Source: Chroogloeocystis siderophila 5.2 s.c.1
GTDB lineage: Bacteria > Cyanobacteriota > Cyanobacteriia > Cyanobacteriales > Chroococcidiopsidaceae
Assembly (NCBI RefSeq): GCF_001904655.1
Contig: NZ_MRCC01000003.1
Coordinates: 248,001 to 312,000 of the forward strand
Reading direction: 5' to 3'
Length of the DNA stretch: 64,000 bases
In this document: piece by piece, positions 1 to 64,000 of the stretch
Position numbering within the stretch: the stretch's first letter is position 1
Layout of the letters: each line of letters begins with the position of its first letter
Notes under the pieces: generated by a model
Databases searched by the model: none
The model's input: only the letters and a program-made list of their open reading frames with translations
Told to the model about the DNA's origin: nothing
Made by a program: the position numbers and the translations under genes

Positions 1-391
1 CGCACAAATATCCTATATCTCTCAATCGTTGCAATGTAGCTTCATAGCCAGTTTTGTTCATCAAATAGACAGGTGCAATATTGTTCAACCAAGTTTTATA
101 AAACCGATGCGGAAACGCCCATCCGAGAATTAAATCTGGTTGTAGTGCTTTGATGCGATTGATTTGGGGAAACATCCACGAACCAACTGGTGTAATCTGC
201 TGTTTGAATTCGCCATAGAATTCGGGTCGATTTGCGATACCTTTGGTTAGATAACCCACGGGCTGTAACCCAAGTTCAAAAAGAATATCTATTCCTGTTG
301 CTGTCAAACTCACGATCCGCTTGGCAGGTTTTAGCAAAGTGAGCGATGTTTCTGTATCATCAATGACTTGTGTATCACTGGAGGATTGCAT
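1..391 (-). CDS. ABC substrate-binding protein of the Fe-siderophore/FecB-TroA type (partial, C-terminus beyond window)
   Basis: The 130 visible codons read as the first lobe of a periplasmic binding protein: a KRIVSLTATGIDILFELGLQ-like start, then QPVGY, and an ALQPDLILGW segment, as in FecB/BtuF-type iron-siderophore or cobalamin binding proteins. The only ATG in frame is at 389-391, and an in-frame TAG lies eight codons upstream, so no signal peptide or lipobox can be encoded in front of it. That is odd for a binding protein and suggests a lost 5' end or a re-started gene. The ATG overlaps the end of a remnant reading frame (375-485). The neighbours, a siderophore-type ABC transporter and a PchR-like regulator, support a role in iron uptake. 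The family call is good; the substrate is inferred. Confidence 0.72.
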   Translation of the reverse strand, partial: MQSSSDTQVIDDTETSLTLLKPAKRIVSLTATGIDILFELGLQPVGYLTKGIANRPEFYGEFKQQITPVGSWMFPQINRIKALQPDLILGWAFPHRFYKTWLNNIAPVYLMNKTGYEATLQRLRDIGYLC

Positions 392-485
392 AAAAATGTC
401 TTTTTTGTTGTTCTAACCACGCGATCGCCTCTTCAGCTAACTGAAAGACATCGCAAGGATATATTTGAGGTGTAAGATTTTTTGG
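375..485 (-). pseudogene. 3' remnant of a gene once upstream of the binding protein, cut by a dispersed repeat
   Basis: In the frame ending at the TGA at 375-377, codons from about 485 read as an ordinary amphipathic C-terminus (CDVFQLAEEAIAWLEQQ...). The frame overlaps the ATG of the following gene by 17 nt, as operon genes do. Upstream of about 486 it runs into a dispersed repeat (about 486-545, of the GACGCAGAG/GGCTTGCCGAAGGC type) and meets a TAG at 516-518. I read it as the tail of an operon gene broken by the repeat. The family is not recognised. Confidence 0.4.
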
Positions 486-550
486 AGACGTAGACGCAAA
501 GCGGCTTGCCGAAGGCTACCACTCCAGACGCAGAGCACGCAGAGAGAAGT
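486..550. repeat. Composite dispersed cyanobacterial repeat (GACGTAGACGCAAAGC / GACGCAGAGCACGCAGAG)
   Basis: The stretch joins a GGAGACGTAGACGCAAAGCG element, a GGCTTGCCGAAGGC element and a GACGCAGAGCACGCAGAGAG element. Related pieces recur at about 17060-17095, 26470-26495 and 30150-30185. It encodes nothing supportable; the open frame across it on the minus strand (433-615) is a by-product of the repeat. Confidence 0.6.
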
Positions 551-619
551 GTTGGGGAGGGATTCTCGTAAATTGTTTGAGCTTGCTGTATTTGTCTTTT
601 ACAAATGAAGTTCAAACTG

Positions 620-1204
620 CTAGAAGAGATAGGGTATTAATCGCTTTGTTTTGTACATATATTCTTGGTATTGAGTGCCAAATTGCTCGATCATCATTTG
701 TTCTTCATTGCCAACTCGGACAATGTAGAGAATGCCGAAGGCAATGACTCCTGCTAAACCTGCTATCCAATTTGGTAATAATAGTGCTTGGGCAATACTC
801 CATAGCCAAATCGACATGTACATAGGATGGCGAATTTTTTGATAAACTCCGCTGGCGATTAGTGTGTGGGCTTCTCGTATTTGTAAGGTTGGCGACCAGT
901 TTCTCCCCAGATCGTGATGTGATCGCCAAAATAGCCACATTGCGATCGCAAATGTCACAATGCCTAAGCCATTAACCCAAATCGGTAGGTGATAGTTGGC
1001 AATATCAAGCCACGGAGTAAAAACGTATACGAGTGGCAAAGCAACCATTCCTAAAAACACCAAAAACAGCAATCCTTTTTCTTGAGGAGTTTTGCGATTA
1101 TCGATGATTGTGTTTTGTTGAGTTTCTCGCTGGTAAGGAATGCGAATAATTGTACTTGCTGCTAGCCCAATTAGGAAGGCGACTTTAAGGATTTGCGTGT
1201 CCAT
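620..1204 (-). CDS. Isoprenylcysteine carboxyl methyltransferase (ICMT/PEMT)-family membrane protein
   Basis: A 194-residue integral membrane protein with about four to five hydrophobic segments and the family signature RHPMYMSIW at residues 125-133, followed by EEQMMIEQFG near the C-terminus. ICMT/PEMT proteins use S-adenosylmethionine to methylate small or lipid-linked carboxylates or amines in the membrane. Bacterial members are mostly uncharacterised, so the substrate cannot be named. The start is well placed: GTGAGG lies just upstream of the ATG at 1204. It sits 22 bp downstream of the siderophore-type ABC transporter on the same strand and is probably cotranscribed, so it may act in siderophore or metallophore handling (inference). 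Confidence 0.75.
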   Translation of the reverse strand: MDTQILKVAFLIGLAASTIIRIPYQRETQQNTIIDNRKTPQEKGLLFLVFLGMVALPLVYVFTPWLDIANYHLPIWVNGLGIVTFAIAMWLFWRSHHDLGRNWSPTLQIREAHTLIASGVYQKIRHPMYMSIWLWSIAQALLLPNWIAGLAGVIAFGILYIVRVGNEEQMMIEQFGTQYQEYMYKTKRLIPYLF

Positions 1205-1226
1205 TTTTTTACCTCACTACTGCATT

Positions 1227-3026
1227 TCAACTAAAGTTTGCAATTGCGCTACGCGCAGCGCTTTGATGCGATCGCACTTTGAGTTCCCAATTCTGCGCTT
1301 GCTGATGACGCAACCAGAGTCGTGCGTAAACACCATCATTTGCAAGTAGTTCGTTGTGTTTACCGCATTCTACTAATCGTCCTCGATCTAATACTGCAAT
1401 CTGATCGGCACTCATAATCGTCGCTAAGCGATGTGCGACTACAATTAAGGTTTTCCCCGTTGTTAGTGATGCGATCGCTTGTTGAATCAACGCTTCATTT
1501 TCCGGATCGGCAAAGGCAGTGGCTTCATCTAATACAACAATGGGATTATCTTGTAGAATCGCACGGGCAATCGTAATACGCTGGCGCTGTCCACCTGAAA
1601 GCCGAGTCCCTCGTTCGCCAGCGATCGTGTCGTAGCCGTTGGGTAATGTGAGGATATCGTGGGCTTGTGCTGCAGAAGCTGCTGCAACTATTTCTGCATC
1701 GGTGGCGTTTGGTTTACCTAGTTTAATGTTGTTGCGGATCGTGTCGTGCAATAAAAAGGTATCTTGAAAGACAAATGAAACCCAGGACATCAAAGTATCA
1801 GAGTTCATTTGGCGCACATCTACACCGCCAATCTCAATTGAGCCATGATCGACATCCCAAAAACGAGGAATAAGTCGTGCTAGAGTCGTTTTGCCCGCAC
1901 CTGAAGGACCTACTAATGCTGTTACTGTTCCGGCTGGCAGATCGAGCGATATATCTTGTAGTGCTGGACGTCCATCACTGTAGGAGCAAGTTACATTGCG
2001 TAACGTAATTGAAGCATTGGCAGGCTGTTGAGAATGTTCGGGTTGTGGTAGTGCTGGTTCGGCGAGTACGCTTCCAATCCGTAACGCTCCGGCATTCGCT
2101 TGATTGATGAAATAGGAAAGTGTGAATATAGGCTTAAACGCTCCGCACAAGCGAGGGGCGAGTAAAAGAAATACTAATAGTCGCGGGAAGGATAGCGTTT
2201 CTTGCATCATGAACCACGCTCCCACCGCAGATACGATCAATAGTGTGGGTAACGGTTCAAATAGCAATGTTCCGAATCGACCAGAAGTCTGCGTTTTTTC
2301 ATTCCATTCGCGCAGCTTCTGCGTAAAGGTATCGAGTGTATTCTGAAATCGAGCAAAGGAACTACTACCATCACTAAAGGTGCGAACGACTTGCATTCCT
2401 TGCACAAACTCAATGATGACGCTATTAATCTGTTCATTGGCGCGATCGTAAGCATCGCGTTGTTCGGCATAATCGCGTAACGCCAGCCGAATGAAAATCA
2501 TGCCTACGGGAAGTACTGCTAATGTCACTAATCCTAATCGCCAATCGGCAACAAACATTGCAATTAATGACACCACCGGAATTGTGTATGCTTGTCCAAA
2601 TAAGGGTGTACTGTCGGCGACAAAGGCATGAAGTGATTTGACATCATCTTGGACAATTTTCTTAATTGCACCTGAGCCAGTGGTAATAATATAGCCGAGT
2701 GGCACTTGGGCAAGGTGTGTAGTCAGTGCTGTTCGTAAGATGACTTCAAGTTTAAATGCTGCGATGTGGGAGACATGAAATGCAAAAACTCTGGCGGTAA
2801 AGGCGATCGCTACCATTCCTAATGCTATTGCAATCCATTGCCAAATTTGGGCAGGTGGTAATTCAGATAAGAGCGCTGCCGCAATTGGAGGAATTGTTAG
2901 CAATGAACCGATTCCAGCAATTGAACTTAATGCCGAAAGCGCGATCGCACCTACAATGCGTCCTTTAACAGGAGCCATCACGTCCCAGATTTTGGTTGGC
3001 GGTTTGGAGAAAGCTGAATGGGTCAT
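1227..3026 (-). CDS. ABC transporter with fused membrane and ATPase domains, IrtB-like (probable siderophore transport)
   Basis: A 599-residue half-transporter of the type IV exporter fold. The membrane domain spans about residues 20-315; the nucleotide-binding domain has Walker A GPSGAGKT at 373-380, signature LSGGQ at 476-480, Walker B IVVLDEA at 496-502 and the H-loop His at 532. The closest functional type I recognise is the actinobacterial IrtA/IrtB group, which imports Fe-siderophores despite the exporter fold. Such transporters normally work as pairs of adjacent genes; only one is present here. The last residues (about 583-599) are encoded by a HIP1-containing repeat at 1230-1280, so the original C-terminus was probably shorter. 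A Fur-type box lies 30 bp upstream of the ATG, indicating iron control. Confidence 0.82.
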   Translation of the reverse strand: MTHSAFSKPPTKIWDVMAPVKGRIVGAIALSALSSIAGIGSLLTIPPIAAALLSELPPAQIWQWIAIALGMVAIAFTARVFAFHVSHIAAFKLEVILRTALTTHLAQVPLGYIITTGSGAIKKIVQDDVKSLHAFVADSTPLFGQAYTIPVVSLIAMFVADWRLGLVTLAVLPVGMIFIRLALRDYAEQRDAYDRANEQINSVIIEFVQGMQVVRTFSDGSSSFARFQNTLDTFTQKLREWNEKTQTSGRFGTLLFEPLPTLLIVSAVGAWFMMQETLSFPRLLVFLLLAPRLCGAFKPIFTLSYFINQANAGALRIGSVLAEPALPQPEHSQQPANASITLRNVTCSYSDGRPALQDISLDLPAGTVTALVGPSGAGKTTLARLIPRFWDVDHGSIEIGGVDVRQMNSDTLMSWVSFVFQDTFLLHDTIRNNIKLGKPNATDAEIVAAASAAQAHDILTLPNGYDTIAGERGTRLSGGQRQRITIARAILQDNPIVVLDEATAFADPENEALIQQAIASLTTGKTLIVVAHRLATIMSADQIAVLDRGRLVECGKHNELLANDGVYARLWLRHQQAQNWELKVRSHQSAARSAIANFS

Positions 3027-3055
3027 AGTCTCAAGAAGTACAACTCAGATTTTAA

Positions 3056-3070
3056 TGAGAATCAATAGCA
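3056..3070. promoter_or_regulatory. Fur-type iron box upstream of the IrtB-like transporter
   Basis: The 15-mer TGAGAATCAATAGCA matches the 7-1-7 Fur consensus TGATAATnATTATCA at 12 of 14 informative positions. It lies 30 bp upstream of the transporter ATG, where a repressor would block transcription. A Fur box agrees with the siderophore-type genes on both sides. Binding is predicted, not shown. Confidence 0.6.
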
Positions 3071-3167
3071 ATAAATTGAGCGCATTATAACGGATCTTTT
3101 TGCTTTAAAACGGCGGTATCAGAAATAATTACTACCTACGAGCGAACTTGAGGTTGTTCGATGAATG

Positions 3168-3458
3168 TCAGGGCGATCGCATCGAGTCGAGGCTGTGCAG
3201 TCCTTTGATAATAGCGACGACATTGATACAGGAAATTGCTATGCAAATGAGAAACAAGCTTTGATAACCGAGATGTTCTGCAATGATGCCTCCAATCGCT
3301 CCTGCTAGGATCGTGCTGAAATAGACTACTGAAGTCTGAAAAGTATAATCCGTTCCGGCGGTTTCGACTCTGCTTTTATCCATCATGACAGTTGATAGGA
3401 CGGATTGAACCGTAATAAACCACGCCATGCTGATTCTCAGCATCCATATCCAACGCAT
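3168..3458 (-). pseudogene. C-terminal fragment of an MFS transporter (siderophore-exporter type)
   Basis: The 96 codons correspond only to the last quarter of a major facilitator protein: the loop MDKSRVETAGTDYTFQTS, characteristic of MFS proteins near siderophore loci, followed by two transmembrane helices and a short tail. Functional members have about 400 residues and 12 helices. The preceding 90 bp (3459-3551) contain no matching upstream sequence in any frame, so about 300 codons have been deleted. I call it a pseudogene. Its position between the IrtB-like transporter and the AraC regulator suggests the siderophore export gene of this locus has been lost. Confidence 0.65.
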
Positions 3459-3551
3459 AAACTTCCTCGCACCAAGTCCACCTTGCTTATTAAGACTGAG
3501 TTTCAGTAAGCATGGGTGAATTGTACAGGGAAAGCGAGTTGAACTTGATCG

Positions 3552-4613
3552 CTAGCCGGAGGTTTTATGATCGCCAGACGGAGATTTTTGACCAACGATC
3601 CAGTACTGCTTTTGATAAGCTGCTAAATAATCCTTAGGATTTACCCCAAACTTACGCCTAAACGCAGCAGCAAACGAGCCTCGATGGGCAAACCCAACCG
3701 CATGAGCAACTCCTGCTATTGTCATGTGATTCTCTTGCAACAGTTGTGCAGCTTGTTCCATGCGATAGTTGTGGAGATAACCAAAAACCGTTGTGCCAAA
3801 AACTTGACGAAAGCCTTGCTTGAGTTTGCAATCATTGATTCCAACCTGGCGCGCTAGCGAGAGTAGCGATGGAGGATTATCTAATTGGTGAATCAAAAGA
3901 TCTTTCGCTTGATGAATTCGTTTCACATCGTCCGGTTTAAGTTGATGTGTTTTTTGTAATTCTGAGCGATCGACTTTGAGTTGTTTCCAATAAAGTGCAA
4001 TGAGTTCTAGTCCCTTACTCTCCAGATACAATCTGCGAGTTTTACCCTGATAAGGGCAGTGTAAAATTTGCCCAAGCGCGATCGCCATCAAAGAGGTCGT
4101 TTTACTAAACTGCCAGTAAGGAATCGGTACATTGGCGTCGAGTATTCTTCTTAACTCAGGGGGAAAGTCTGCTTCATCAATTGTGTCTCTAAAGATGCTA
4201 GGGGCGATCGCTAACTCAACAGTGCGAATTTGTTTACCAGTCGGAAGCTCTATACTGCCTGCATTACCAGGACAGTACGATAAGGCATATTCTCCTGCTA
4301 ATGAACATAAATGAGTACTTGAGCCTCGCATCGAACCAGACACGAAACCAGACACGCAAAATTTGAGAGCAATCCATGAATTTGCCAGGTCGGTATCTAA
4401 ACACTTTAAGCTGAGACTTCTATGCAGTTGACAATCTTGCAGAAAAAGTTCTAGTCCATCCCTTAGTTGTATGCTGCGTACATTCCCTTGTCCCAAAGTT
4501 TTGGGAAGCGTTAAATATGTTTCACAATCATAGAAGTGGCGATCGGCTCCAGTTTGTTGCCGAAACTCATCTAAGGCACTTTGAAAGTCTGTAAAAGTGA
4601 GTGAAACATCCAT
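3552..4613 (-). CDS. AraC-family transcriptional regulator, PchR-like
   Basis: The C-terminal hundred residues form a double helix-turn-helix AraC/HTH_18 domain (LARQVGINDCKLKQGFRQVFG, then HAVGFAHRGSFAAAFRRKFG). The N-terminal part resembles PchR-type regulators that sense a ferri-siderophore and switch on its uptake genes. I prefer the ATG at 4613 (353 residues); the open frame extends to 4712, but the first 33 codons overlap murQ and look non-coding. A perfect 14-bp tandem duplication (4607-4620, 4621-4634) covers the start codon, so upstream copies of the ATG exist in another phase. It is placed to regulate the downstream siderophore genes on the same strand. Confidence 0.85.
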   Translation of the reverse strand: MDVSLTFTDFQSALDEFRQQTGADRHFYDCETYLTLPKTLGQGNVRSIQLRDGLELFLQDCQLHRSLSLKCLDTDLANSWIALKFCVSGFVSGSMRGSSTHLCSLAGEYALSYCPGNAGSIELPTGKQIRTVELAIAPSIFRDTIDEADFPPELRRILDANVPIPYWQFSKTTSLMAIALGQILHCPYQGKTRRLYLESKGLELIALYWKQLKVDRSELQKTHQLKPDDVKRIHQAKDLLIHQLDNPPSLLSLARQVGINDCKLKQGFRQVFGTTVFGYLHNYRMEQAAQLLQENHMTIAGVAHAVGFAHRGSFAAAFRRKFGVNPKDYLAAYQKQYWIVGQKSPSGDHKTSG

Positions 4614-4634
4614 TACCAAACATCCATTACCAAA
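4607..4634 (-). repeat. 14-bp perfect tandem duplication over the AraC start codon
   Basis: Two adjacent copies of TTTGGTAATGGATG (minus strand). The copy nearer the gene supplies the ATG at 4613. Because 14 is not a multiple of three, the distal copy places ATGs out of frame, which could lower initiation at the true start or mark slippage between alleles. Confidence 0.8.
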
Positions 4635-4653
4635 TAGAAAAATGAGAAGGGTT

Positions 4654-5589
4654 CTACTGATGTTTGATCGTTTGAGATTCATAGCTAGAAACCGCAGCGC
4701 GAAGATTACCATTGTGTTGCGCTAAAAGTTTGTCGCCTTCTTCTTTAGTGACGCCTGTCCAGTGCATCAGTAAGGCAAGCTTGACTTGATTTCCACTTTG
4801 CTCTAGTAGTAGTGTAGCCGCACTACTGCGGTCGAGTCCTGTTAAATCCTGCAAAATCCGAATCGCGCGATCACGTAACTTGCTATTAGTAACAGCAACA
4901 TCGACCATGCGATTACCGTAAACTTTTCCTAGCTGCACCATCACTCCAGTCGAGAGAATATTTAACACTAACTTCGTTGCGGTTCCTGCTTTGAGGCGCG
5001 TTGATCCTGCTAAAATTTCGGGTCCTACTAATAGGCGAATATCAACATCAACTTCAGCACTGACTTGTTCTTTGGGGACACAAGCGATAAAAATTGTTGT
5101 TGCACCACGTTCGCGGGCGGCTTGCAAAGCACCATGAACATAAGGAGTTGTCCCACCGGCTGTAATCCCAACAACAACATCGAGTTGTGTGATGTGACGT
5201 TGCGCGATCGCATTATATCCATCTTCGGCTTTGTCTTCTAAATCTTCCGAACTGCGTACCAAAGCGCCAGCGCCACCCGCAATAATTCCTTGAACGAGTT
5301 CAGGAGAAGTACAAAATGTTGGCGGACACTCCGCCGCGTCTAACACGCCTAATCTGCCACTTGTTCCCGCACCGATATAAAATAATCGACCTCCGTGGTG
5401 CAAAGCATTGGCGGTACGATCAATTGCCGCAGCGAGTTCGTTTTTTGCCGCCGCGACAGCCGCGATCGCGTTTTGATCTTCCTGATTAAAAAGTTCGACA
5501 AGCTCTAAGGAACTCAACTGATCCAAGTTTCGACTATTAATATTGACCTGTTCTGTCAATAAATGACCGCGTCCCTCTGCTTGAATCAT
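4654..5589 (-). CDS. murQ: N-acetylmuramic acid 6-phosphate etherase MurQ
   Basis: MurQ cleaves the lactyl ether of MurNAc-6-phosphate to give GlcNAc-6-phosphate and D-lactate in peptidoglycan recycling. The SIS (sugar isomerase) domain is plain: YIGAGTSGRLGVLDAAECPP, then GITAGGTTPYVHGALQ, and ATKLVLNILSTGVMVQLGKV in the second half. The C-terminal ALLMHWTGVTKEEGDKLL helices are typical. The ATG at 5589 is preferred because AGGAG lies eight bases upstream (311 residues, the usual length); the longer frame from 5616 lacks a ribosome-binding site. DUF3110 lies just upstream on the same strand. A transmembrane MurNAc importer or AnmK is not in view. Confidence 0.93.
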   Translation of the reverse strand: MIQAEGRGHLLTEQVNINSRNLDQLSSLELVELFNQEDQNAIAAVAAAKNELAAAIDRTANALHHGGRLFYIGAGTSGRLGVLDAAECPPTFCTSPELVQGIIAGGAGALVRSSEDLEDKAEDGYNAIAQRHITQLDVVVGITAGGTTPYVHGALQAARERGATTIFIACVPKEQVSAEVDVDIRLLVGPEILAGSTRLKAGTATKLVLNILSTGVMVQLGKVYGNRMVDVAVTNSKLRDRAIRILQDLTGLDRSSAATLLLEQSGNQVKLALLMHWTGVTKEEGDKLLAQHNGNLRAAVSSYESQTIKHQ

Positions 5590-5626
5590 GCTGTTTGCTC
5601 CTGCTTTTGAGATCATATGCTGCGTG

Positions 5627-5995
5627 TTACAATAGTCCTTCCAATTTACGCCGAATAGCGTCTAAGTCTGGACTAGGGTCTTGAGATTGAGTTTCTAGTT
5701 GCCAGTCAGTCTCCTCGACATTCGTTTCGGGAGGAAGCGCTAACCCGCCTTCAGGAATCAGTTCCCAATCATAATCAGCACTTTCGCAAAATTCCTTGAT
5801 TTCCTCAGCGTCCATGGCTTCAACCGTCGGCGAGGGGAAGTCTTGGGCTTCTAACATCAGCGCAAAGCGAGTCGCATCATCTTCGGCTTCAAACATCAAA
5901 ACACGATTGCGATCGCCGACTCGAATCGTATGAATACCTTCGTTTTCAGTACGAGCATTGAATAACAAAACAAAAACACGCATGGGAGTAATCAT
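5627..5995 (-). CDS. DUF3110 domain protein
   Basis: A 122-residue soluble, acidic protein. Residues 5-75 carry the DUF3110 pattern found in cyanobacteria and plastids (VFVLLFNARTENEGIHTI, then VLMFEAEDDATRFALMLEAQDFP), followed by an acidic CESADYDWELIPEG stretch. The molecular function is unknown. The start is supported by an AGGAGG six bases upstream of the ATG at 5995. It lies 37 bp before murQ and may share its transcript. The divergent region with the TamB gene carries a perfect 9-bp inverted repeat. Confidence 0.85.
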   Translation of the reverse strand: MITPMRVFVLLFNARTENEGIHTIRVGDRNRVLMFEAEDDATRFALMLEAQDFPSPTVEAMDAEEIKEFCESADYDWELIPEGGLALPPETNVEETDWQLETQSQDPSPDLDAIRRKLEGLL

Positions 5996-6027
5996 TTATC
6001 CCCTCCTTCTTTATGGATTATGGTACA

Positions 6028-6055
6028 GTTACAAATTTCAGCAATCATTTGTAAC
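6028..6055. promoter_or_regulatory. Perfect 9-bp inverted repeat in the DUF3110/TamB divergent region
   Basis: GTTACAAAT at 6028-6036 and ATTTGTAAC at 6047-6055 are exact reverse complements separated by 10 bases. The site lies 33 bp upstream of DUF3110 and about 120 bp upstream of the TamB gene, so it could be a dimeric operator for either or a hairpin in the DUF3110 leader. No known regulator is recognised. Confidence 0.4.
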
Positions 6056-6174
6056 AAAAACGGTAACTACAATCTCATAATTTACTAGCTACTTGATACT
6101 GATATCGGTATTTTATAAGTGTGCCATTTCTCTTCGCGCCATCAGTAGCCTTCAAGTGTAACCTGTAAACTTCA

Positions 6175-9100
6175 ATGAAGAATCCTCCTGATCTCGATAA
6201 CCAAACCGACGAAAGACGTTCCGAGCGATCGTTATTAAGTTATCGCACTGGAATTGTCATCGGTGCTCCTTTATTGTTGGGACTTGTAGCAGGTGGCTGG
6301 TGGTTGTGGACTTTCGTCAACGAGCAGTTAGCACCACTTGTAGAACGCAATTTAACACAAACGCTCAATCGACCGGTGCAAATAGGAAGGGTAGAGAGTT
6401 TTTCCCCAACAAGTTTACGCTTTGGTGCTTCAGCAATTCCTGCAACTGCAACCGATCCAGACCGCGCTGCTGTAACTGCCGTAGATGTGACTTTTAACCC
6501 TTTACAACTATTAATTACTCGCACATTGAGACTCGATGTTACGTTAGTCAATCCTGATATTTATCTAGAGCAAGATGCGGAGGGACGCTGGATTTCTACC
6601 ACTTTAGCAGCCGAAGAAGAAACAGGACCAATTAGTACTGAACTTGATCGCATTCGCTTTCGTAATGCTAATGTCGTCCTCGTACCGAATCCTGAGGCAA
6701 GAAACGAACCGATTGCGAACCAAGCAACGAAAGCATCAGTTACAGTTAGTCAAGGTAACGGATTTGCCCAATTTTTAGATAATAACGATCTCATTCGCTA
6801 CAACATCAGTGGCAATTTAGCAACTGAGGGGAATATTGAAATTCAAGGTGAATCGCAGCTTAGCACCGAACGAACCAACTTACAAATTCAAGCGCAAAAC
6901 GTCCTCGCCTCAGAAGTTACCCGCTTGATTGATTTACCGATCGATCTGCAAGGTGGACGCGTTGACGGTAACTTAAACGTGCAATTGCGACAAGCACAAG
7001 AACCTGCACTGTTTGGTACTGCACAACTTAAAGGAGTCACCGCACAAGTTGAGCAACTGCCGCAGGCGTTTAATAATTCGAGTGGCACACTTGGTTTTCA
7101 GGGTAAGCAAATTTGGCTCGATAACGTTCAAACAAGTTACGGAAGTATTCCGGCGATCGCTAACGGCGTACTCGATATCGAAGCAGGTTTTAATATTGCG
7201 GCAAGAGTTCCAAGCGTTAGTTTTGCGAATGCTCAAAAAACTTTAGGATTGGATCTGCCTGTACCCGTCGCAGGCGAAGCAAGAGCGGAAGTTCAACTTA
7301 GCGGACCTATCCAAAAGCCGACATTATCAGGTAGCGTCAGGACGACGAAGCAAGCGCGAATTGACCGAGTTGATTTTAAAAATTTGAGTGCGCGATTTGC
7401 ATTTGCGCCAACAGAATCGGTAATTGCATTTAAAGACATTCAAGCTGTACCTACTGTGGGCGGTCAAATTACTGGCGGTGGTACTGTACGGATTGGAGAC
7501 ACGCCAGGATTAGGATTTAATCTCGATGCGCGGAATATTCCTGGCGATGCGATCGCGCGGCTTTATGGTGCTGCACCGGATTTTCAAATTGGGACGATCC
7601 AAGCACGTGCTAATGTTGTCGGTTCGCCAACGCAACCGCAAACAATTGTCAATTGGCAAGCTGCAAATGCAACGTATCCGGCACGCGGTCAAATCTTGAT
7701 TGCTAATGCACAAAAATTGCTTTTTCGCAATACCACTGTTGATTTTGCAGGTGGTACGCTGCGCGCCGCCGGACAGTTAACGAATAATCAATGGCAAGCA
7801 ACCATCCAAGCATCAGGCGTTCAGTTAGGGCGTGTGGCAGAAGTTCCTCCAGCGCTGCAAGCGCCGATTAGTGGCACGTTTAATGTTGCGGGTTCTACCG
7901 CGTCGTTTCAGCCAGACCAAATTCAGGCAACAGGTTCAGGACGCTTAAACGTTGCGGGTGGAACTGTCACTGCCTCGAATATTCAACTTGCACAAGGTCG
8001 CTGGCAAGCGCAAGTGCAAGCATCGGGTGTTCAACTTGGTTCTTTGGTTCCCCAAGTGCCACCGCAGTTTCAAGGCGCGCTGACAGGAACGTTTAATCTT
8101 GCTGGGACAACAACGGCGTTTCAACCAGAAACAATTGTCGGCACCGGTTCAGGACGTTTAAATGTTGCAGGTGGGACAGTGACTGCCGCGAATATTCAAC
8201 TCGCACAAGGTCGCTGGCAAGCGCAAGTTAATGCTTCACAAGTAGAACTCGCGCGGTTTTCGGAACAACTGCAAGGTCAGTTAAATGGTCAGTTGCGCGT
8301 CACAGGTACTGTAGACTCGTTTGATTTAGCCGATGTGCGCGCCGTGGGAAATTTACGCTTTTCCCAAGGAATTGGACCTGTACAGCAACCGCTAACAGCA
8401 ACGATTGGTTGGGTTGGCGATCGCGTCATTATTGAACAAGCAACCGCACCGAATTTAAACGCCAACGGACTGATTTTAGTACAAACAGCATCGGGTGTCC
8501 CCGAAGTCACCGAGTTAAATCTCAATGTCCAAGCACAAAATTACAGTTTACAAGATTTACCTTTTGAGCTACCCGCAGCCGTGAATCTTGCCGGAAGTGC
8601 AGATTTTGCAGGTAACATCACGGGAACGTTAACCGAACCGAATGTTGTCGGTGCGTTACAACTGCAAAACTTAGCAGTTAATGATTTAGCCTTTGCCCCA
8701 CAATTAACCGGAAATGTTCAGCTAACAGCAACTGATGGGTTGCAGTTAGCTGTTTCTGGCGGTGAAGATCAAATTACGTTGAATTTAGATGCACAGAATC
8801 GTCCGGTTTCTTTTCTAGTACGGCGCGATGCCGCAGTTGCTAGAGGGCGTAGTGTCGGCGAAAATCTGTTAGTCAATATCGAGAATTTTCCTTTGGCGGC
8901 GCTGGAGTTAACACCTGATTTACCTATATTAGGTAATGCGCCGATTTCAGGACAACTTACGGGCGATCTCACAGTAAATCCGACAACATTTGCGGTTGCG
9001 GGAAATATTGCGATCACTGATCCGGCAATTGGAACGCTTACAGGAAATCAATTTGTTGGACAAGTTAACTTTGCTGCTGGTACAGGAACGCTGACCGGAG

Positions 9101-11400
9101 GCGAGTTTATTCAAGGAGATGGTCGCTATGCGTTTTCAGGAAGTGTAACGCAAACTCCGAGTGGACCTGAATTTGAGGCACAAGTGAATGTTGCAAATGG
9201 TCAAGTACAAAGCGTATTAACAGCACTGCGGTTCTTTAATTTAGAAGATTTCCAACGCGGGTTAGAAGCACCAAACTATGCAGGAGCAAATACACTCAAT
9301 ACAACACCTGTCGGCATACCCGATGCACCATTATTAACTCAAATCCGCCGTTATTCAGAAATCACAACGCTTTTGCAACAACAGCGCCAACAGCGTCAAG
9401 ATGCGTCGCCATTACCTGCACTCGCCGATTTTCAAGGAACATTTGGTGGCACGGTTGCGGTGAGTGGTTCTTTGCAAGCTGGTGTCACGGCTAATTTTGA
9501 TTTGCAAGGTCAGAATTGGCAATGGGGTGATTACAATGTGGATCAATTGATTGCTCAAGGTAACTTTGAAGACGGTGTTTTGACACTCCTTCCTCTACGA
9601 ATTCAATCGGATGAATCGCTACTTGCTTTTACAGGGCAAATTGGCGGTACAGAACAATCGGGTCAATTACAATTGACGAATTTTCCGATCAACACGCTAA
9701 CGGATTTTGTCGATTTGCCTATCGATGTGACTGGGCAATTGAATGGTTCAGCAACTTTAGCTGGATCAGTAGAAAATCCGCAAGCGATCGGAGAATTAGA
9801 ACTCAGCGCCGGAACATTGAATAATAAACCTGTCGAATCAGCAACGGCAAGCTTTAGCTATGCAAATGCGCGATTTAACATTGGTAGTAATATCGTTGTC
9901 ACTGGACCTGAGCCAATCGTCATTACTGGTAGCATACCTCTAGAGTTACCTTTCGCCTCAGTCACGCCTGATAGCGACCAAATTAGTTTAGATATCAACG
10001 TCCAAAACGAAGGTTTGGCATTACTTAATTTATTAACAGATGCTGTTGCCTGGGAATCAGGACAAGGACAAGTACAATTACAAGTAAGCGGGACAACGCA
10101 AGAACCTGTAGCAACAGGAATTGCAACGATTAATGATGCCACAATTACAGCCCAGGCTTTGCCTGAACCTTTAACCGATGTTACAGGAACAATCAACTTC
10201 AATCTTGACCGCATCCAAGTTGATAGCGTTCAAGGTAATTTCTCGCGCGGTAATGTTGTCGCGCAAGGTGTCATTCCAATCTTTAGTAGTTTTTCACCCG
10301 CCGATCCAGACTTTGCCAATCCGCTGACTGTCAACCTCAATCAGCTAACGCTCAATCTTGACGGGTTATATCGCGGTGGTGCTAGCGGAAACGTGATTGT
10401 GACGGGAAGTGTCCTCAATCCAATAATTGGCGGACAAGTTGAACTTGCCCAGGGTGCAATATCTATTCCAGAAGAAAACGGCAATGGGGCTACACCAGTT
10501 ACTGCAACAGCAACTAGCAGTTCTGTTCCCAGATTTGCTGGCAATCAAGCTGAAATTGCAAATGTTGAGTTTAATAACTTACAACTCACACTAGGCAACA
10601 GAGTAGAAGTGACTCGTCCACCGATTATCAATCTAGAGGCAACAGGCTCACTGAATATAAGTGGTACACTTAACGACCTGCGCCCAGATGGTGTGATTCG
10701 GTTACGTCGTGGTGGCGTAAATTTATTTACAACTCAATTTGTTTTGGCGCGTGGCTACGAACATACGGCAACGTTTAGACCAAATCAAGGTCTCGACCCT
10801 GAATTAGATATTCGCCTCGTGACACGAGTACCAGAAGTTACGCGTACGCGAGTTGCTACTTCACCTTTGTCGGGCGATATTACACAACCACTGGCGACTG
10901 ATTTGGGTGGTTTTGAGACGGTGCGCGTCCAAGCTGAGGTTCAAGGTCCTGCGAGTCAACTTTTTGATAATTTAGAACTAACGAGCAATCCTTCACGCAG
11001 TCAGTCAGAAATTGTGGCTTTACTCGGTGGTAGTTTTATTGATACTTTAGGAGGCGGGGATAGTGTTCTAGGACTGGCTAACTTGGCAGGGACAGCTTTA
11101 CTAGGTAACTTCCAAGGTGCGGTAACGAATCTTGGTAATGCTTTTGGTTTATCCGAGTTGCGTTTATTTCCGACAGTTGGTACAGAATCTGGAGGGCGGA
11201 CTTCCGCACTCGAATTAGCCGCAGAAGCTGGAATTGATGTCTCTGGAAATCTCTCGGTTTCTGTCTTGCGAGTTTTGACATCGGATGACCCAACTCGTAT
11301 CGGTTTGAACTACCGACTTAACGACCAATTTCGCGTCCGTGCTGCAACAGATATTACAGGAGAAACACGGGCAATTTTAGAATACGAAAATCGATTTTGA
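6175..11400 (+). CDS. tamB: TamB/DUF490-family inter-membrane protein
   Basis: A 1741-residue protein with a single N-terminal membrane anchor (about residues 24-48, GIVIGAPLLLGLVAGGWW), a very long beta-rich repetitive body and the C-terminal DUF490/TamB domain (about 1400-1741, ending in the beta-barrel-like RILEYENRF-type terminus). TamB-family proteins bridge the inner and outer membranes and are implicated in lipid transfer and outer-membrane protein assembly; cyanobacterial and plastid TIC236 belong here. Residues about 540-720 contain three tandem 71-residue modules, two nearly identical at DNA level (7933 and 8146 onward). The gene stands alone, with an Omp85/TamA partner not in view. 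Confidence 0.9.
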   Translation: MKNPPDLDNQTDERRSERSLLSYRTGIVIGAPLLLGLVAGGWWLWTFVNEQLAPLVERNLTQTLNRPVQIGRVESFSPTSLRFGASAIPATATDPDRAAVTAVDVTFNPLQLLITRTLRLDVTLVNPDIYLEQDAEGRWISTTLAAEEETGPISTELDRIRFRNANVVLVPNPEARNEPIANQATKASVTVSQGNGFAQFLDNNDLIRYNISGNLATEGNIEIQGESQLSTERTNLQIQAQNVLASEVTRLIDLPIDLQGGRVDGNLNVQLRQAQEPALFGTAQLKGVTAQVEQLPQAFNNSSGTLGFQGKQIWLDNVQTSYGSIPAIANGVLDIEAGFNIAARVPSVSFANAQKTLGLDLPVPVAGEARAEVQLSGPIQKPTLSGSVRTTKQARIDRVDFKNLSARFAFAPTESVIAFKDIQAVPTVGGQITGGGTVRIGDTPGLGFNLDARNIPGDAIARLYGAAPDFQIGTIQARANVVGSPTQPQTIVNWQAANATYPARGQILIANAQKLLFRNTTVDFAGGTLRAAGQLTNNQWQATIQASGVQLGRVAEVPPALQAPISGTFNVAGSTASFQPDQIQATGSGRLNVAGGTVTASNIQLAQGRWQAQVQASGVQLGSLVPQVPPQFQGALTGTFNLAGTTTAFQPETIVGTGSGRLNVAGGTVTAANIQLAQGRWQAQVNASQVELARFSEQLQGQLNGQLRVTGTVDSFDLADVRAVGNLRFSQGIGPVQQPLTATIGWVGDRVIIEQATAPNLNANGLILVQTASGVPEVTELNLNVQAQNYSLQDLPFELPAAVNLAGSADFAGNITGTLTEPNVVGALQLQNLAVNDLAFAPQLTGNVQLTATDGLQLAVSGGEDQITLNLDAQNRPVSFLVRRDAAVARGRSVGENLLVNIENFPLAALELTPDLPILGNAPISGQLTGDLTVNPTTFAVAGNIAITDPAIGTLTGNQFVGQVNFAAGTGTLTGGEFIQGDGRYAFSGSVTQTPSGPEFEAQVNVANGQVQSVLTALRFFNLEDFQRGLEAPNYAGANTLNTTPVGIPDAPLLTQIRRYSEITTLLQQQRQQRQDASPLPALADFQGTFGGTVAVSGSLQAGVTANFDLQGQNWQWGDYNVDQLIAQGNFEDGVLTLLPLRIQSDESLLAFTGQIGGTEQSGQLQLTNFPINTLTDFVDLPIDVTGQLNGSATLAGSVENPQAIGELELSAGTLNNKPVESATASFSYANARFNIGSNIVVTGPEPIVITGSIPLELPFASVTPDSDQISLDINVQNEGLALLNLLTDAVAWESGQGQVQLQVSGTTQEPVATGIATINDATITAQALPEPLTDVTGTINFNLDRIQVDSVQGNFSRGNVVAQGVIPIFSSFSPADPDFANPLTVNLNQLTLNLDGLYRGGASGNVIVTGSVLNPIIGGQVELAQGAISIPEENGNGATPVTATATSSSVPRFAGNQAEIANVEFNNLQLTLGNRVEVTRPPIINLEATGSLNISGTLNDLRPDGVIRLRRGGVNLFTTQFVLARGYEHTATFRPNQGLDPELDIRLVTRVPEVTRTRVATSPLSGDITQPLATDLGGFETVRVQAEVQGPASQLFDNLELTSNPSRSQSEIVALLGGSFIDTLGGGDSVLGLANLAGTALLGNFQGAVTNLGNAFGLSELRLFPTVGTESGGRTSALELAAEAGIDVSGNLSVSVLRVLTSDDPTRIGLNYRLNDQFRVRAATDITGETRAILEYENRF
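7720..8290 (+). repeat. Tandem 71-codon (213-bp) modules within the TamB gene
   Basis: The phrase GSGRLNVAGGTVTAxNIQLA with GRWQAQV occurs at codons starting at 7933 and 8146, exactly 213 bp apart, with high nucleotide identity. A weaker third unit (QWQATIQASGVQLG ... GTFNVAG) precedes them. This is recent internal duplication of beta-groove units, which would lengthen the envelope-spanning bridge by a unit each time. Confidence 0.75.
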
Positions 11401-11491
11401 ATGATAAGTATTGGTAATGGAAAGTTGAGCAATATTTTTACAAATTACCAGTTACCAATAACCAATATTTTCATCTACTTACTTGACAGTT

Positions 11492-12385
11492 TTAGACTCG
11501 TTGATTTGTCAACTTCAGATTTAGAATGGACAGACCTAAAATACCTAAAAACAAAACTAACCCAATTGTGCAAGCATAGCTCATTTCTAGGTTGCGGAAG
11601 GCTTGCTCATAAAGATAATACACAATCGTTTTCGAGCTATTGCGTGGTCCGCCTTGCGTCATAATATAAACTTCTTCAAACACCTTTGTTGCAGAAATTG
11701 CCGAAATTACGGCTACTAACACAATATAAGGTCTCATCAACGGTACTGTAATATCCCAGTGTTTGCGAATGCCATCGGAACCTTCGATCGCAGCAGCTTC
11801 GTATAAGTCGGCGGGAATCGCTTGCAGCCCAGCAAGATAAATCACCATATAATAACCTAATCCTTTCCATACAGTGACTGCCATCACGCTAAACAGCGCC
11901 CACTGCGGACTTGTCAACCAGGGAATACCTTTTTCTGATAAACCAATTTGCCGAATAATCTGGTTGAGTAAACCATTGCCATCATAAATCCATCGCCAGG
12001 CAATTCCCGCAACAACCATTGAAATGACAACCGGAGTGTAATAGGCTGCCCTAAACCAGTGCATTCCGCGTAGTTTTTGATTGACTAAAATTGCGAGTGC
12101 TAATGGGGCGATCGCTAAAACTGGAACAACGCAAACTAGATAAAGTAGCGTATTTCCTAAAGTCTGCCAAAAAACGGCATCAGTCCACAGTCGTTGAAAG
12201 TTTTCCCACCCGATCCACTGCGGTGGCTGTGTCAGGTCGTATTCGTAGCGCGTAAAGCTGAGGTAAAACGCTTGAAGTGCAGGCCAAAATACAGTTAAAC
12301 CCAAGATCAGCAGGGCAGGTAACAAAAACAAGTAGGGAGTTAGCTTGTGTTGAATTATTTCCCAGCGGGCTAACACTGATTGCAT
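11492..12385 (-). CDS. Carbohydrate ABC transporter permease, MalF/UgpA type
   Basis: A 297-residue inner-membrane protein with six predicted helices, starting near residue 17 (YLFLLPALLILGLTVFWPAL). The cytoplasmic EAA loop EAAAIEGSDGIRKHWDITVP, which docks the ATPase, sits near residues 197-216. This is the binding-protein-dependent sugar permease family. It is encoded alone: no second permease, binding protein or ATPase is adjacent, so partners must lie elsewhere, which is common in cyanobacteria. The substrate cannot be deduced. The 3' flank (11401-11491) contains repeat-like TTACCAGTTACCAATAACC sequence rather than a clear terminator. Confidence 0.88.
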   Translation of the reverse strand: MQSVLARWEIIQHKLTPYLFLLPALLILGLTVFWPALQAFYLSFTRYEYDLTQPPQWIGWENFQRLWTDAVFWQTLGNTLLYLVCVVPVLAIAPLALAILVNQKLRGMHWFRAAYYTPVVISMVVAGIAWRWIYDGNGLLNQIIRQIGLSEKGIPWLTSPQWALFSVMAVTVWKGLGYYMVIYLAGLQAIPADLYEAAAIEGSDGIRKHWDITVPLMRPYIVLVAVISAISATKVFEEVYIMTQGGPRNSSKTIVYYLYEQAFRNLEMSYACTIGLVLFLGILGLSILNLKLTNQRV

Positions 12386-12483
12386 AAGTGCTCAGATCAT
12401 CTTCTGTTAAGTAACCAGATTATCGCGGGAAAGCGGTAATTTTAAGCATTGGTCAATTATCAATTCAAAATTCCTACTTAAAC

Positions 12484-13365
12484 TTAGCGACTTAAAATTT
12501 GGGCGATCGTGCGGTTAGCTTGCGCACCGTAGCTACCACCGAATAAATTGTAATGATTCAAAATGTGATAGAGATTGTATATAATTTTGCGGGTTTCGTA
12601 ACCTCGATCCAACGGAAAAATCGCGTTGTAACCCTGATAGAATGCAGCAGGAAAACCACCAAATAATTCGGTCATGGCAAGATCGACTTCGCGATCGCCG
12701 ATATAAGTCGCCGGATCGAAAATAACGGGTTCGCCGGTCGTCGTACACGCAGCATTACCTCCCCATAAATCGCCGTGAACGAGTGACGGTTGCGGTTGAT
12801 GCGCTAATAAATCTGGAATCGCGGCTAATAATGCTTGCTGCTGCGGGAAATGTCCGCCGCGTCGATTGGCTAGTTTCAACTGGTATCCCAAGCGGTGTTT
12901 AGCGAAAAATTCTGCCCAATCCGTTGTCCAATCGTTGACTTGGGGTGTGGAACCAATTGTATTATTTCGCTCCCAACCAAAGGCAGCTTGGTTAGTACTT
13001 GACATAGTGTCAAATTTATGCATAAAAGCAAGCTTTCGTCCCATTTCTTTCCATGCCGAGTTATTGCCGCGACCAAGTTCGATCCACTCTAGAACAAGGT
13101 AGCAAGAGTTTGCGACGGTTCCCCAACAAATTGGCTGCGGAACTCGAATCGTTGCTGTTGCCAATATCTGTTGCAATCCCAGGGCTTCTGCTTCAAACAT
13201 GGCGACTTGGGAAGGGGAATTGAGCTTCACAAAGTAAGTTTCCGTCTCGCTACTGATAGCGTAGCCTTGGTTAATACAGCCGCCACCTATTGCACGCGTT
13301 CGATTGACAGTAAACGCTTTTTTCGTTACTTTGCTGATATGCTGGGCAATTTCTGACCAATTCAT
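12484..13365 (-). CDS. Fructosamine/ketosamine-3-kinase family protein
   Basis: A 293-residue kinase of the FN3K fold, which phosphorylates sugar adducts on protein amines so that they break down (deglycation). Visible features are the N-terminal IGGGCINQGYAI glycine-rich loop, YFVKLNS with the ATP-binding Lys, and the catalytic loop LVHGDLWGGNAA followed by VIFDPATYIGDREVDLAM. The ATG at 13365 overlaps the stop of the upstream M16 peptidase as ATGA, so the two are translationally coupled. Glycation repair and protease action could serve protein quality control together (inference). Confidence 0.9.
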   Translation of the reverse strand: MNWSEIAQHISKVTKKAFTVNRTRAIGGGCINQGYAISSETETYFVKLNSPSQVAMFEAEALGLQQILATATIRVPQPICWGTVANSCYLVLEWIELGRGNNSAWKEMGRKLAFMHKFDTMSSTNQAAFGWERNNTIGSTPQVNDWTTDWAEFFAKHRLGYQLKLANRRGGHFPQQQALLAAIPDLLAHQPQPSLVHGDLWGGNAACTTTGEPVIFDPATYIGDREVDLAMTELFGGFPAAFYQGYNAIFPLDRGYETRKIIYNLYHILNHYNLFGGSYGAQANRTIAQILSR

Positions 13366-14639
13366 GCTGGTTTGAGGATAACAACACCGTAAGCATTTGG
13401 CGATAAATGCTGTTGCGCAGCAATTAGTATATCAGTAGCATCTACGCTCTGAATTTTAGCTGGGTAATCAAAAGCTGGCTCGAGATCGCCAAGCATCGAG
13501 TGATAGTAGCCATAGAGACTGGCGCGATCGCTGGGTGTTTCGTTACCAAAGATAAAGCGATTGGCGACTTGCGTACGAATGCGCGCGATTTCTGATTCTT
13601 GTACAGGTTGCGTTTGAATTGATTGAATATGTTGGGCGATCGCCGCTTCCACAACTGGAATATTTTCCACTGGTAACGCCGCAGAGATATAAAAGGTTCC
13701 TTGAAGTTGTTGTGTCATGTTACTCACAGAAATATGCGAGACTAAACTTTTTTCTTCACGTAGTTCCCGCACTAGTCGTGAAGTACGTCCATGACCTAAA
13801 ATCGCAGCGATAACATCTAAAGCATAAGTTTGTTCGATCTGCATCAATCCTGGAACGCGCCACACCATCACAAGGCGTGCTTGCTGTAAACTTTCATCAA
13901 CGTATTCTTGACGAATAATTTCCGTAAAAGGTGACTCACAAGTCATTGCGGGATGAGATGTGGGCGCTGTGAGGCGGGAGGTATTCGCTTGAACAAATCC
14001 CTTGGTAACTATTTCTATAAGTTCTGCTGTAGGTAAATTGCCGACAGCAACAGCCGTTATCAATTGTGGTTGATACCAGGTGTAATGAAAATCGCGCATC
14101 TGTTGCGGTGTGAGGCGAGAAATCACTTCAGACGAACCGATGACGGGGCGACGATATGGTAAGCGTTCAAATGCGGCTTGCATTGCGCGTTGAAACGTGC
14201 GGCGACGGGGATTATCATCCGAACGACGAATTTCTTCTAAAACGACCAAGCGTTCGCGCTCAAAGCCATCATCAGGAATTGTACAATTGAGTACGACATC
14301 GATTTGTAGCGGTGCTAGCTGCGCAAAATCTTTTGGCGCTGTTGTAATGTAATAATGCGTATAATCTTGACTTGTTGCTGCATTTGTGATCGCACCCCGT
14401 TCTTCAATCAGCCGCTCAAATTCACCACTACAGAGACGCTGTGTACCTTTAAAGACCATATGCTCTAAGAAATGCGCCATACCATTGATCGCGTCCGATT
14501 CCACAGCAGAACCAACGTTAACCCACAAGCTAAGATTAACAGCTTCGATCGGCATTTGTTCGGCGATGACTGTTAGACCGTTGGGTAATCGATGCACAGT
14601 TGGGGCGTTTAGCCTTGGGGTCAATACAGTGGATGTCAT
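13362..14639 (-). CDS. M16-family zinc metallopeptidase
   Basis: A 425-residue protein with the inverted zinc motif HFLEH at residues 56-60 and the downstream acidic zinc ligand region (LVVLEEIRRSDDNPRR) about 75 residues later. Both halves of a processing-peptidase fold are present, with the C-terminal half carrying YVDESLQQARLVMVWRVPG and GHGRTSRLVRELREE. Members degrade small peptides or act as processing peptidases. It has no obvious signal peptide. The stop overlaps the start of the fructosamine kinase gene by 4 bp (ATGA), so the two form an operon in the order peptidase, then kinase. Confidence 0.9.
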   Translation of the reverse strand: MTSTVLTPRLNAPTVHRLPNGLTVIAEQMPIEAVNLSLWVNVGSAVESDAINGMAHFLEHMVFKGTQRLCSGEFERLIEERGAITNAATSQDYTHYYITTAPKDFAQLAPLQIDVVLNCTIPDDGFERERLVVLEEIRRSDDNPRRRTFQRAMQAAFERLPYRRPVIGSSEVISRLTPQQMRDFHYTWYQPQLITAVAVGNLPTAELIEIVTKGFVQANTSRLTAPTSHPAMTCESPFTEIIRQEYVDESLQQARLVMVWRVPGLMQIEQTYALDVIAAILGHGRTSRLVRELREEKSLVSHISVSNMTQQLQGTFYISAALPVENIPVVEAAIAQHIQSIQTQPVQESEIARIRTQVANRFIFGNETPSDRASLYGYYHSMLGDLEPAFDYPAKIQSVDATDILIAAQQHLSPNAYGVVILKPA

Positions 14640-14707
14640 TTGTGCTACTTGAGGAGTCGGTACTTTTATATCTTACCCACTCAGCATCACTTGATTGAGG
14701 TAGTCGA

Positions 14708-14890
14708 TTAAGTCGCTGTCGCTAACGTCATCACCATGAACGGTAAGCCTGCGATGAAACAAGTAATAAATACCCACACAGAAAAACTCTTAATGTCCTC
14801 GTGTGCGATCGCGGATTTCATTTGAGTTATTGCTAAAGGAAATACCGTCAACAAGAGTGTAATGACAACACAGTAGTCTAATAGTGACAT
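14708..14890 (-). CDS. Small two-helix membrane protein, unknown function
   Basis: A 60-residue open frame with two clear hydrophobic helices (about 8-22 and 38-57) joined by a short polar loop (KSAIAHEDIKSF). Codon use and hydropathy look like a real small membrane protein rather than a shadow, and no longer frame overlaps it. No family is recognised. It lies alone, with a 560-bp AT-rich region upstream. The 3' end is 68 bp from the M16 gene start on the same strand, but a link to it is not evident. Confidence 0.5.
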   Translation of the reverse strand: MSLLDYCVVITLLLTVFPLAITQMKSAIAHEDIKSFSVWVFITCFIAGLPFMVMTLATAT

Positions 14891-15450
14891 TCTTTCTTCC
14901 TAGACAGCGCTTTACCTTGAATGATGTCGCTCTCGCAGTAGCTATGACTCTTTCTTGGGTCTAGTTATTGATTTTTGATAGTTATCACTATAGTTAAATA
15001 ACTTTTTTGCCGCTGTCTGTGTCGGAGAATACAAAGAAATTAAATAATAACGACTTGTATTATGAATTCGCAAATGATTTATGCTAAATAAAAATGTGCT
15101 CTTAAATACACAATACTCTTATTCTAAAATAATTCTTTAGTTAGACGGTGGTTTAATGGCAAGCAAATATTATAGCTACTAGCAGGAAAAACAAATCGCA
15201 ACGCATATTCAATTCCTGGGAATTTTATACTTTTGGCTTTTATGTATCATCCTATACATAGCTAAATGTATAAGAATATCCCAGGATTTTTGTAGGATTC
15301 ATCGCCGATAATGAGTGTGCTAGTGAGCGATCGCCAGTATTTAAGTAATAGCAAATTCGACTGATTACTAATTAATAATTAAAATCGTGGGTAGAAGGTG
15401 ATTCTTCTAATAACCACTCGCTTAGTTATTGAACCATAGGTAATATAAAT
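14891..15450. other. 560-bp AT-rich intergenic region with a nested hairpin
   Basis: No coding frame is supportable here. The main structure is a long imperfect inverted repeat at 15214-15286 with an inner palindrome. No strong terminator is seen for the urt operon, whose last gene stops at 15451. Confidence 0.6.
15214..15286. repeat. Nested inverted repeat / possible structured RNA
   Basis: The outer arms, 15214-15230 (TCCTGGGAATTTTATAC) and 15268-15286, pair with two small bulges. The inner arms TATGTAT and ATACATA (15241-15247, 15254-15260) pair with a six-base loop. On the plus strand the outer arm is followed by ATTTTTG, giving a terminator-like end although no plus-strand gene precedes it. 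It could be a small RNA or a miniature repeat. Confidence 0.45.
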
Positions 15451-16206
15451 TTAAACAGCCAAAAACCTTTGAATAACATCTTGGCTTAACTCGCTCGTAC
15501 GACCAGAGGCAACGATACCACCTTTTTGCATTGCATAATAGCGGTCTGCTTGGCGAACAAAGTGGAGGTGTTGTTCCACAAGTAAGACTGAAATTCCTGT
15601 CGTCGCAACAATCCGACGAACAGCGGCTTCTATTTCTAAAATGATTGAGGGTTGAATTCCTTCGGTAGGTTCGTCTAAGACAAGTAATCGGGGTTGTCCC
15701 ATTAAAGCACGCGCAATCGCGAGTTGTTGTTGTTGTCCGCCGCTCAAGTCACCGCCCATCCGCGATAGCATTGTTTTGAGAACAGGGAAGAGTTCAAAAA
15801 TTTCCTCAGAAATTTCTTGCGTACGTTTGCTGTGGTGTCGGGCTTCGAGTCCGAGTAATAAATTCTCTTTTACAGTTAAACGCGGGATGATTTCTCTTCC
15901 CTGGGGGACATAGCCGATACCGAGTTTAGCACGTTGGTCGGGAGTTTTTGAGTTAATAATTTGTCCATTAAATGCGATCGCACCGCTACGAGGACGAATC
16001 AAGCCCATAATTGTTTTAAGTAGTGTTGTTTTCCCAACACCGTTGCGCCCAATCAAACATACCATTTGTCCGACGGGAACACTTAAATCGACATTACGCA
16101 GAATATGACTCTCGCCGTAGTAAACGTTGAGATTTGACACGTGTAGCGTATATTCTTGACTTATGGAAGTTGGATCGGGAGCGATCGCATCACGGGTATA
16201 ACTCAT
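15451..16206 (-). CDS. urtE: Urea ABC transporter ATPase UrtE
   Basis: A 251-residue LivF-like ATPase, last gene of the urtABCDE operon. Walker A is GRNGVGKTT, the signature DLSGGQQQQ, Walker B LLVLDEPTEGIQPS and the H-loop LVEQHLHF. It powers high-affinity urea uptake together with UrtD. A short N-terminal extension (about 20 residues with an SDAIAPDP-like low-complexity part encoded over a HIP1 site) precedes the conserved YTLHVSNLNVYYG start. The gap to urtD is 28 bp. Confidence 0.93.
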   Translation of the reverse strand: MSYTRDAIAPDPTSISQEYTLHVSNLNVYYGESHILRNVDLSVPVGQMVCLIGRNGVGKTTLLKTIMGLIRPRSGAIAFNGQIINSKTPDQRAKLGIGYVPQGREIIPRLTVKENLLLGLEARHHSKRTQEISEEIFELFPVLKTMLSRMGGDLSGGQQQQLAIARALMGQPRLLVLDEPTEGIQPSIILEIEAAVRRIVATTGISVLLVEQHLHFVRQADRYYAMQKGGIVASGRTSELSQDVIQRFLAV

Positions 16207-16234
16207 AATTTGCTATTTTGCTAAATGCTGTAAA

Positions 16235-17032
16235 TTACAGTTCAGATCCTGAAGCTTCGAGTTCTAGCGAGTGTGCTGTATGTGAGTCATCCATCGGCTG
16301 TCCTAAATATACTTCAATCACTTTAGGATCGTTTTGAACTTGATCGATGTTTCCCTCGCACAATACTGAACCTTGATGAAGTACAGTCACCTTGCGCGCA
16401 ATCTGGCGCACAAATTCCATGTCATGTTCAATCACTAAGATCGAATGACTCTCAGCTAAAGCGAGTAACAAATCGCCAATATTTTCAGTCTCTTCATCGG
16501 TTAACCCTGCGACAGGTTCATCGACAAGTAATAAATCAGGTGATTGCGCAACAAGCATCCCAATTTCTAAGCGCTGCTTTTCGCCATGTGAGAGTAAACC
16601 TGCGGGGATATCGGCGCGGGAAGTTAAGCCAATTGTTTCGAGTAAACCAGCGATTGAGTGGCGTTCCGCACTTTTTGGCTTACTAAACAAAGTTGACCAA
16701 ATATTTTTTTTGCGGTTGCTGGTGAGTTCGAGATTTTCTCTTGGGGTGAGATTGAGGTAAACTCGTGGAGTTTGAAATTTACGACCAATTCCGAGTCTTG
16801 CGATTTGGTGTTCGCTAAGCGATCGCAAGTTGCGTCCTTTGAATAAAACTCGTCCTTGTGTTGGTTTGGTTTTGCCAGTAATCACGTCTAAGAATGTCGT
16901 TTTTCCGGCTCCATTTGGACCAATAATAACGCGTAGTTCGCCTACATCTAAATTAAAATTGAGATTATTTAAAGCTTTGAAACCGTCAAAGCTGACTGTG
17001 ACATTTTCGATTTCTAATATTTTTTCTTGCAT
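16235..17032 (-). CDS. urtD: Urea ABC transporter ATPase UrtD
   Basis: A 265-residue LivG-like ATPase. Walker A GPNGAGKTT is followed by the variant signature LSHGEKQ, which is characteristic of UrtD rather than the usual LSGGQ, and by Walker B LLLVDEPVAGLTDEE. It pairs with UrtE on the cytoplasmic face of the UrtBC channel. The C-terminal tail (DDSHTAHSLELEASGSEL) is an unconserved extension beyond the VYLGQ end typical of the family. The 81-bp gap to urtC contains repeat-like GCGGCTTCCCGTAGGG sequence. Confidence 0.93.
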   Translation of the reverse strand: MQEKILEIENVTVSFDGFKALNNLNFNLDVGELRVIIGPNGAGKTTFLDVITGKTKPTQGRVLFKGRNLRSLSEHQIARLGIGRKFQTPRVYLNLTPRENLELTSNRKKNIWSTLFSKPKSAERHSIAGLLETIGLTSRADIPAGLLSHGEKQRLEIGMLVAQSPDLLLVDEPVAGLTDEETENIGDLLLALAESHSILVIEHDMEFVRQIARKVTVLHQGSVLCEGNIDQVQNDPKVIEVYLGQPMDDSHTAHSLELEASGSEL

Positions 17033-17113
17033 TGTGTACCTTGGGTAAATTTTACAGAGATAGACGCGTCAGCGGCTTCCCGTAGGGTAGGGCACAAAGA
17101 AGTTGATTGCTCA

Positions 17114-18271
17114 TTATTCGCTGCTTTTTGCCTCTAGTTCTTGTCTTTCTTGTTGAACTTCAGGGTCTTCTTCTAAGCTGGGGTATGTAAATGCTGGTTT
17201 ACGACCTCTTAGGCGTTGAAATCCTTCACTACGCAACCAGCCGACGATACCATCGGGAAGTACTGTGACAACAATTAAGAAGAGTGCGCCTTGGAAGAAT
17301 AACCAAATTTCGGCAAATTGTTCGCTTAAGAAACTGCGGGCGAAGTTAACAAGTAATGCGCCCAAGATAGCACCGACAAGTGTTCCTCTACCGCCAATTG
17401 CTACCCAAATGACCATTTCAATTGAGAAAGCAACATCCATGAGTCTAGGGGAGACCGAACCACTTTGCAGCGTATACATTGCCCCTGCAATTCCTGCTAA
17501 TGCGCCTGAAACGGCAAAAACAAGAACTTTAAATTCTGTGGGATTGTAGCCTGAAAAACGAACGCGACTTTCATCATCACGAATAGCCATTAATAGACGC
17601 CCAAAACGCCCGCTTGTCAGCCAGCGGCAAAGCGCGTACGCACCGATTAACAGTAAAATTGTTAATGTATAGAAGGTAAATTGTGCAGATTGTGTATTAA
17701 CTGATGCGCCTAATAATGTTTGAAAGTTCGTTAAACCGTTAGTACCGTTAAATAGCTTTTGTTGTCCGTTAAAAAAGTTGAAAAAGACAATTGTTGCGGC
17801 TTGGGTGAGGATCGAGAAATAGACGCCTTTGATGCGATTACGAAAGACTAAATAGCCGAGTAATCCAGCAAGAAGTGCAGGAATTGTGACAACTGCAAAC
17901 GTGGCGAAGGGAAATGAATAAAAAGGACGCCAAAACCAAGGTAACTCTGTACCGCCGTACAAACTCATAAATTCTGGCAATCCTCCAGCAGCATCTTCAA
18001 GTTTGATATGCATCGCGATCGCATATCCACCCAACGCAAAGAAAATGCCGTGTCCTAAACTCAGTAAGCCAGTATAACCCCAGATTAAATCAATTCCTAA
18101 AGCAACAATTGCTAATGCTAAAAAGCGCCCTAATAAGTTCAGACGAAAACTTGTTAATACCGCTGGCATAACAAAGATTAACAGCAGTGCGATCGCAACT
18201 ACAATCACAGCTTCAATTAAGAATATTCGCTGCTGCTTTCTTCTAACTCCAATATGAGAAACTGCATCCAC
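17114..18271 (-). CDS. urtC: Urea ABC transporter permease UrtC
   Basis: A 385-residue permease of the LivM family with about ten hydrophobic segments. The conserved GYTGLLSLGHGIFFALGGYA motif follows the second helix, and AIRDDESRVRFSGYNPTEFK is the cytoplasmic loop that contacts the ATPase. Together with UrtB it forms the urea channel. The C-terminal tail (EEDPEVQQERQELEAKSSE) is charged and family-typical. It is the third gene of the operon; the spacer to urtB contains a perfect palindromic repeat. Confidence 0.93.
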   Translation of the reverse strand: MDAVSHIGVRRKQQRIFLIEAVIVVAIALLLIFVMPAVLTSFRLNLLGRFLALAIVALGIDLIWGYTGLLSLGHGIFFALGGYAIAMHIKLEDAAGGLPEFMSLYGGTELPWFWRPFYSFPFATFAVVTIPALLAGLLGYLVFRNRIKGVYFSILTQAATIVFFNFFNGQQKLFNGTNGLTNFQTLLGASVNTQSAQFTFYTLTILLLIGAYALCRWLTSGRFGRLLMAIRDDESRVRFSGYNPTEFKVLVFAVSGALAGIAGAMYTLQSGSVSPRLMDVAFSIEMVIWVAIGGRGTLVGAILGALLVNFARSFLSEQFAEIWLFFQGALFLIVVTVLPDGIVGWLRSEGFQRLRGRKPAFTYPSLEEDPEVQQERQELEAKSSE

Positions 18272-18322
18272 CGCGATATCTCCTTATTTTCTCTCCATCC
18301 CTTTATGCCCTCGCCCCAGTAC

Positions 18323-18343
18323 GGGCAAGGCAATGCCTTGCCC
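18323..18343. repeat. Perfect palindromic repeat between urtB and urtC
   Basis: GGGCAAGGCA and TGCCTTGCCC flank one base, giving a 10-bp perfect hairpin stem within the 74-bp urtB-urtC spacer. This GGCAAGGC/GCCTTGCC element is a dispersed type in cyanobacteria. In the urt mRNA it could stabilise the urtB part or attenuate the distal genes. Confidence 0.6.
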
Positions 18344-18345
18344 CT

Positions 18346-19500
18346 TCACGCATCCACGGTGCGACCTTTCTGCGGAAATATTCCACCAGGACGCACCTGC
18401 AAAAATGCGATGATTAACGCAAATACCATTACCTTCGCCATACTTGTCGTTGCAAAGAAGGTAAAGAAATCTGCTAGCGGCTGAATTGGTGTAAATAGGA
18501 TTGCCAACGTACCTGAACCAACGAGATAATTAACAATACCAATCGCTAAAGCAGCGACGATCGTACCCACTAGCTTGCCTACACCGCCAACTACTACAAC
18601 CATAAAGGTATCGACAATGTAGTTTTGTCCGGTATTGGGTCCGACAGAACCGAGATAACTAATTGCACAGCCTGCAACGCCAGCTAAGCCCGAACCAAGC
18701 GCAAACGTAAGTGCATCAACCTTTTGTGTAGGAATTCCTAAACAAGAACTCATGCTACGATTTTGTGTGACAGCGCGAATGCGTAATCCCCAAGGCGATC
18801 GCTGTAAGAAGTAGTAAAGCCCAGCAACGCAGACGATTGTTAAAGCAATGATAAATAATCGTGCATACGGCAATTGAAAGTTACCTACTGGTAAACCACC
18901 ACGCAACCAAGTCGGTGCGGATACATCGACGTTTTGTGCGCCAAACCAAGGTTTTGTAACGGCTAGTTGATACGTATCAGCGAGGAATCTACCAGCAGCG
19001 ATCGCAATTCCCAACGATAATGGTAATAATGCGGCGACGAACCATTTACGCTGAGGACTTTGACGGCGATTTAATATCCACAAACCACCGAAAAATAACA
19101 CACAAAATATTCCTATCCCGATTACCAAAACCCAATTTACACTGCGTACAAACTGCTGCAAAATTAAACTCACGCCCCAAGTTGCTAGCAGTGTTTCTAA
19201 AGGTCGTCCGTAGAGATAACGAATGACTCCACGTTCGAGAATCAATCCCACTCCTGCCGTAACCAAAAATGCCAAGACGAGCGCAAAAAAGATATAAATA
19301 TCAAAAAAAGGTTCAGCGAACTGTCGAAAGCCATTTTGAACGACAAACGTAGTGTATGCGCCAAGCATCATCAATTCACCATGAGCTAAATTGATGACTC
19401 CCATCAGTCCAAAAACAATCGCGAGTCCTAGTGCTGCAATTAGTAAAACAGCACCAATACTAATCCCATTAAATAAGCCGTCAAACAATCCTATTAGCAC
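18346..19500 (-). CDS. urtB: Urea ABC transporter permease UrtB
   Basis: A 384-residue LivH-type permease. The N-terminal FDGLFNGISIGAVLLIAALGLA and GVINLAHGELMMLGAYTT motifs are diagnostic, as is the C-terminal SYLGSVGPNTGQNYIVDTFM stretch. Compared with short LivH proteins it has the extra central membrane segments common in cyanobacterial UrtB (about residues 120-190). Second gene of the operon, 98 bp after urtA; that spacer carries GGTAATTGCTAATTGGTAA-like heptamer sequence. Confidence 0.93.
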   Translation of the reverse strand: MLIGLFDGLFNGISIGAVLLIAALGLAIVFGLMGVINLAHGELMMLGAYTTFVVQNGFRQFAEPFFDIYIFFALVLAFLVTAGVGLILERGVIRYLYGRPLETLLATWGVSLILQQFVRSVNWVLVIGIGIFCVLFFGGLWILNRRQSPQRKWFVAALLPLSLGIAIAAGRFLADTYQLAVTKPWFGAQNVDVSAPTWLRGGLPVGNFQLPYARLFIIALTIVCVAGLYYFLQRSPWGLRIRAVTQNRSMSSCLGIPTQKVDALTFALGSGLAGVAGCAISYLGSVGPNTGQNYIVDTFMVVVVGGVGKLVGTIVAALAIGIVNYLVGSGTLAILFTPIQPLADFFTFFATTSMAKVMVFALIIAFLQVRPGGIFPQKGRTVDA

Positions 19501-19598
19501 TTATCTTCTCCCACTACGGAGTTAAAGAACGGGTAATAGGTAATTGCTAATTGGTAAGTAAGAATTTATCTAGACCAATTACCCATTACTACCCACCT

Positions 19599-20918
19599 CT
19601 AAGTCATTTTGAATCTGCCACCTTTGTTAGGATCAGACCAATCACAGGCATATCCTTTTGTTTCTTTCACGAATTGATTCCAAGGAATTGGTTCAACAGC
19701 TGAATCAGTAGAATTAATGATTTCAAACATTCCATCATCTCTGACTTCGCCGATACGCACCACCTTAGAAATATGATGGTTAGGGTGCATTGTAACTGTA
19801 CCTTCTGGAGCATCTAAAGTTTGCCCATAAGCTGCCGCACGTACCTTTGCTAAATCCTCCGCTGTACCTGCTTTTTCTACCGCTTGCTTCCACAAATAAA
19901 CGGCAATATAAGCAGCTTCCATCGGATCGTTTGTCACGCGGTCTTGCCCATATTTTTGCTTGAAAGCTTGGACAAATCTTTGGTTTGCTGGTGTCTCTAC
20001 TGTCTGGAAATAGTTCCACGCAGCGTAATGACCTTTAAGATAATCAGCACCAATAGCTCTTACTTCTTCTTCAGCAATACTCACTGACATCGAAGGATAG
20101 CGATCAGGTGTCAAGCCTGCACCTTGTAACTGCTTAAAGAATGCTACATTACTATCACCATTTAAAGTGTTATAAATGACACCGCCATTGGGTAATGCTT
20201 GACGAATTTTAGTAATAATTGGTGTAACTTCGGTGTTACCTAAAGGTAGATAGTCTTCGCCAACAATTCTGCCGCCTTTTTCTGCGACTTGCGCTTTAAT
20301 GATAGTGTTGGCAGTACGCGGAAAAACGTAATCTGAACCTACTAGAAAGAAGTCTTTGCCTTTATTTTGCAACAACCAATCGACTGATGGTTCAATTTGC
20401 TGATTCGGTGCTGCACCAGTATAAAAGATATTTTTAGAACATTCTTGTCCTTCATATTGCACTGGATACCAGAGCATATGATCTCTTTGTTCAAAAACAG
20501 GTAGAACATTCTTACGACTTGCCGAAGTCCAACACCCAAAAACTGCAACAACTCGATCTTGGTCGATTAATTTAGTTGCTTTTTCTCTAAAAGTGTCCCA
20601 GTTGGAAGCACCATCTTCTACAATCGCTTCGATGCGTCTCCCAAGAACGCCACCAGCATTATTAATTTCTTCGATTGCTAGCTGTTCTGCATCGACAACG
20701 CTTTGTTCGCTAATTGCCATTGTGCCACTGAGCGAGTGCAAGATTCCTACTTTAATCGCGTCTCCACCACTCGCAGTCGTTGTTGTACTAGCTGGCGATG
20801 ACGCATTCGTTGCACTCGTTGTTGTTTGGTTATTGGTACAAGCCTTTAAAAAAAGACTAGAACCAAGAGTTGCGGAACCATATACAAGAAATTTACGCCT
20901 ATTAAATCTGCTTACCAT
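19599..20918 (-). CDS. urtA: Urea ABC transporter substrate-binding protein UrtA
   Basis: A 439-residue binding protein of the amide/leucine-binding fold that captures urea in the periplasm. The N-terminus has a twin-arginine-like RRKFL, a hydrophobic stretch and a lipobox ending LKAC (Cys at about residue 27), so it is likely a lipoprotein. After a Ser/Thr-rich linker the conserved core begins [17 protein letters not shown]; later [14 protein letters not shown] and [18 protein letters not shown] are UrtA-typical. First gene of urtABCDE. A canonical NtcA-activated promoter lies upstream, indicating expression under nitrogen limitation. Confidence 0.95.
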
Positions 20919-20972
20919 TGGCTATTGAGTACTAATATCTGAGAGTGACATCTATCTAGAGACAAGTTTGTT

Positions 20973-21014
20973 ATATTAATGCCATACTGGTAGGTGTTTT
21001 GTATCTAAGAATAC
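20973..21014 (-). promoter_or_regulatory. NtcA-activated promoter of the urt operon
   Basis: An exact NtcA consensus GTA-N8-TAC occupies 21001-21014. On the minus strand it is followed by 22 bases and then TAATAT (20973-20978), which fits the TAN3T -10 element of class II NtcA promoters with the preferred spacing. Transcription would start near 20966, leaving a leader of about 48 nt before urtA. The site is palindromic, but the plus strand has no matching -10. Confidence 0.82.
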
Positions 21015-21144
21015 TAAACTTATTCGCTACACTAATTAAGCCTTACAGTGCAGTTGCGCGCTGAATTTAAATATTTGTAATGAAATTGCCTCGATATCGA
21101 AGTTGCATAATAGAAATCAAAAGGACACCTGTGAGGATATAGTT

Positions 21145-21531
21145 ATGTCGGAAGCAGCAAAATCTTCACCAATCGTTAGTGCTGTAGCGACACTCCTAGA
21201 AAATTATGCAGCAGGAAAACGGAACTTCAATAACGCTAACTTGGGGGATGCGCAACTTCAAGGTGAAAATTTAAAAGGAGTTGACTTTAGCTATGCTGAT
21301 TTGAGTCAAGCAAAGTTGAGCAACGCAAATCTGAGAGGTGCTGATCTAAGTTATGCCGATTTGAGCCAAGCTGATTTAACGGGTACTGATTTACGAGGCA
21401 GTTTACTCTTAGGAGCAAATCTACGTCAAGCTGAACTCAAAAATGCCAAGTTAGAAGGTGCAGATTACGATCGCAATACGCATTTTCCGGAAAATTTTGA
21501 CCCTATGAGTGTGGGGATGAAGCAGAGATAA
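21145..21531 (+). CDS. Pentapeptide-repeat protein
   Basis: A 128-residue cytosolic protein made mostly of about twelve A(D/N)LXX pentapeptides (for example ADLSQAKLSNANLRGADLS), which coil into a right-handed quadrilateral beta-helix. The N-terminal 35 residues and the C-terminal YDRNTHFPENFDP segment are non-repeat caps. The function of such proteins is usually unknown. The ATG at 21145 is chosen because GAGG lies upstream and the longer frame from 21103 is not protein-like. It diverges from urtA and shares the intergenic NtcA region, but no NtcA-type -10 faces it. Confidence 0.85.
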   Translation: MSEAAKSSPIVSAVATLLENYAAGKRNFNNANLGDAQLQGENLKGVDFSYADLSQAKLSNANLRGADLSYADLSQADLTGTDLRGSLLLGANLRQAELKNAKLEGADYDRNTHFPENFDPMSVGMKQR

Positions 21532-21559
21532 TGGGTAGTTGGTAATTGGGGATAGAAGG

Positions 21560-22237
21560 TTACGAATAGTTGCCAAATGCTTGCATAACATTAGCAGCGG
21601 TTGCTGTCCAGCCAACGATTCCACCTTGGGCGCGAATCATTTCTAAGGTAGATTCTTTAAACTCTGGGAAATAGCTTGCTGTTGCATCTTCAACAAGTAA
21701 GCATTCAAAGCCGCGATCGTTGGCTTCGCGCATTGTTGTTTGGACGCAGACTTCGGTAGTCACTCCAGTGATCATCAGGTGTGTAATTCCTTGTTTGTGT
21801 AGATAGGATTCGAGAGAAGTTTGGTAAAAAGCGCCTTTACCTGGTTTAGAAATCACGATTTCGCCTGGAATTGGCTGTAATTCAGAAATAATCGCATTTC
21901 CTGATTCACCTAAAATGAGTATGCGTCCCATTGGTCCTGGATCGCCAATTTTTAACTGACCGTTTCCGCGACGCAACTTTGACGGCGGACAGTCGGATAA
22001 ATCCGGTTGATGTCCTTCAACTGTGTGAAATACGGGTAATTGACGTCTGCGGAAGATTTCGAGTAAGCTCTTAATAATGGGGATAGTTGCGCTTAAGTGA
22101 CTCACATCATTACCTAATGCTTCCCCAAATCCACCAGGTTCTAAAAAGTCACGCTGCATATCGATAATTAACAGTGCTACTTTCTGCAAATCTGAGGGAA
22201 GTTCGTAATCGTAGGGTTGTGCAGCAATTAAGACCAT
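21560..22237 (-). CDS. Isochorismatase-like cysteine hydrolase (amidohydrolase), paralogue of the BiuH-like enzyme
   Basis: A 225-residue cysteine hydrolase. The catalytic triad is visible as Asp26 (LLIIDMQRDF), Lys131 (SKPGKGAF) and Cys164 (GVTTEVCVQTT), numbered from the ATG at 22237. The same DPGPMGRIL and KPGKG landmarks occur in the biuret-hydrolase-like protein at 24273-24986, so the two are diverged paralogues. Such enzymes hydrolyse amide or ureido bonds of small N-rich molecules. The ATG overlaps the end of the cupin gene by 10 bp, so it is cotranslated with it and is the last gene of the nitrogen-scavenging group. Substrate unknown; a ureido acid or carbamate is plausible. Confidence 0.83.
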   Translation of the reverse strand: MVLIAAQPYDYELPSDLQKVALLIIDMQRDFLEPGGFGEALGNDVSHLSATIPIIKSLLEIFRRRQLPVFHTVEGHQPDLSDCPPSKLRRGNGQLKIGDPGPMGRILILGESGNAIISELQPIPGEIVISKPGKGAFYQTSLESYLHKQGITHLMITGVTTEVCVQTTMREANDRGFECLLVEDATASYFPEFKESTLEMIRAQGGIVGWTATAANVMQAFGNYS

Positions 22238-22575
22238 AGCACTACAGGTTTTTCCCAAATTGCTAAGACAATACAGCCAGTTTCACTTGTAACAGTGTGA
22301 CTCGTACCAGGAGGATTAATCACCAAAGTTCCGGTTTGGTGTTTGCCATTGCGATCGCTTTGCGAACCAGACAACACAAAAATATGTTCAAACCCAACGT
22401 GTTCGTGTTTCGGTACAACTGCACCAGGTTGATACCGTAATAGCGCCGCTGTTGCCCCCTGTTCGCCGTCTTGGTAAAAGCGATAAATATCCACTCCAGG
22501 GCGAAAAGGTTCCCAAGGTAAATCGTCATGCCAAGCAGCAATATTGAGTAAGTTCTTAAGTGTTAAAATTTTCAT
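22228..22575 (-). CDS. Single-domain cupin protein
   Basis: A 115-residue protein with a conserved beta-barrel cupin: PGAVVPKHEHVGFEHIFVLSG supplies the first metal motif (His-X-His with the later Glu/His), and INPPGTSHTVTSETG the second. The metal set HEH...E...H is intact, so it may be an enzyme or a small-molecule sensor. Cupins of this ChrR-like size often accompany catabolic operons. It overlaps the downstream cysteine hydrolase by 10 bp, which ties its role to that enzyme. Its actual activity is unknown. Confidence 0.82.
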   Translation of the reverse strand: MKILTLKNLLNIAAWHDDLPWEPFRPGVDIYRFYQDGEQGATAALLRYQPGAVVPKHEHVGFEHIFVLSGSQSDRNGKHQTGTLVINPPGTSHTVTSETGCIVLAIWEKPVVLWS

Positions 22576-22687
22576 AATTGTTTGTAATTAAGTGAACTAG
22601 TAAAAATAAAGGATGGTAACTGGAAAAATACTGATGAAGAGTTTCCGATTACCGATTACCTACTACCAACTTCAACAAGTGTGGTAT

Positions 22688-24253
22688 TTAATCATGTCCC
22701 GCCATACGTTGACCAATGGCAGTAATATCAGCGTTGGTGATCGCACTTTCATAAACAAGTTTGCCGTCGCTCATCACAACAATGCGATCGGCGAGTGTGA
22801 GAAGTTCGTCTAAATCTTCGCTGACTAATAGTACCGCAACTCCGCGATTGCGGGCGGCGACGATTTGGGTGTGAATATATTCAACAGCAGCAAAATCTAA
22901 ACCGAAACAAGGATTGGCGGCGATGAGTAAATTGATACACGAACTTGATAATTCGCGGGCTAATACAGTACGCTGGACGTTACCACCAGAAAGATTGCCT
23001 ACAGGTGTATCGACTGAAGGGGTTTTGATCGAAAAGCTACTGACCAACCCTTTAGCTGCTTCGCGCATTGCTTTGAGAACGAGTAACCAACCGAATGACG
23101 CTTGTGGGGGACGATCGAATGTGCGTAATGCTAGATTTTCTGCCACACTCATGTGCGGGACGCACGCATTGCGTAAAGGTTCTTCGGGAAGTGCAAAGAC
23201 GCGATGACGAAACATCTGTGCGCGAGTAGCAGTGTATGTTTCGCCGTTAACTAATATTTGCCCTACTGTCGCCGGACGTTGACCTGCTAAAACTTCGACT
23301 AATTCGCGTTGACCGTTACCAGAAACCCCCGCAATTCCAACAATTTCGCCACTGCTAACAGTTAAATTAATACCATTGATAGCGGCTAAACCATTGTCTT
23401 TATTGGCGTGAATGTTTTTGAGTTCTAAAACTGGAGTTGTTGCAATTGATGTTATTTTATCAAGCTGCTGCGTTTCGCGACGTTCTCCTAGCATCATTGT
23501 TGCTAAGTCAGCTAGTGATAAATCTTTAACCAAGCCATGACCTGCTTTCTTTCCTTTGCGCAGTACCGTCACTTCATCGACAAATGCCATCACTTCGCGG
23601 AATTTGTGACTAATCATCAATACGCTTAAGTTTCCCGCTTGCACTTCATTGCGGAGTAAACCCAAGACTTCATCAGCTTCCTGGGGAGTTAACACCGATG
23701 TTGGTTCATCTAAAATCAGAATGCGACTTTGTAAATAGAGTTGTTTGAGAATTTCTAGCTTTTGCTTTTGTCCCGCAGCCAATTGCATCACCGGAGTATC
23801 AAGATCAACTTGAAACGGTGCGCTTTGCATAAATGCTTTGAGTTGTGCATACTCGTTTTTCCAGTTAATTACGTTGCGATCGCTGTATCGCGACAACACT
23901 AAATTTTCCGCAACAGTCATGGCGGGGACAGAAGTAAAGTGCTGGTATACCATACCAATGCCATATTTATGCGCATCGCGAGGACTGGAAATATTACGCG
24001 ATCGCTTATCTACTAACACATCGCCTTTATCAGGAGTGTAAAAACCCATGATGCACTTGACTAGCGTACTTTTCCCCGCGCCATTTTCGCCTAAAAGTGC
24101 GTGAAACGTTCCAGGTTTGAGGTGTAGTGAAACATTATCTAGCGCTGTCATTGCGCCAAATCCTTTGGTCATGTTCACCACTTCTAAATCGGGTGGTAAA
24201 TTAGTTTTTTTACTAATAGATTGTTGTGCGATCGCATCGGTCAATCGTGACAT
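22688..24253 (-). CDS. ABC transporter ATPase with two nucleotide-binding domains (BMP/nucleoside-type importer)
   Basis: A 521-residue protein with tandem ATPase domains. Domain 1 has GENGAGKST, a weak signature (MQLAAGQKQK) and LILDEPTSVLTPQE. Domain 2 has the degenerate GVSGNGQRE Walker A, NLSGGNVQR and an ANPCFGLDFAA Walker B in which the usual acidic residues are altered, as in RbsA/YufO-type proteins where only one site hydrolyses ATP. It is the energy module for the two permeases and the BMP protein encoded upstream in the same operon, although the amidase genes are inserted between them. Confidence 0.9.
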   Translation of the reverse strand: MSRLTDAIAQQSISKKTNLPPDLEVVNMTKGFGAMTALDNVSLHLKPGTFHALLGENGAGKSTLVKCIMGFYTPDKGDVLVDKRSRNISSPRDAHKYGIGMVYQHFTSVPAMTVAENLVLSRYSDRNVINWKNEYAQLKAFMQSAPFQVDLDTPVMQLAAGQKQKLEILKQLYLQSRILILDEPTSVLTPQEADEVLGLLRNEVQAGNLSVLMISHKFREVMAFVDEVTVLRKGKKAGHGLVKDLSLADLATMMLGERRETQQLDKITSIATTPVLELKNIHANKDNGLAAINGINLTVSSGEIVGIAGVSGNGQRELVEVLAGQRPATVGQILVNGETYTATRAQMFRHRVFALPEEPLRNACVPHMSVAENLALRTFDRPPQASFGWLLVLKAMREAAKGLVSSFSIKTPSVDTPVGNLSGGNVQRTVLARELSSSCINLLIAANPCFGLDFAAVEYIHTQIVAARNRGVAVLLVSEDLDELLTLADRIVVMSDGKLVYESAITNADITAIGQRMAGHD

Positions 24254-24272
24254 TGGTTTTCCTCAGTTTTAA

Positions 24273-24986
24273 TTAAACACTGACTTGTGATCCTTGAACT
24301 CTCATCAGTGTGATCGCCTGAATAAATGCTTGCGAATCAGCAACCGCACCAAATACACCACCTTGCATTTTGATCATTTTCAACGCCGCTAAGTAGTTAC
24401 CATAATCGGTTGCGCCTGTGCAGTCGGAGAGTAGTAAACATTCATAACCGCGATCATTCGCATCGCGCATTGTCGTATGAACGCAGACATCGGTTGTAAT
24501 TCCGGTGAGGATGATATTTTGAATGGCTTTGCGTTGTAAAATTAGATCTAAATCAGTTGCGTAGAATGACCCTTTTCCTGGCTTATCGATAATCACTTCT
24601 CCTGGAAGCGGTGCAAGTTCGGGAATAATTTCCCAGCCTGGTTCGCCACGAACGAGAATTTTGCCACAAGGTCCAGGATCGCCAATTCCCGCACCAATTT
24701 GTTGTGATCGCCAGCGTTTATTTTCTGGTAAATCAGATAAATCTGGTCGATGTCCCTCGCGGGTATGAATGACATGAAAACCTTTTGCCCGTGCAATTTC
24801 TAGAACTTTCCGAATTGGTTCAATCGGTGCGCGAGTCAACGATAAATCGTATCCCATGCGATCAACATAGCCGCCAATTCCGCAAAAATCCGTCTGCATA
24901 TCAATAATTAGCAGTGCTGTATTTTCAGGACGCAAATCGCCATTAAAAGGATAGGGATACGGATCAGCTTCAACAAAATGTCCCAT
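24273..24986 (-). CDS. Biuret amidohydrolase-like cysteine hydrolase (BiuH family)
   Basis: A 237-residue isochorismatase-fold hydrolase. It closely follows the sequence I recall for Rhizobium leguminosarum biuret hydrolase Biu[54 protein letters not shown] and [19 protein letters not shown] are shared landmarks. The triad Asp29, Lys135 and Cys168 has the same 106 and 139 spacing as in BiuH. That enzyme converts biuret to allophanate and ammonia. The operon also encodes a formamidase and an allophanate-hydrolase C-terminal domain protein, which supports a ureido/amide substrate. Biuret itself remains a prediction. Confidence 0.82.
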
Positions 24987-25023
24987 AGTGACTTTGGATT
25001 ATTATAAAGAAAATGCTTGCTGT

Positions 25024-26058
25024 CTAACTCTTTCCTGCTTTCCCTCGCCCCTCGCTCCTCACTCCTCGCTCCTCATAAGTTCGTGTCGGAGGTGGAAAAC
25101 CGCAAGCAGTTCCATCTTTGTGAATCACCGCGTCTTCCCAAGGGAGGCGATAGCAGCCGTTAACTAAATCTTGCATATAGGTATAAGGACAATCTTGCGC
25201 GCCGCCTTTAACGGCAACATAACCGCGATGTCCAAATTGATAAATATTATTTTCTACACCCCAGTGAATACGGGCTTCGCGGACGAGATCGGGGCGTACC
25301 TCGGCAGTGATAATTTCATCAGGGCGATCACTTCCCATCACTAACGGCGTACCGTCAAAATTGACGATCATACCTTCGCCCATCGAGTCAAACGTGCTAT
25401 CGCTACCGCACATACACACCGATGCAGTATACATCAAATTACAAAACGCATTTGCTTGGTTCGTGATTTGCCAACTATGCCGAATTGGTGCAGTGTAACC
25501 CGCCGTCCGAATCATAATTTCTGCACCTTTGTAGGCACATTCGCGTGCCATTTCGGGAAACATTCCGTCATGACAGATGATGAGTGCGATCGTGCTACCG
25601 TTAGGACCTTCGCAGACCGGAATTCCTAAATTACCTGGTTCCCACGGTTCGACAGGTATCCACGGATGCAATTTGCGGTAGTAAAGCTTTAATTCTCCGG
25701 TATCATCAATAATAATGCCGCTATTGTAGGGATTTCCGTGCGGATTGTATTCCATGATCGAGAAACAGCCCCAAATGCGGTGATCTTGACAAGCTTTTTG
25801 AAATGCAGCAACTTCTGGTCCATCCAAGCGGCACATAATTTCCGGATTCGTATCCATCGATAAGCCGTGAAGTGAATATTCCGGAAATACGGCTAAATCC
25901 ATCGCAGGTAAATTGCGGCGGGCTTTGGCGACCATCTGACAAATGCGATCGCACTGTACAGTTAAATCATCGGCAGTCACAACGTTAGGAAGTTGTAGCT
26001 GCACAAGACCGATAACGACTCCGTTAGGTGATTTGTTGAGTCCACCAAGTCCACTCAT
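25024..26058 (-). CDS. amiF: Formamidase (AmiF-like, nitrilase superfamily)
   Basis: A 344-residue nitrilase-fold amidase matching the AmiF group over its whole length: FPEYSLHGL, FSIMEYNPHGNPYNSGIII, YYRKLHPWIPVEPWEPG, ICHDGMFPEMARECAYKG and NNIYQFGHRGYVAVKGG. The catalytic residues are Glu60, Lys129 and Cys162. AmiF hydrolyses formamide to formate and ammonia. The ATG overlaps the stop of the upstream allophanate-domain gene by 4 bp (ATGA), so the two are translationally coupled. The last 15 residues (ERGVRSEGRGKAGKS) come from a GAGGAGCGAGGAGTGAGG-type low-complexity repeat and are probably a recent tail. Confidence 0.88.
   Translation of the reverse strand: MSGLGGLNKSPNGVVIGLVQLQLPNVVTADDLTVQCDRICQMVAKARRNLPAMDLAVFPEYSLHGLSMDTNPEIMCRLDGPEVAAFQKACQDHRIWGCFSIMEYNPHGNPYNSGIIIDDTGELKLYYRKLHPWIPVEPWEPGNLGIPVCEGPNGSTIALIICHDGMFPEMARECAYKGAEIMIRTAGYTAPIRHSWQITNQANAFCNLMYTASVCMCGSDSTFDSMGEGMIVNFDGTPLVMGSDRPDEIITAEVRPDLVREARIHWGVENNIYQFGHRGYVAVKGGAQDCPYTYMQDLVNGCYRLPWEDAVIHKDGTACGFPPPTRTYEERGVRSEGRGKAGKS
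25028..25078. repeat. GAGCGAGGAGTGAGGAGCGAGG low-complexity repeat at the amiF 3' end
   Basis: Tandem variants of CTCGCTCCTCACTCCTCG form a purine/pyrimidine-skewed tract that is read through by amiF. A related tract (CCCTCACTCCTCGCCCCTC) lies at about 26516-26540, at the end of the second permease gene. Confidence 0.6.
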
Positions 26059-26447
26059 GAAAGATCTCCTTTATTAGCGATATAATTGCGCCAACCACCC
26101 CAAGAGGTAATTTCACGCTGGTTTTCACATAAGATTGGTTCGCCTAAAACGCCGAGAACTTCGCTACTATCTTCGAGGACGACTTTACCGATGCAAAGTC
26201 CTGGGGGTTCTTGAAGTAAGACTTGTACGAGTCCGTTGGGGGGAATTTGCCAAATTTCAAGGGCGATCGCATTTCCACCACTGGCGACGCGCAGCATCGC
26301 GGGATGTTTGTCGTTGATTGACCAGAGGCGATACACTGGTGCGGTTTTGGCTTTGCGTACAAAGGTCGCGTTGACGGCGAGGAGATTCGGGTTGAGTTCT
26401 AATCCGCGCATTAATGTACCGTTGACGGCGAAGAGGAGGTGTTGCAT
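26055..26447 (-). CDS. Free-standing allophanate-hydrolase C-terminal domain protein
   Basis: A 130-residue protein that I recognise as the C-terminal domain of allophanate hydrolase (AtzF type): LFAVNGTLMRG at the start, FVRKAKTAPVYRLWSI, GGNAIALEIWQIP, GKVVLEDSSEVLG and ITSWGGWRNYIA at the end. In AtzF this domain follows the amidase domain and completes allophanate breakdown to ammonia and CO2. Here it stands alone and is coupled by an ATGA overlap to a formamidase, not to an amidase-signature protein. It may assist the nitrilase-type amidase or act on the product of the BiuH-like enzyme. The family is sound; the role is open. Confidence 0.75.
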   Translation of the reverse strand: MQHLLFAVNGTLMRGLELNPNLLAVNATFVRKAKTAPVYRLWSINDKHPAMLRVASGGNAIALEIWQIPPNGLVQVLLQEPPGLCIGKVVLEDSSEVLGVLGEPILCENQREITSWGGWRNYIANKGDLS

Positions 26448-26534
26448 TTTTTATGAGAAAACGAACCACTTCAGACGCAGAGGACGCAGAGGAGAAATAT
26501 ATATGATGTTCTCTCATCCCTCACTCCTCGCCCC

Positions 26535-27455
26535 TCATTGCCCTAATGCCCCTGGTGCGCCATTGAGTGTGCGTTTGGGCGAACAGGTGAGGATCATGAT
26601 GAGGAGGGTGAGAATGTAGGGGGAGGCATTGAAGAGGTAGTAGTAGGAATCGATACCAACGGATTGTAGCGCGGGACCGATCGCTTGCGCACCACCGAAG
26701 AGGAGCGAGGCGTATAAGCATTGCATCGGTTGCCAACGGGCAAAGATGACGAGGGCGACTGCCATTAAACCTTGACCGCCAGAAATACGTTCGTTCCAGC
26801 TACCAGGGTAGTAGAGGGATAAATAAGCACCGCCGATGCCTGCAAGGAAGCTACCAGCGATGATGCATAGCATTCGGACTTTGAAAATTGAGATTCCCAT
26901 TGCTTTGGCGGCGTCGGGGCTATCACCAACCGCGCGGATGTAGAGTCCCCAGCGTGTGGCGCGAAAGAACCATTGCATTAAGGGTGCGATCGCAATTCCA
27001 ATTAAAAACAACGGACTAATCTGCAATGCTGATTGCACTTGTGGTAAACTACTCCATGCCCCAAATTGCAGTGCGGGGAGTGGTGGAGCGGAAGGTTGAA
27101 TAAAGGGTTTACCTAAGAAAAAGGCAATCCCGCTCCCGAAGATAATCATCGCGATTCCTACTGCGACATCGTTGACTCTGGGTTGTTGCGATAGCCACCC
27201 GTGAATCACACCTAATATCATGCCGGCGACTCCTGCCATAATAACACCTAGCCACGGCGAAGTTGTAAGGTATGCAATCGCATACGCACTCATTGCACCT
27301 GTCAGTAGGGTTCCTTCAAGTCCTAAGTTGATTTTGCCGCTTTTTTCGGTGAGACACTCGCCCAAACTGACAAATAGAAACGGGGCGCTACCGCGTAGTG
27401 TTCCGGCGGCGATCGCTAGGGGAACTCCCCACCAGCCTAATGCTTCGGTTGCCAT
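26535..27455 (-). CDS. ABC transporter permease (BMP/nucleoside-type), second permease
   Basis: A 306-residue permease of the BPD_transp_2 family with about nine hydrophobic segments. The family motifs ECLTEKSGKINLGLEGTLL near residue 33 and AVGDSPDAAKAMGISIFKVR (ATPase contact loop) are clear, as is GPALQSVGIDSYYYLFNASPYILTLL at the end. YufQ/NupQ-type proteins share these. It pairs with the 27474-28529 permease. The final residues (GAPGALGQ) run into repeat-type sequence. The next gene downstream starts 88 bp later. Confidence 0.9.
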   Translation of the reverse strand: MATEALGWWGVPLAIAAGTLRGSAPFLFVSLGECLTEKSGKINLGLEGTLLTGAMSAYAIAYLTTSPWLGVIMAGVAGMILGVIHGWLSQQPRVNDVAVGIAMIIFGSGIAFFLGKPFIQPSAPPLPALQFGAWSSLPQVQSALQISPLFLIGIAIAPLMQWFFRATRWGLYIRAVGDSPDAAKAMGISIFKVRMLCIIAGSFLAGIGGAYLSLYYPGSWNERISGGQGLMAVALVIFARWQPMQCLYASLLFGGAQAIGPALQSVGIDSYYYLFNASPYILTLLIMILTCSPKRTLNGAPGALGQ

Positions 27456-27473
27456 CTCATCTCTCCTACAACG

Positions 27474-28529
27474 CTACGTAGTAACCGCTGACCCGTCCTT
27501 AAAAAACCTACCGTAGAGCGATTCGCTAAAGAGAACCACTAAGAATACTAAACCTTGAAAAACAAGAACTGTGGCATCAGGGAGGTTGTGCGATCGCTGT
27601 AAACTTCCACCACTTGCTAAAATTCCACCGAGTAAAATCGCGACTAAAGTTGCGGCTAATGGGTTATGTCGGGCAATAAATGCGACTAAAATACCGCTAT
27701 AGCCGTAATTTGCATTCAAAGATTCATTCGCGCGTCCATGCACTGCAGCAACTTCAACCATACCGGCTAATCCGGCACAAGAACCGGCTAAAAAGCAAAT
27801 CATTATTGTCAGTTTACCCACAGGAAGTCCTGCAATTCTCGCAGCGCGGATATTTCCACCCGCAACACGCGCCGCAAAGCCGAACGTTGTGCGTTGAATC
27901 AGGAAATAAGCGATAACACAAGCAACAAGTCCGTAAATCAAACCATAGTGAACGCGAGTTCCAGGGATATCGCCCAACATATTGATTTCTGCTATTGGGT
28001 AACTCGAAGGCTTGTTGAGCGAACTTGGATCGCGCATGGGTCCACCGACAAGGTGATTGAGGAGCGCGATCGCAATATAATTCAGTAGCAAGCTACTAAT
28101 CGTTTCATTTACGCCACGATAGTGTCGCAACGCACCAACAGCCCCAATCCACAATCCACCACACACAATTGAGGCGATCGCCATTGCAATTTGTACTATC
28201 GTAGGTGGCGCGGTTGATAAGGATAATCCTGCGGCGACAGCCCCCAATCCACCGACAATGATCGCGCCTTCGTTACCAATAATCACCAAACCCAAACGTG
28301 CAGGAAGCGCGGTACACAACGAACTCAGCATCAATGGTGCAGCGCGTAGTAACGTATTCTGAAACGCCCGCCAACTACCAAATGCAGATCGATAAATTGA
28401 AGCATAAACACCAAAAGGATCAGCACCAGCAAACGCACAAAAAATACCAAACAATAGCAACGAAAACAGCAACGCTGCTAACGGTATACAAATTGCTTCG
28501 AGGGTACGCGAGTTGTAACGGTTGATCAT
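27474..28529 (-). CDS. ABC transporter permease (BMP/nucleoside-type), first permease
   Basis: A 351-residue permease of the YufP/NupP type. It has the large N-terminal region with FGSWRAFQNTLLRAAPLMLSSLCTALPARLGL, the INIGNEGAII-like element VIIGNEGAIIVGGLGA, NETISSLLLNYIAIALLNHL and AGGNIRAARIAGLPVGKL. The ATG at 28529 is preferred to 28562 because the first 11 codons of the longer frame are encoded by TTGGTAA heptamer repeat. Only 18 bp separate it from the second permease, so the two are cotranscribed and form the channel of the importer. Confidence 0.9.
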   Translation of the reverse strand: MINRYNSRTLEAICIPLAALLFSLLLFGIFCAFAGADPFGVYASIYRSAFGSWRAFQNTLLRAAPLMLSSLCTALPARLGLVIIGNEGAIIVGGLGAVAAGLSLSTAPPTIVQIAMAIASIVCGGLWIGAVGALRHYRGVNETISSLLLNYIAIALLNHLVGGPMRDPSSLNKPSSYPIAEINMLGDIPGTRVHYGLIYGLVACVIAYFLIQRTTFGFAARVAGGNIRAARIAGLPVGKLTIMICFLAGSCAGLAGMVEVAAVHGRANESLNANYGYSGILVAFIARHNPLAATLVAILLGGILASGGSLQRSHNLPDATVLVFQGLVFLVVLFSESLYGRFFKDGSAVTT

Positions 28530-28624
28530 AATTTTGGTAATTGGTAATTGAGAACGATACATAAGTAATGCTTAGAATACGGTGAGCAGTTGGTAATTCT
28601 GTCCCATTACCTATTCCCTATTCC

Positions 28625-29818
28625 CTAACTACTCACATTCCCTACAACGCCCGAAACTAACCAATTCATCTTTTCCAATTCTTGATCTTGCTGCTGAAAA
28701 TCTTTACCGGCCGGAATCACAACTTTTCCGGTGTTATCTTTCAGTTCGCCTCGGTAAACAATCATGCTACCATCCATAAACTTTGCTTTAGCCGCATCCG
28801 CAGTTTGCCTAGCATCTGCACTCACCGCAGTACCATAAGGCGATAACTTCAAAAAGCCATCTTTCAAACCACCACGCACTAAATGGGGAATTCCGCCATT
28901 CATCAATGTTTGACCTGCGCGAATCATTTCGACATAATTCGTATAAACTTGCGTCCAATCCCACTCTGCACCTGTGAGATATCCTTTAGGAGCAAGCGCA
29001 GCTTGATTAGCATGGTAGCCACTACAGAAAATACCGCGTTTTTCAGCAGTTTCCATCACTACTTTAGGACTATCTACATGACAGGTAATAACGTCAATAC
29101 TTTGATCTGCCATACTGTTGGCTGCTTCAGCTTCTTTAACTGGTAATGCCCAGTCGCCTGTAAAAATCACTTGTGTTGTAATTTCAGGTTTAACACTACG
29201 CGCGCCCAACGTGAAGCTATTGATGTTACGCAATACCTGTGGAATCGGTTTAGCAGCAATAAAGCCTAATTTACCTGTTTTAGACGTTTGACCAGCAACA
29301 ACGCCAGCTACATACTGTGCTTCATCGATGTAACCGAAGTAACTACCAACGTTTTGCGGATGTACGCCTTCTTGGTAAAGTCCACCGCAGTGAAAAAACT
29401 GAACTTCAGGATATTCTTGGGCAATTTTGAGGATATGCGGATCGTAATAGCCAAAAGAAGTAGGAAACAAGATAGTCGCGCCATCTTCTTCAATCATATT
29501 CCGCATCGTTTCTTCGACTGCGGTTGTTTCAGGAACGTTCGCTTCTTCAACAATTCTGACACCTGGGAGTTTAGCAATTCCTGCTGCGCCTTCTGCATGA
29601 GCTTGATTGTAACCGTAGTCATCTTTAGGACCAACGTAAATAAAACCAATCACAAGCGGATTATCTCCACCACCCGCAGTAGTCGCTTGCGTTTCTTGAG
29701 TGGAAGCACATCCACCTAACTTGGCGGTTACTCCAAATGCAGTCGTTGCTAAAAGCCCACGAACAACTTGACGACGAGATAAATAGATTCTTTTACTCAC
29801 TCTAACTCTCCTTAACAC
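28625..29818 (-). CDS. BMP-family (basic membrane protein) ABC substrate-binding lipoprotein
   Basis: A 397-residue BMP/Med-type binding protein. The N-terminus has an arginine-rich part (SRRQVVRGLL), a hydrophobic segment and a lipobox LGGC (Cys at about residue 37), so it should be a periplasmic lipoprotein. The core begins PLVIGFIYVGPKDDYGYNQAHAEG and contains ILFPTSFGYYDPHILKIAQEYP and KLGFIAAKPIPQVLRNINSF. Characterised BMP proteins bind purine nucleosides or similar heterocycles, but this subgroup, encoded with amidases, may bind another N-rich ligand. First gene of the nine-gene operon. Confidence 0.88.
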   Translation of the reverse strand: MLRRVRVSKRIYLSRRQVVRGLLATTAFGVTAKLGGCASTQETQATTAGGGDNPLVIGFIYVGPKDDYGYNQAHAEGAAGIAKLPGVRIVEEANVPETTAVEETMRNMIEEDGATILFPTSFGYYDPHILKIAQEYPEVQFFHCGGLYQEGVHPQNVGSYFGYIDEAQYVAGVVAGQTSKTGKLGFIAAKPIPQVLRNINSFTLGARSVKPEITTQVIFTGDWALPVKEAEAANSMADQSIDVITCHVDSPKVVMETAEKRGIFCSGYHANQAALAPKGYLTGAEWDWTQVYTNYVEMIRAGQTLMNGGIPHLVRGGLKDGFLKLSPYGTAVSADARQTADAAKAKFMDGSMIVYRGELKDNTGKVVIPAGKDFQQQDQELEKMNWLVSGVVGNVSS

Positions 29819-30206
29819 AAGGATCGTTGCGGAAAATTGCTTTCTTTGTTAAGTGAGCTTATCAGTCTTATTCAATAATAAAAATGCAAAAAAGTTCGCT
29901 AAAGGTGCGCTAAAAGTGCGAGGAATGTTGCCCAAGTAACAAAGAGCAAGTCAAGAAAACTCTAAAATCTGCATTGATGAAGCTGCTGTAAGAATTACCA
30001 GGGATAGATACTAGCAATTTATAGGTGTGAGCAAGGTGCAAATTACACAACTGTTCATTTAGATGCTTCAGCTTAGCTAGAAACACTATATCTACATATT
30101 GCTCAAATTAAAACTGCATTAAAAACTACCTTTTGCTTTGTGTCCTCAGTGTCTACCCTGCGGGAAGGCTACGCCAATGTGGTTCGTTGTTTCATAATTT
30201 TGCGTA
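29819..30206. other. Divergent regulatory region between the BMP operon and the WD40 gene
   Basis: It holds three 11-bp direct repeats and a likely -10 for the BMP operon at its left end, and a TGTCTACCCTGCGGGAAGGC-type dispersed repeat at about 30150-30185 just before the WD40 gene. No small coding frame and no GTA-N8-TAC NtcA site is seen. Confidence 0.6.
29875..29926 (-). promoter_or_regulatory. Putative promoter of the BMP/amidase operon with three 11-bp direct repeats
   Basis: On the plus strand GTTCGCTAAAG (29894-29904), GTGCGCTAAAA (29905-29915) and GTGCGAGGAAT (29916-29926) follow one another with an exact 11-bp period, that is one helical turn. On the minus strand TATTAT (29875-29880) could be the -10, placing the repeats over and upstream of the -35 region, 57 bp before the ATG. 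This is how tandem activator or repressor sites are arranged; the regulator is unknown. Confidence 0.5.
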
Positions 30207-33200
30207 ATGAATAGTGAAGAAGCACTAGCAATTGTCCAAACTTTAGCTGAAGAACCTTTAAGTAAGCTGCAAGCTTCTGTATTTTGTTATGCATGGGAAG
30301 AACAGCCGTACCAAGAAATTGCCAAACAACTTGGTTATGAAGTTGGTTATCTCAAGCAAACCGGTTCGCAGTTATGGCAAGTTCTCAGTCGCGCTTTTGG
30401 GGAAAAAGTTTCTAAAAGTAACGTGCAGTTAGTTCTTAAGCGCAAAGCCAGAGAGTTGACTGATGAATGCGTAGGCAATTCCGTTCAAAGTCTTAAGTAC
30501 GACGATTGGGGTAACGCTCCTGATGTATCAGTTTTTTATGGTAGAAGTGCAGAATTAGCAACACTCGAACAATGGATTATTCGCGATCGCTGTCGTTGGG
30601 TTGGCTTGTATGGAATGGGTGGAATTGGTAAAACCTGTCTCGCAGTCAAGTTAGCGCGCGAAATTCAAAGTAATTTCGAGTACATCATTTGGCGCAGTTT
30701 GCGGAATGCACCACCGATTTTAGACTTATTGGCAGATTTAATCCAATTTCTGTCACAGCAACGCGAAACGGATTTACCAAATACGCTTGATGGTTGCATT
30801 TTACAGTTATTGCAATACTTACGCGCGCATCGCTGTTTATTGATTCTCGATAATGGCGAGACAATCCTACGATCGCCTTCTACTGACGAAGGGTACACTC
30901 AGTTATTCAAATCTATTGCCCAAACTCATCATCAAAGTACACTAGTCCTCACAAGTCGCGAAAAGCCTAACTCAATTGCGCTGGAAGAAGGAGAAAATTT
31001 ACCCGTGCGATCGCTACGACTTTCAGGTTTAAATGAAAGTGCGATCAAAAAAATCTTTGAAACCAAAGGATCTTTCACCGCGTCCCATCCCGAATGGAAA
31101 CTATTAGTTCATCATTATGCAGGTAATCCTTTAGCTTTAAAAATTGTTGCTGCGGGTATTCAGAACTTTTTTGATTGTAGTATCAGTAACTTTTTAGAAG
31201 TTCTACCGCAAGCTGCTATCGTTTTTGGTGACATCCGAGATTTACTAGCAAGTCAAATTCATTACCTACCAGAATTAGAATTACAGATTTTGTACTGGTT
31301 AGCAATTAATCGAGAGCCTGTCACTTTATCTGAACTCAAAACAGATATTATTCCACAGATAACTTTAGGTGAATTATTAGATGCGATCGCGGCTTTAGAA
31401 AGAAAATGCCTAATTGATAAAATTGCACCTACGCCAATTGAAAACAGTAGGTTTACATTGCAACCTGTCGTTATGGAGTATATCGGTGATCGTTTCATCC
31501 ATCAAATTTGTGAAGAAATTACGCATAAAAATCTACACCTTTTTAATTCGCACACGCTGATTAAAGCAACTGCTAAAGATTATATTCGGGAAACACAAAA
31601 GTGCCTGATACTTCAACCGATTATAGACAAATTAATTAATAATAGTAGTAAAGCAAAATTAGAAACAAAATTTCAACAAATTCTCTGCGAGTTGCGCGAG
31701 ACTCAACAAGTAACTGGGTATGCAGGTGGAAATATACTCAATATACTTTGCTATTTACAAACCGATCTGAGCGGTTGGGATTTTTCGCAAATTAGTATTT
31801 GGCAAGCATACTTGTGTTGCAGCAATTTACAACAAGTTAATTTCACCTCAGCAAACTTTGCTAAATCTGTTTTTACTGATACTTTTAGTCAAGTTTTATC
31901 GGTTGCTTTTAGTCCTGATGGTAAGTTACTTGCAACAGGCGATGTCAACCATGAAATTCATGTCTGGCAAGTCACTGACGGAAAACAAGTACTTACTTGT
32001 AAAGTCGATGCAGGTTGGTTGTGGTGTGTTGCTTTTAGTCCTAATGGTCGCCACTTAGCAAGTAGCGCCAACTGTACCGTAAATTTGTGGGATGTCCAGA
32101 CAGGAGAATGCATTAAATCATTTCCAGGGTACACTGACCGTGTATTTTCTGTGGCGTTTAGTCCTGATGGTCGAATGCTAGCAAGTGGTAGTGAAGATCG
32201 CTTAGTACGAGTTTGGGATATTAAAACGGGTGAATTGTTGCATACTTTTGCTGGACATACGGATGAAGTGCGTTCAGTTGCTTTTGCACCGCAACACTAT
32301 GCACATAGCCGTCACGGAGGATTGCTAGCAAGTGGTAGTTTTGACGGTACTGTGCGCGTTTGGAATATAGATACAGGCGAGTGTTTGAAACTTGCGGAAC
32401 ATCAACAAAAAGTGTGGTCTATAGCGTTTAGTCCTGATGGCAGTATCATTGCGAGTGGCAGTAGCGATCGCACAATCAAACTTTGGGATATTCGCACAGG
32501 GACAAGTATTAAAACTATGACTGCACACTCGCAGCAAATTCGCACCGTTGCGTTTAGCAGTGATGGGCGAACGCTAGCAAGCGGTAGTGACGATCAATCG
32601 GTCAGGATCTGGAATTATCATACAGGTGAGGTTTTACGAGTTCTTAAAGGACATACGAGTTGGATATCGACAGTTGCATTTAGTCCCAATAACTACTTAT
32701 TGGCTAGTAGCAGTGAAGATCGATCCGTGCGTTTGTGGGATAGCCGCAATAACTTTTGTCTGAAGACTTTGCAAGGGCATAGTAATGGTGTTTGGTGCGT
32801 TGCTTTTAGTCCCGATGGTACGCAGCTTGCGAGTGGTTCTCAGGATCGCTTGATCCGCTTGTGGGATACAACAACAGGTAAGCATTTGGGTAGCTTACAA
32901 GGACATACTAGCTGGATTTGGTCGGTAGCTTTCCATCCTGAGGGCAATATCTTAGCAAGTGGTAGCGAAGACCGCACAATTAGATTATGGGATACTCAGA
33001 CACGACAACATTTAACAACGCTCAAAGGGCACGCTGATGCAGTGTTTGCTGTGATATTTAGCCCTGATGGTAAAACACTGTTTAGCGGTAGTCTCGACGG
33101 AACAATTAGACTTTGGAACATACAACAACAAACGTGTCATCCTTGGCAAGGACATCGCGGCGGTGTTTGGTCAATTGCTTTAAGCGTAGATGGAACGCTA

Positions 33201-33785
33201 CTAGCAAGTGGTAGTCAAGATCAAACGATTAAACTTTGGGATGTTCAAACAGGTTGCTGCATTAAGACGCTATCCGGACATACGAGTTGGATTCGTGCAT
33301 GTGCTATCAGTCGCGATCGCCTATATCTTGTCAGCGGTAGTGCTGACGGCGTGATTAAAGTTTGGCAAATTGAAACAGGGCAATGCATCCAAACGCTACA
33401 GGCGCATCAGGGTCCAGTATTATCAATTGTTTTTGATCCTAGTGGCAAGAACTTTGCAACGTGTGGCACTGATGCAGTGATAAAACTTTGGCAATGGCAG
33501 CCGACTTGTACAATTTCAAAGACTCTACACGGACATAGTAAATGGGTCAGGTTCCTAGCTTACAACTCCGAGGGACTTCTTGCAAGTTGTAGTCAAGACG
33601 AAACAATCAAACTTTGGAATTTTAACGGTAATCGCCATCTCACTCACAAAACACTACAAGTTCCTAGACCTTACGAGGGCATGAATATTACTGATGCTCA
33701 AGGCTTGACAGCAGCAACTACGACTACACTGAAAATATTGGGTGCTATTGATTCCAATAATATAGCGGCTAGTAACTTCTGTTAG
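30207..33785 (+). CDS. STAND NTPase (NB-ARC type) with N-terminal HTH and 14 WD40 repeats
   Basis: A 1192-residue signalling protein. Residues 1-90 form a helical region with a sigma-70-like helix-turn-helix look (YQEIAKQLGYEVGYLKQTGSQLW). Next is an NB-ARC-type ATPase with Walker A GMGGIGKT at 136-143, a Walker B CLLILDN near 212-218 and a winged helix (about 340-430). A short pentapeptide-like linker (LQTDLSGWDFSQ) leads to about 14 WD40 repeats (about residues 560-1150), enough for two seven-bladed propellers. Repeat 4 carries an HYAHSRHGG insertion. STAND proteins oligomerise on ligand sensing; the propellers would be the sensor. No effector enzyme domain is evident, so output may be through the N-terminal domain. 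Confidence 0.88.
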   Translation: MNSEEALAIVQTLAEEPLSKLQASVFCYAWEEQPYQEIAKQLGYEVGYLKQTGSQLWQVLSRAFGEKVSKSNVQLVLKRKARELTDECVGNSVQSLKYDDWGNAPDVSVFYGRSAELATLEQWIIRDRCRWVGLYGMGGIGKTCLAVKLAREIQSNFEYIIWRSLRNAPPILDLLADLIQFLSQQRETDLPNTLDGCILQLLQYLRAHRCLLILDNGETILRSPSTDEGYTQLFKSIAQTHHQSTLVLTSREKPNSIALEEGENLPVRSLRLSGLNESAIKKIFETKGSFTASHPEWKLLVHHYAGNPLALKIVAAGIQNFFDCSISNFLEVLPQAAIVFGDIRDLLASQIHYLPELELQILYWLAINREPVTLSELKTDIIPQITLGELLDAIAALERKCLIDKIAPTPIENSRFTLQPVVMEYIGDRFIHQICEEITHKNLHLFNSHTLIKATAKDYIRETQKCLILQPIIDKLINNSSKAKLETKFQQILCELRETQQVTGYAGGNILNILCYLQTDLSGWDFSQISIWQAYLCCSNLQQVNFTSANFAKSVFTDTFSQVLSVAFSPDGKLLATGDVNHEIHVWQVTDGKQVLTCKVDAGWLWCVAFSPNGRHLASSANCTVNLWDVQTGECIKSFPGYTDRVFSVAFSPDGRMLASGSEDRLVRVWDIKTGELLHTFAGHTDEVRSVAFAPQHYAHSRHGGLLASGSFDGTVRVWNIDTGECLKLAEHQQKVWSIAFSPDGSIIASGSSDRTIKLWDIRTGTSIKTMTAHSQQIRTVAFSSDGRTLASGSDDQSVRIWNYHTGEVLRVLKGHTSWISTVAFSPNNYLLASSSEDRSVRLWDSRNNFCLKTLQGHSNGVWCVAFSPDGTQLASGSQDRLIRLWDTTTGKHLGSLQGHTSWIWSVAFHPEGNILASGSEDRTIRLWDTQTRQHLTTLKGHADAVFAVIFSPDGKTLFSGSLDGTIRLWNIQQQTCHPWQGHRGGVWSIALSVDGTLLASGSQDQTIKLWDVQTGCCIKTLSGHTSWIRACAISRDRLYLVSGSADGVIKVWQIETGQCIQTLQAHQGPVLSIVFDPSGKNFATCGTDAVIKLWQWQPTCTISKTLHGHSKWVRFLAYNSEGLLASCSQDETIKLWNFNGNRHLTHKTLQVPRPYEGMNITDAQGLTAATTTTLKILGAIDSNNIAASNFC

Positions 33786-33897
33786 CTATTAACTTTTTTT
33801 TAAAAGCTTTATAGCGTAATAGATTTACTATATATACCTGTCTTAACCTGAATGCGTCTTGCTATACAAAAAAATCAATAGGGTAATAGCATCAAAA

Positions 33898-34413
33898 TTA
33901 TATTCTATCTATCCAATCTTTTCCACCAGGAAGTTGACTTAATATCTCGTTAATTACTGTAGATAACTCTTTTGGCGAGTAATTGTATGTAAGTACTAGC
34001 AACTTAAGTGCATCTGTTATTATCTGCTTTTTATTAGCGATCGCGGCAAGCTGGGAAGGACTATAATTCCCTTCCATCACTTCTTCACTAGCAAGATAGA
34101 TAGCTTCTTCAAATTCATCTTCTAGCATTGCCTCCCACTCGTCAGGCTTGACGTAATATGAAGTCTTGTTGTCTTGTAAATTCAACTTTTTGATTTCTCT
34201 AATTGAGCTACGAATTGAATTTGCCCAAGAATTAGTTAACCGCTGTTCTACCTGATTTTTTATTAAATGAATTAATAACCTTAGTAGAAATGATTGAATA
34301 TTACGCAGAATTGCTTGTCTACTCATTCCCTCAAGCTCATCTACAATTGCTAAAGCATCTGCGTAGCGTCCCTCTAAAATACTCTTTCTAAGGTCTACAA
34401 GTTCCTGCGTCAT
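33898..34413 (-). CDS. DUF29-family protein
   Basis: A 171-residue, mostly helical protein. The segment [42 protein letters not shown] corresponds to the DUF29 core (a short helix, EEL-type turn and long amphipathic helix), followed by [20 protein letters not shown]29 proteins are abundant in cyanobacteria and of unknown function; some resemble small toxin-antitoxin-like accessory proteins, but there is no partner gene here. It lies convergent with the WD40 gene. Confidence 0.72.
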
Positions 34414-34472
34414 TACTCACAACTTATTACCTACCTAAAAGTATTTTCATTCTACTTGGCATTCGTCTCAAG

Positions 34473-35010
34473 GTGAATGATGCTCAAGGTAGTCCAATAG
34501 AAATTGCGGCAGTGGTAGTGTGGCGAGTCGTAGATTCAGCGAAATCGCAGTTTGGAGTTGATGATTACGTACAGTTTGTGGCGTGGCAAAGTGAAACTGC
34601 ATTAAGAGCCTTAGCGATACGTTACCCTTATGATGCTCCTGATGAGACTGCGATTCCTTCTTTGCGAGGCACTCCTGATGATAATTGCTCATGCATTGCA
34701 AAAGGAACTGCAAATGCGCTTAGAAGTGACAGGAGTTGAAGTATTATAAGCAAGACTATCACATCTAGCTTATGCTCCTGAAATCGCCCAAATGATGCTA
34801 CGTCGCCAACAAGCCAGCGCAATTATTGATGCACGCAGACAACTAGTGGAAGGTGCAGTGGGAATGGTAAACGAAGCCCTCAAGCGATTGAGTGAACAGC
34901 AAATTATAGAATTAGACGAAGAGCGCAAAGCGAGTATGATCAACAATTTACTCGTTGTTTTAACCTCGGATCAAAATGCTCAACCTGTGGTGAACACTGG
35001 TAGTTTGTAG
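34473..35010 (+). pseudogene. Decayed SPFH/Band 7-domain protein
   Basis: The conserved stretch [24 protein letters not shown] and later [13 protein letters not shown] belong to the SPFH (stomatin/prohibitin) family. At about 34676-34684 one extra base shifts the frame; the other frame then continues with [20 protein letters not shown], reaches an in-frame TAA at 34747-34749 where Glu is expected, and resumes with [25 protein letters not shown] to a normal end at 35010. The N-terminal third, with the membrane anchor, is also missing. The gene is thus inactivated at least twice. Confidence 0.78.
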
Positions 35011-35012
35011 AC

Positions 35013-35210
35013 ATGAGCCAGAAGAAAAGGTTTTTACTGCGATGAGACCACAGGCTTTATAAGGTCATGGAAAAATGGTCTGCTGATGAGCTAAGAAGTG
35101 TCAACGCTCAGATCGAGTATCGGCTGACAGAAGCAGCACGTAAGACGGGAAGATGGCAAGAAAGTCAACGCCATAAATCTAATAATTCTCAAGAGGAAGA
35201 AGACAAGTAA
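35013..35210 (+). pseudogene. Decayed Arc-type ribbon-helix-helix gene downstream of the SPFH pseudogene
   Basis: Starting at ATG 35013 the frame reads MSQKKRFLLR then a TGA; the family continuation (MRP, then LYKVMEKW) is split between frames, so small indels at about 35042-35060 broke it. From ATG 35067 an intact 47-codon frame remains: [28 protein letters not shown], which is the Arc-like DNA-binding helix pair. Arc-type genes normally accompany this SPFH subfamily, so both members of the pair have decayed together. The 47-residue remainder lacks the beta strand needed for DNA binding. Confidence 0.68.
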
Positions 35211-35236
35211 GGTTTCTCCTTCTTCCTCTTGCGTTT
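35190..35236 (+). terminator. Rho-independent-type terminator with a 13-bp perfect stem
   Basis: CAAGAGGAAGAAG (35190-35202) pairs perfectly with CTTCTTCCTCTTG (35219-35231) around a 16-base loop that includes the Arc-frame stop codon; CGTTTTTG follows. It remains intact although the genes in front of it are broken. Confidence 0.75.
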
Positions 35237-35538
35237 TTGTAGATGATACAGAGTATACTTATTTAAGAATATTTCTCAAGTTATTTATATAGCAAGTGAG
35301 AAAATTTACTACTTAGAGTAATTGTTAAACCTTGTAAAGGTAATCCAGAAAAATATGCAGCATCAACCTAAACTTAAAGCCATAAGATGCGCTATGTAGA
35401 CCGTATAGCCACTGATAGCAGTAGCTAGAGCCTTGCAAAATTGTGAAATTGTCTTCGTCAAGCAGAATAATACAATTGATAAAGATATATTGTTAAACTT
35501 AGTAACAAAGCTGAAAACACTGGGGTATTGTAACGGCT
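35237..35538. other. Upstream region of hemH
   Basis: About 300 bp of AT-rich sequence. Short direct and inverted pieces (TAGCCACTGATAGCAGTAGCT) occur near 35405, and a TATATT at about 35485 could be a -10. No coding frame is supportable. Confidence 0.4.
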
Positions 35539-36702
35539 ATGGGTCGAATTGGGGTACTATTACTCAATCTAGGTGGACCGGATCAACTAGAAGATGTCGG
35601 ACCGTTTCTGTTTAACTTGTTTTCTGACCCAGAAATCATTCGTCTTCCTTTTCCTTGGTTACAAAAACCCCTAGCTTGGTTTATTTCGACTCGACGGACG
35701 AAGCTGTCGCAAGAAAATTACCGCCAGATTGGAGGTGGTTCGCCGCTACGTCAAATTACCGAAGAACAAGCCGAAGCGCTGGAAAAACAGCTACGCACAA
35801 AAGGACACGAAGCAAAAGTGTATATTGGAATGCGTTATTGGCATCCATTTACAGAAGAGGCGATCGCCCGCATCAAACGCGACAACATCGAACGCTTAGT
35901 GATTCTACCTTTGTACCCGCAATTCTCGATTAGTACCAGTGGTTCCAGTTTCCGGTTACTGCAAAGACTGTGGCAAGAAGACCCAAAGCTTGAAAAAATT
36001 GAATACACTGTGATTCCTTCTTGGTATAAGCAGCCAAGCTATTTGCAAGCAATGGCGCAGTTAATCGCGCAAGAACTCGACAAGTTTCCTAACCCTGACG
36101 CAGTTCACGTCTTTTTCAGCGCGCATGGTGTACCAAAAAGCTACGTTGAAGAAGCAGGCGATCCGTATCAGCAGGAAATTGAGGAATGTACTGCACTCAT
36201 TATGCAGACGCTCGATCGACCTAATGCTCATACGCTAGCTTATCAAAGTCGTGTTGGTCCTGTAGAGTGGTTGCAACCTTATACAGAGGATGCACTCAAA
36301 GAACTTGGTGCGCAAGGTGTAGAAAATATCGCAGTGGTTCCAATTAGCTTTGTTTCTGAACACATCGAGACACTACAAGAAATCGATATTGAGTACCGCG
36401 AAGTTGCCGAAGAAGCAGGAATTCACCACTTTTGCCGTGTTCCCGCGCTGAATACTCACCCAGTCTTTATTCAAGCGATGGTTGACTTGGTAGAAGAAGC
36501 GGTGAAGAACCCCAGCCTGAAGCTGTCGCAAGTAACTCAGATGAAGAAAAAAGTCAGAATGTACCCACAGGAACGTTGGGAGTGGGGTATGACGACAACA
36601 GCCGAAGTCTGGAACGGGCGTTTAGCGATGTTAGGCTTTTTAGCGTTGGTGATTGAGTTAATTACAGGACGCGGGTTACTACACTTTGTCGGAATTCTAT
36701 GA
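35539..36702 (+). CDS. hemH: Ferrochelatase with C-terminal chlorophyll-binding-type (CAB) segment
   Basis: A 387-residue enzyme that inserts Fe2+ into protoporphyrin IX. Features: [16 protein letters not shown] at the N-terminus, [36 protein letters not shown] with the catalytic His, and [20 protein letters not shown]. The last 40 residues ([24 protein letters not shown]) form a transmembrane helix with the ENGRLAM-like light-harvesting motif found only in oxygenic phototrophs. This tail is thought to link haem supply to chlorophyll status and supports dimerisation. The 3' end overlaps the converging NmrA-type remnant by 6 bp. Confidence 0.96.
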
Positions 36703-36867
36703 GACTTTGTGTTGTATTACCAACATTCTCGATAATCTGTGATAGACTGCAATATTTTTTAAGTTCCGTACCGCAGCTTTAATGTGATATCCTTCATCGT
36801 AGAACAAGCGCACAACTTCACGACCGACAGTACCCGTTGCGCCTGTGGCTAAAATTTGACGACTCAT
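36697..36867 (-). pseudogene. Truncated NmrA/SDR-type NAD(P)-binding fragment
   Basis: A 56-codon frame starts at ATG 36867 with a typical Rossmann start, QILATGATGTVGREVVRLFYDEGY and KAAVRN, as in NmrA-like atypical short-chain dehydrogenases of about 290 residues. After about residue 38 the similarity ends and the frame stops inside the 3' end of hemH. Its ATG overlaps the stop of the DUF4126 gene as ATGA, so it was once the second gene of that operon. The fragment has no active site and should be non-functional as an enzyme. Confidence 0.7.
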
Positions 36868-37397
36868 TGTTGTTTGTACCAGCGGTGTAGACTTCTCATA
36901 CTACGCACTGCTATCAATAACAATATAAGAGCCACTAAGCCTCCCACTTGAGGTGCATTCACTGCTAAGAAGACGAGGAGAATACACAAAGCATCTTGCA
37001 CAAAAGCAACCCAAAAAGGAAAACCGCGTAGGCGATAAAACCAACCAGCTTGTACAAGTTGTAGAACAAAGGCGAGTAACGCGCCAACAACACCGAGTAA
37101 CCAACTGGGAAGCGTCGTACCAACTGTTACACTCATACCTAAGATTGCACCAGCAATCGGACTCAATACGAGTTGAACTAATTGTAAAAGCCGCTGACTT
37201 AACCGTTGTTTACTACCGACTAGTTCCAATAAGGAACCACTAATTAATAAACTCGCAATCGCAACGGAAGGAATATAAGCGAGTAGTGGTAAGCCTAGGG
37301 AAAAATCATCATGCAAGATAGCCACAATAAATAAGGGTACGGCAATACGCATACTAGCTGCCGCCGCCGCAGATAGTGCGGCTAAAAGTTCGAGCAT
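36864..37397 (-). CDS. DUF4126-family membrane protein
   Basis: A 177-residue protein with four to five hydrophobic segments and small-residue-rich loops, typical of DUF4126: LLAALSAAAAASMRIAVPLF at the N-terminus, LLAYIPSVAIASLLISGSLLELV, and LSPIAGAILGMSV with a following glycine-rich LGVVGALLAFVLQ. Function unknown; members are common in bacteria next to short-chain dehydrogenase-like genes, and indeed a remnant of one overlaps the stop codon here. Upstream lies a heptamer-repeat tract. Confidence 0.78.
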   Translation of the reverse strand: MLELLAALSAAAAASMRIAVPLFIVAILHDDFSLGLPLLAYIPSVAIASLLISGSLLELVGSKQRLSQRLLQLVQLVLSPIAGAILGMSVTVGTTLPSWLLGVVGALLAFVLQLVQAGWFYRLRGFPFWVAFVQDALCILLVFLAVNAPQVGGLVALILLLIAVRSMRSLHRWYKQQ

Positions 37398-37413
37398 GAG
37401 GATAAACGCAAGT

Positions 37414-37448
37414 GGTAATTGGTAACTGGTAACTGGTAATTGGTCATT
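37414..37448. repeat. Five tandem heptamers (GGTAATT/GGTAACT)
   Basis: Five in-phase 7-mers: GGTAATT, GGTAACT, GGTAACT, GGTAATT, GGTCATT. Short versions of the same heptamer type occur at 28534-28547 and 43053-43073, and degenerate ones at about 11440-11470, 19528-19590 and 28588-28625, always between genes. These are cyanobacterial short tandemly repeated repetitive sequences. Confidence 0.75.
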
Positions 37449-37528
37449 AAATAGCGATTAGCTTTTGTTTAATTGCTAAATGCTTTCCCATTGCCCATTA
37501 CCTATGACCTATAATCATGCCCGCTGGC

Positions 37529-38824
37529 TTAAATATCAAGTCGTTGATAAATTTGCTCTAGGTGTTTCAAATGTTGCTGAGGATCGAAACACATTTCGAT
37601 TTCTTCTGGGGATAGCAACTGAGTTACCCGCACATCATTGACAATTAAGTTATGAAAGTCGCCTTGCGGTTGATTCCAGGCTTGATGCGCGCACGATTGG
37701 ACAATAGCATAAGCTTCTTCGCGACTCATACCCTTGTCTACAAGTGCGAGTAGAACTTTTTGGCTGAAAATGACTCCGCCATAGCAATTCATATTCCGTT
37801 CCATGTTTTGCGGATAGACGAGGAGGTTTTGTACTAAGTCAGTAATTTCCTTAAGCATAAAATGCGTCAAAATGCAAGCATCTGGCAAAATCACTCGTTC
37901 TACCGAGCTATGCGAAATATCGCGTTCGTGCCATAGTGCGACATTTTCTACTGCTGCGACAGCGTGAGAGCGAATTATTCGTGCCATTCCGGTTAAACGT
38001 TCAGAACGAATTGGATTGCGCTTGTGGGGCATTGCAGAAGAGCCTTTTTGCCCTTTAGCGAAGAATTCTTCGACTTCTAAGACGTCTGTGCGCTGGAGGT
38101 TGCGAATTTCTACGGCAAAGCGTTCGATTGACGCGGCTAGTAGGGCTAATTGTTGAACATAATCAGCGTGAATATCGCGAGAAATCACTTGTGTTGATGC
38201 GGTGTCGGGTTTTAAGCCGAGTTTTTCACAGGCGATCGCTTCTACTTGTGGGTCAATATTAGCGTATGTGCCGACAGCACCCGAAATTTTTCCTACCGCA
38301 ATATCTTGGCGTAACCGCGTCAGGCGTTGTTGATGACGGATAACTTCGGCAAGCCAGCCTGCGAGTTTAAATCCGAAAGTTATCGGTTCGGCGTGAATGC
38401 CGTGCGATCGCCCTACCATCACGGTATAACGATGTTTTTGCGCCTGGGTACGAATCGCGCCGATTAAATCTTGCACGCGCTGCAAAATCACCTCAAGACT
38501 CGCAACAAGTTGAAGTGCTAAAGCTGTATCTAAAACATCCGAACTTGTTAACCCTAGATGAATATAACGCCCCGCATCACCTACATACTCGTTGACATTT
38601 GTCAAGAAAGCAATCACATCGTGGCGGACTTCCGCTTCAATTTCGAAAACGCGCTGCGGGTCAAAATTTGCCTTGGCTTTAATTTCTGCTACTGCATCGG
38701 TTGGGATATAACCAAGTTCCGCTTGTGCTTCACAAACAGCAATTTCTACCTGTAACCAAGTCTCTAACTTATATGTTTCCGTCCACAATTTGCCCATTTC
38801 GGGCAGAGTATAACGCTCGATCAC
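37529..38824 (-). CDS. purB: Adenylosuccinate lyase
   Basis: A 431-residue fumarase/aspartase-superfamily lyase that releases fumarate from SAICAR and from adenylosuccinate in purine synthesis. The superfamily signature GSSAMPHKRNPIRSE is intact in the mobile active-site loop; GRSHGIHAEPITFG holds the general-acid His region and HLGLTSSDVLDTALAL the first conserved region. Start at MIERYTLPEMGKLWTE is standard. It stands alone; the 5' region (38825-38938) and 3' region have no distinctive regulatory motif. Confidence 0.96.
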   Translation of the reverse strand: MIERYTLPEMGKLWTETYKLETWLQVEIAVCEAQAELGYIPTDAVAEIKAKANFDPQRVFEIEAEVRHDVIAFLTNVNEYVGDAGRYIHLGLTSSDVLDTALALQLVASLEVILQRVQDLIGAIRTQAQKHRYTVMVGRSHGIHAEPITFGFKLAGWLAEVIRHQQRLTRLRQDIAVGKISGAVGTYANIDPQVEAIACEKLGLKPDTASTQVISRDIHADYVQQLALLAASIERFAVEIRNLQRTDVLEVEEFFAKGQKGSSAMPHKRNPIRSERLTGMARIIRSHAVAAVENVALWHERDISHSSVERVILPDACILTHFMLKEITDLVQNLLVYPQNMERNMNCYGGVIFSQKVLLALVDKGMSREEAYAIVQSCAHQAWNQPQGDFHNLIVNDVRVTQLLSPEEIEMCFDPQQHLKHLEQIYQRLDI

Positions 38825-38938
38825 GCGTCCGCCACAATGAATACAACCGTCATATTTTACCGTTTAAATTGCAAACCTTGTCGGCTCATGTCGATTTGTC
38901 TAATACTGAGGTGCGATCGCTTTGATATGTCTTAATAG

Positions 38939-39493
38939 TCAAACAAGATCAGCTTCAGTAAAAATTTGTTGTGGTGTTAGCAGTAAATCTGGGAGTAGTG
39001 AAGTAATAATTAAGTCGTCATGAGTATATTTTTGCTGCGAATCATTAGGGGAATAAACCGTGATACTTTGCGTTTCAGGCTCTACAATCCAAACTTGGGC
39101 AACTCCAGCATTAATATAATCTTTAGCTTTCTCCTCCAACTGTTTAATACTTTGATTAGGAGAGATTATTTCGATAATGAGTTCAGGAGGAATGGGACAA
39201 GCTTCATTGCACTTCCAACTCGCGGGTAAGCGTTCGTAAGAAATATAAGCTACATCAGGAACGGGAACCCAATCTTTACCGTGAAGTTGTAAGATAACTG
39301 CCCATTCAGAACCAACTCTACCTTTACCTTTACACCAATTCCGTAACAGAATGATTAAAGCTGTTTGTAGAGCAGAATGAAAGTATTTTGGTGACACTTT
39401 AGGGACTGCTTGACCATCGATCAACTCATAGGTGACATCTCCTTCAGGTAGAGATAAAAATTCTGCTAATGTAAGTGTGTCTGTTTGGGTCAT
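38939..39493 (-). CDS. Uma2/DUF820-family nuclease-fold protein
   Basis: A 184-residue protein of the Uma2 (DUF820) family, very abundant in cyanobacteria and with a PD-(D/E)XK-like fold. Core motifs: FLSLPEGDVTYELIDGQAVPK at the start, VPVPDVAYIS, PPELIIEIISPNQSIKQLEEKAKDYINAGVAQVWIVEP, with Asp, Glu and Lys in the expected active-site order. It may be a mobile-element-linked endonuclease, but its role is undetermined. I chose the ATG at 39493 (MTQTDTLTLAEF) over 39529, which adds an unconserved Arg/Ser-rich stretch. Confidence 0.85.
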   Translation of the reverse strand: MTQTDTLTLAEFLSLPEGDVTYELIDGQAVPKVSPKYFHSALQTALIILLRNWCKGKGRVGSEWAVILQLHGKDWVPVPDVAYISYERLPASWKCNEACPIPPELIIEIISPNQSIKQLEEKAKDYINAGVAQVWIVEPETQSITVYSPNDSQQKYTHDDLIITSLLPDLLLTPQQIFTEADLV

Positions 39494-39527
39494 ACTCGAC
39501 CTCAATGTGCTACTACGTTTAGCATAC

Positions 39528-39551
39528 AAAAAAGCCTCCGATGAAGGAGGC
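39528..39551 (-). terminator. Terminator downstream of the repeat-built membrane protein gene
   Basis: On the minus strand GCCTCC, a six-base loop (TTCATC) and GGAGGC are followed by TTTTTTG. It lies 38 bp after the stop of the 39589-42705 gene and before the Uma2 gene. Confidence 0.8.
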
Positions 39552-39588
39552 AGTGTTTTCGCAGTTAAACTTTTAAATGTTTGAGAGT

Positions 39589-42500
39589 TTAGCCAATTAA
39601 ACCTCGGATACCGACAACCGCGATCGCACCAGCAATTGCAGATGCAGCTAACGAAGTCGCAGCGGCGCTAAATAACCACCAAGCAGCACTTGCAGCCGCT
39701 TTCTTTGTCGCTTCGGCTTGTTTTTGCGCTTGCTCTTTCACTAAAGCTAAACGACGTTGAACTTCTTCTTGAACCGCTTGTGCTCTTTGAATTACGCTGT
39801 TGCGGGCTTCTTCAACTTGATCGATAATGCGATTTGCATCCGCTTCTGAAATATCCTCGCGGGAACTTAATACAGCAACTAAGGTTTCGCGGTCAAATTG
39901 ACTTAGGCGATTTTGTAGTGCTTCAAATCCTGCTTGAGGATCGTCAAACACTTTTTGGAAGTCGGCTTTGATACCTTCGTAGTTTAGTTCAGGGCGTTCT
40001 AGCGAATTGAGGTAGTCGCGAACTTTACCAAGTACGCCATCAATCGTAGATTGCACTGTTTGCTGGACTTTTTGCACTTGCTCGACAAGTTGATTGCGAA
40101 CAGAGTCTATTTGATCTACGATTCGGTTTGCTTCTTCTTCGGAAATGTCTTCGCGTTGAGCCAACAAAGCAACGAGTGTTTCTCGGTCGAATTGCTGTAG
40201 GCGATCGCCAATATTTCCTAAACCTGCACGCGGATCGTTGAGCAATACTTGTAAATCGCGTTTGATTCCTTCAGGATTAAGTTCTTCTTTGTTGGTATTT
40301 TTGAGGTAGCTTTCTAAACTCGCCCCAAAATCTTGCGCTTGCTTTTGCGCGCGGGTTGCCAAACGACGCGGTGCTTTGACAATATTACTGATACTTGCTT
40401 GGACCTGATCAATTGCTTGATTAACTTGTTCTTCGCTCAAGTCTTCGCGTTGACTGAGTAATTTAACCAACGTTTCCCGATCGACTTGTGCTAGGCGATC
40501 GCGTAACGCTAAAGCGCCTTCGCGTGGATCGTCGAGTAATTTTGTTAAATCACGCTGGATACCTTCAGGGTCAAGTTCTTCCAAATTGGTATTGCGTAGA
40601 TATTCAGCAATTTTCGCGGTTGTTTGCTCGTACTGTTCTTTTGCTTTATCTGCTGCTTTTTGCGGTGCTTGTAGTATGCTCTTGCGTACAGAATCAACTT
40701 GCTCGATTGTTTGATTAATTTGCTCTTCGCTTAAGTCGCCGCGTTGCGACAGCAATTGTACAAGTGTATCGCGGTCAAATTGTGACAGCCTTGCTCTTAA
40801 AGCACTTAATCCTGCTTGCGGGTCTTCAACAAGTTTTTGGAAATCGCGTTTAATTCCTTCAGGATTTAATTCTTCCTTGTTTGTATTGCGCAGATAATCT
40901 TCAACTTTTTGCCGTACTTCATCAGCTTTAGCCTGCGCCTGTTCTTGGACTTCTTTGGCGCTGTTGAGAACTGAGTCACGAGTACTTTCGAGTTGACCTA
41001 CAAGATTATTTGCTTCTTCCTCGCTGATATCGTCGCGTTGTTTGAGCAGTTGTACCAAGGTATCGCGGTCAAATTGTGATAGGCGATCACTCAAAGCTTC
41101 AAACCCAGCTTCAGGATCTTCTAACAATGTTTTGAACTCTTTCTCAATTCCTTCAGGGTTGAGTTCTTCTTTCCCTGTGGAACGTAAGTAATTTTCTACG
41201 CGCGATCGCAGATCTTGTGATTGTTCTTGTGACTCGGATTGCTGTACTATACTGAGGACTTCTTGACGAATACTTTCTATTTGCTCAGCAATATCATTAA
41301 TTTGAGATTCGAGCAAATCTCCGCGTTGTTGTAGCTTTTGTACAACATAATCGCGGTCAATTTGTTCTAACTCGCGGCGTACTTTTCCTGGTGCAGCTTC
41401 TGGATCGTAAATAATATCTTTGAATTCTTGTTTAATTGTTTCGCGGTTTAGATGCCAAGCATAAGAATTCAATAGGTAGTTGTCCAAATCATTACGAATT
41501 GCACTAAATGCTGCTTGCGGTTTCTCTGCAACTTGAGTACCAACTTCTTTAGCTTTCTCGGTTGTTTGACCAATAACTTTTTGTAATTGCGCTGAAATTT
41601 TTTCGATATCTAAATCTGAAAGATCGGTGCGCGTTAGCAGTGCGCCGACTAAGGCTTCTACACCAAGCTGCATGGTTCTACCCATGACACCGCTTTGTTC
41701 TTTTTGCGGTTGCTCAGATTTCTGGTCTGAACCGACAAGTTGTTGTAGCGTATTACCTAGGTCGCTCGAACGTAGTTGTTCTGCTGTCGCGTTTTGCAAG
41801 AATTTGAGCAGTTGAGCTTGAGGATTAGCCCCTTGCTGACCTACAGTGTTTTTCCAAACACCTTCTAGTTGATCGGCGATCGCATTGACGTCTTGTTTTG
41901 ATAAGTCTGTGCGACTACTTACTAAGTCTACAAAGGTTTGACGGTCAATGTTTTTGAGTAAATCACTGTCAGCGATTGATTGTAAATCTGATTCTTGCAG
42001 AATCTTCTGAAATTGCTTGCCAATTTCTTTGACATCCAACTGCGGTAATTGCAAATTAGCTAAAGAACTTTGCAATGTGTTTTGAATCGCACTAGGGTCA
42101 AATCCCGAAGTTAATTCTCGACGGACTGCGGCTGTAATTTCTTCAGCAGTCGATACTGCTTGGTTTTTAGCAGCATTAGCACCAATAGCAGTTGCGGCAG
42201 TTCCCATAATTCCTTGCAAACCGGAAGTCGCCGTACTCACGACTGAACCGATCAAAGAACCAACTGCTGTAGAACCAAGCCAAACGAGCAACGAGAAGAA
42301 AGTTGCCCAGATCACTACGCCAATAATTGCGCCGAGTGCAGAACTTTCAACTAGGCTCAACTTAACTGCAAGGAAACAGGCGACAAATAGCGCGACAGTG
42401 ACTGTAACTAAAGTCCAAAGTCCTACTGCACCTCCTATTTTACGCATCCCGCCTGAGTCTGATTCGTCTGAGTCTGTACCTCCTCCCAAAGAAGAAATTC

Positions 42501-42705
42501 CAAACGCTACAGAAAAGTTTGTGAGTAGTAGTTGAAATGCAAATGCCATAACGACACCTGCTACTAACGCAACCAAGAATTGGGGACCAGAAAACATTAC
42601 CGATGCTTCTTCTGGAGTTAGTATTTCTTCGGTTACTCTCGGTATCTGTGCTATTCCTAATGTAGTAATTTCCCTTCCAATTGCGATCGCTGCACTTTGA
42701 AGCAT
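39589..42705 (-). CDS. Large membrane protein built of about 95-residue helical repeats, unknown function
   Basis: A 1038-residue protein. The N-terminus (about residues 35-160) has three to four transmembrane helices with glycine/alanine-rich spans, and the last 35 residues form another (TSLAASAIAGAIAVVGIRGLIG). Between them are six clear repeats of about 95-103 residues, each reading YLRNTNKEELNPEGI, then a DPQAGF.ALRDRL.QFDRETLV.LL unit, then RE DISEEEANRIIDQV (with variation), plus two earlier partial copies. Lys/Glu/Gln-rich heptad-like linkers (EQAQAKADEVRQKVEDYL) join them. The ATG at 42705 is preferred because GAGG precedes it. No enzyme motif is seen; a scaffold or LEA-like stabiliser is conceivable. 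A terminator follows the gene. Confidence 0.85.
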   Translation of the reverse strand: MLQSAAIAIGREITTLGIAQIPRVTEEILTPEEASVMFSGPQFLVALVAGVVMAFAFQLLLTNFSVAFGISSLGGGTDSDESDSGGMRKIGGAVGLWTLVTVTVALFVACFLAVKLSLVESSALGAIIGVVIWATFFSLLVWLGSTAVGSLIGSVVSTATSGLQGIMGTAATAIGANAAKNQAVSTAEEITAAVRRELTSGFDPSAIQNTLQSSLANLQLPQLDVKEIGKQFQKILQESDLQSIADSDLLKNIDRQTFVDLVSSRTDLSKQDVNAIADQLEGVWKNTVGQQGANPQAQLLKFLQNATAEQLRSSDLGNTLQQLVGSDQKSEQPQKEQSGVMGRTMQLGVEALVGALLTRTDLSDLDIEKISAQLQKVIGQTTEKAKEVGTQVAEKPQAAFSAIRNDLDNYLLNSYAWHLNRETIKQEFKDIIYDPEAAPGKVRRELEQIDRDYVVQKLQQRGDLLESQINDIAEQIESIRQEVLSIVQQSESQEQSQDLRSRVENYLRSTGKEELNPEGIEKEFKTLLEDPEAGFEALSDRLSQFDRDTLVQLLKQRDDISEEEANNLVGQLESTRDSVLNSAKEVQEQAQAKADEVRQKVEDYLRNTNKEELNPEGIKRDFQKLVEDPQAGLSALRARLSQFDRDTLVQLLSQRGDLSEEQINQTIEQVDSVRKSILQAPQKAADKAKEQYEQTTAKIAEYLRNTNLEELDPEGIQRDLTKLLDDPREGALALRDRLAQVDRETLVKLLSQREDLSEEQVNQAIDQVQASISNIVKAPRRLATRAQKQAQDFGASLESYLKNTNKEELNPEGIKRDLQVLLNDPRAGLGNIGDRLQQFDRETLVALLAQREDISEEEANRIVDQIDSVRNQLVEQVQKVQQTVQSTIDGVLGKVRDYLNSLERPELNYEGIKADFQKVFDDPQAGFEALQNRLSQFDRETLVAVLSSREDISEADANRIIDQVEEARNSVIQRAQAVQEEVQRRLALVKEQAQKQAEATKKAAASAAWWLFSAAATSLAASAIAGAIAVVGIRGLIG

Positions 42706-43478
42706 AGTATTTACCTCATCAAAAGTTTGACGCACCCACTGCTAGATATTGCGTCTTTAGCATAGTATGAGTATGCAGATTTATAGATTGTCAAAATTGA
42801 GTAATTAAATCATCTCTCTGAAGTTTGACAATATAAAGTTGTGTCTACAGACTTAGATAGAATGGCAGAGCGCAAGTTTATTAGTAAATCATTTAACTTA
42901 AGATATTTCGTCAAAGCTCCAAGCTTTTTTGACGAATATCTTCTTAAGTGAAGCTTGTAAGAAAACTAACTATTAAGTGCATGTTTATTATTTTAATTAT
43001 TTAGAAAGTTTTGTTATCTAAGTAAGTTGGTGAAAATAAATGTACTTGAATTGGTCATTGGTAACTGGTGATTCAATAGCTATTAGCCGTTTTCCTCTTA
43101 CTAAATGCTAATTGCTATGCCCTAAAAGCTTTTCGATTACCGAACTCAACAATTGTAATACTTTAATTATGTTTACCTACTTGGTTAATAATATGACTGT
43201 AATTTTAAATTTTAATTAACTCTAAGTAAAATCAAGATATATTATTGCAATGGTCAATCGCAATACCATTGTCTTGTAAAGTTGGCTTGAAGCAGAAAAC
43301 CTCCGCAGGCAACTTTTCGCTAGATAGTTCTTTACTGCTGTTTTAACCTCCGCAGAGGTCGCGCGATCGCGTCTTTTGCCGTACTGCGTTCTAGTTCAAT
43401 CGAGCGAATAGTGATTTACTAAACACTTATGGTTGATTTGCTAGTTGTTTTTACTGATTTACAAGCGTCGGTACGTAC
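42706..43478. other. 773-bp intergenic region with several hairpins
   Basis: Contains a long hairpin (42896-42949), heptamer repeats (43053-43073), a CAATGGT-N10-ACCATTG inverted repeat (about 43249-43272) and two CCTCCGCAG pieces (43300-43320, 43349-43362). A HIP1-rich GCGCGATCGCG lies near 43362. No supportable coding frame. No T-box-like leader belongs to thrS, whose start is at the other end of that gene. Confidence 0.6.
42896..42949. repeat. Long near-perfect hairpin with a 3-base loop
   Basis: The left arm 42896-42918 (ACTTAAGATATTTCGTCAAAGCT's first part) pairs with the right arm 42922-42949 over about 22 base pairs, with two three-base bulges and one single-base bulge and a CCA loop. 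It lies about 190 bp upstream of the repeat-protein gene start. It may be a terminator, a miniature mobile repeat or a structured RNA; there is no gene immediately upstream on the plus strand. Confidence 0.6.
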
Positions 43479-45302
43479 TTAAAACGTGTCGTGGTTAGCG
43501 ATCGCATTTTTAATTTTATCCAAGACATCATCTACGCTCATCACGCCTAACTCTCCCGCAGCGCGCGTCCGAATACTCAAGCTATTTACTTCAACTTCCT
43601 TCGCGCCTACAACCGCCATGACAGGGATTTTTTCTTTTTCAGCATTGCGAATCAGTTTCCCAAGGCGTTCATTACTTTTATCGGCTTCCGCACGAATACC
43701 CGCAGCGCGCATTTTTGCTGCAACATTGATCGCGAAGTCGCGTTGTGCGTCACCAACAGGTAACAACCGCACTTGTACTGGCGCTAACCATAGCGGAAAA
43801 TCTCCCGCATACTCTTCAATCAAAATTCCGATTAATCGTTCCAACGAACCGAAAGGCGCGCGGTGAATCATAACTGGACGCTTGCGCGTACCATCCTCAG
43901 CGACGTACTCTAAATCAAAGCGCTCTGGTAAATTGTAATCGACTTGTACTGTACCAAGTTGCCACTCGCGGTCTAGCGCGTCTCGAACGATAAAATCAAG
44001 CTTAGGACCGTAAAACGCGGCTTCTCCGATACCTTCAAAGTGATCCATTCCTAAGGTTTCTACCGCGCGGCGGATGGCATTTTCAGCTTTGTTCCATGCG
44101 TCGTCAGAACCAATATACTTATCTGAAGTTGGATCGCGAAAACTCAGTCGGGCTTTAAAGTTTTGGTCAAGTCGTAGACTCTTAATCACAGACAAAATTA
44201 AATCAACAACATTCAGAAATTCGCTATCTAACTGTTCGGGTGTGACAAACAAGTGCGCATCATCTTGCGTAAAACCCCGTACTCGCGTTAATCCTCCCAG
44301 TTCACCTGACTGTTCGTAACGATATACCGTACCAAATTCTGCTAAACGAAACGGTAATTCGCGGTATGAACGTAACTCACTCTTATAAATTTGGATGTGG
44401 AAGGGACAGTTCATTGCTTTTAACACAAAGCCTTCTTCTTCCTTCTCACCCATCATCGGGAACAAGTCATCTTTATATTTTTGCCAGTGACCTGATATTT
44501 TGAACAATTCCACCCGCCCAATGTGTGGGGTAACAACAGGCTGATAGCCTCGGTTCACTTGTTCTTGCTTGAGGAAGTCTTCTAAGACACTACGTAGGAT
44601 TGTTCCTTTGGGCGTCCACAATGGTAAACCAGGACCAACGTCATCGCTAAAAACAAACAGTCCTAATTCTTTCCCTAGCTTGCGGTGATCGCGTTTTAGC
44701 GCTTCTTCTTTCCGACGTTTATACTCAGCAAGTTGTTCTGGCGTTTCCCATGCTGTAGCATAAATACGTTGTAACTGTGCTTTAGTTTCATCACCACGCC
44801 AGTACGCCCCAGCAACGCTTTCTAACTCAATTGCTTTGGGGTTAAGTTCACTTGTATTCTCAACGTGAGGACCTGCGCACAAATCCCACCACTCATCTCC
44901 TAGGTGATAAATCGTAATCGGTTCTTGCTTAATATCCTCAAGAATTTCTAATTTATAAGGCTCGTTAATTGCTTTAATTCTACGTTCGGCTTCTTCACGG
45001 CTAACTTCTTCGCGAATAACGGGCAATTTACGATTGATAATTTTCGCCATCTCTTTTTGAATGGCTTTTAAATCTTTTTCGGTAAATGATTCTGGATTGT
45101 CAAAGTCGTAATAAAATCCGTTTTCAATCCAAGGACCGATCGTCACTTGCGCTTTAGGAAACAACTTCTGCACTGCCATCGCCATGACGTGAGACGCAGT
45201 ATGACGAATTTTTTTCAAAGTCTCCGATTCACTAGTACGCGGCAATTGAACCTTAGGCTGCTGCTGTGCGGGAGATTGAGGGGCAGACATTTGTTGAACC
45301 AT
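43479..45302 (-). CDS. thrS: Threonyl-tRNA synthetase lacking the N-terminal TGS domain
   Basis: A 607-residue class II synthetase. It begins with about 25 linker residues and goes straight into the editing-associated N2 domain (IRHTASHVMAMAVQKLFP, GPWIENGFYYDFD), then the catalytic core with motif 2 (FRLAEFGTVYRYEQSGELGGLTRVRGF), the zinc ligands Cys (AMNCPFHIQIY), His (DDAHLF) and His (MIHRAPFGS), and the anticodon-binding domain (LWLAPVQVRLLPVG). The TGS domain found in most bacterial ThrRS is absent. The H-x-x-x-H editing motif (HTASH) and the other editing His/Cys (CAGPHVENT) are present, so serine clearing should remain. Confidence 0.95.
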   Translation of the reverse strand: MVQQMSAPQSPAQQQPKVQLPRTSESETLKKIRHTASHVMAMAVQKLFPKAQVTIGPWIENGFYYDFDNPESFTEKDLKAIQKEMAKIINRKLPVIREEVSREEAERRIKAINEPYKLEILEDIKQEPITIYHLGDEWWDLCAGPHVENTSELNPKAIELESVAGAYWRGDETKAQLQRIYATAWETPEQLAEYKRRKEEALKRDHRKLGKELGLFVFSDDVGPGLPLWTPKGTILRSVLEDFLKQEQVNRGYQPVVTPHIGRVELFKISGHWQKYKDDLFPMMGEKEEEGFVLKAMNCPFHIQIYKSELRSYRELPFRLAEFGTVYRYEQSGELGGLTRVRGFTQDDAHLFVTPEQLDSEFLNVVDLILSVIKSLRLDQNFKARLSFRDPTSDKYIGSDDAWNKAENAIRRAVETLGMDHFEGIGEAAFYGPKLDFIVRDALDREWQLGTVQVDYNLPERFDLEYVAEDGTRKRPVMIHRAPFGSLERLIGILIEEYAGDFPLWLAPVQVRLLPVGDAQRDFAINVAAKMRAAGIRAEADKSNERLGKLIRNAEKEKIPVMAVVGAKEVEVNSLSIRTRAAGELGVMSVDDVLDKIKNAIANHDTF

Positions 45303-45563
45303 TGGCGGTAAGTAAATTAAGCGATCGCAATTATCACTGCTTCTATCTTATCGGTACTTTCCATCAACTCGCAGCAATTCGGGAATTAGGGGTTAGCAAG
45401 TTGGGTTTGTTGGGTAATAGGGTAGGTGGGTAAGAGAGAAAAATAGCATTCTCATCTGTCCCACTAGCCACTCATCCCTCAAAATTACATCTGTTGGCGT
45501 AATGTGAACAATTGTAAATAAAGTTAAGATTAAGAAATAGGAGAGTAATTTAAGGTTTGCTTT

Positions 45564-45896
45564 ATGCTTAACTCCAATCTACCGGAGCCTGAATTGCTCA
45601 AAACGATATTGCAGCCCCTGCTTGAGGATTTTCAGTATTGGTTTGAGCGATCGCGCCATCTTCTAGAAACCGAACAAATCGCTTTTCTGGATCAGCAGCA
45701 GCAGTTTGACTTGCTTGAGCGCGTGAAGCAAGCACAGCAGGAGGTTAACTCAGCCCAAATGTTGTTTCAAGCCACAGGGGGACAAGTAGGTATCGATATG
45801 GCAGCAATAATGCCTTGGCATCATTTGCTGACAGAATGTTGGAAAGTTGGAATGCGGTTTCGCGCAGAGCGATCGCCTCAAAATGAAGGAATATAA
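45564..45896 (+). CDS. DUF2605-family protein
   Basis: A 110-residue soluble protein restricted to cyanobacteria. The recognisable core is ILQPLLEDFQYWFERSRHLLETEQIAFL, then QQQFDLLERVKQAQQEVNSAQMLFQATGGQVG and MPWHHLLTECWKVGMRFR. Helical throughout, no membrane segment, function unknown. It diverges from thrS and is followed 130 bp later by the DUF2973 gene, a pairing conserved in many cyanobacteria; the two are likely cotranscribed. Confidence 0.85.
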   Translation: MLNSNLPEPELLKTILQPLLEDFQYWFERSRHLLETEQIAFLDQQQQFDLLERVKQAQQEVNSAQMLFQATGGQVGIDMAAIMPWHHLLTECWKVGMRFRAERSPQNEGI

Positions 45897-46026
45897 AATA
45901 AACTTTAGAATTTCTGAGATACTCATTTAAATAACGGTTGATCGGCTAAAATGCTTCCCTGCACAATCAACCCTCGAGACAATAAAACCAATAATAAATC
46001 CGCTGGCTGCCTTGGAGAATAATGCA

Positions 46027-46353
46027 ATGTTACACCTGCTTTACATTTTAGCTTTTACAATTCTTGCCTTAATTGCCGTCAGTAATTTAATTCGCAATCT
46101 ACTGATGTTTAGTCGAGATCGCGACAAAGCTTATTCAGTGCGATCGCCGCAAAACGGTCAAGGCAGTTATTCTGCTTTCGCTGGAACGTCGCGATCTGTA
46201 CCACACCCAGAATTACTAGACACTTCAGGGAATATCATCAAAGATCCGCTTTTAGTCATTCGTTCGATTAGCGTTGAAGACGCGCGTCAACAACTTGACG
46301 CCCTCTATGACTCTTCTCCTGGATACAAAGGAGAAAATCAAGAAGAGATATAA
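46027..46353 (+). CDS. DUF2973-family membrane protein
   Basis: A 108-residue protein with one N-terminal transmembrane helix (LHLLYILAFTILALIAVSNLI, residues about 2-22) and a cytosolic tail that includes HPELLDTSGNIIKDPLLVIRSISVEDARQQLDALYDSSPG, the conserved DUF2973 part. Function unknown; cyanobacteria-specific. The ATG at 46027 is used because GGAG lies nine bases upstream; a TTG at 46012 in frame is less likely. Adjacent to DUF2605 as in other cyanobacteria. Confidence 0.85.
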   Translation: MLHLLYILAFTILALIAVSNLIRNLLMFSRDRDKAYSVRSPQNGQGSYSAFAGTSRSVPHPELLDTSGNIIKDPLLVIRSISVEDARQQLDALYDSSPGYKGENQEEI

Positions 46354-46412
46354 CTAAAGCCATCAATAGCGACCTTTCTATGTTTTTATAGCATTGATTC
46401 TCAATTAGTCCT

Positions 46413-46462
46413 AGTCCACGCAGGTGGACTTTGTCTGATTAGCCGCGACTTTAGTCACCAGG
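46413..46462. repeat. AGTCCAC-N4-GTGGACT dispersed hairpin element
   Basis: AGTCCAC (46413-46419) and GTGGACT (46424-46430) form a 7-bp stem, followed by TTGTCTGATTAGCCGCGACTTTAGTC. A second copy with a 9-bp stem lies at 55953-55974. This palindromic element is of a dispersed cyanobacterial type. Confidence 0.65.
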
Positions 46463-46507
46463 TTAGCGACCAAATAGACGTTAAATCAATACCATTCAAA
46501 TCAATAA

Positions 46508-47854
<1,347 letters not shown>

Positions 47855-47857
47855 CGA

Positions 47858-49081
47858 TTAAGCGTGTAGATAACTTTGGATAATTTCAACTGCCCGTTTT
47901 ACTCCATCTTCAGCACGAATGCGATCGCTCAACGCACGGGCGCGATCAATCATGATTTTATTGTCAATAACGTCTTGAATTGCCGCAATTAACTTATCTT
48001 GTGTCAGTTCTTGTTGTCGAATCGGCAAAGTTCCCGCGCCTAAATCTGCAACACGCTGTCCCCAAAACGGTTGATCGACACCAAAAGGAAGAACAATTGA
48101 AGGAATACCCGCACGTAAAGCTGCGGCAGTTGTTCCCGCACCACCATGATGAACAACCGCACGACACAACGGAAACAACCAATCATGAGGAACGCTGCTC
48201 GTCATCAAAAATACATTATCCGGTAAGTCAACATTTTGTAAACCGCCCCAATTAGAAAACAAGATACCGCGCTGTTTTGTCTGCACCAAACTATCTAGCA
48301 CTAAATTTATTACCGTTTCTGGATTTCGTTCGCTCATGCTACCGAAACCAATGTAAATTGGCGGCATTCCTGAATCAATAAAATCAACTAAATCGGCTGG
48401 TGGTTCCCATTTTGGCAAGTGTTCCAAAAACCAATAGCCAGTGACATAAGCCCAGTCTGACCAATCTTTCGGCTTGGGAATAACAGTCGGGCTAAAACAA
48501 TGAAGAATAGGTATTTGCTGCTGTTGTACTCGAGAGTAAAGACCCGCAAAAGGTACAGGTGATAAGCCTAAATCTTGTCGCCAGCGATTGATTTTTTGTC
48601 GCACCGATTGCCAACGCAATTGTTCGTGAACGACATACGTTAACCAGTTGTAAGTGCCACCGAAGTTAACAGAACTTGTGTAAAGTGGGTGGGGAAACGC
48701 CCGCGTGCGAGTTAAGGGATTTGTAAACGCCGCAAAGCAGGGTAAGTTTAACTTTTCAGCGATGTGATAGCCAGGTAAGGCGACTTGAGAATAAATAATT
48801 GCTTCAGTACCTTGACAGCAATTCCAGCAATCTTCTAGAAGTTGTTCTAAGTTATCGCCAAAAATTCGCCAATAATCAACATTTTTTGACAAAGCTTGGA
48901 TATAACCTTGAGGATTAGCGCCGACTGCGGCAAACTCTATTCCGTAACTGCGTACGAATTCTGCAAATCGCGCATAAGATGCAAGTTGCACTTGATGACC
49001 AGCAGCTTGTAAACCTAGCCCCAATGCTATGTATGGCTGCACATCACCTCGACTACCAATTGCTAAGATTGTAATTCGCAT
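47858..49081 (-). CDS. GT1-type (UDP-sugar) glycosyltransferase, MGT/UGT-like
   Basis: A 407-residue GT-B enzyme. The N-terminal ILAIGSRGDVQPYIALGLGLQAAGHQVQLASY is characteristic of sterol/flavonoid/macrolide glycosyltransferases, and the C-terminal donor motif VVHHGGAGTTAAALRAGIPSIVLPFGVDQPFWGQRV is clear. PIYIGFGSM marks the start of the second domain. Acceptors of this group are small lipophilic or aromatic molecules. It converges with the GH1 glucosidase. A role in glycosylating the products of the mycosporine-type cluster 2.5 kb away is possible but not shown. Confidence 0.9.
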   Translation of the reverse strand: MRITILAIGSRGDVQPYIALGLGLQAAGHQVQLASYARFAEFVRSYGIEFAAVGANPQGYIQALSKNVDYWRIFGDNLEQLLEDCWNCCQGTEAIIYSQVALPGYHIAEKLNLPCFAAFTNPLTRTRAFPHPLYTSSVNFGGTYNWLTYVVHEQLRWQSVRQKINRWRQDLGLSPVPFAGLYSRVQQQQIPILHCFSPTVIPKPKDWSDWAYVTGYWFLEHLPKWEPPADLVDFIDSGMPPIYIGFGSMSERNPETVINLVLDSLVQTKQRGILFSNWGGLQNVDLPDNVFLMTSSVPHDWLFPLCRAVVHHGGAGTTAAALRAGIPSIVLPFGVDQPFWGQRVADLGAGTLPIRQQELTQDKLIAAIQDVIDNKIMIDRARALSDRIRAEDGVKRAVEIIQSYLHA

Positions 49082-49407
49082 ACTGTTTTTCGGTCATCTT
49101 GGATTAAAAATAGGCATATTCATTCTTGGTGAAAAGAATTAGCGCGCAAATCTAACGAGAGATAGAGGAAAACCTGTTGATATTCGTGTTTCCTCATGAT
49201 TATGGTCTACGTTAAGACTTGTATGAAACATTTACAATTTTCTCAATTTATCTTGAACTGATATCTTTTGCTGAATATCTAGTTATACAGAGTATTTGAC
49301 AATATTTGTCGCCTATCTAAAGGGGGAGGCGTTATTATGGTTCTTCAGCTAAACATAAATAATTGTAAAGAAATTCTCATGATTCACCCACGCCACGAGG
49401 AGAGATA
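49082..49407. other. Intergenic region upstream of the IolE-like gene, with leader ORF
   Basis: AT-rich region of 326 bp between divergent genes. TTTGACA near 49296 may be a -35. The right end holds the strong ribosome-binding site and 23-codon leader described separately. Nothing else is recognised. Confidence 0.5.
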
Positions 49408-49408
49408 A
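49337..49408 (+). CDS. 23-residue leader ORF overlapping the IolE-like gene start
   Basis: The ATG at 49337 follows an unusually strong Shine-Dalgarno AGGGGGAGG at 49321-49329. The frame has 23 codons (MVLQLNINNCKEILMIHPRH EER) and its TAA overlaps the ATG of the next gene as TAATG. The SD of the downstream gene (GAGGAGAGA) lies inside the small frame. This architecture suits translational coupling or leader-peptide control. The peptide has no recognised family. Confidence 0.45.
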   Translation: MVLQLNINNCKEILMIHPRHEER

Positions 49409-50349
49409 TGCAGGGAATTCGGGTTGCTAATGCCCCTTGTTCTTGGGGTGATTTGGGAGTGCAAGGGCTTGAGGGTGGAAGTATCGGTTATCAACAAATG
49501 TTAGATGAGCTAGTGGAAACTGGCTATATCGGTACTGATTTGGGTGACTGGGGATATATGCCTACAGATCCAGAGAAATTAAGAACTGAACTTGAGCGCC
49601 GCAATCTGACGATCATAAGTGGCTACGTACCTGTAGCATTAAAAAATCCAGAATCACATCGACAAGCTGAAGCACAAGCCCTCAAAATTGCCCGATTGCT
49701 ATCAACGGTTGCACAGACGAGTACTACTCAAACTGTACGTCCTTTTATGGTCGTGATGGATGAAATTGGTGCTGTTCCTGTACGAACACAAAATGCAGGA
49801 AGAGTTGAACCAGACATGGAATTGGGCGAAGAGGAGTGGCGTACTTGCATTAAGGGTGCAGAACAAATTGCCCGCGTCATTCGGGAGGAAACAGGAATGC
49901 AGACAACGTTTCATCATCATTGTGCTTCTTATTTGGAAACACCGAAAGAAATTAGTCGCTTTTTAGAGCAAACTGACCCAAACTTAATTGGATTAACTTT
50001 AGATACAGGACACTATGCTTATGGCGCGGCGACTGATGATGGACAGTGTGTGTTAGAAGCTTTTGAGCGTTTTGGCGATCGCATTTGGCACGTACACTTT
50101 AAAGACTGTGATTTGAAAATAGCACAAGCAGCCCGCAATCAAGGCTGGGACTATTTCGAGGCTGTGCGTCGCGGGCTATTCTGCGAACTTGGTCAAGGCG
50201 GGGTAGATTTTCCAGGGGTTGTTTCTTGGCTGCGCGAACATGATTACAACGGTTGGATTGTTGTCGAACAAGATGTGCTTCCTGGAATGGGAACTCCGAA
50301 AGAAAGTGCTCAACGCAACCGAGAATATTTAAAACAATTAGGATTGTAA
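49408..50349 (+). CDS. IolE-like sugar isomerase/epimerase (xylose isomerase-like TIM barrel)
   Basis: A 313-residue AP-endonuclease-2-fold protein. The N-terminus RVANAPCSWGDLGVQGLEGG is close to inosose dehydratase IolE (NAPCSWG), and the metal site is visible: TTFHHHCASYLETPKE, LTLDTGHYAYGAATDD, VWHVHFKDCD and GWIVVEQDV. It would interconvert or dehydrate a cyclitol or ketose. No inositol operon surrounds it. It is next to sugar-transfer genes and 1 kb from a sugar phosphate cyclase, so a cyclitol substrate is an attractive guess. The TAATG overlap with a leader ORF suggests coupled translation. Confidence 0.85.
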   Translation: MQGIRVANAPCSWGDLGVQGLEGGSIGYQQMLDELVETGYIGTDLGDWGYMPTDPEKLRTELERRNLTIISGYVPVALKNPESHRQAEAQALKIARLLSTVAQTSTTQTVRPFMVVMDEIGAVPVRTQNAGRVEPDMELGEEEWRTCIKGAEQIARVIREETGMQTTFHHHCASYLETPKEISRFLEQTDPNLIGLTLDTGHYAYGAATDDGQCVLEAFERFGDRIWHVHFKDCDLKIAQAARNQGWDYFEAVRRGLFCELGQGGVDFPGVVSWLREHDYNGWIVVEQDVLPGMGTPKESAQRNREYLKQLGL

Positions 50350-50430
50350 AAAGTTAGCACCACACTTTAGGTGATGCTGAACTTAATACTATTTTGAGAT
50401 ATATAGCATCTCTCTTTTGTTAGAGAAAGT

Positions 50431-50658
50431 CTATTGTCTAGAACTTTTATTTGAATCGCTGTGTTGCTGCCGCAAGTTAAGCAAAGAAAGTGCTACATGG
50501 TTTTGCGAATCATCCATGGAAGCATCGGGAATTTTCTTTTTGAGTCTGCGGACAAATTCGCGAATGACATCTGACTGCGTCCGTTCAACTTGCATACAAT
50601 ATTGCCTAAGTATTTCTATCTCCTCATCGGAAAGCCTAACAAACAGTCCTTTTTTCAT
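50431..50658 (-). CDS. Ribbon-helix-helix (CopG-like) DNA-binding protein
   Basis: A 75-residue protein. KKGLFVRLSDEEIEILRQYCMQVERTQSDVIREFVRRL gives one beta strand and two helices, the CopG/Arc fold for binding operators as a dimer. The C-terminal third is polar and unconserved. There is no adjacent toxin gene, so it may be a solitary regulator, for instance of the mycosporine-type cluster that begins 700 bp away on the other strand. This is position only, not evidence of control. Confidence 0.7.
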   Translation of the reverse strand: MKKGLFVRLSDEEIEILRQYCMQVERTQSDVIREFVRRLKKKIPDASMDDSQNHVALSLLNLRQQHSDSNKSSRQ

Positions 50659-51364
50659 GATCTTGTGTTATCAAAATGATATACATTTATATTGGATTGC
50701 TATTAGCACGGTCTCCACCAATGAAAACTCAGCTAACAAGAATTGCCAGCTGCGTTAATGTGTCCTATCGCTAGTATAAGGAGTGACTGACACGGTAGGG
50801 GCTGAATTATTAGCAAAACAAATGTACTTTTTGTGTATATGCCTCTGTACTAATTCGCAGGTCGTAGTCAATTCCATCACAATAATCAAAGTGGTTGGAA
50901 CGAAGACGCCACCTGAACAATGATGAACAGTTATTTCCTGAGTATATTGCAATCTTGATTTGAATTTCTGTACGGAACCCAACCGAGACAAAATTCAGCA
51001 CAAGAATCAATTTCCTCGAATATCAAGCCATTGGCAGCGATAAGTGTATAACTTGGGATTTCGCTATCTGCAAGTGCGATCGCAGTAATGAAGTCCTTCT
51101 ACGTACCAAGCCTTTGCTTTCCCCGTTCGGCAAAGCTGTTGCCTAAGCTTAAGCGGTTGAGTGCCTTGTGGTGTTCCCGCAAGGGTCAATACAGTTAGGA
51201 CATTGTAGAGGAACCCAGAATCATTGTTTTAACCTTGATTTCTGACCTTTTACCCCTGAATCCTGACCCCTGCTATCTACCGCAGCACGACAACCAAATT
51301 GCCAGCAGAGGTCTTTAATTTCCGAATCACACAACTTGTTGAGTCAAGAGGATTGAAGAGGGTT
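50659..51364. other. 706-bp non-coding region upstream of the mycosporine-type cluster
   Basis: No supportable gene. It contains two short minus-strand frames (50755-50991, 50810-51010) with no family resemblance, a GTTCCCGCAAGGGTCAATAC repeat-like piece near 51171-51195 and a CCTGA/ACCCCTG low-complexity tract at 51230-51275. The cyclase promoter should be here but no consensus elements stand out. Confidence 0.5.
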
Positions 51365-52510
51365 ATGAGTGCCAAGTGGTCAGTCAAGACACAATTACCA
51401 GTTCATTACACTGTATTTGAGAGTTTCGACCTGTTCAATCCTGAAAACAACGCGCTGTTGTTCGATGGGCAAAATTCGAGTCAAAAGTCTTTGCGTCGGG
51501 TCGTTGTCGTAGATGACTATGTTGAACGTCTGCACGGAGAACGCATTCGCCAGTATTTTCAGTATTACGAAATCGAATATCGTCTCATTTCACTTTCGGT
51601 ATCAGAAGACAATAAGTCGATGGATACAGTTTTTCAGGTGATTGAAGAACTGAATGCGTTTGAAGTTTCGCGACGATCCGAACCGGTGATTGCGATCGGT
51701 GGTGGCGTATTGATGGATATTGTTGGCTTAGCGGCTAACCTTTTTCGACGGGGAATTCCCTATATTCGCGTTCCGACAACATTACTAGGCGTCGTTGATG
51801 CGGCAATCGGTGCCAAAACAGCGGTAAATTTCCAAGGTCATAAAAACCGAATCGGCACATTTTATCCGCCACTTGCCGCAATCCTAGATACAACGCTGTT
51901 ACAAACACTCAGTGACAGACAAATTAGTAACGGTATTGCAGAGATTCTCAAAATTGCCCTCGTTAAAGATGCAGAATTGTTTGAGCTATTAGAAAATTAC
52001 GGCGCAGCCATACTAAGTAGCAAGTGCCAAAATCCCGAAGCTGTCCCTATTATTCGGCGATCGGTGCAAGGAATGTTGGAAGATCTAGAATCAAATCTCT
52101 GGGAAGAGAAACTTGAAAGACTTGTCGATTACGGTCACACATTCTGTCCGACGCTAGAGTTAAAAGCAGTCCCAAAACTCTTACACGGGGAAGCTGTTGC
52201 GGTTGATATGGCAATCTCGGTGATGCTTGCCTATCAAAGAAGTTTAGTCACTTATCAAGAAGTCGAACGCATTTATAATTTTATGCGCAGCGTGCGTTTA
52301 CCGTTACTGCATCCGATTTGTACTCCCGAATTGCTGTATGCAGCATTACAAAGTACAACAAAACACCGCAACGGACTACAGCGCTTTCCGTTAACCGTAG
52401 GAATTGGTGCAGCACAATTTTTCCACGATATTACCTACGAAGAAATCAAAACAGCTGTAAAAGCGATCGCCCAACTCGAACCCAACGCAGCAATGCAAAC
52501 TTCTTTGTAA
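51365..52510 (+). CDS. mysA: Sugar phosphate cyclase, sedoheptulose-7-phosphate cyclase type (MysA/EEVS-like)
   Basis: A 381-residue dehydroquinate-synthase-fold enzyme. GGGVLMDIVGLAANLFRRG binds NAD+; the zinc ligands are Glu193 (NGIAEILK), His258 (YGHT) and His274 (LLHGEA). The PTTLLGVVDAAIGAKTAVN and KNRIGTFYPP segments mark the C7-cyclase subfamily, not housekeeping AroB. At the KHRNGLQR motif it has His334, where the desmethyl-4-deoxygadusol synthase of Nostoc has Thr as I recall, so it could be an epi-valiolone-type synthase. The start at 51365 is chosen over the upstream TTG because of GAGGG before it. It is first in a four-gene run with two methyltransferases and MysC. The product, desmethyl-4-deoxygadusol or valiolone, needs testing. 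Confidence 0.83.
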   Translation: MSAKWSVKTQLPVHYTVFESFDLFNPENNALLFDGQNSSQKSLRRVVVVDDYVERLHGERIRQYFQYYEIEYRLISLSVSEDNKSMDTVFQVIEELNAFEVSRRSEPVIAIGGGVLMDIVGLAANLFRRGIPYIRVPTTLLGVVDAAIGAKTAVNFQGHKNRIGTFYPPLAAILDTTLLQTLSDRQISNGIAEILKIALVKDAELFELLENYGAAILSSKCQNPEAVPIIRRSVQGMLEDLESNLWEEKLERLVDYGHTFCPTLELKAVPKLLHGEAVAVDMAISVMLAYQRSLVTYQEVERIYNFMRSVRLPLLHPICTPELLYAALQSTTKHRNGLQRFPLTVGIGAAQFFHDITYEEIKTAVKAIAQLEPNAAMQTSL

Positions 52511-52542
52511 TTCGTACCAACTTTATCGCTTTTATTGCCACC

Positions 52543-53202
52543 ATGACTACAGTCAACGAGACGATCGAATACAACGAGCAACTCAGCCAATATATTCGCA
52601 ACTTGTTCGTTGTTGAAGATGAAACCTTACAACAAATTCGCGAACGCCCATCCAAAGAGGGCTTACCTCCCCACGATATCAATCCAGAGGAAGGGCGCTT
52701 TCTGCAACTACTCGTCCGCGCCAGCAATGCTAAATCCGCAGTAGAATTTGGTACACTTGTCGGATATAGCAGTATTTGGATTGCGCGTGGCTTAGCACCA
52801 GAAGGTAAACTGTTTACCTTCGAGAAAGAACCGATGTGCGCGGACATTGCTAAAGACAATTTTGCCAAAGCCAATGTTGCGCACCAGATAGAACTTCTGT
52901 GCGGCGACGCGCACGCATTAGTTGATTCGATTGCTGCGCAAGGACCTTTTGATTTCGTATTCATCGATGCCGAAAAAACGGGCTACATCGATTACTTTGA
53001 ATGGGCATTAGAAAATACTCGTCCTGGCGGGTTTATCGTTGCTCATAATGTATTTCTCCACCGTACTATCCTTGATGCGGATACAACCGATGAAGGAGTG
53101 AAAGCGATGCAAATGTTCCACAAACACGTTGCTACTTCTAACCGTGTCATGAGTACTGTATTTCCGGCTGGAGATGGAACGCTTGTAGCGGTAACAGCCT
53201 AA
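52543..53202 (+). CDS. mysB: CCoAOMT-family O-methyltransferase (MysB-like position)
   Basis: A 219-residue class I SAM-dependent methyltransferase of the caffeoyl-CoA O-methyltransferase family. EFGTLVGYSSIWIARGLA is the SAM-binding glycine region, FIDAEKTGYIDYFEWAL holds the metal-binding Asp, and HNVFLHRTI follows. It takes the place of MysB, which converts desmethyl-4-deoxygadusol to 4-deoxygadusol, but lacks the roughly 60-residue N-terminal extension I recall for MysB of Nostoc. The ATG at 52543 lies 32 bp after the cyclase stop, so the two are cotranscribed. Confidence 0.8.
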   Translation: MTTVNETIEYNEQLSQYIRNLFVVEDETLQQIRERPSKEGLPPHDINPEEGRFLQLLVRASNAKSAVEFGTLVGYSSIWIARGLAPEGKLFTFEKEPMCADIAKDNFAKANVAHQIELLCGDAHALVDSIAAQGPFDFVFIDAEKTGYIDYFEWALENTRPGGFIVAHNVFLHRTILDADTTDEGVKAMQMFHKHVATSNRVMSTVFPAGDGTLVAVTA

Positions 53203-53226
53203 ATCCGTTTTCTAAGGCGTGTAATC

Positions 53227-54594
53227 ATGCAATCAGGACAAACTATCCGCGAGCGAACTTTTGCTTCGCTTAAAAGCCTCGGTACTTTGACTTTACTTTT
53301 ATTGGCTTTTCCGTTTTCTTTGAGCGTTGTTGTTGGTGCGCTGCTTTGGAGTTCGCTGACAAGCTTATTTCAAAAGCACCGCGTGCAGGTGAAACCCAAA
53401 CGGATTTTGCTGACTGGTGCCAAAATGACAAAGTGCTTAACCTTGGCGCGATCATTTCATGCGGCTGGGCATCAGGTTTTCATGGTAGAAACCAAAAAAT
53501 ACTGGTTATCAGGCAATCAGTTTTCTAACTGCGTAGAAGCTTTATACACAGTTCCCGCACCACAACATGATGCTGAAGGCTACATTCAAGGATTATTGAA
53601 CATTGTCAAGCAAGAAAAAATTGATATGTTCATTCCCGTATCTAGCCCAGTTGCTAGCTATTACGACTCCTTAGCAAAACCAGCATTGTCGCCTTACTGC
53701 GAGGTTTTTGCTTTTGACGCTGAAACAACAAAGTTACTAGACAACAAGTTCACTTTCAACCAAAAAGCGCATTCTGTCGGGTTGTCTGCACCGAAAACCT
53801 TCCTGATTACAAACCCAGAACAAGTCCTCAACTTCGACTTCGCCACTGACGGTAGCCAGTATATTCTCAAAAGCATTGCTTACGACTCGATTAACCGCCT
53901 AGCTTTGTTGAAATTGCCCTGCGCGCCCGCAACAATGGCGAAATACGTTCACAGTTTGCCAATCAGCGAAGAAAACCCCTGGATTATGCAGGAGTTTCTC
54001 AAAGGGCAAGAGTACTGTACTCACGCTGTCGTTCGAGAGGGAAAGCTGATGCTTTACGCGTGTTCCAAATCCTGCGACTTTTTAGTCAACTACGAACATG
54101 ATTACAATCCAGCAATTCTCGATTGGGTAACACGCTTTGTTAAAGCCCTTAACTTGACAGGGCAAATTTGCTTGGACTTTATTCAAGCAGAAGATGGCAC
54201 AGTGTATCCGATTGAATGCAATCCACGAACGAGTACTTGTATTACAATGTTCCACGACCAGCCAAAAGTAGTGGCAGATGCTTACCTCAGTAGTAGTGCG
54301 TCAATACTGAAAGAACCTGTGCAGCCTTTACCTGATAGTAAGCCGACTTATTGGACATTCCACGAGCTTTGGCGATTAATAACAAAAGTCAAATCTTGGC
54401 AAGATCTACAGTATCGGCTCGGTATTATTTTTAATGGCGTAGACCCAGTGTTTCATCCTCGCGATCCTCTACCGTTTCTGGGAGTCAACCACTGGCAAAT
54501 TCCCCTGCTCATTCTCAACAATGTACGTCAACTGAAAGGCTGGGAACGCATTGACTTTAACATTGGCAAGCTGGTGCAGTTGGGAGGCGATTGA
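53227..54594 (+). CDS. mysC: ATP-grasp ligase MysC (4-deoxygadusol:glycine ligase type)
   Basis: A 455-residue ATP-grasp enzyme with an N-terminal membrane helix (about residues 16-42), as in MysC. Landmarks shared with Nostoc MysC are ILLTGAKMTKCLTLARSFHAAGH, KYWLSGNQFSNCVEALYTVPAPQ, VSSPVASYYDSLAKPALS, the ATP-grasp loop YDSINRLALLKLP, PWIMQEFLKGQEYCTHAVV and GWERIDFNIGKLVQLGGD at the C-terminus. It joins glycine to 4-deoxygadusol to give mycosporine-glycine, a UV screen. Only 24 bp follow the previous gene. This is the surest member of the cluster. Confidence 0.9.
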   Translation: MQSGQTIRERTFASLKSLGTLTLLLLAFPFSLSVVVGALLWSSLTSLFQKHRVQVKPKRILLTGAKMTKCLTLARSFHAAGHQVFMVETKKYWLSGNQFSNCVEALYTVPAPQHDAEGYIQGLLNIVKQEKIDMFIPVSSPVASYYDSLAKPALSPYCEVFAFDAETTKLLDNKFTFNQKAHSVGLSAPKTFLITNPEQVLNFDFATDGSQYILKSIAYDSINRLALLKLPCAPATMAKYVHSLPISEENPWIMQEFLKGQEYCTHAVVREGKLMLYACSKSCDFLVNYEHDYNPAILDWVTRFVKALNLTGQICLDFIQAEDGTVYPIECNPRTSTCITMFHDQPKVVADAYLSSSASILKEPVQPLPDSKPTYWTFHELWRLITKVKSWQDLQYRLGIIFNGVDPVFHPRDPLPFLGVNHWQIPLLILNNVRQLKGWERIDFNIGKLVQLGGD

Positions 54595-54597
54595 TTC

Positions 54598-54807
54598 ATC
54601 AAGAAAAGACTAGCAGCTTGTAGAGTAGACATCTTACCTACCTCTTAAATATCGAACCTACGCAAGAACCCTCTATTAGCTTTGTGTCTATGGACACTTT
54701 GCTCAACAAGGGAAACCCCCGCACGCAAGAGTCCTCCTTTGTGTTCTTTGTGGTTCTTTCATAATTTCGCCTAAATCCTGAAACATTTAATTTATAGCGG
54801 AGTTTCA
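54598..54807. other. 210-bp spacer with dispersed repeat between mysC and the second O-methyltransferase
   Basis: Contains a TTTGTGTTCTTTGTGGTTC element, a dispersed cyanobacterial repeat type. It may carry its own promoter for the following gene, since the spacing is larger than within the first three genes. Confidence 0.45.
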
Positions 54808-55860
54808 ATGACAACAACACTTGCTCAAAAAAACATGGAAGCCAAAAAGAAAGTTTTTGGCATGATTCAAGCTTTCTGGGAAAGCCAGTGTTTATACGTA
54901 GCCACGCGCCTAGATATTTTTAATATATTGTCCGAAGGTTCACAAAGTATCGAAACGCTAGCAGAAAAAACTGCAACTAAAGCAGAAAAACTCTACGTTA
55001 TTCTGCGTGCTTTGGGGCATTTAGGCGTTTTAGAAGAACAGCCCGGAAAAATTTTTGCTGCTACTGAAGTGTCCGATCTGCTGGTGACAAACGCCGAACC
55101 TTCGATTGGGCATTTTGCGATGCATATTATTGAACCCGCACAGTGGGATGCTTGGAAGGAGTTAGAAACGTGTTTACACACTGGTGAAGTGCCTTTTGAG
55201 CGTGCTAATGGCAAAACGGTTTATGAGTTTACGCGGGATGAAGACTGGAGTGGCGATGTTTTCATCAAAGCGATGAGTTTCTTAACCGATCATGCTGTTG
55301 ATGCCTTGCTCGATGTTTTTGACTTTAGCCGCTTTGGTACAGTAATGGATGTTGGTGGCGGTCAAGGCGGGTTAATTTCTAAAATTGTCAAGCGCTTTGG
55401 CTGTAAAGGTATGTTATTTGATTTGCCTTATGTGACAGAAACAGCGCCTGCATATATACAAAAACAAGGTGTTGCGGCTGATGCTGTCCAAATCGTCACA
55501 GGGGATGTCTTTGAAGGGTTGCCAACTGGGGCGGATGCGATCGTGATGAAGTATTTTCTATCTTCGTGGAAAGATGAGGATGCTCTGACGATACTACGGC
55601 ATTGTCGAGAAGCACTGCCAAAACACGGCAAGGTCGTTTTATTACAATGTATTGTTCCCGATTTAGGTGAACCGACAGTTTGTCCTGATGGTATTATTCC
55701 ATCACTGTTTGCAACACAAATTATGGTGGCAGTTCCTGGCGGCGCGTGGCGTACTCAGAAGGAATATGAACGCTTGTTTACAGCGAGTGGTTTTCAGCTA
55801 GAGAATGTCGTGCATACGGGAACGAATCTCTCAGCACTGGAATTTGGTTTAGTTGATTAA
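54808..55860 (+). CDS. Plant-type (acetylserotonin OMT-like) O-methyltransferase
   Basis: A 350-residue methyltransferase of the large O-methyltransferase family 2. The N-terminal dimerisation/winged-helix part (FWESQCLYVATRLDIFNIL, SIETLAEKTATKAEKLYVILRAL) is complete, and the SAM domain has VMDVGGGQGGLISKIVKRFG, LFDLPYVTETA and TGDVFEGLPTGADAIVMKYFLSSWKDEDALTIL, with the catalytic-type His/Asp region. Homologues methylate phenols and ring hydroxyls of secondary metabolites. In this cluster it may methylate a mycosporine further or replace the second step usually done by MysD/MysE chemistry. That is an inference from position. Confidence 0.85.
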   Translation: MTTTLAQKNMEAKKKVFGMIQAFWESQCLYVATRLDIFNILSEGSQSIETLAEKTATKAEKLYVILRALGHLGVLEEQPGKIFAATEVSDLLVTNAEPSIGHFAMHIIEPAQWDAWKELETCLHTGEVPFERANGKTVYEFTRDEDWSGDVFIKAMSFLTDHAVDALLDVFDFSRFGTVMDVGGGQGGLISKIVKRFGCKGMLFDLPYVTETAPAYIQKQGVAADAVQIVTGDVFEGLPTGADAIVMKYFLSSWKDEDALTILRHCREALPKHGKVVLLQCIVPDLGEPTVCPDGIIPSLFATQIMVAVPGGAWRTQKEYERLFTASGFQLENVVHTGTNLSALEFGLVD

Positions 55861-56060
55861 ATCTTTTGTAGAAATCGTAGATGCCTTCCGACTTCCTTCG
55901 GGCTATATGAATAAAATGTGCGGAGGCACACTAAGATTGAGAGTTTGAGGAGAAAGTCCACCTCCGTGGACTTTGTTTGTATAGCGGTAAATTTATTCGC
56001 AGTCGCATCCATGCAAGTGGTTTTTACCGATAGAAATAGGGCAGGCAAGATGCCTACCCA
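55861..56060. repeat. Repeat-rich region 3' of the cluster, including an AGTCCAC hairpin
   Basis: AAAGTCCAC (55953-55961) and GTGGACTTT (55966-55974) form a perfect 9-bp hairpin with a CTCC loop, the second copy of the element at 46413. Further right a GGCAGGCAAGATGCCTACC near-palindrome (about 56040-56060) occurs. These could act as a bidirectional terminator between the convergent genes. Confidence 0.6.
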
Positions 56061-56074
56061 CGAGTTTATTCATA

Positions 56075-59032
56075 CTAGTCACGACAAACAAGCATTTGAG
56101 ATTGCTCTAGATCTACTACAAGTTGTTGCCACTTTAGCCCAGCTAAGTTATTGCGGACTAGATGAGCATGACCAACGCGTTCAACGGGTCCAAGTCCCAA
56201 AACCCACATTCCGGCGGCTAATCCGGCTGCAACTCCTGAACCTGCGTCTTCCACAACGAGGCACTCGTGGGGCTGCAAGCCTAACTGTTGGGCTGCATAC
56301 AGAAAGACATTAGGGGCTGGTTTATGATGTTCAACACTATAGCCATCAGCGATCGCATTCAAGCGTTCCGCAATTCCCAAGCGTTGACACACAAGGCGGG
56401 CGTTTTTACTCGATGAACCGATCGCAACTTTAATATCCGCAGCTTGCAATTCATCTAATAATTCAAGTGCTCCTGGAAGTAGATCTGCTGGTGTGAGATT
56501 TTGAATCAACTGCTCGTAGTAGCTATTTTTTCGTACCATCATTTCCTGAAGTTGGGCTTCACTCACGGCGTAATCGCCTAACATATGTAACAGTGAATCA
56601 CGGCGTGACAAGCCCCGCATTTGCTCGTTAGCTTGACGATCAAAGGAAATCCCAATTTCATCGGCAAGTTGCTTCCAGGCTAAATAATGATACTCAGACG
56701 TGTCGGTTAAAACACCATCTAAGTCAAAAATGACGCCCCGCAACGGAGTTATGGGACAGCGATCGCTGAGTGTACGATTGGGTCTGACTTGAGTTATCTC
56801 CTCAGAATACATTCCTGAGGCTTCCGGTTTGTGTGTTGTCATAAGTACGGCATCGGGTGAGATGTCAAACTTGTACCACTGTTGTCGCCATTGCAGCTTA
56901 AACTGCAAACGCGTCCAGTTCGATGGTAAATGCGATCGCTCAACAACAGGTCCCGCTTCGGTTAAACGCACGCCTGCAAAACCAGCAATAACTGCTTGCC
57001 ATACGCCACCCGCCGAAGCTGCATGAATGCCTTCCGCAGCATTACCACGCACATCTTTGATGTCTACCAGCGCTGCTCGCATAAAATGTTCGTAAGCAGC
57101 AGCAGGATCGTCTAATTCACACGCTAAAATCGCATGAATCGCAGGACCTAGCGAAGAACCGTAAGTGTGATCGGTGCGGGGGGTATAGTAATTCCAATTT
57201 GCTTGCAATAGCTGACGCCGCTGCTGGGCACTCATCTCAGTCCGCAATGGCTGATCTCGTAGCAGGTATAACAGCATCAAGATATCGGGCTGTTTAAGAA
57301 TTTGCTTTTCGTTTGTTCCTTCAACGCCGAGAATCGCCTGCATCGACTGCGTACGCCACTGATAATCGTGCCAGTCGATATCTTCTAAGTCAAAGAAGCC
57401 CTCAAATTGCTCGATAACTTCTGTGTCTGTAGGTTGAGCCACGAGCATACATCGGATAATATGCGACCAACGCTTGATTCGTTCCGGTCGAATATCCAAC
57501 TTTTGCGCTAACTCTGTTGCCTTTTCTGGATAGTGTTGCTGTAACCAATCGTATACCGTTAACGCAATTTCCAAGTGCCACTGCGCCATGCGGTTGGTAA
57601 ATGTGTTATTGTTAACACGCTCGTGGTTTTCATCAGGACCGATGACATCGCGAATTTCATAACGCTGGCGATCGCTGTTCCATTCGACGCGGCTACCCCA
57701 AAATACTGCGGTATCAAGTATAATTTCTGCTCCCTCGCGTTGCATCCAATCATCATCGCGTGTTGCTTGCCAGTAATGCCAAACCGCGTAAGCGATATCC
57801 GAATTGATATGAACTTCAATATCACCACACCAGATACGTACAGGTTCGCCATCAGGACTAAATACCCAACGTGGAGTCACTTCATCGCCTGTATTCGCGC
57901 TTTCCCATGCAAACATTGCGCCTTCATATCCTGCGGCTTGCGCCTTACGTCTTGCGCCTTCTAGTGTGTGGTAGCGATAAGACAGTAAGTTGCGCGCGAT
58001 TTGCGGTTGCGTGAAAGTAAAGAAAGGAACGATAAAGACTTCCGTATCCCAAAAGACGTGTCCGCGATACGCAAATCCAGACAGCGTTTTTGCTGGAATA
58101 CTCACGCGGTTGTTGTGTCTTGGTGCTGCTGCAAGCAGTTGGAATAAATTGTAACGAACTGCAACTTGAGCGGTGGAGTCACCAGCAATAGCAATATCGC
58201 AGTCTTGCCATAACTCATCCCATACCGCGCCATGGGCTGCGAGTAAAGTTGAATAACTCGGTAAACTTGCTAACCGTTCTTGCGCAGCAGCTACGGGTTG
58301 ACTTACTTCCAGCGAAGTAAAAACTGTAACAATTTTTTCTAAAGTGACAGTTTTCCCTGGTTGTGCCTGAAATGATGTCGTTAGTGTCGGGGTGCCTGGG
58401 CTTCCAGTGAATTTAATAGGGGTTGCTTCCGAACACGCGAGTTGAAACGCCATCCCTAGCTCAATTCCCGAATGAATACAGCGTTGGTGTAACCACGCTT
58501 GATTGTTGCTACCGCCTTGTTCGAGCCAATCCCAATGCTTGACACCGTGGTTATCGATGTTGCCATTGATGCTTGCTTCGAGGGCGATCGCACCAGTAAA
58601 ATCAATGGGTGTTATCTGGCAGTACAATACTAAGGCGTGATCGTCTGCCATACTAATCATCCGCTCAAAGTGGAACTTAACAGTATGTCCACTTGGACTA
58701 CGCCACAAGACGTCACGGCTTACGATCCCCCAGCGTAAGTCTAGCTGGCGCTGATATTCTAATATCTCGCCTTGATTCAAACAAAAGCGATCGCTTCCTA
58801 TGTATACTGTTAACGGCAACGAATCAGGACAGTTGACAAGTTCCGTATGCATCACGGGAACGTCATCGTATACACCGTTAATCATAGTTGCCGTGCTGGC
58901 ATTTGGGTAGCCCTCTTCAAAGCTCCCGCGTGTACCAAGATAACCGTTGCCTAAAGTAAACAGTGTCTCCTTGTGGTGCAATTGTGCTGGATCGAACTGA
59001 GTTTCAAAAATATTCCAACCGCTGTAGTCCAT
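56075..59032 (-). CDS. GH65 disaccharide phosphorylase fused to beta-phosphoglucomutase
   Basis: A 985-residue fusion. The first about 760 residues form a family 65 glycoside phosphorylase (kojibiose/trehalose/maltose type) with TLGNGYLGTRGSFEEGYP at the N-terminus, YRGHVFWDTEVFIVPFF and the general-acid Glu in DVIGPDENHERVNNN. The rest, from about residue 763, is a HAD phosphomutase: GVIFDLDGVLTDTSEYHYLAWK, AIGSSSKNARLV, KPAPNVFL and VVEDAGSGVAAGLAAG. The phosphorylase yields beta-glucose-1-phosphate and the mutase turns it into glucose-6-phosphate, so the fusion couples both steps. The ATG at 59032 gives the usual MDYSGW start. It may degrade or synthesise an alpha-disaccharide such as trehalose or kojibiose. 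Confidence 0.9.
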   Translation of the reverse strand: MDYSGWNIFETQFDPAQLHHKETLFTLGNGYLGTRGSFEEGYPNASTATMINGVYDDVPVMHTELVNCPDSLPLTVYIGSDRFCLNQGEILEYQRQLDLRWGIVSRDVLWRSPSGHTVKFHFERMISMADDHALVLYCQITPIDFTGAIALEASINGNIDNHGVKHWDWLEQGGSNNQAWLHQRCIHSGIELGMAFQLACSEATPIKFTGSPGTPTLTTSFQAQPGKTVTLEKIVTVFTSLEVSQPVAAAQERLASLPSYSTLLAAHGAVWDELWQDCDIAIAGDSTAQVAVRYNLFQLLAAAPRHNNRVSIPAKTLSGFAYRGHVFWDTEVFIVPFFTFTQPQIARNLLSYRYHTLEGARRKAQAAGYEGAMFAWESANTGDEVTPRWVFSPDGEPVRIWCGDIEVHINSDIAYAVWHYWQATRDDDWMQREGAEIILDTAVFWGSRVEWNSDRQRYEIRDVIGPDENHERVNNNTFTNRMAQWHLEIALTVYDWLQQHYPEKATELAQKLDIRPERIKRWSHIIRCMLVAQPTDTEVIEQFEGFFDLEDIDWHDYQWRTQSMQAILGVEGTNEKQILKQPDILMLLYLLRDQPLRTEMSAQQRRQLLQANWNYYTPRTDHTYGSSLGPAIHAILACELDDPAAAYEHFMRAALVDIKDVRGNAAEGIHAASAGGVWQAVIAGFAGVRLTEAGPVVERSHLPSNWTRLQFKLQWRQQWYKFDISPDAVLMTTHKPEASGMYSEEITQVRPNRTLSDRCPITPLRGVIFDLDGVLTDTSEYHYLAWKQLADEIGISFDRQANEQMRGLSRRDSLLHMLGDYAVSEAQLQEMMVRKNSYYEQLIQNLTPADLLPGALELLDELQAADIKVAIGSSSKNARLVCQRLGIAERLNAIADGYSVEHHKPAPNVFLYAAQQLGLQPHECLVVEDAGSGVAAGLAAGMWVLGLGPVERVGHAHLVRNNLAGLKWQQLVVDLEQSQMLVCRD

Positions 59033-59227
59033 GACTCGCTCATCTCGCTGGGGTATCGTACAATACAAAAATCTCTCTCTATAGCATTCCCCTTTAGACA
59101 GAGATCCGCAGGGAATTTACGAAAACCGAAGGAAAAGTATACAAAACGCAACAAAGTGTTATAAAAAGTTTCAAGTGATAGTGACGCTTTGGCTATTAGA
59201 TAAGCAATGGAAAAGTGAACTCATTAC

Positions 59228-61525
59228 TTAAGCTTCAATCACAACTCGCAAATTACCGCGTTTCTTAGCAACGCGGCACGCAGTTGTATTGCCTGATCGC
59301 TCAAATTCTAAATCAAGTAAAGTAGGACCAACGCGCAAATTGTGTATTGATAAAGTATTAATCGCTTCGGGTAAAGCAGGGTCAATGATCCGTAAGCAAT
59401 TGTTTTTAGTATCAGGAACAAGGTTGACCATCATTTGTAGTAACTGAAAGATACTACCTGTCGCCCAAGCCTGCGGCGAACACGCGACTGGATACTGTAC
59501 GGGATCGTTATCGTTCGTGCGTTCGTAGCCGCAAAACAATTCAGGTGGACGTTGATACGGTTGACGTTGCGTCATCTCAAGAATACTTTGAGAAAGTTCG
59601 AGCGCTTGATCGATTAATCCGAGCGATCGCACGCCCATCGCAATCATCGAATTATCATGCGGCCAAACTGAACCGATGTGATACCCCATCGGATTATAGG
59701 CTGGCGACAAACTACTCAAAGTGCGAATGCCCCATCCATTAAACATATCCGGTGCGCGTAAGCGTTCGGCTACACTATACGCTTTTTCAGGGGTGAGAAT
59801 TCCCAGGTGTAGACAATGACCAGGATTAGAAGTAATACTATCAACTTGTTTGCCTTCGCCGTCTAAAGCTAAAGCACAGTAATCTTGATCAACCATCCAA
59901 AAGTCACGGTTGAATCGCTCTTTCAAGCGATTTGCATCGTCTTGCCAGCGATCTGCTAAGTCGATCCGCTTTTTCATACGGGCAATTTCTGCCAAGCGGA
60001 TTTTTGCTGCATAAACATAAGCTTGGACTTCGCAAAGTGCAATTGGTCCGGTTGCTAAGTGTCCATGACGATCTACAATACAGTCACCCGAATCTTTCCA
60101 GCCTTGGTTAACTAAACCGCGTCGGGAAGTTCGGAAGTAGCTGAGGTATCCGTTTTTTTGACAATTGCGGTCGATCCACTCCATCGCGGCTAGCGCATTC
60201 GACCACAGTTGCTCTAGCGTTTCATTGTCGTGTGTCCAAGCATAGTATTCTGCGTAGAGCATCAACCATAAAGGAGTTGCATCGATTGTGCCGTAGTAGG
60301 GGGTATGGGGAACTTCTTGGCAACGCGCCATTTCGCCCATACGTAGCTCATGCAAAATCTTACCTGGTTCTTCTTCGCGCCACTCGTCTTCTACTTTACC
60401 TTGGTAAGCTGCGAGAATTACGAGTGTTTCGCGGGCGATCGCAGGGTTTAACATTAATGTTTGCGACGCCGTAATCAGCGAGTCTCGACCAAACAATGCC
60501 GAGAACCAGGGAACTCCTGCTGAGACAACTTTGCTGTTACCAAAATCTTTCCCGATTGACTGTCGTAAGAGATATAGATCTTGTTCAGCGCGTTCGATGG
60601 TACGGTTAAAAATGACTTTGTCTGAGCGAATTTGCGTAATGTGTTGTCGCCAATTTTGCTCTTCTAGTAACTCAGCTGCTTTTGCCTGCACGAGAGTCGT
60701 CGGCGCGCTCACTGTAGAAGTTGGTTGGTGATGGGTAAACATTTGTAGCCGATAGCCTAACTTCTGCGTTTGGTGCGAAGCTATTTCCATCTGCCAAACT
60801 GCGGTATAACCTTTAAAAAGCTTTGGCTTGAGATGCTGGAACTGAATGCGCGATTCCATCAGTAACCCATCTAAGCCTTGATAAGCTAAAGTCAGTTCTT
60901 CTTGTTGACTCAAACGGTAAGCAGCTGCACCGTCACGCAAGGCTTCATCGCCACGATCGCTAACCGGTTGCGCCAGACGTAGCAATTGACCGCGTTTTTC
61001 CCGCCGAAACCCCCGAATTTCAAATAAATCAATAAAATCAGCGTCAAAGCTGAGACTCAGTTCAAAGCTGACCGAACTGGTACTGTAATTTGTGATTTCG
61101 ATTTCTTCAAACAGTGCGCCTCCTAGCGCAATCTCGCGGCGAATTCCTAGTGCATCAGCGTTTAGACGGTCTTCAATTGTCGGATTAGTACACAAGATGG
61201 AAAGCAAAAAGCCTTTATCAGCGGTACTGCTGAGAAGAACAGGCGATCGCCCTTCGATTTGCATCTCTAACCGACTGAGAAAGCGAGTATCGTTGCAAAA
61301 TAGCCCCATACTAGCTTTTTGCTCATCAACGACACCCACACAGCCAGAAATATTTCCAAGCGTATCAGTAACTAGAAATAAATCGTCATCTTTGACTGTC
61401 AGCGTTGGTTGCGGTCGTTCACTTAACACACAAGGCCATTCAGGAATAGGTAACTGATGTGCTGGAACAAAAATTCTTCCATCCAGATCGAGTTTATCGG
61501 TTGTCATCAGCGTATCTGGTGTCAT
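59228..61525 (-). CDS. Amylo-alpha-1,6-glucosidase / glycogen debranching-like protein
   Basis: A 765-residue protein of the six-hairpin (GH63/GH15-like) fold with an N-terminal beta domain. LPIPEWPCVLSERPQPTLTVKDDDLFLVTDTLGNISG at the start is typical of this cyanobacterial family; the catalytic region contains WFSALFGRDSLITASQTLM, TPLWLMLYAEYYAWTHD and GWKDSGDCIVDRHG. It likely removes 1,6-linked glucose from glycogen or processes a glucosylated solute. The ATG at 61525 is preferred; the frame to 61615 adds an unconserved part. It is collinear with GH65-betaPGM and the GT4 gene, making a sugar-turnover group. Confidence 0.85.
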   Translation of the reverse strand: MTPDTLMTTDKLDLDGRIFVPAHQLPIPEWPCVLSERPQPTLTVKDDDLFLVTDTLGNISGCVGVVDEQKASMGLFCNDTRFLSRLEMQIEGRSPVLLSSTADKGFLLSILCTNPTIEDRLNADALGIRREIALGGALFEEIEITNYSTSSVSFELSLSFDADFIDLFEIRGFRREKRGQLLRLAQPVSDRGDEALRDGAAAYRLSQQEELTLAYQGLDGLLMESRIQFQHLKPKLFKGYTAVWQMEIASHQTQKLGYRLQMFTHHQPTSTVSAPTTLVQAKAAELLEEQNWRQHITQIRSDKVIFNRTIERAEQDLYLLRQSIGKDFGNSKVVSAGVPWFSALFGRDSLITASQTLMLNPAIARETLVILAAYQGKVEDEWREEEPGKILHELRMGEMARCQEVPHTPYYGTIDATPLWLMLYAEYYAWTHDNETLEQLWSNALAAMEWIDRNCQKNGYLSYFRTSRRGLVNQGWKDSGDCIVDRHGHLATGPIALCEVQAYVYAAKIRLAEIARMKKRIDLADRWQDDANRLKERFNRDFWMVDQDYCALALDGEGKQVDSITSNPGHCLHLGILTPEKAYSVAERLRAPDMFNGWGIRTLSSLSPAYNPMGYHIGSVWPHDNSMIAMGVRSLGLIDQALELSQSILEMTQRQPYQRPPELFCGYERTNDNDPVQYPVACSPQAWATGSIFQLLQMMVNLVPDTKNNCLRIIDPALPEAINTLSIHNLRVGPTLLDLEFERSGNTTACRVAKKRGNLRVVIEA

Positions 61526-61951
61526 GCCAAATATTTCCGCTTTCACAATTTGATGTATATTTCTCGCGCACTTGCCTTCACAGTGTCTGACCTGCCAAAC
61601 AACCGCTTTGAGCAATCCTCACACAATTTTCTCAGACGAGAGTAGGTATTCAACCTGAGATTTAGAGAAAAATAGAATTAAAACTTAACACAATAATTCA
61701 TAGTATGATGTCTTGCTTTTACTGAGTTAACGTCAAAAATAGCTTATGTAAGCTAGAAATTGTTGACTTCTCAGCTTTACTCTATTTCTAATATGTAACT
61801 GACTCTTCATAAACTATTGTAAATACATTTAATAATTTCAGCTAATATTGCGTCAAAGAGATTTGACAGCAAGTCAGGAGTCAAAAGTCAGTAGAAACTA
61901 ACAATGACTTTTGACTTTATAAATTACATTTTGGCTAGCGTGCTGCGATTA
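61526..61951. other. Intergenic region between the debranching-like and GT4 genes
   Basis: AT-rich, no supportable gene. A perfect 12-bp inverted repeat (AGTCAAAAGTCA at 61879-61890 and TGACTTTTGACT at 61905-61916, 14-base spacer) lies 36 bp past the GT4 stop. It has no T-run on either strand, so its role as terminator is doubtful. Confidence 0.5.
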
Positions 61952-62977
61952 TCAAGACAATACCATTTGAAACGCTTTTTCGTACTCATCCGTCATAGAC
62001 TGAACGCTAAAGTGGTTGACAACATAATCGCGGCAAGTTTGGCGATTAAGTTTCATTGCCGCTGGAATCGCCTCAATCATTTTTTCCAAAGAATGGCAGA
62101 CGAAGCCAGTTTTTCCATGCGCGATTACTTCAGGCACCGAACCCAGTCCCATACCAATGACAGGTGTACCTGTTGCCATAGACTCGATCATCACCAAGCC
62201 AAAGGGTTCGCGCCAGGTGATGGGAAATAGCGTTACTGTAGCTCCACGTAGCAATTCTACTTTCTGCTCGTGAGAAACTTCACCTAAATACTGAATCTGC
62301 TCGCCATCAATTTCTGACTCTATTTTTTCTCGGTAAAAATCGCGGTCAACAGCATCAATCTTGCCCGCCATTTTTAATGGTAAACCAGCAGCACGCGCAA
62401 TTTGAATCGCTTGCAGTGGTCCTTTTTCTGGGGAAAGTCTGCCAACAAACGCAAGATATGCGGGTTGTGCTGGTGTAGGTTGAAAGGGATAAGCCGCGGT
62501 ATCAATGCCGTTATAAACCGTATGAATGTAGTTTAAACCTAAGCGAGGTTCGCGTTGTGCCTCACTGATACTAATGTACGGTTGCCAAGCAAATCGCCGA
62601 AACATTTTTTCATTATCAGGTGTAAAGATACCGTGCATTGTGTGTACAGTCGGCGTTTTGACAAAATGAGTATACGGCAGCGCTGCACAGCCTACGTGTG
62701 AATGAATGATATCAAAGTGATGCGCTGAGCTATAAACGTCAGACAACATCAGTTGTTCATAAATTCCTGGCTCTCGAATACTCGGATCAAGCCGCAAAGC
62801 TTGCTCATGTACTGACATTAAATGTGCCGTTGTAATCGAGTCACCAGAGGCAAACAAAGTTACTTCATGACCACGGCGAACCAACTCATCAGTCAATAAA
62901 CTGACAATGAGTTCGATACCACCATAGCGAAAGGGCGGAACGCGCTCCCATAAAGGAGCAACTTGGGCAATTTTCAT
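61952..62977 (-). CDS. GT4-family glycosyltransferase
   Basis: A 341-residue GT-B glycosyltransferase. It starts MKIAQVAPLWERVPPFRYGGIELIVSLLTDELVRRGHEV with the family glycine loop; the donor domain shows FVGRLSPEKGPLQAIQIAR and EPFGLVMIESMATGTPVIGMGLGSVPEVI with the EX7E pair. It could be a trehalose or sucrose-type synthase or build a surface glycan. The ATG at 62977 is used; the frame to 63064 adds 29 non-conserved codons. It is the first gene of the minus-strand sugar group. Confidence 0.88.
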   Translation of the reverse strand: MKIAQVAPLWERVPPFRYGGIELIVSLLTDELVRRGHEVTLFASGDSITTAHLMSVHEQALRLDPSIREPGIYEQLMLSDVYSSAHHFDIIHSHVGCAALPYTHFVKTPTVHTMHGIFTPDNEKMFRRFAWQPYISISEAQREPRLGLNYIHTVYNGIDTAAYPFQPTPAQPAYLAFVGRLSPEKGPLQAIQIARAAGLPLKMAGKIDAVDRDFYREKIESEIDGEQIQYLGEVSHEQKVELLRGATVTLFPITWREPFGLVMIESMATGTPVIGMGLGSVPEVIAHGKTGFVCHSLEKMIEAIPAAMKLNRQTCRDYVVNHFSVQSMTDEYEKAFQMVLS

Positions 62978-63433
62978 TACTAGGTATGCACCAATAACAG
63001 GATCATTAACTGAACTGGCATTAAACTTAACGCCAGTATAATTTGCTTGTACTTGACAAAGCACTACCTTCTTTATGCAGATATACCACTAGAGGGATGC
63101 AGTCCGTGCAAGTTTTTTAAGTAACGATGTAAATTTTCAGAATTGTAACTTGAGTTATGCCACTTTGACAGTAGTCTGGCGATGGATCAACCAGAGTGAA
63201 GGAAGAAAGTTAAATTTTTTGCTGACTTCTCAAAAGAAATCACGATTGTAAGCAACGCAGCAAGCACTAAGCTCGGTAGGATAAGTTGATAGAGAACTCT
63301 TAATTTAAACCAAGAATGGTTACGCTTCCGCTACAAAAACTTACAGAGATTGGAAAATAAATATGTTGGCGGATAGCTATGATGGCACAAGAGAGCGGTG
63401 GGAGATTCAGGTGCAGTGAGAGAGAAAGACCGC
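62978..63433. other. Divergent region between GT4 and DICT genes
   Basis: 456 bp, AT-rich on the left, without repeats or recognised regulatory motifs. Promoters for both divergent genes should lie here. Confidence 0.4.
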
Positions 63434-64000
63434 ATGAGTATTAAGACTTCGGTAGTGAGCGAGTTACTGCAAGCCTTGCCTCAACTGCGAACTCAAATTT
63501 ATTTCAAATCTTCTTTAACGGCGCTGTCGCACGCCATGGAAGATCAAGTACTAGCTGCGATGACGGAGAACCCACTGCTTATCGCTAGTTTTCAACGGGA
63601 AAGTTTTTATCGCCAGGAAGCAAATCGTTACCACCGACTCGCGCAAAAAAGCAATCAAGTTTATGTGCTTGCGGCAGCCGAAACTGATTTTTCTAACGCA
63701 TCAGAAGAATATGAGACAGTAGCTTTTGATCCCTATCAAGATGCGTTACGTCATGAGTGGCATTTAGTTGTTATTTCACAACACTACACAACGTGTCTAG
63801 TATGCCGCGAACGGCAAAATCCAGCACTGGAGCTATATTCAGCTGAATTACCCGTCAGTTTTGACATAGACCCAGCGCGCCAATTTGAGGGAATTTGGAC
63901 ATCAGACCGCGAAGCGAGTCATATTGCCGCCGATATTTTGCTACAACGGATTTTGACGTATCGACCGGAATTACGCACTAAAATTAACCAAGCGCAGCGC
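63434..64000 (+). CDS. DICT-domain sensory protein (partial, continues beyond window)
   Basis: The 189 visible codons form the DICT sensory domain: MSIKTSVVSELLQALPQLRTQIYFKSSLTALSHAMED, FQRESFYRQEANRYHRLAQ, VYVLAAAETDF, LVVISQHYTTCLVCRER and FEGIWTSDREASHIAADILLQRILTYRPEL. In cyanobacteria DICT usually precedes GAF and histidine kinase domains, or a diguanylate cyclase, and may sense light or redox state. The output domain is beyond position 64000. The ATG at 63434 follows a GAGAGAAAG. Confidence 0.8.
   Translation, partial: MSIKTSVVSELLQALPQLRTQIYFKSSLTALSHAMEDQVLAAMTENPLLIASFQRESFYRQEANRYHRLAQKSNQVYVLAAAETDFSNASEEYETVAFDPYQDALRHEWHLVVISQHYTTCLVCRERQNPALELYSAELPVSFDIDPARQFEGIWTSDREASHIAADILLQRILTYRPELRTKINQAQR

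Follow-up and report, generated by a model that had tools for sequence, protein, structure and literature searches.

A candidate cyanobacterial operon for scavenging triuret and biuret nitrogen, with a solo AH_C protein in the place of AtzF

Described pathways and the operon in the window

Triuret and biuret are fertiliser impurities, triuret being also a purine oxidation product, and a TrtA-BiuH-AtzF pathway has been published for Herbaspirillum and Rhizobium (PMC7948467, available sections). Ammonia oxidisers possess bmpA-nupABC clusters with trtA, trtB, biuH and atzF (PMC12625717, available text). In solution, allophanate reportedly breaks down to urea and CO2. What happens to it where no atzF adjoins the BiuH gene, as in Rhizobium, is stated as open in the available parts of the two papers concerned (PMC6219798, PMC5806882); excerpts of the former also mention several genes in a Rhizobium genome that potentially degrade allophanate or urea.

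The window, a stretch of 64,000 nucleotides from the cyanobacterium Chroogloeocystis siderophila 5.2 s.c.1, contains nine genes at 21560-29818, all on the minus strand (Table 1). In gene order, they encode a BMP protein, two permeases, an AH_C protein, an AmiF-like enzyme, a cysteine hydrolase, a double-NBD ATPase, a cupin and another cysteine hydrolase, with intergenic gaps of 62, 18, 87, -4, 37, 19, 112 and -31 nt. The respective Pfam matches (Bmp, BPD_transp_2 twice, AH_C, CN_hydrolase, Isochorismatase, ABC_tran in two stretches, Cupin_7 and Isochorismatase) all exceed the gathering score. Open reading frames, gaps and Pfam matches bear out the initial annotation, which had described nine one-strand genes with overlaps or short gaps. 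Rfam and tRNA scans gave no match.

Table 1. Genes of the operon, in gene order, with the matches on which their assignments are based.
Feature	Position	Strand	Evidence
BMP/PnrA-like substrate-binding protein of importer, first gene	28625..29818	-	PF02608 133 bits
Importer permease A	27474..28562	-	PF02653 98 bits; recurs between BMP and permease B
Importer permease B	26535..27455	-	PF02653 129 bits; recurs after permease A
Solo AH_C protein (group AHC1), candidate allophanate decarboxylase	26055..26447	-	PF21986 134.5 bits
Formamidase-like nitrilase-superfamily amidase, operon clade	25024..26058	-	NF009803 580 bits, cut-off 406
Predicted biuret hydrolase BiuH (gene 6)	24273..24986	-	NF050097 421 bits, cut-off 370; PDB 6azo 423 bits
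Importer ATPase, two nucleotide-binding domains	22688..24253	-	PF00005, two stretches
ChrR-type cupin, putative carboxybiuret decarboxylase (TrtB role)	22228..22575	-	PF12973 83 bits
Predicted triuret hydrolase TrtA (gene 9)	21560..22258	-	PDB 6xix 284 bits; TrtA-type residues

With a probability of about 0.6, we regard this as a nitrogen-scavenging operon for triuret and biuret, in which a solo AH_C protein leads to urea and thereby to urease, instead of AtzF. A BMP-type ABC importer would take up triuret and/or biuret, TrtA would convert triuret into ammonia and carboxybiuret, the cupin would probably remove CO2 from carboxybiuret to yield biuret, and BiuH would cleave biuret to ammonia and allophanate. 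Solo AH_C would then decarboxylate allophanate to urea, whose breakdown the cell's urease would complete, and the AmiF-like enzyme could allow a further small amide, once imported, to be used as well. At the sequence level, this reading is supported by gene identities to family level, by conservation, by the lack of AtzF over the cut-off and by the presence of urease; from the same data we infer the import substrate and the reactions of AH_C, cupin and AmiF. An importer with hydrolases for a nitrogen-rich ureide had been proposed from the start, which was right in kind and is here narrowed to triuret and biuret. The accompanying view that no pathway of such kind had been described was too broad: the pathway type is already published, and what stands concerns cyanobacteria, for which no treatment of triuret was found among the literature matches listed.

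Like the Herbaspirillum/Rhizobium triuret pathway (TrtA, TrtB, BiuH and AtzF, as given in the available sections), the operon encodes TrtA and BiuH, judged by score and residues, and the same chemistry would be expected; it differs in that the window genome has no AtzF match over the cut-off and adds solo AH_C and AmiF. Importer type and hydrolases also resemble the ammonia-oxidiser clusters as described in the text available, whereas the window operon is cyanobacterial and has solo AH_C in AtzF's place. The rhizobial operons L108-L113 (BMP-permeases-BiuH-ATPase-TrtA-cupin) share the order of importer and hydrolase genes and, in some cases, the formamidase slot, but they have TrtA before the cupin, an adjoining GntR or LysR regulator and, in some, AtzD or atzF. 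The initial annotation had suggested looking for conserved synteny of importer and hydrolases, and their co-occurrence was not refuted: many further genomes share it, and operons with importer, BiuH and TrtA are found among cyanobacteria, Nitrospira, Verrucomicrobiota, Rokubacteria and Proteobacteria.

Importer and hydrolases

The importer combines a PnrA-like binding protein, two BPD_transp_2 permeases and a double ATPase, as is characteristic of the BMP type. For locus comparisons we used 80 TrtA loci (30 cyanobacterial, 50 other), a set that includes loci ending at contig ends, which lower its counts. BMP homologues were present in 13 of the cyanobacterial and 38 of the other loci, many of which are interrupted by contig ends.

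Gene 6 scores 421.3 bits with the BiuH equivalog NF050097, above the cut-off, and 6azo is its closest PDB structure. Alignment to 6azo and A2 revealed the Asp-Lys-Cys triad, the second Lys and the Gln, together with BiuH-type Tyr, Tyr, Ser, Asp and Thr at the discriminating positions. The closest solved relative of gene 9 is the TrtA structure 6xix, with BiuH entries at no more than 193 bits, and all seven residues of published TrtA (F35, N41, A134, E160, Y187, Q202 and I205) are found in gene 9, according to the list of TrtA/BiuH discriminating residues in the available part of PMC7948467. Its start is probably the eighth codon, about 22237, near the start of most relatives. To family level, gene 6 is thus BiuH and gene 9 TrtA, with predicted catalysis; the BiuH-like assignment made earlier for the former is upheld by the equivalog cut-off, and the latter, previously just a second cysteine hydrolase, can be specified as TrtA. 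TrtA was detected in 15 of 386 cyanobacterial genomes, 13 of which have a BiuH-like second match.

RutB belongs to the same hydrolase family and BMP importers often carry nucleosides, which could point to an operon whose hydrolases are RutB-like and help to degrade pyrimidines or nucleosides. We consider this very improbable: the RutB scores are 127 and 91 bits where 378 would be required, compared with 421 for BiuH, and the nine genes include no other pyrimidine gene.

The cupin residues H57, H59, E63 and H93 are kept in 43/43 distinct sequences, and the protein probably decarboxylates carboxybiuret. No locus among the 80 combines the cupin with AtzH, an enzyme of the AtzE route which resembles AH_C in being small and in its proposed decarboxylation of an N-carboxy ureide, but which has an unrelated NTF2 fold and another substrate (PMC6219798, available sections). 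This alternation of the cupin with AtzH, which belongs to the other carboxybiuret route, argues against the idea that solo AH_C itself decarboxylates carboxybiuret right after TrtA, leaving allophanate to decay to urea unaided. E. coli NC101, with a TrtA-type hydrolase and AH_C in one operon and neither BiuH nor cupin in the stretch, and three Nitrospira loci with AH_C and no cupin would suit that idea; we nevertheless hold it to be unlikely, as AH_C and cupin occur together in the window and in 6/30 cyanobacterial loci, and AH_C alternates with AtzF.

The AmiF-like protein exceeds its family cut-off and shows the Glu-Lys-Cys motifs (E60, K129, C162), as expected from its initial annotation as formamidase. 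It is, however, not simply a formamidase: 26 operon-clade rows, one of them (L081) from outside any such operon, and only four canonical formamidases fall on opposite sides of the tree with support of 93 and 95. In 25/25 operon-clade sequences, partial matches below 300 residues being omitted, Arg193 replaces the Asn of the four canonical enzymes and Asp224-Ser225 two tyrosines.

These residues could suit a charged substrate, a point in favour of a rival reading in which AmiF and AH_C would form a split, non-homologous allophanate hydrolase: AmiF would free ammonia from allophanate, AH_C would decarboxylate the product and urease would not be needed. The reading frames of the pair share 4 nt, AH_C is present in all four AmiF-bearing loci among the 30 cyanobacterial ones, and the rhizobial plasmid loci L110 and L111 carry AmiF with no atzF in the stretch. 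Only 6/15 TrtA cyanobacteria have AmiF, however, and 14/17 genomes examined, including G296, G395 and G400, lack it, which makes such a split enzyme quite unlikely. The AtzF amidase part is found in 8/12 AmiF-bearing non-cyanobacterial loci as well, AH_C lacks the AtzF His, and atzF is annotated on other R. leguminosarum plasmids, so that this species need not rely on AmiF. A simple replacement of AtzF by AmiF, suggested by rhizobial operons with either gene, was demoted because the larger locus set holds both together.

Solo AH_C, AtzF and the fate of allophanate

The AH_C gene had been read as the AtzF C-terminal domain as such, an assignment that fails: it belongs to a different group. Its nearest solved structure is 5c5z, a 137-residue chain (144 bits, NGTLMRG motif in both), compared with 47 and 34 bits for the allophanate hydrolases 4gyr and 4iss. 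Position 12 is Leu, whereas AtzF C-domains have the His of the GAH motif. We take this His to be catalytic; it is present in 30/30 AHC0 rows, and 28/28 AHC1 rows have Leu. In a tree that excluded matches below 95 residues or containing stops, the AHC1 branch itself is weakly supported (42), though its splits from the AtzF C-domains and from AHC2 have 93 and 99.

AHC1-type solo AH_C was found in 13/15 TrtA-bearing cyanobacterial genomes, including a broken copy in G215, and in 1/371 others (Fisher p 3e-21), matches with no fetched locus (e.g. G070, G255, G116, G203, G016 and G370) being classed by score and not by tree. In four genomes (G011, G346, G193 and G170) it is unlinked to TrtA, G177 has TrtA and no AH_C, and G060 has a split AtzF in its place. 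This co-occurrence makes one small protein family a candidate for the allophanate step.

In the 17 cyanobacterial genomes that carry all or some of the operon (9 + 8), no AtzF over the cut-off was found. The profile search detected 5/5 added positive genomes and 0/9 cyanobacterial operon genomes; among another 24 genomes with complete or partial operons, most chosen for AtzF missing from the locus, it detected 11, with 0/8 among the cyanobacteria. Loci L116 and L140 stand outside these whole-genome counts and those of urease and AH_C form. Judged by open-frame length, solo AH_C is the sole form in 22 of 35 TrtA-bearing genomes. Fused AtzF occurs in ten, fragments alone in two, and solo AH_C with a separate amidase part in G408; none combines fused AtzF with solo AH_C. 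Likewise, the AtzF amidase part occurs in 0/16 loci with AH_C versus 22/64 others (p 0.004, 80 loci). This exclusion is confounded with descent, because the division into AtzF-less and AtzF-bearing genomes follows phyla. Only solo AH_C was found in the two Nitrospira genomes searched (G394, G395), which may be of other lineages than the comammox organisms with reported atzF (PMC12625717, available text). What appears to be new here is that operon cyanobacteria, with no AtzF found, have a solo AH_C of a separate group instead.

An AtzF amidase domain is neither fused to nor beside the window AH_C. The window genome encodes six amidase-signature proteins, the best with 220 bits where AtzF requires 511, and a separate partner for AH_C may be among them. 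G391 has 24 such matches, and its AH_C is directly followed by a fragment with weak amidase similarity that stays under the cut-off at 26 bits. By the genome searches, a split AtzF of solo AH_C and separate amidase does not fit G296 (100% complete), G395 and G400, where only one amidase-signature protein is encoded and its score is GatA-like. Split AtzF with an amidase reading frame adjoining AH_C does occur in other cyanobacteria.

Urease was present in 14/14 genomes of one set and 23/24 of another, where the sole urease-less genome has AtzF, and in 22/22 AtzF-less genomes searched for it; urease is common and discriminates weakly. Since allophanate can decarboxylate spontaneously, an enzyme for this step may be unneeded. 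Nor would an ending in urea and urease be general, because E. coli with close solo AH_C mostly lacks urease and NC101 has no BiuH beside AH_C.

The E. coli relatives of 5c5z, which is presumably protein c4763, differ from the window gene in standing beside a TrtA-type hydrolase, AllFGH, carbamate kinase and a cytosine-type permease. Tentatively, and at less than even odds, we propose that AHC1-type solo AH_C could be a new allophanate decarboxylase yielding urea. In cyanobacteria, Nitrospira, Verrucomicrobiota and Rokubacteria, this enzyme would take over from AtzF when triuret and biuret are degraded. In 28% (1543/5426) of complete E. coli genomes, it would additionally act in a second route that gains ATP and ammonia from triuret through a TrtA-type hydrolase, a carbamoyltransferase of the AllFGH type and carbamate kinase. 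The same AH_C family includes a solved E. coli protein for which, to our knowledge, no reaction is established, and this proposal, if true, would give 5c5z an enzymatic function. With the co-occurring family as candidate, the allophanate question is reduced to a one-enzyme assay.

Neighbouring urt genes and NtcA sites

The urt genes adjoin the operon in the window, and a perfect NtcA-type site lies at 21001-21014, 83 nt upstream of urtA. The position beside an NtcA-controlled urea transporter, which the initial annotation had emphasised, is therefore correct as to adjacency and site; its importance is not supported. No urt gene was found at the reporting threshold at other cyanobacterial operon loci, several of which end at contig ends, and the closeness to urt looks incidental. 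Over the whole window, 13 NtcA-type sites compare with 10 expected, which is no clear excess, and none lies within 300 nt before the window's BMP gene. The overall NtcA picture is mixed: across 19 cyanobacterial loci, that of the window among them, seven have a perfect NtcA site at most 300 nt before BMP, versus 9.5% in shuffles (binomial p 0.001).

Operon anatomy, enzyme identity and distribution

The initial annotation's nine-gene importer and amidase operon was confirmed by its open reading frames, their spacing (62, 18, 87, -4, 37, 19, 112 and -31 nt in operon order) and their Pfam content. Its sixth gene reached 421 bits on the biuret hydrolase (BiuH) equivalog model (cut-off 370) and lies closest, among PDB entries, to Rhizobium BiuH (6azo, 423 bits). 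The ninth gene scored 248 bits on that model and is closest to Herbaspirillum triuret hydrolase (TrtA; 6xix, 284 bits; BiuH entries at most 193). At positions that PMC7948467 names as separating the two enzymes, gene 9 carries the TrtA type (F35, N41, A134, E160, Y187, Q202 and I205); wherever TrtA and BiuH differ there, the residue in gene 6 is that of BiuH. Rfam and tRNA scans of the window returned no family at gathering score and no tRNA.

Features and their coordinates (CNH, carbon-nitrogen hydrolase)
Feature	Sequence	Coordinates	Remarks
Operon, nine ORFs	window, minus strand	29818 down to 21560	Pfam: BMP; two permeases; AH_C; CNH; isochorismatase-like hydrolase; double ABC ATPase; Cupin_7; second isochorismatase-like hydrolase
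BiuH (gene 6)	window, minus strand	24273-24986	
TrtA (gene 9)	window, minus strand	21560-22258	
Perfect GTAN8TAC	window	21001-21014	83 nt upstream of urtA, between urtA and next row
Pentapeptide-repeat-like gene	window	21103-21531	
Large NB-ARC + WD40-repeat type protein	window	30207-33785	divergent from operon; by eye
Second-group solo AH_C	window genome G000, C24 (L084)	23853-24212	nine similar loci
Carbamate kinase-like ORF	Nitrospira UBA2083 (L238)	3294-4481	directly upstream of operon; by eye
Solo AH_C, then CNH	Pusillibacter faecalis plasmid, gut Clostridia (L247)	8001-9225	
E. coli NC101 operon	L248	3426-10639	TrtA-type hydrolase, AllH, AllF, AllG, carbamate kinase, solo AH_C, cytosine-type permease

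A TrtA profile search, with matches of 390-416 bits, detected the enzyme in 15 of 386 cyanobacterial genomes; a BiuH-like match (239-255 bits) accompanies it in 13. The expected synteny of importer and hydrolases was found in cyanobacteria and in other phyla. The arrangement recurs as BMP, permease, permease, (AH_C), (AmiF), BiuH, ATPase, (cupin), TrtA, bracketed genes being optional and the order varying locally. Our locus set, drawn from one genome per species, comprises the best 80 among 578 confirmed stretches. Of these, 30 are cyanobacterial and 50 come from elsewhere, among them Nitrospira, Verrucomicrobiota, Rokubacteria, SAR324 and Proteobacteria. The same operon occurs on rhizobial plasmids, some with AtzD or atzF, and, with atzF, on the Klebsiella aerogenes plasmid p035_A-VIM-1. 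There it is complete (L244; atzF-BMP-permeases-AmiF-BiuH-ATPase-TrtA-GntR) and flanked by IS1-type transposase genes, the plasmid being typed mobilizable. In genome G215 it is decayed (L080): BiuH and AH_C each match in two pieces, and the importer binding protein and permeases were not detected. By eye, a gene family resembling the NB-ARC type neighbour lies near the operon in four loci (L116, L117, L118 and L123).

The operon is a real, conserved triuret/biuret operon, and the earlier idea of nitrogen import and stripping was right in kind. Its novelty is narrower than had been stated: the pathway type is known, bmpA-nupABC with trtA, trtB, biuH and atzF having been published for ammonia-oxidising bacteria in PMC12625717, and what is new is a variant whose final step differs.

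A solo AH_C and the allophanate step

Allophanate hydrolase (AtzF), called above the TIGR02713 cut-off, was found in none of nine cyanobacterial operon genomes (including G215 with its decayed operon), while added positives were detected in 5/5 cases. In 24 further genomes with a whole or partial operon, picked mostly for AtzF missing from the locus, 11 encode AtzF; it was not found in 13, namely all eight cyanobacteria, both Nitrospira, the Verrucomicrobiota genome, one Rokubacteria genome and Rhizobium lemnae. The assignment of R. lemnae (G386) is tentative, its AH_C being in pieces at the ends of contigs. Since atzF is annotated on other R. leguminosarum plasmids, Rhizobium as a whole does not lack AtzF. 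The 35 TrtA-bearing genomes comprise 10 with fused AtzF, 22 with solo AH_C only, as judged by open-frame length, one in which a separate amidase part accompanies the solo AH_C (G408) and two with fragments only.

The AH_C tree contains three groups: the C-domains of both fused and split AtzF (30 rows, support 93), the operon-type solo group (28, support 42) and a second solo group (16, support 99), in which position 12 is invariably His, Leu and Ala, respectively. The operon-type group occurs in 13 of 15 TrtA cyanobacterial genomes (the G215 copy being broken) versus 1/371 others (G233; p = 3e-21), and in four of them (G011, G346, G193 and G170) it is distant from the TrtA gene or on a different contig, so that the association is one of co-occurrence and more than clustering. 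The two exceptions have a split AtzF instead (G060) or no AH_C (G177). The second group is enriched in TrtA genomes too (13/15 versus about 12/371 in a rough, score-based count); neighbours at ten of its loci, named by eye, resemble allantoate amidohydrolase (6/10), GntR regulators (6/10) and hydantoin/allantoin racemase (4/10).

AH_C alternates with AtzF between genomes and also by locus: among the best 80 of 578 loci, the AtzF amidase part is present in 0/16 AH_C loci versus 22/64 others (p = 0.004). This alternation makes allophanate the most likely substrate of AH_C. A partner amidase may exist in the window genome, which has six amidase-signature proteins, and in G391, which has 24 matches and whose AH_C is followed by a weak amidase-like fragment. 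Such a partner is unlikely in four operon genomes, since G296 (100% complete), G395 and G400 each combine solo AH_C with a single, GatA-like scoring amidase-signature protein and no detected AmiF, and G394 gave zero amidase-signature matches, although it is a metagenome assembly. In Nitrospira UBA2083, a 132-residue solo AH_C follows TrtA.

We infer that AH_C may accelerate the conversion of allophanate to urea. Urease is present in 14/14 genomes of one set and 23/24 of another, whose sole urease-less genome has AtzF. Allophanate decomposes to urea and CO2 under physiological conditions according to PMC6219798, where the passage on R. leguminosarum calls its fate unknown and mentions several genes that could degrade allophanate or urea; the corresponding passage of PMC5806882 reports no atzF near atzD and biuH and leaves that fate open.

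Cupin and AmiF

Among the 50 non-cyanobacterial loci of the best 80, 14 have the cupin, 18 AtzH and none both (p = 7e-4). AtzH belongs to the carboxybiuret-deaminating route and TrtB to the decarboxylating one, as described in sections of PMC7948467 and PMC6219798. Residues H57, H59, E63 and H93 are kept in 43/43 cupin sequences, and the cupin is the likely TrtB.

Operon AmiF forms its own clade (26 rows, one outside any operon), apart from four canonical formamidases, three of which adjoin urt in Synechococcus-like genomes (label by eye), while the fourth, carried by a Klebsiella plasmid, lies next to an ABC importer of similar type. All 25 operon sequences compared agree and differ from these four at many positions, e.g. 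Arg193, Asp224 and Ser225. AmiF occurs in 6/15 TrtA cyanobacteria, the only other genomes above cut-off being the three canonical ones. Within the best 80 of 578 loci it accompanies AtzF, the cupin or AtzH at some loci but not at others, and so resembles an additional way into the pathway more than one of its steps.

Relatives in Escherichia coli

The solved structure nearest to the window AH_C is 5c5z (144 bits; allophanate hydrolases 4gyr 47 and 4iss 34 bits), likewise a solo protein and sharing the NGTLMRG motif; we take 5c5z to be E. coli c4763. The c4763 study reportedly only suggested a role in urea breakdown, from structure. A passage in PMC7558591 describes that work as showing this role.

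An operon-type AH_C gene is present in 1543 of 5426 complete E. coli genomes. AllFGH is oxamic transcarbamylase, according to PMC11326118, and the NC101 operon may lead from triuret to carbamoyl phosphate. L245 and L246 are listed with NC101 for the same content, a Photobacterium plasmid has the same gene order by eye, and on a ColV plasmid the TrtA-type hydrolase copy is interrupted.
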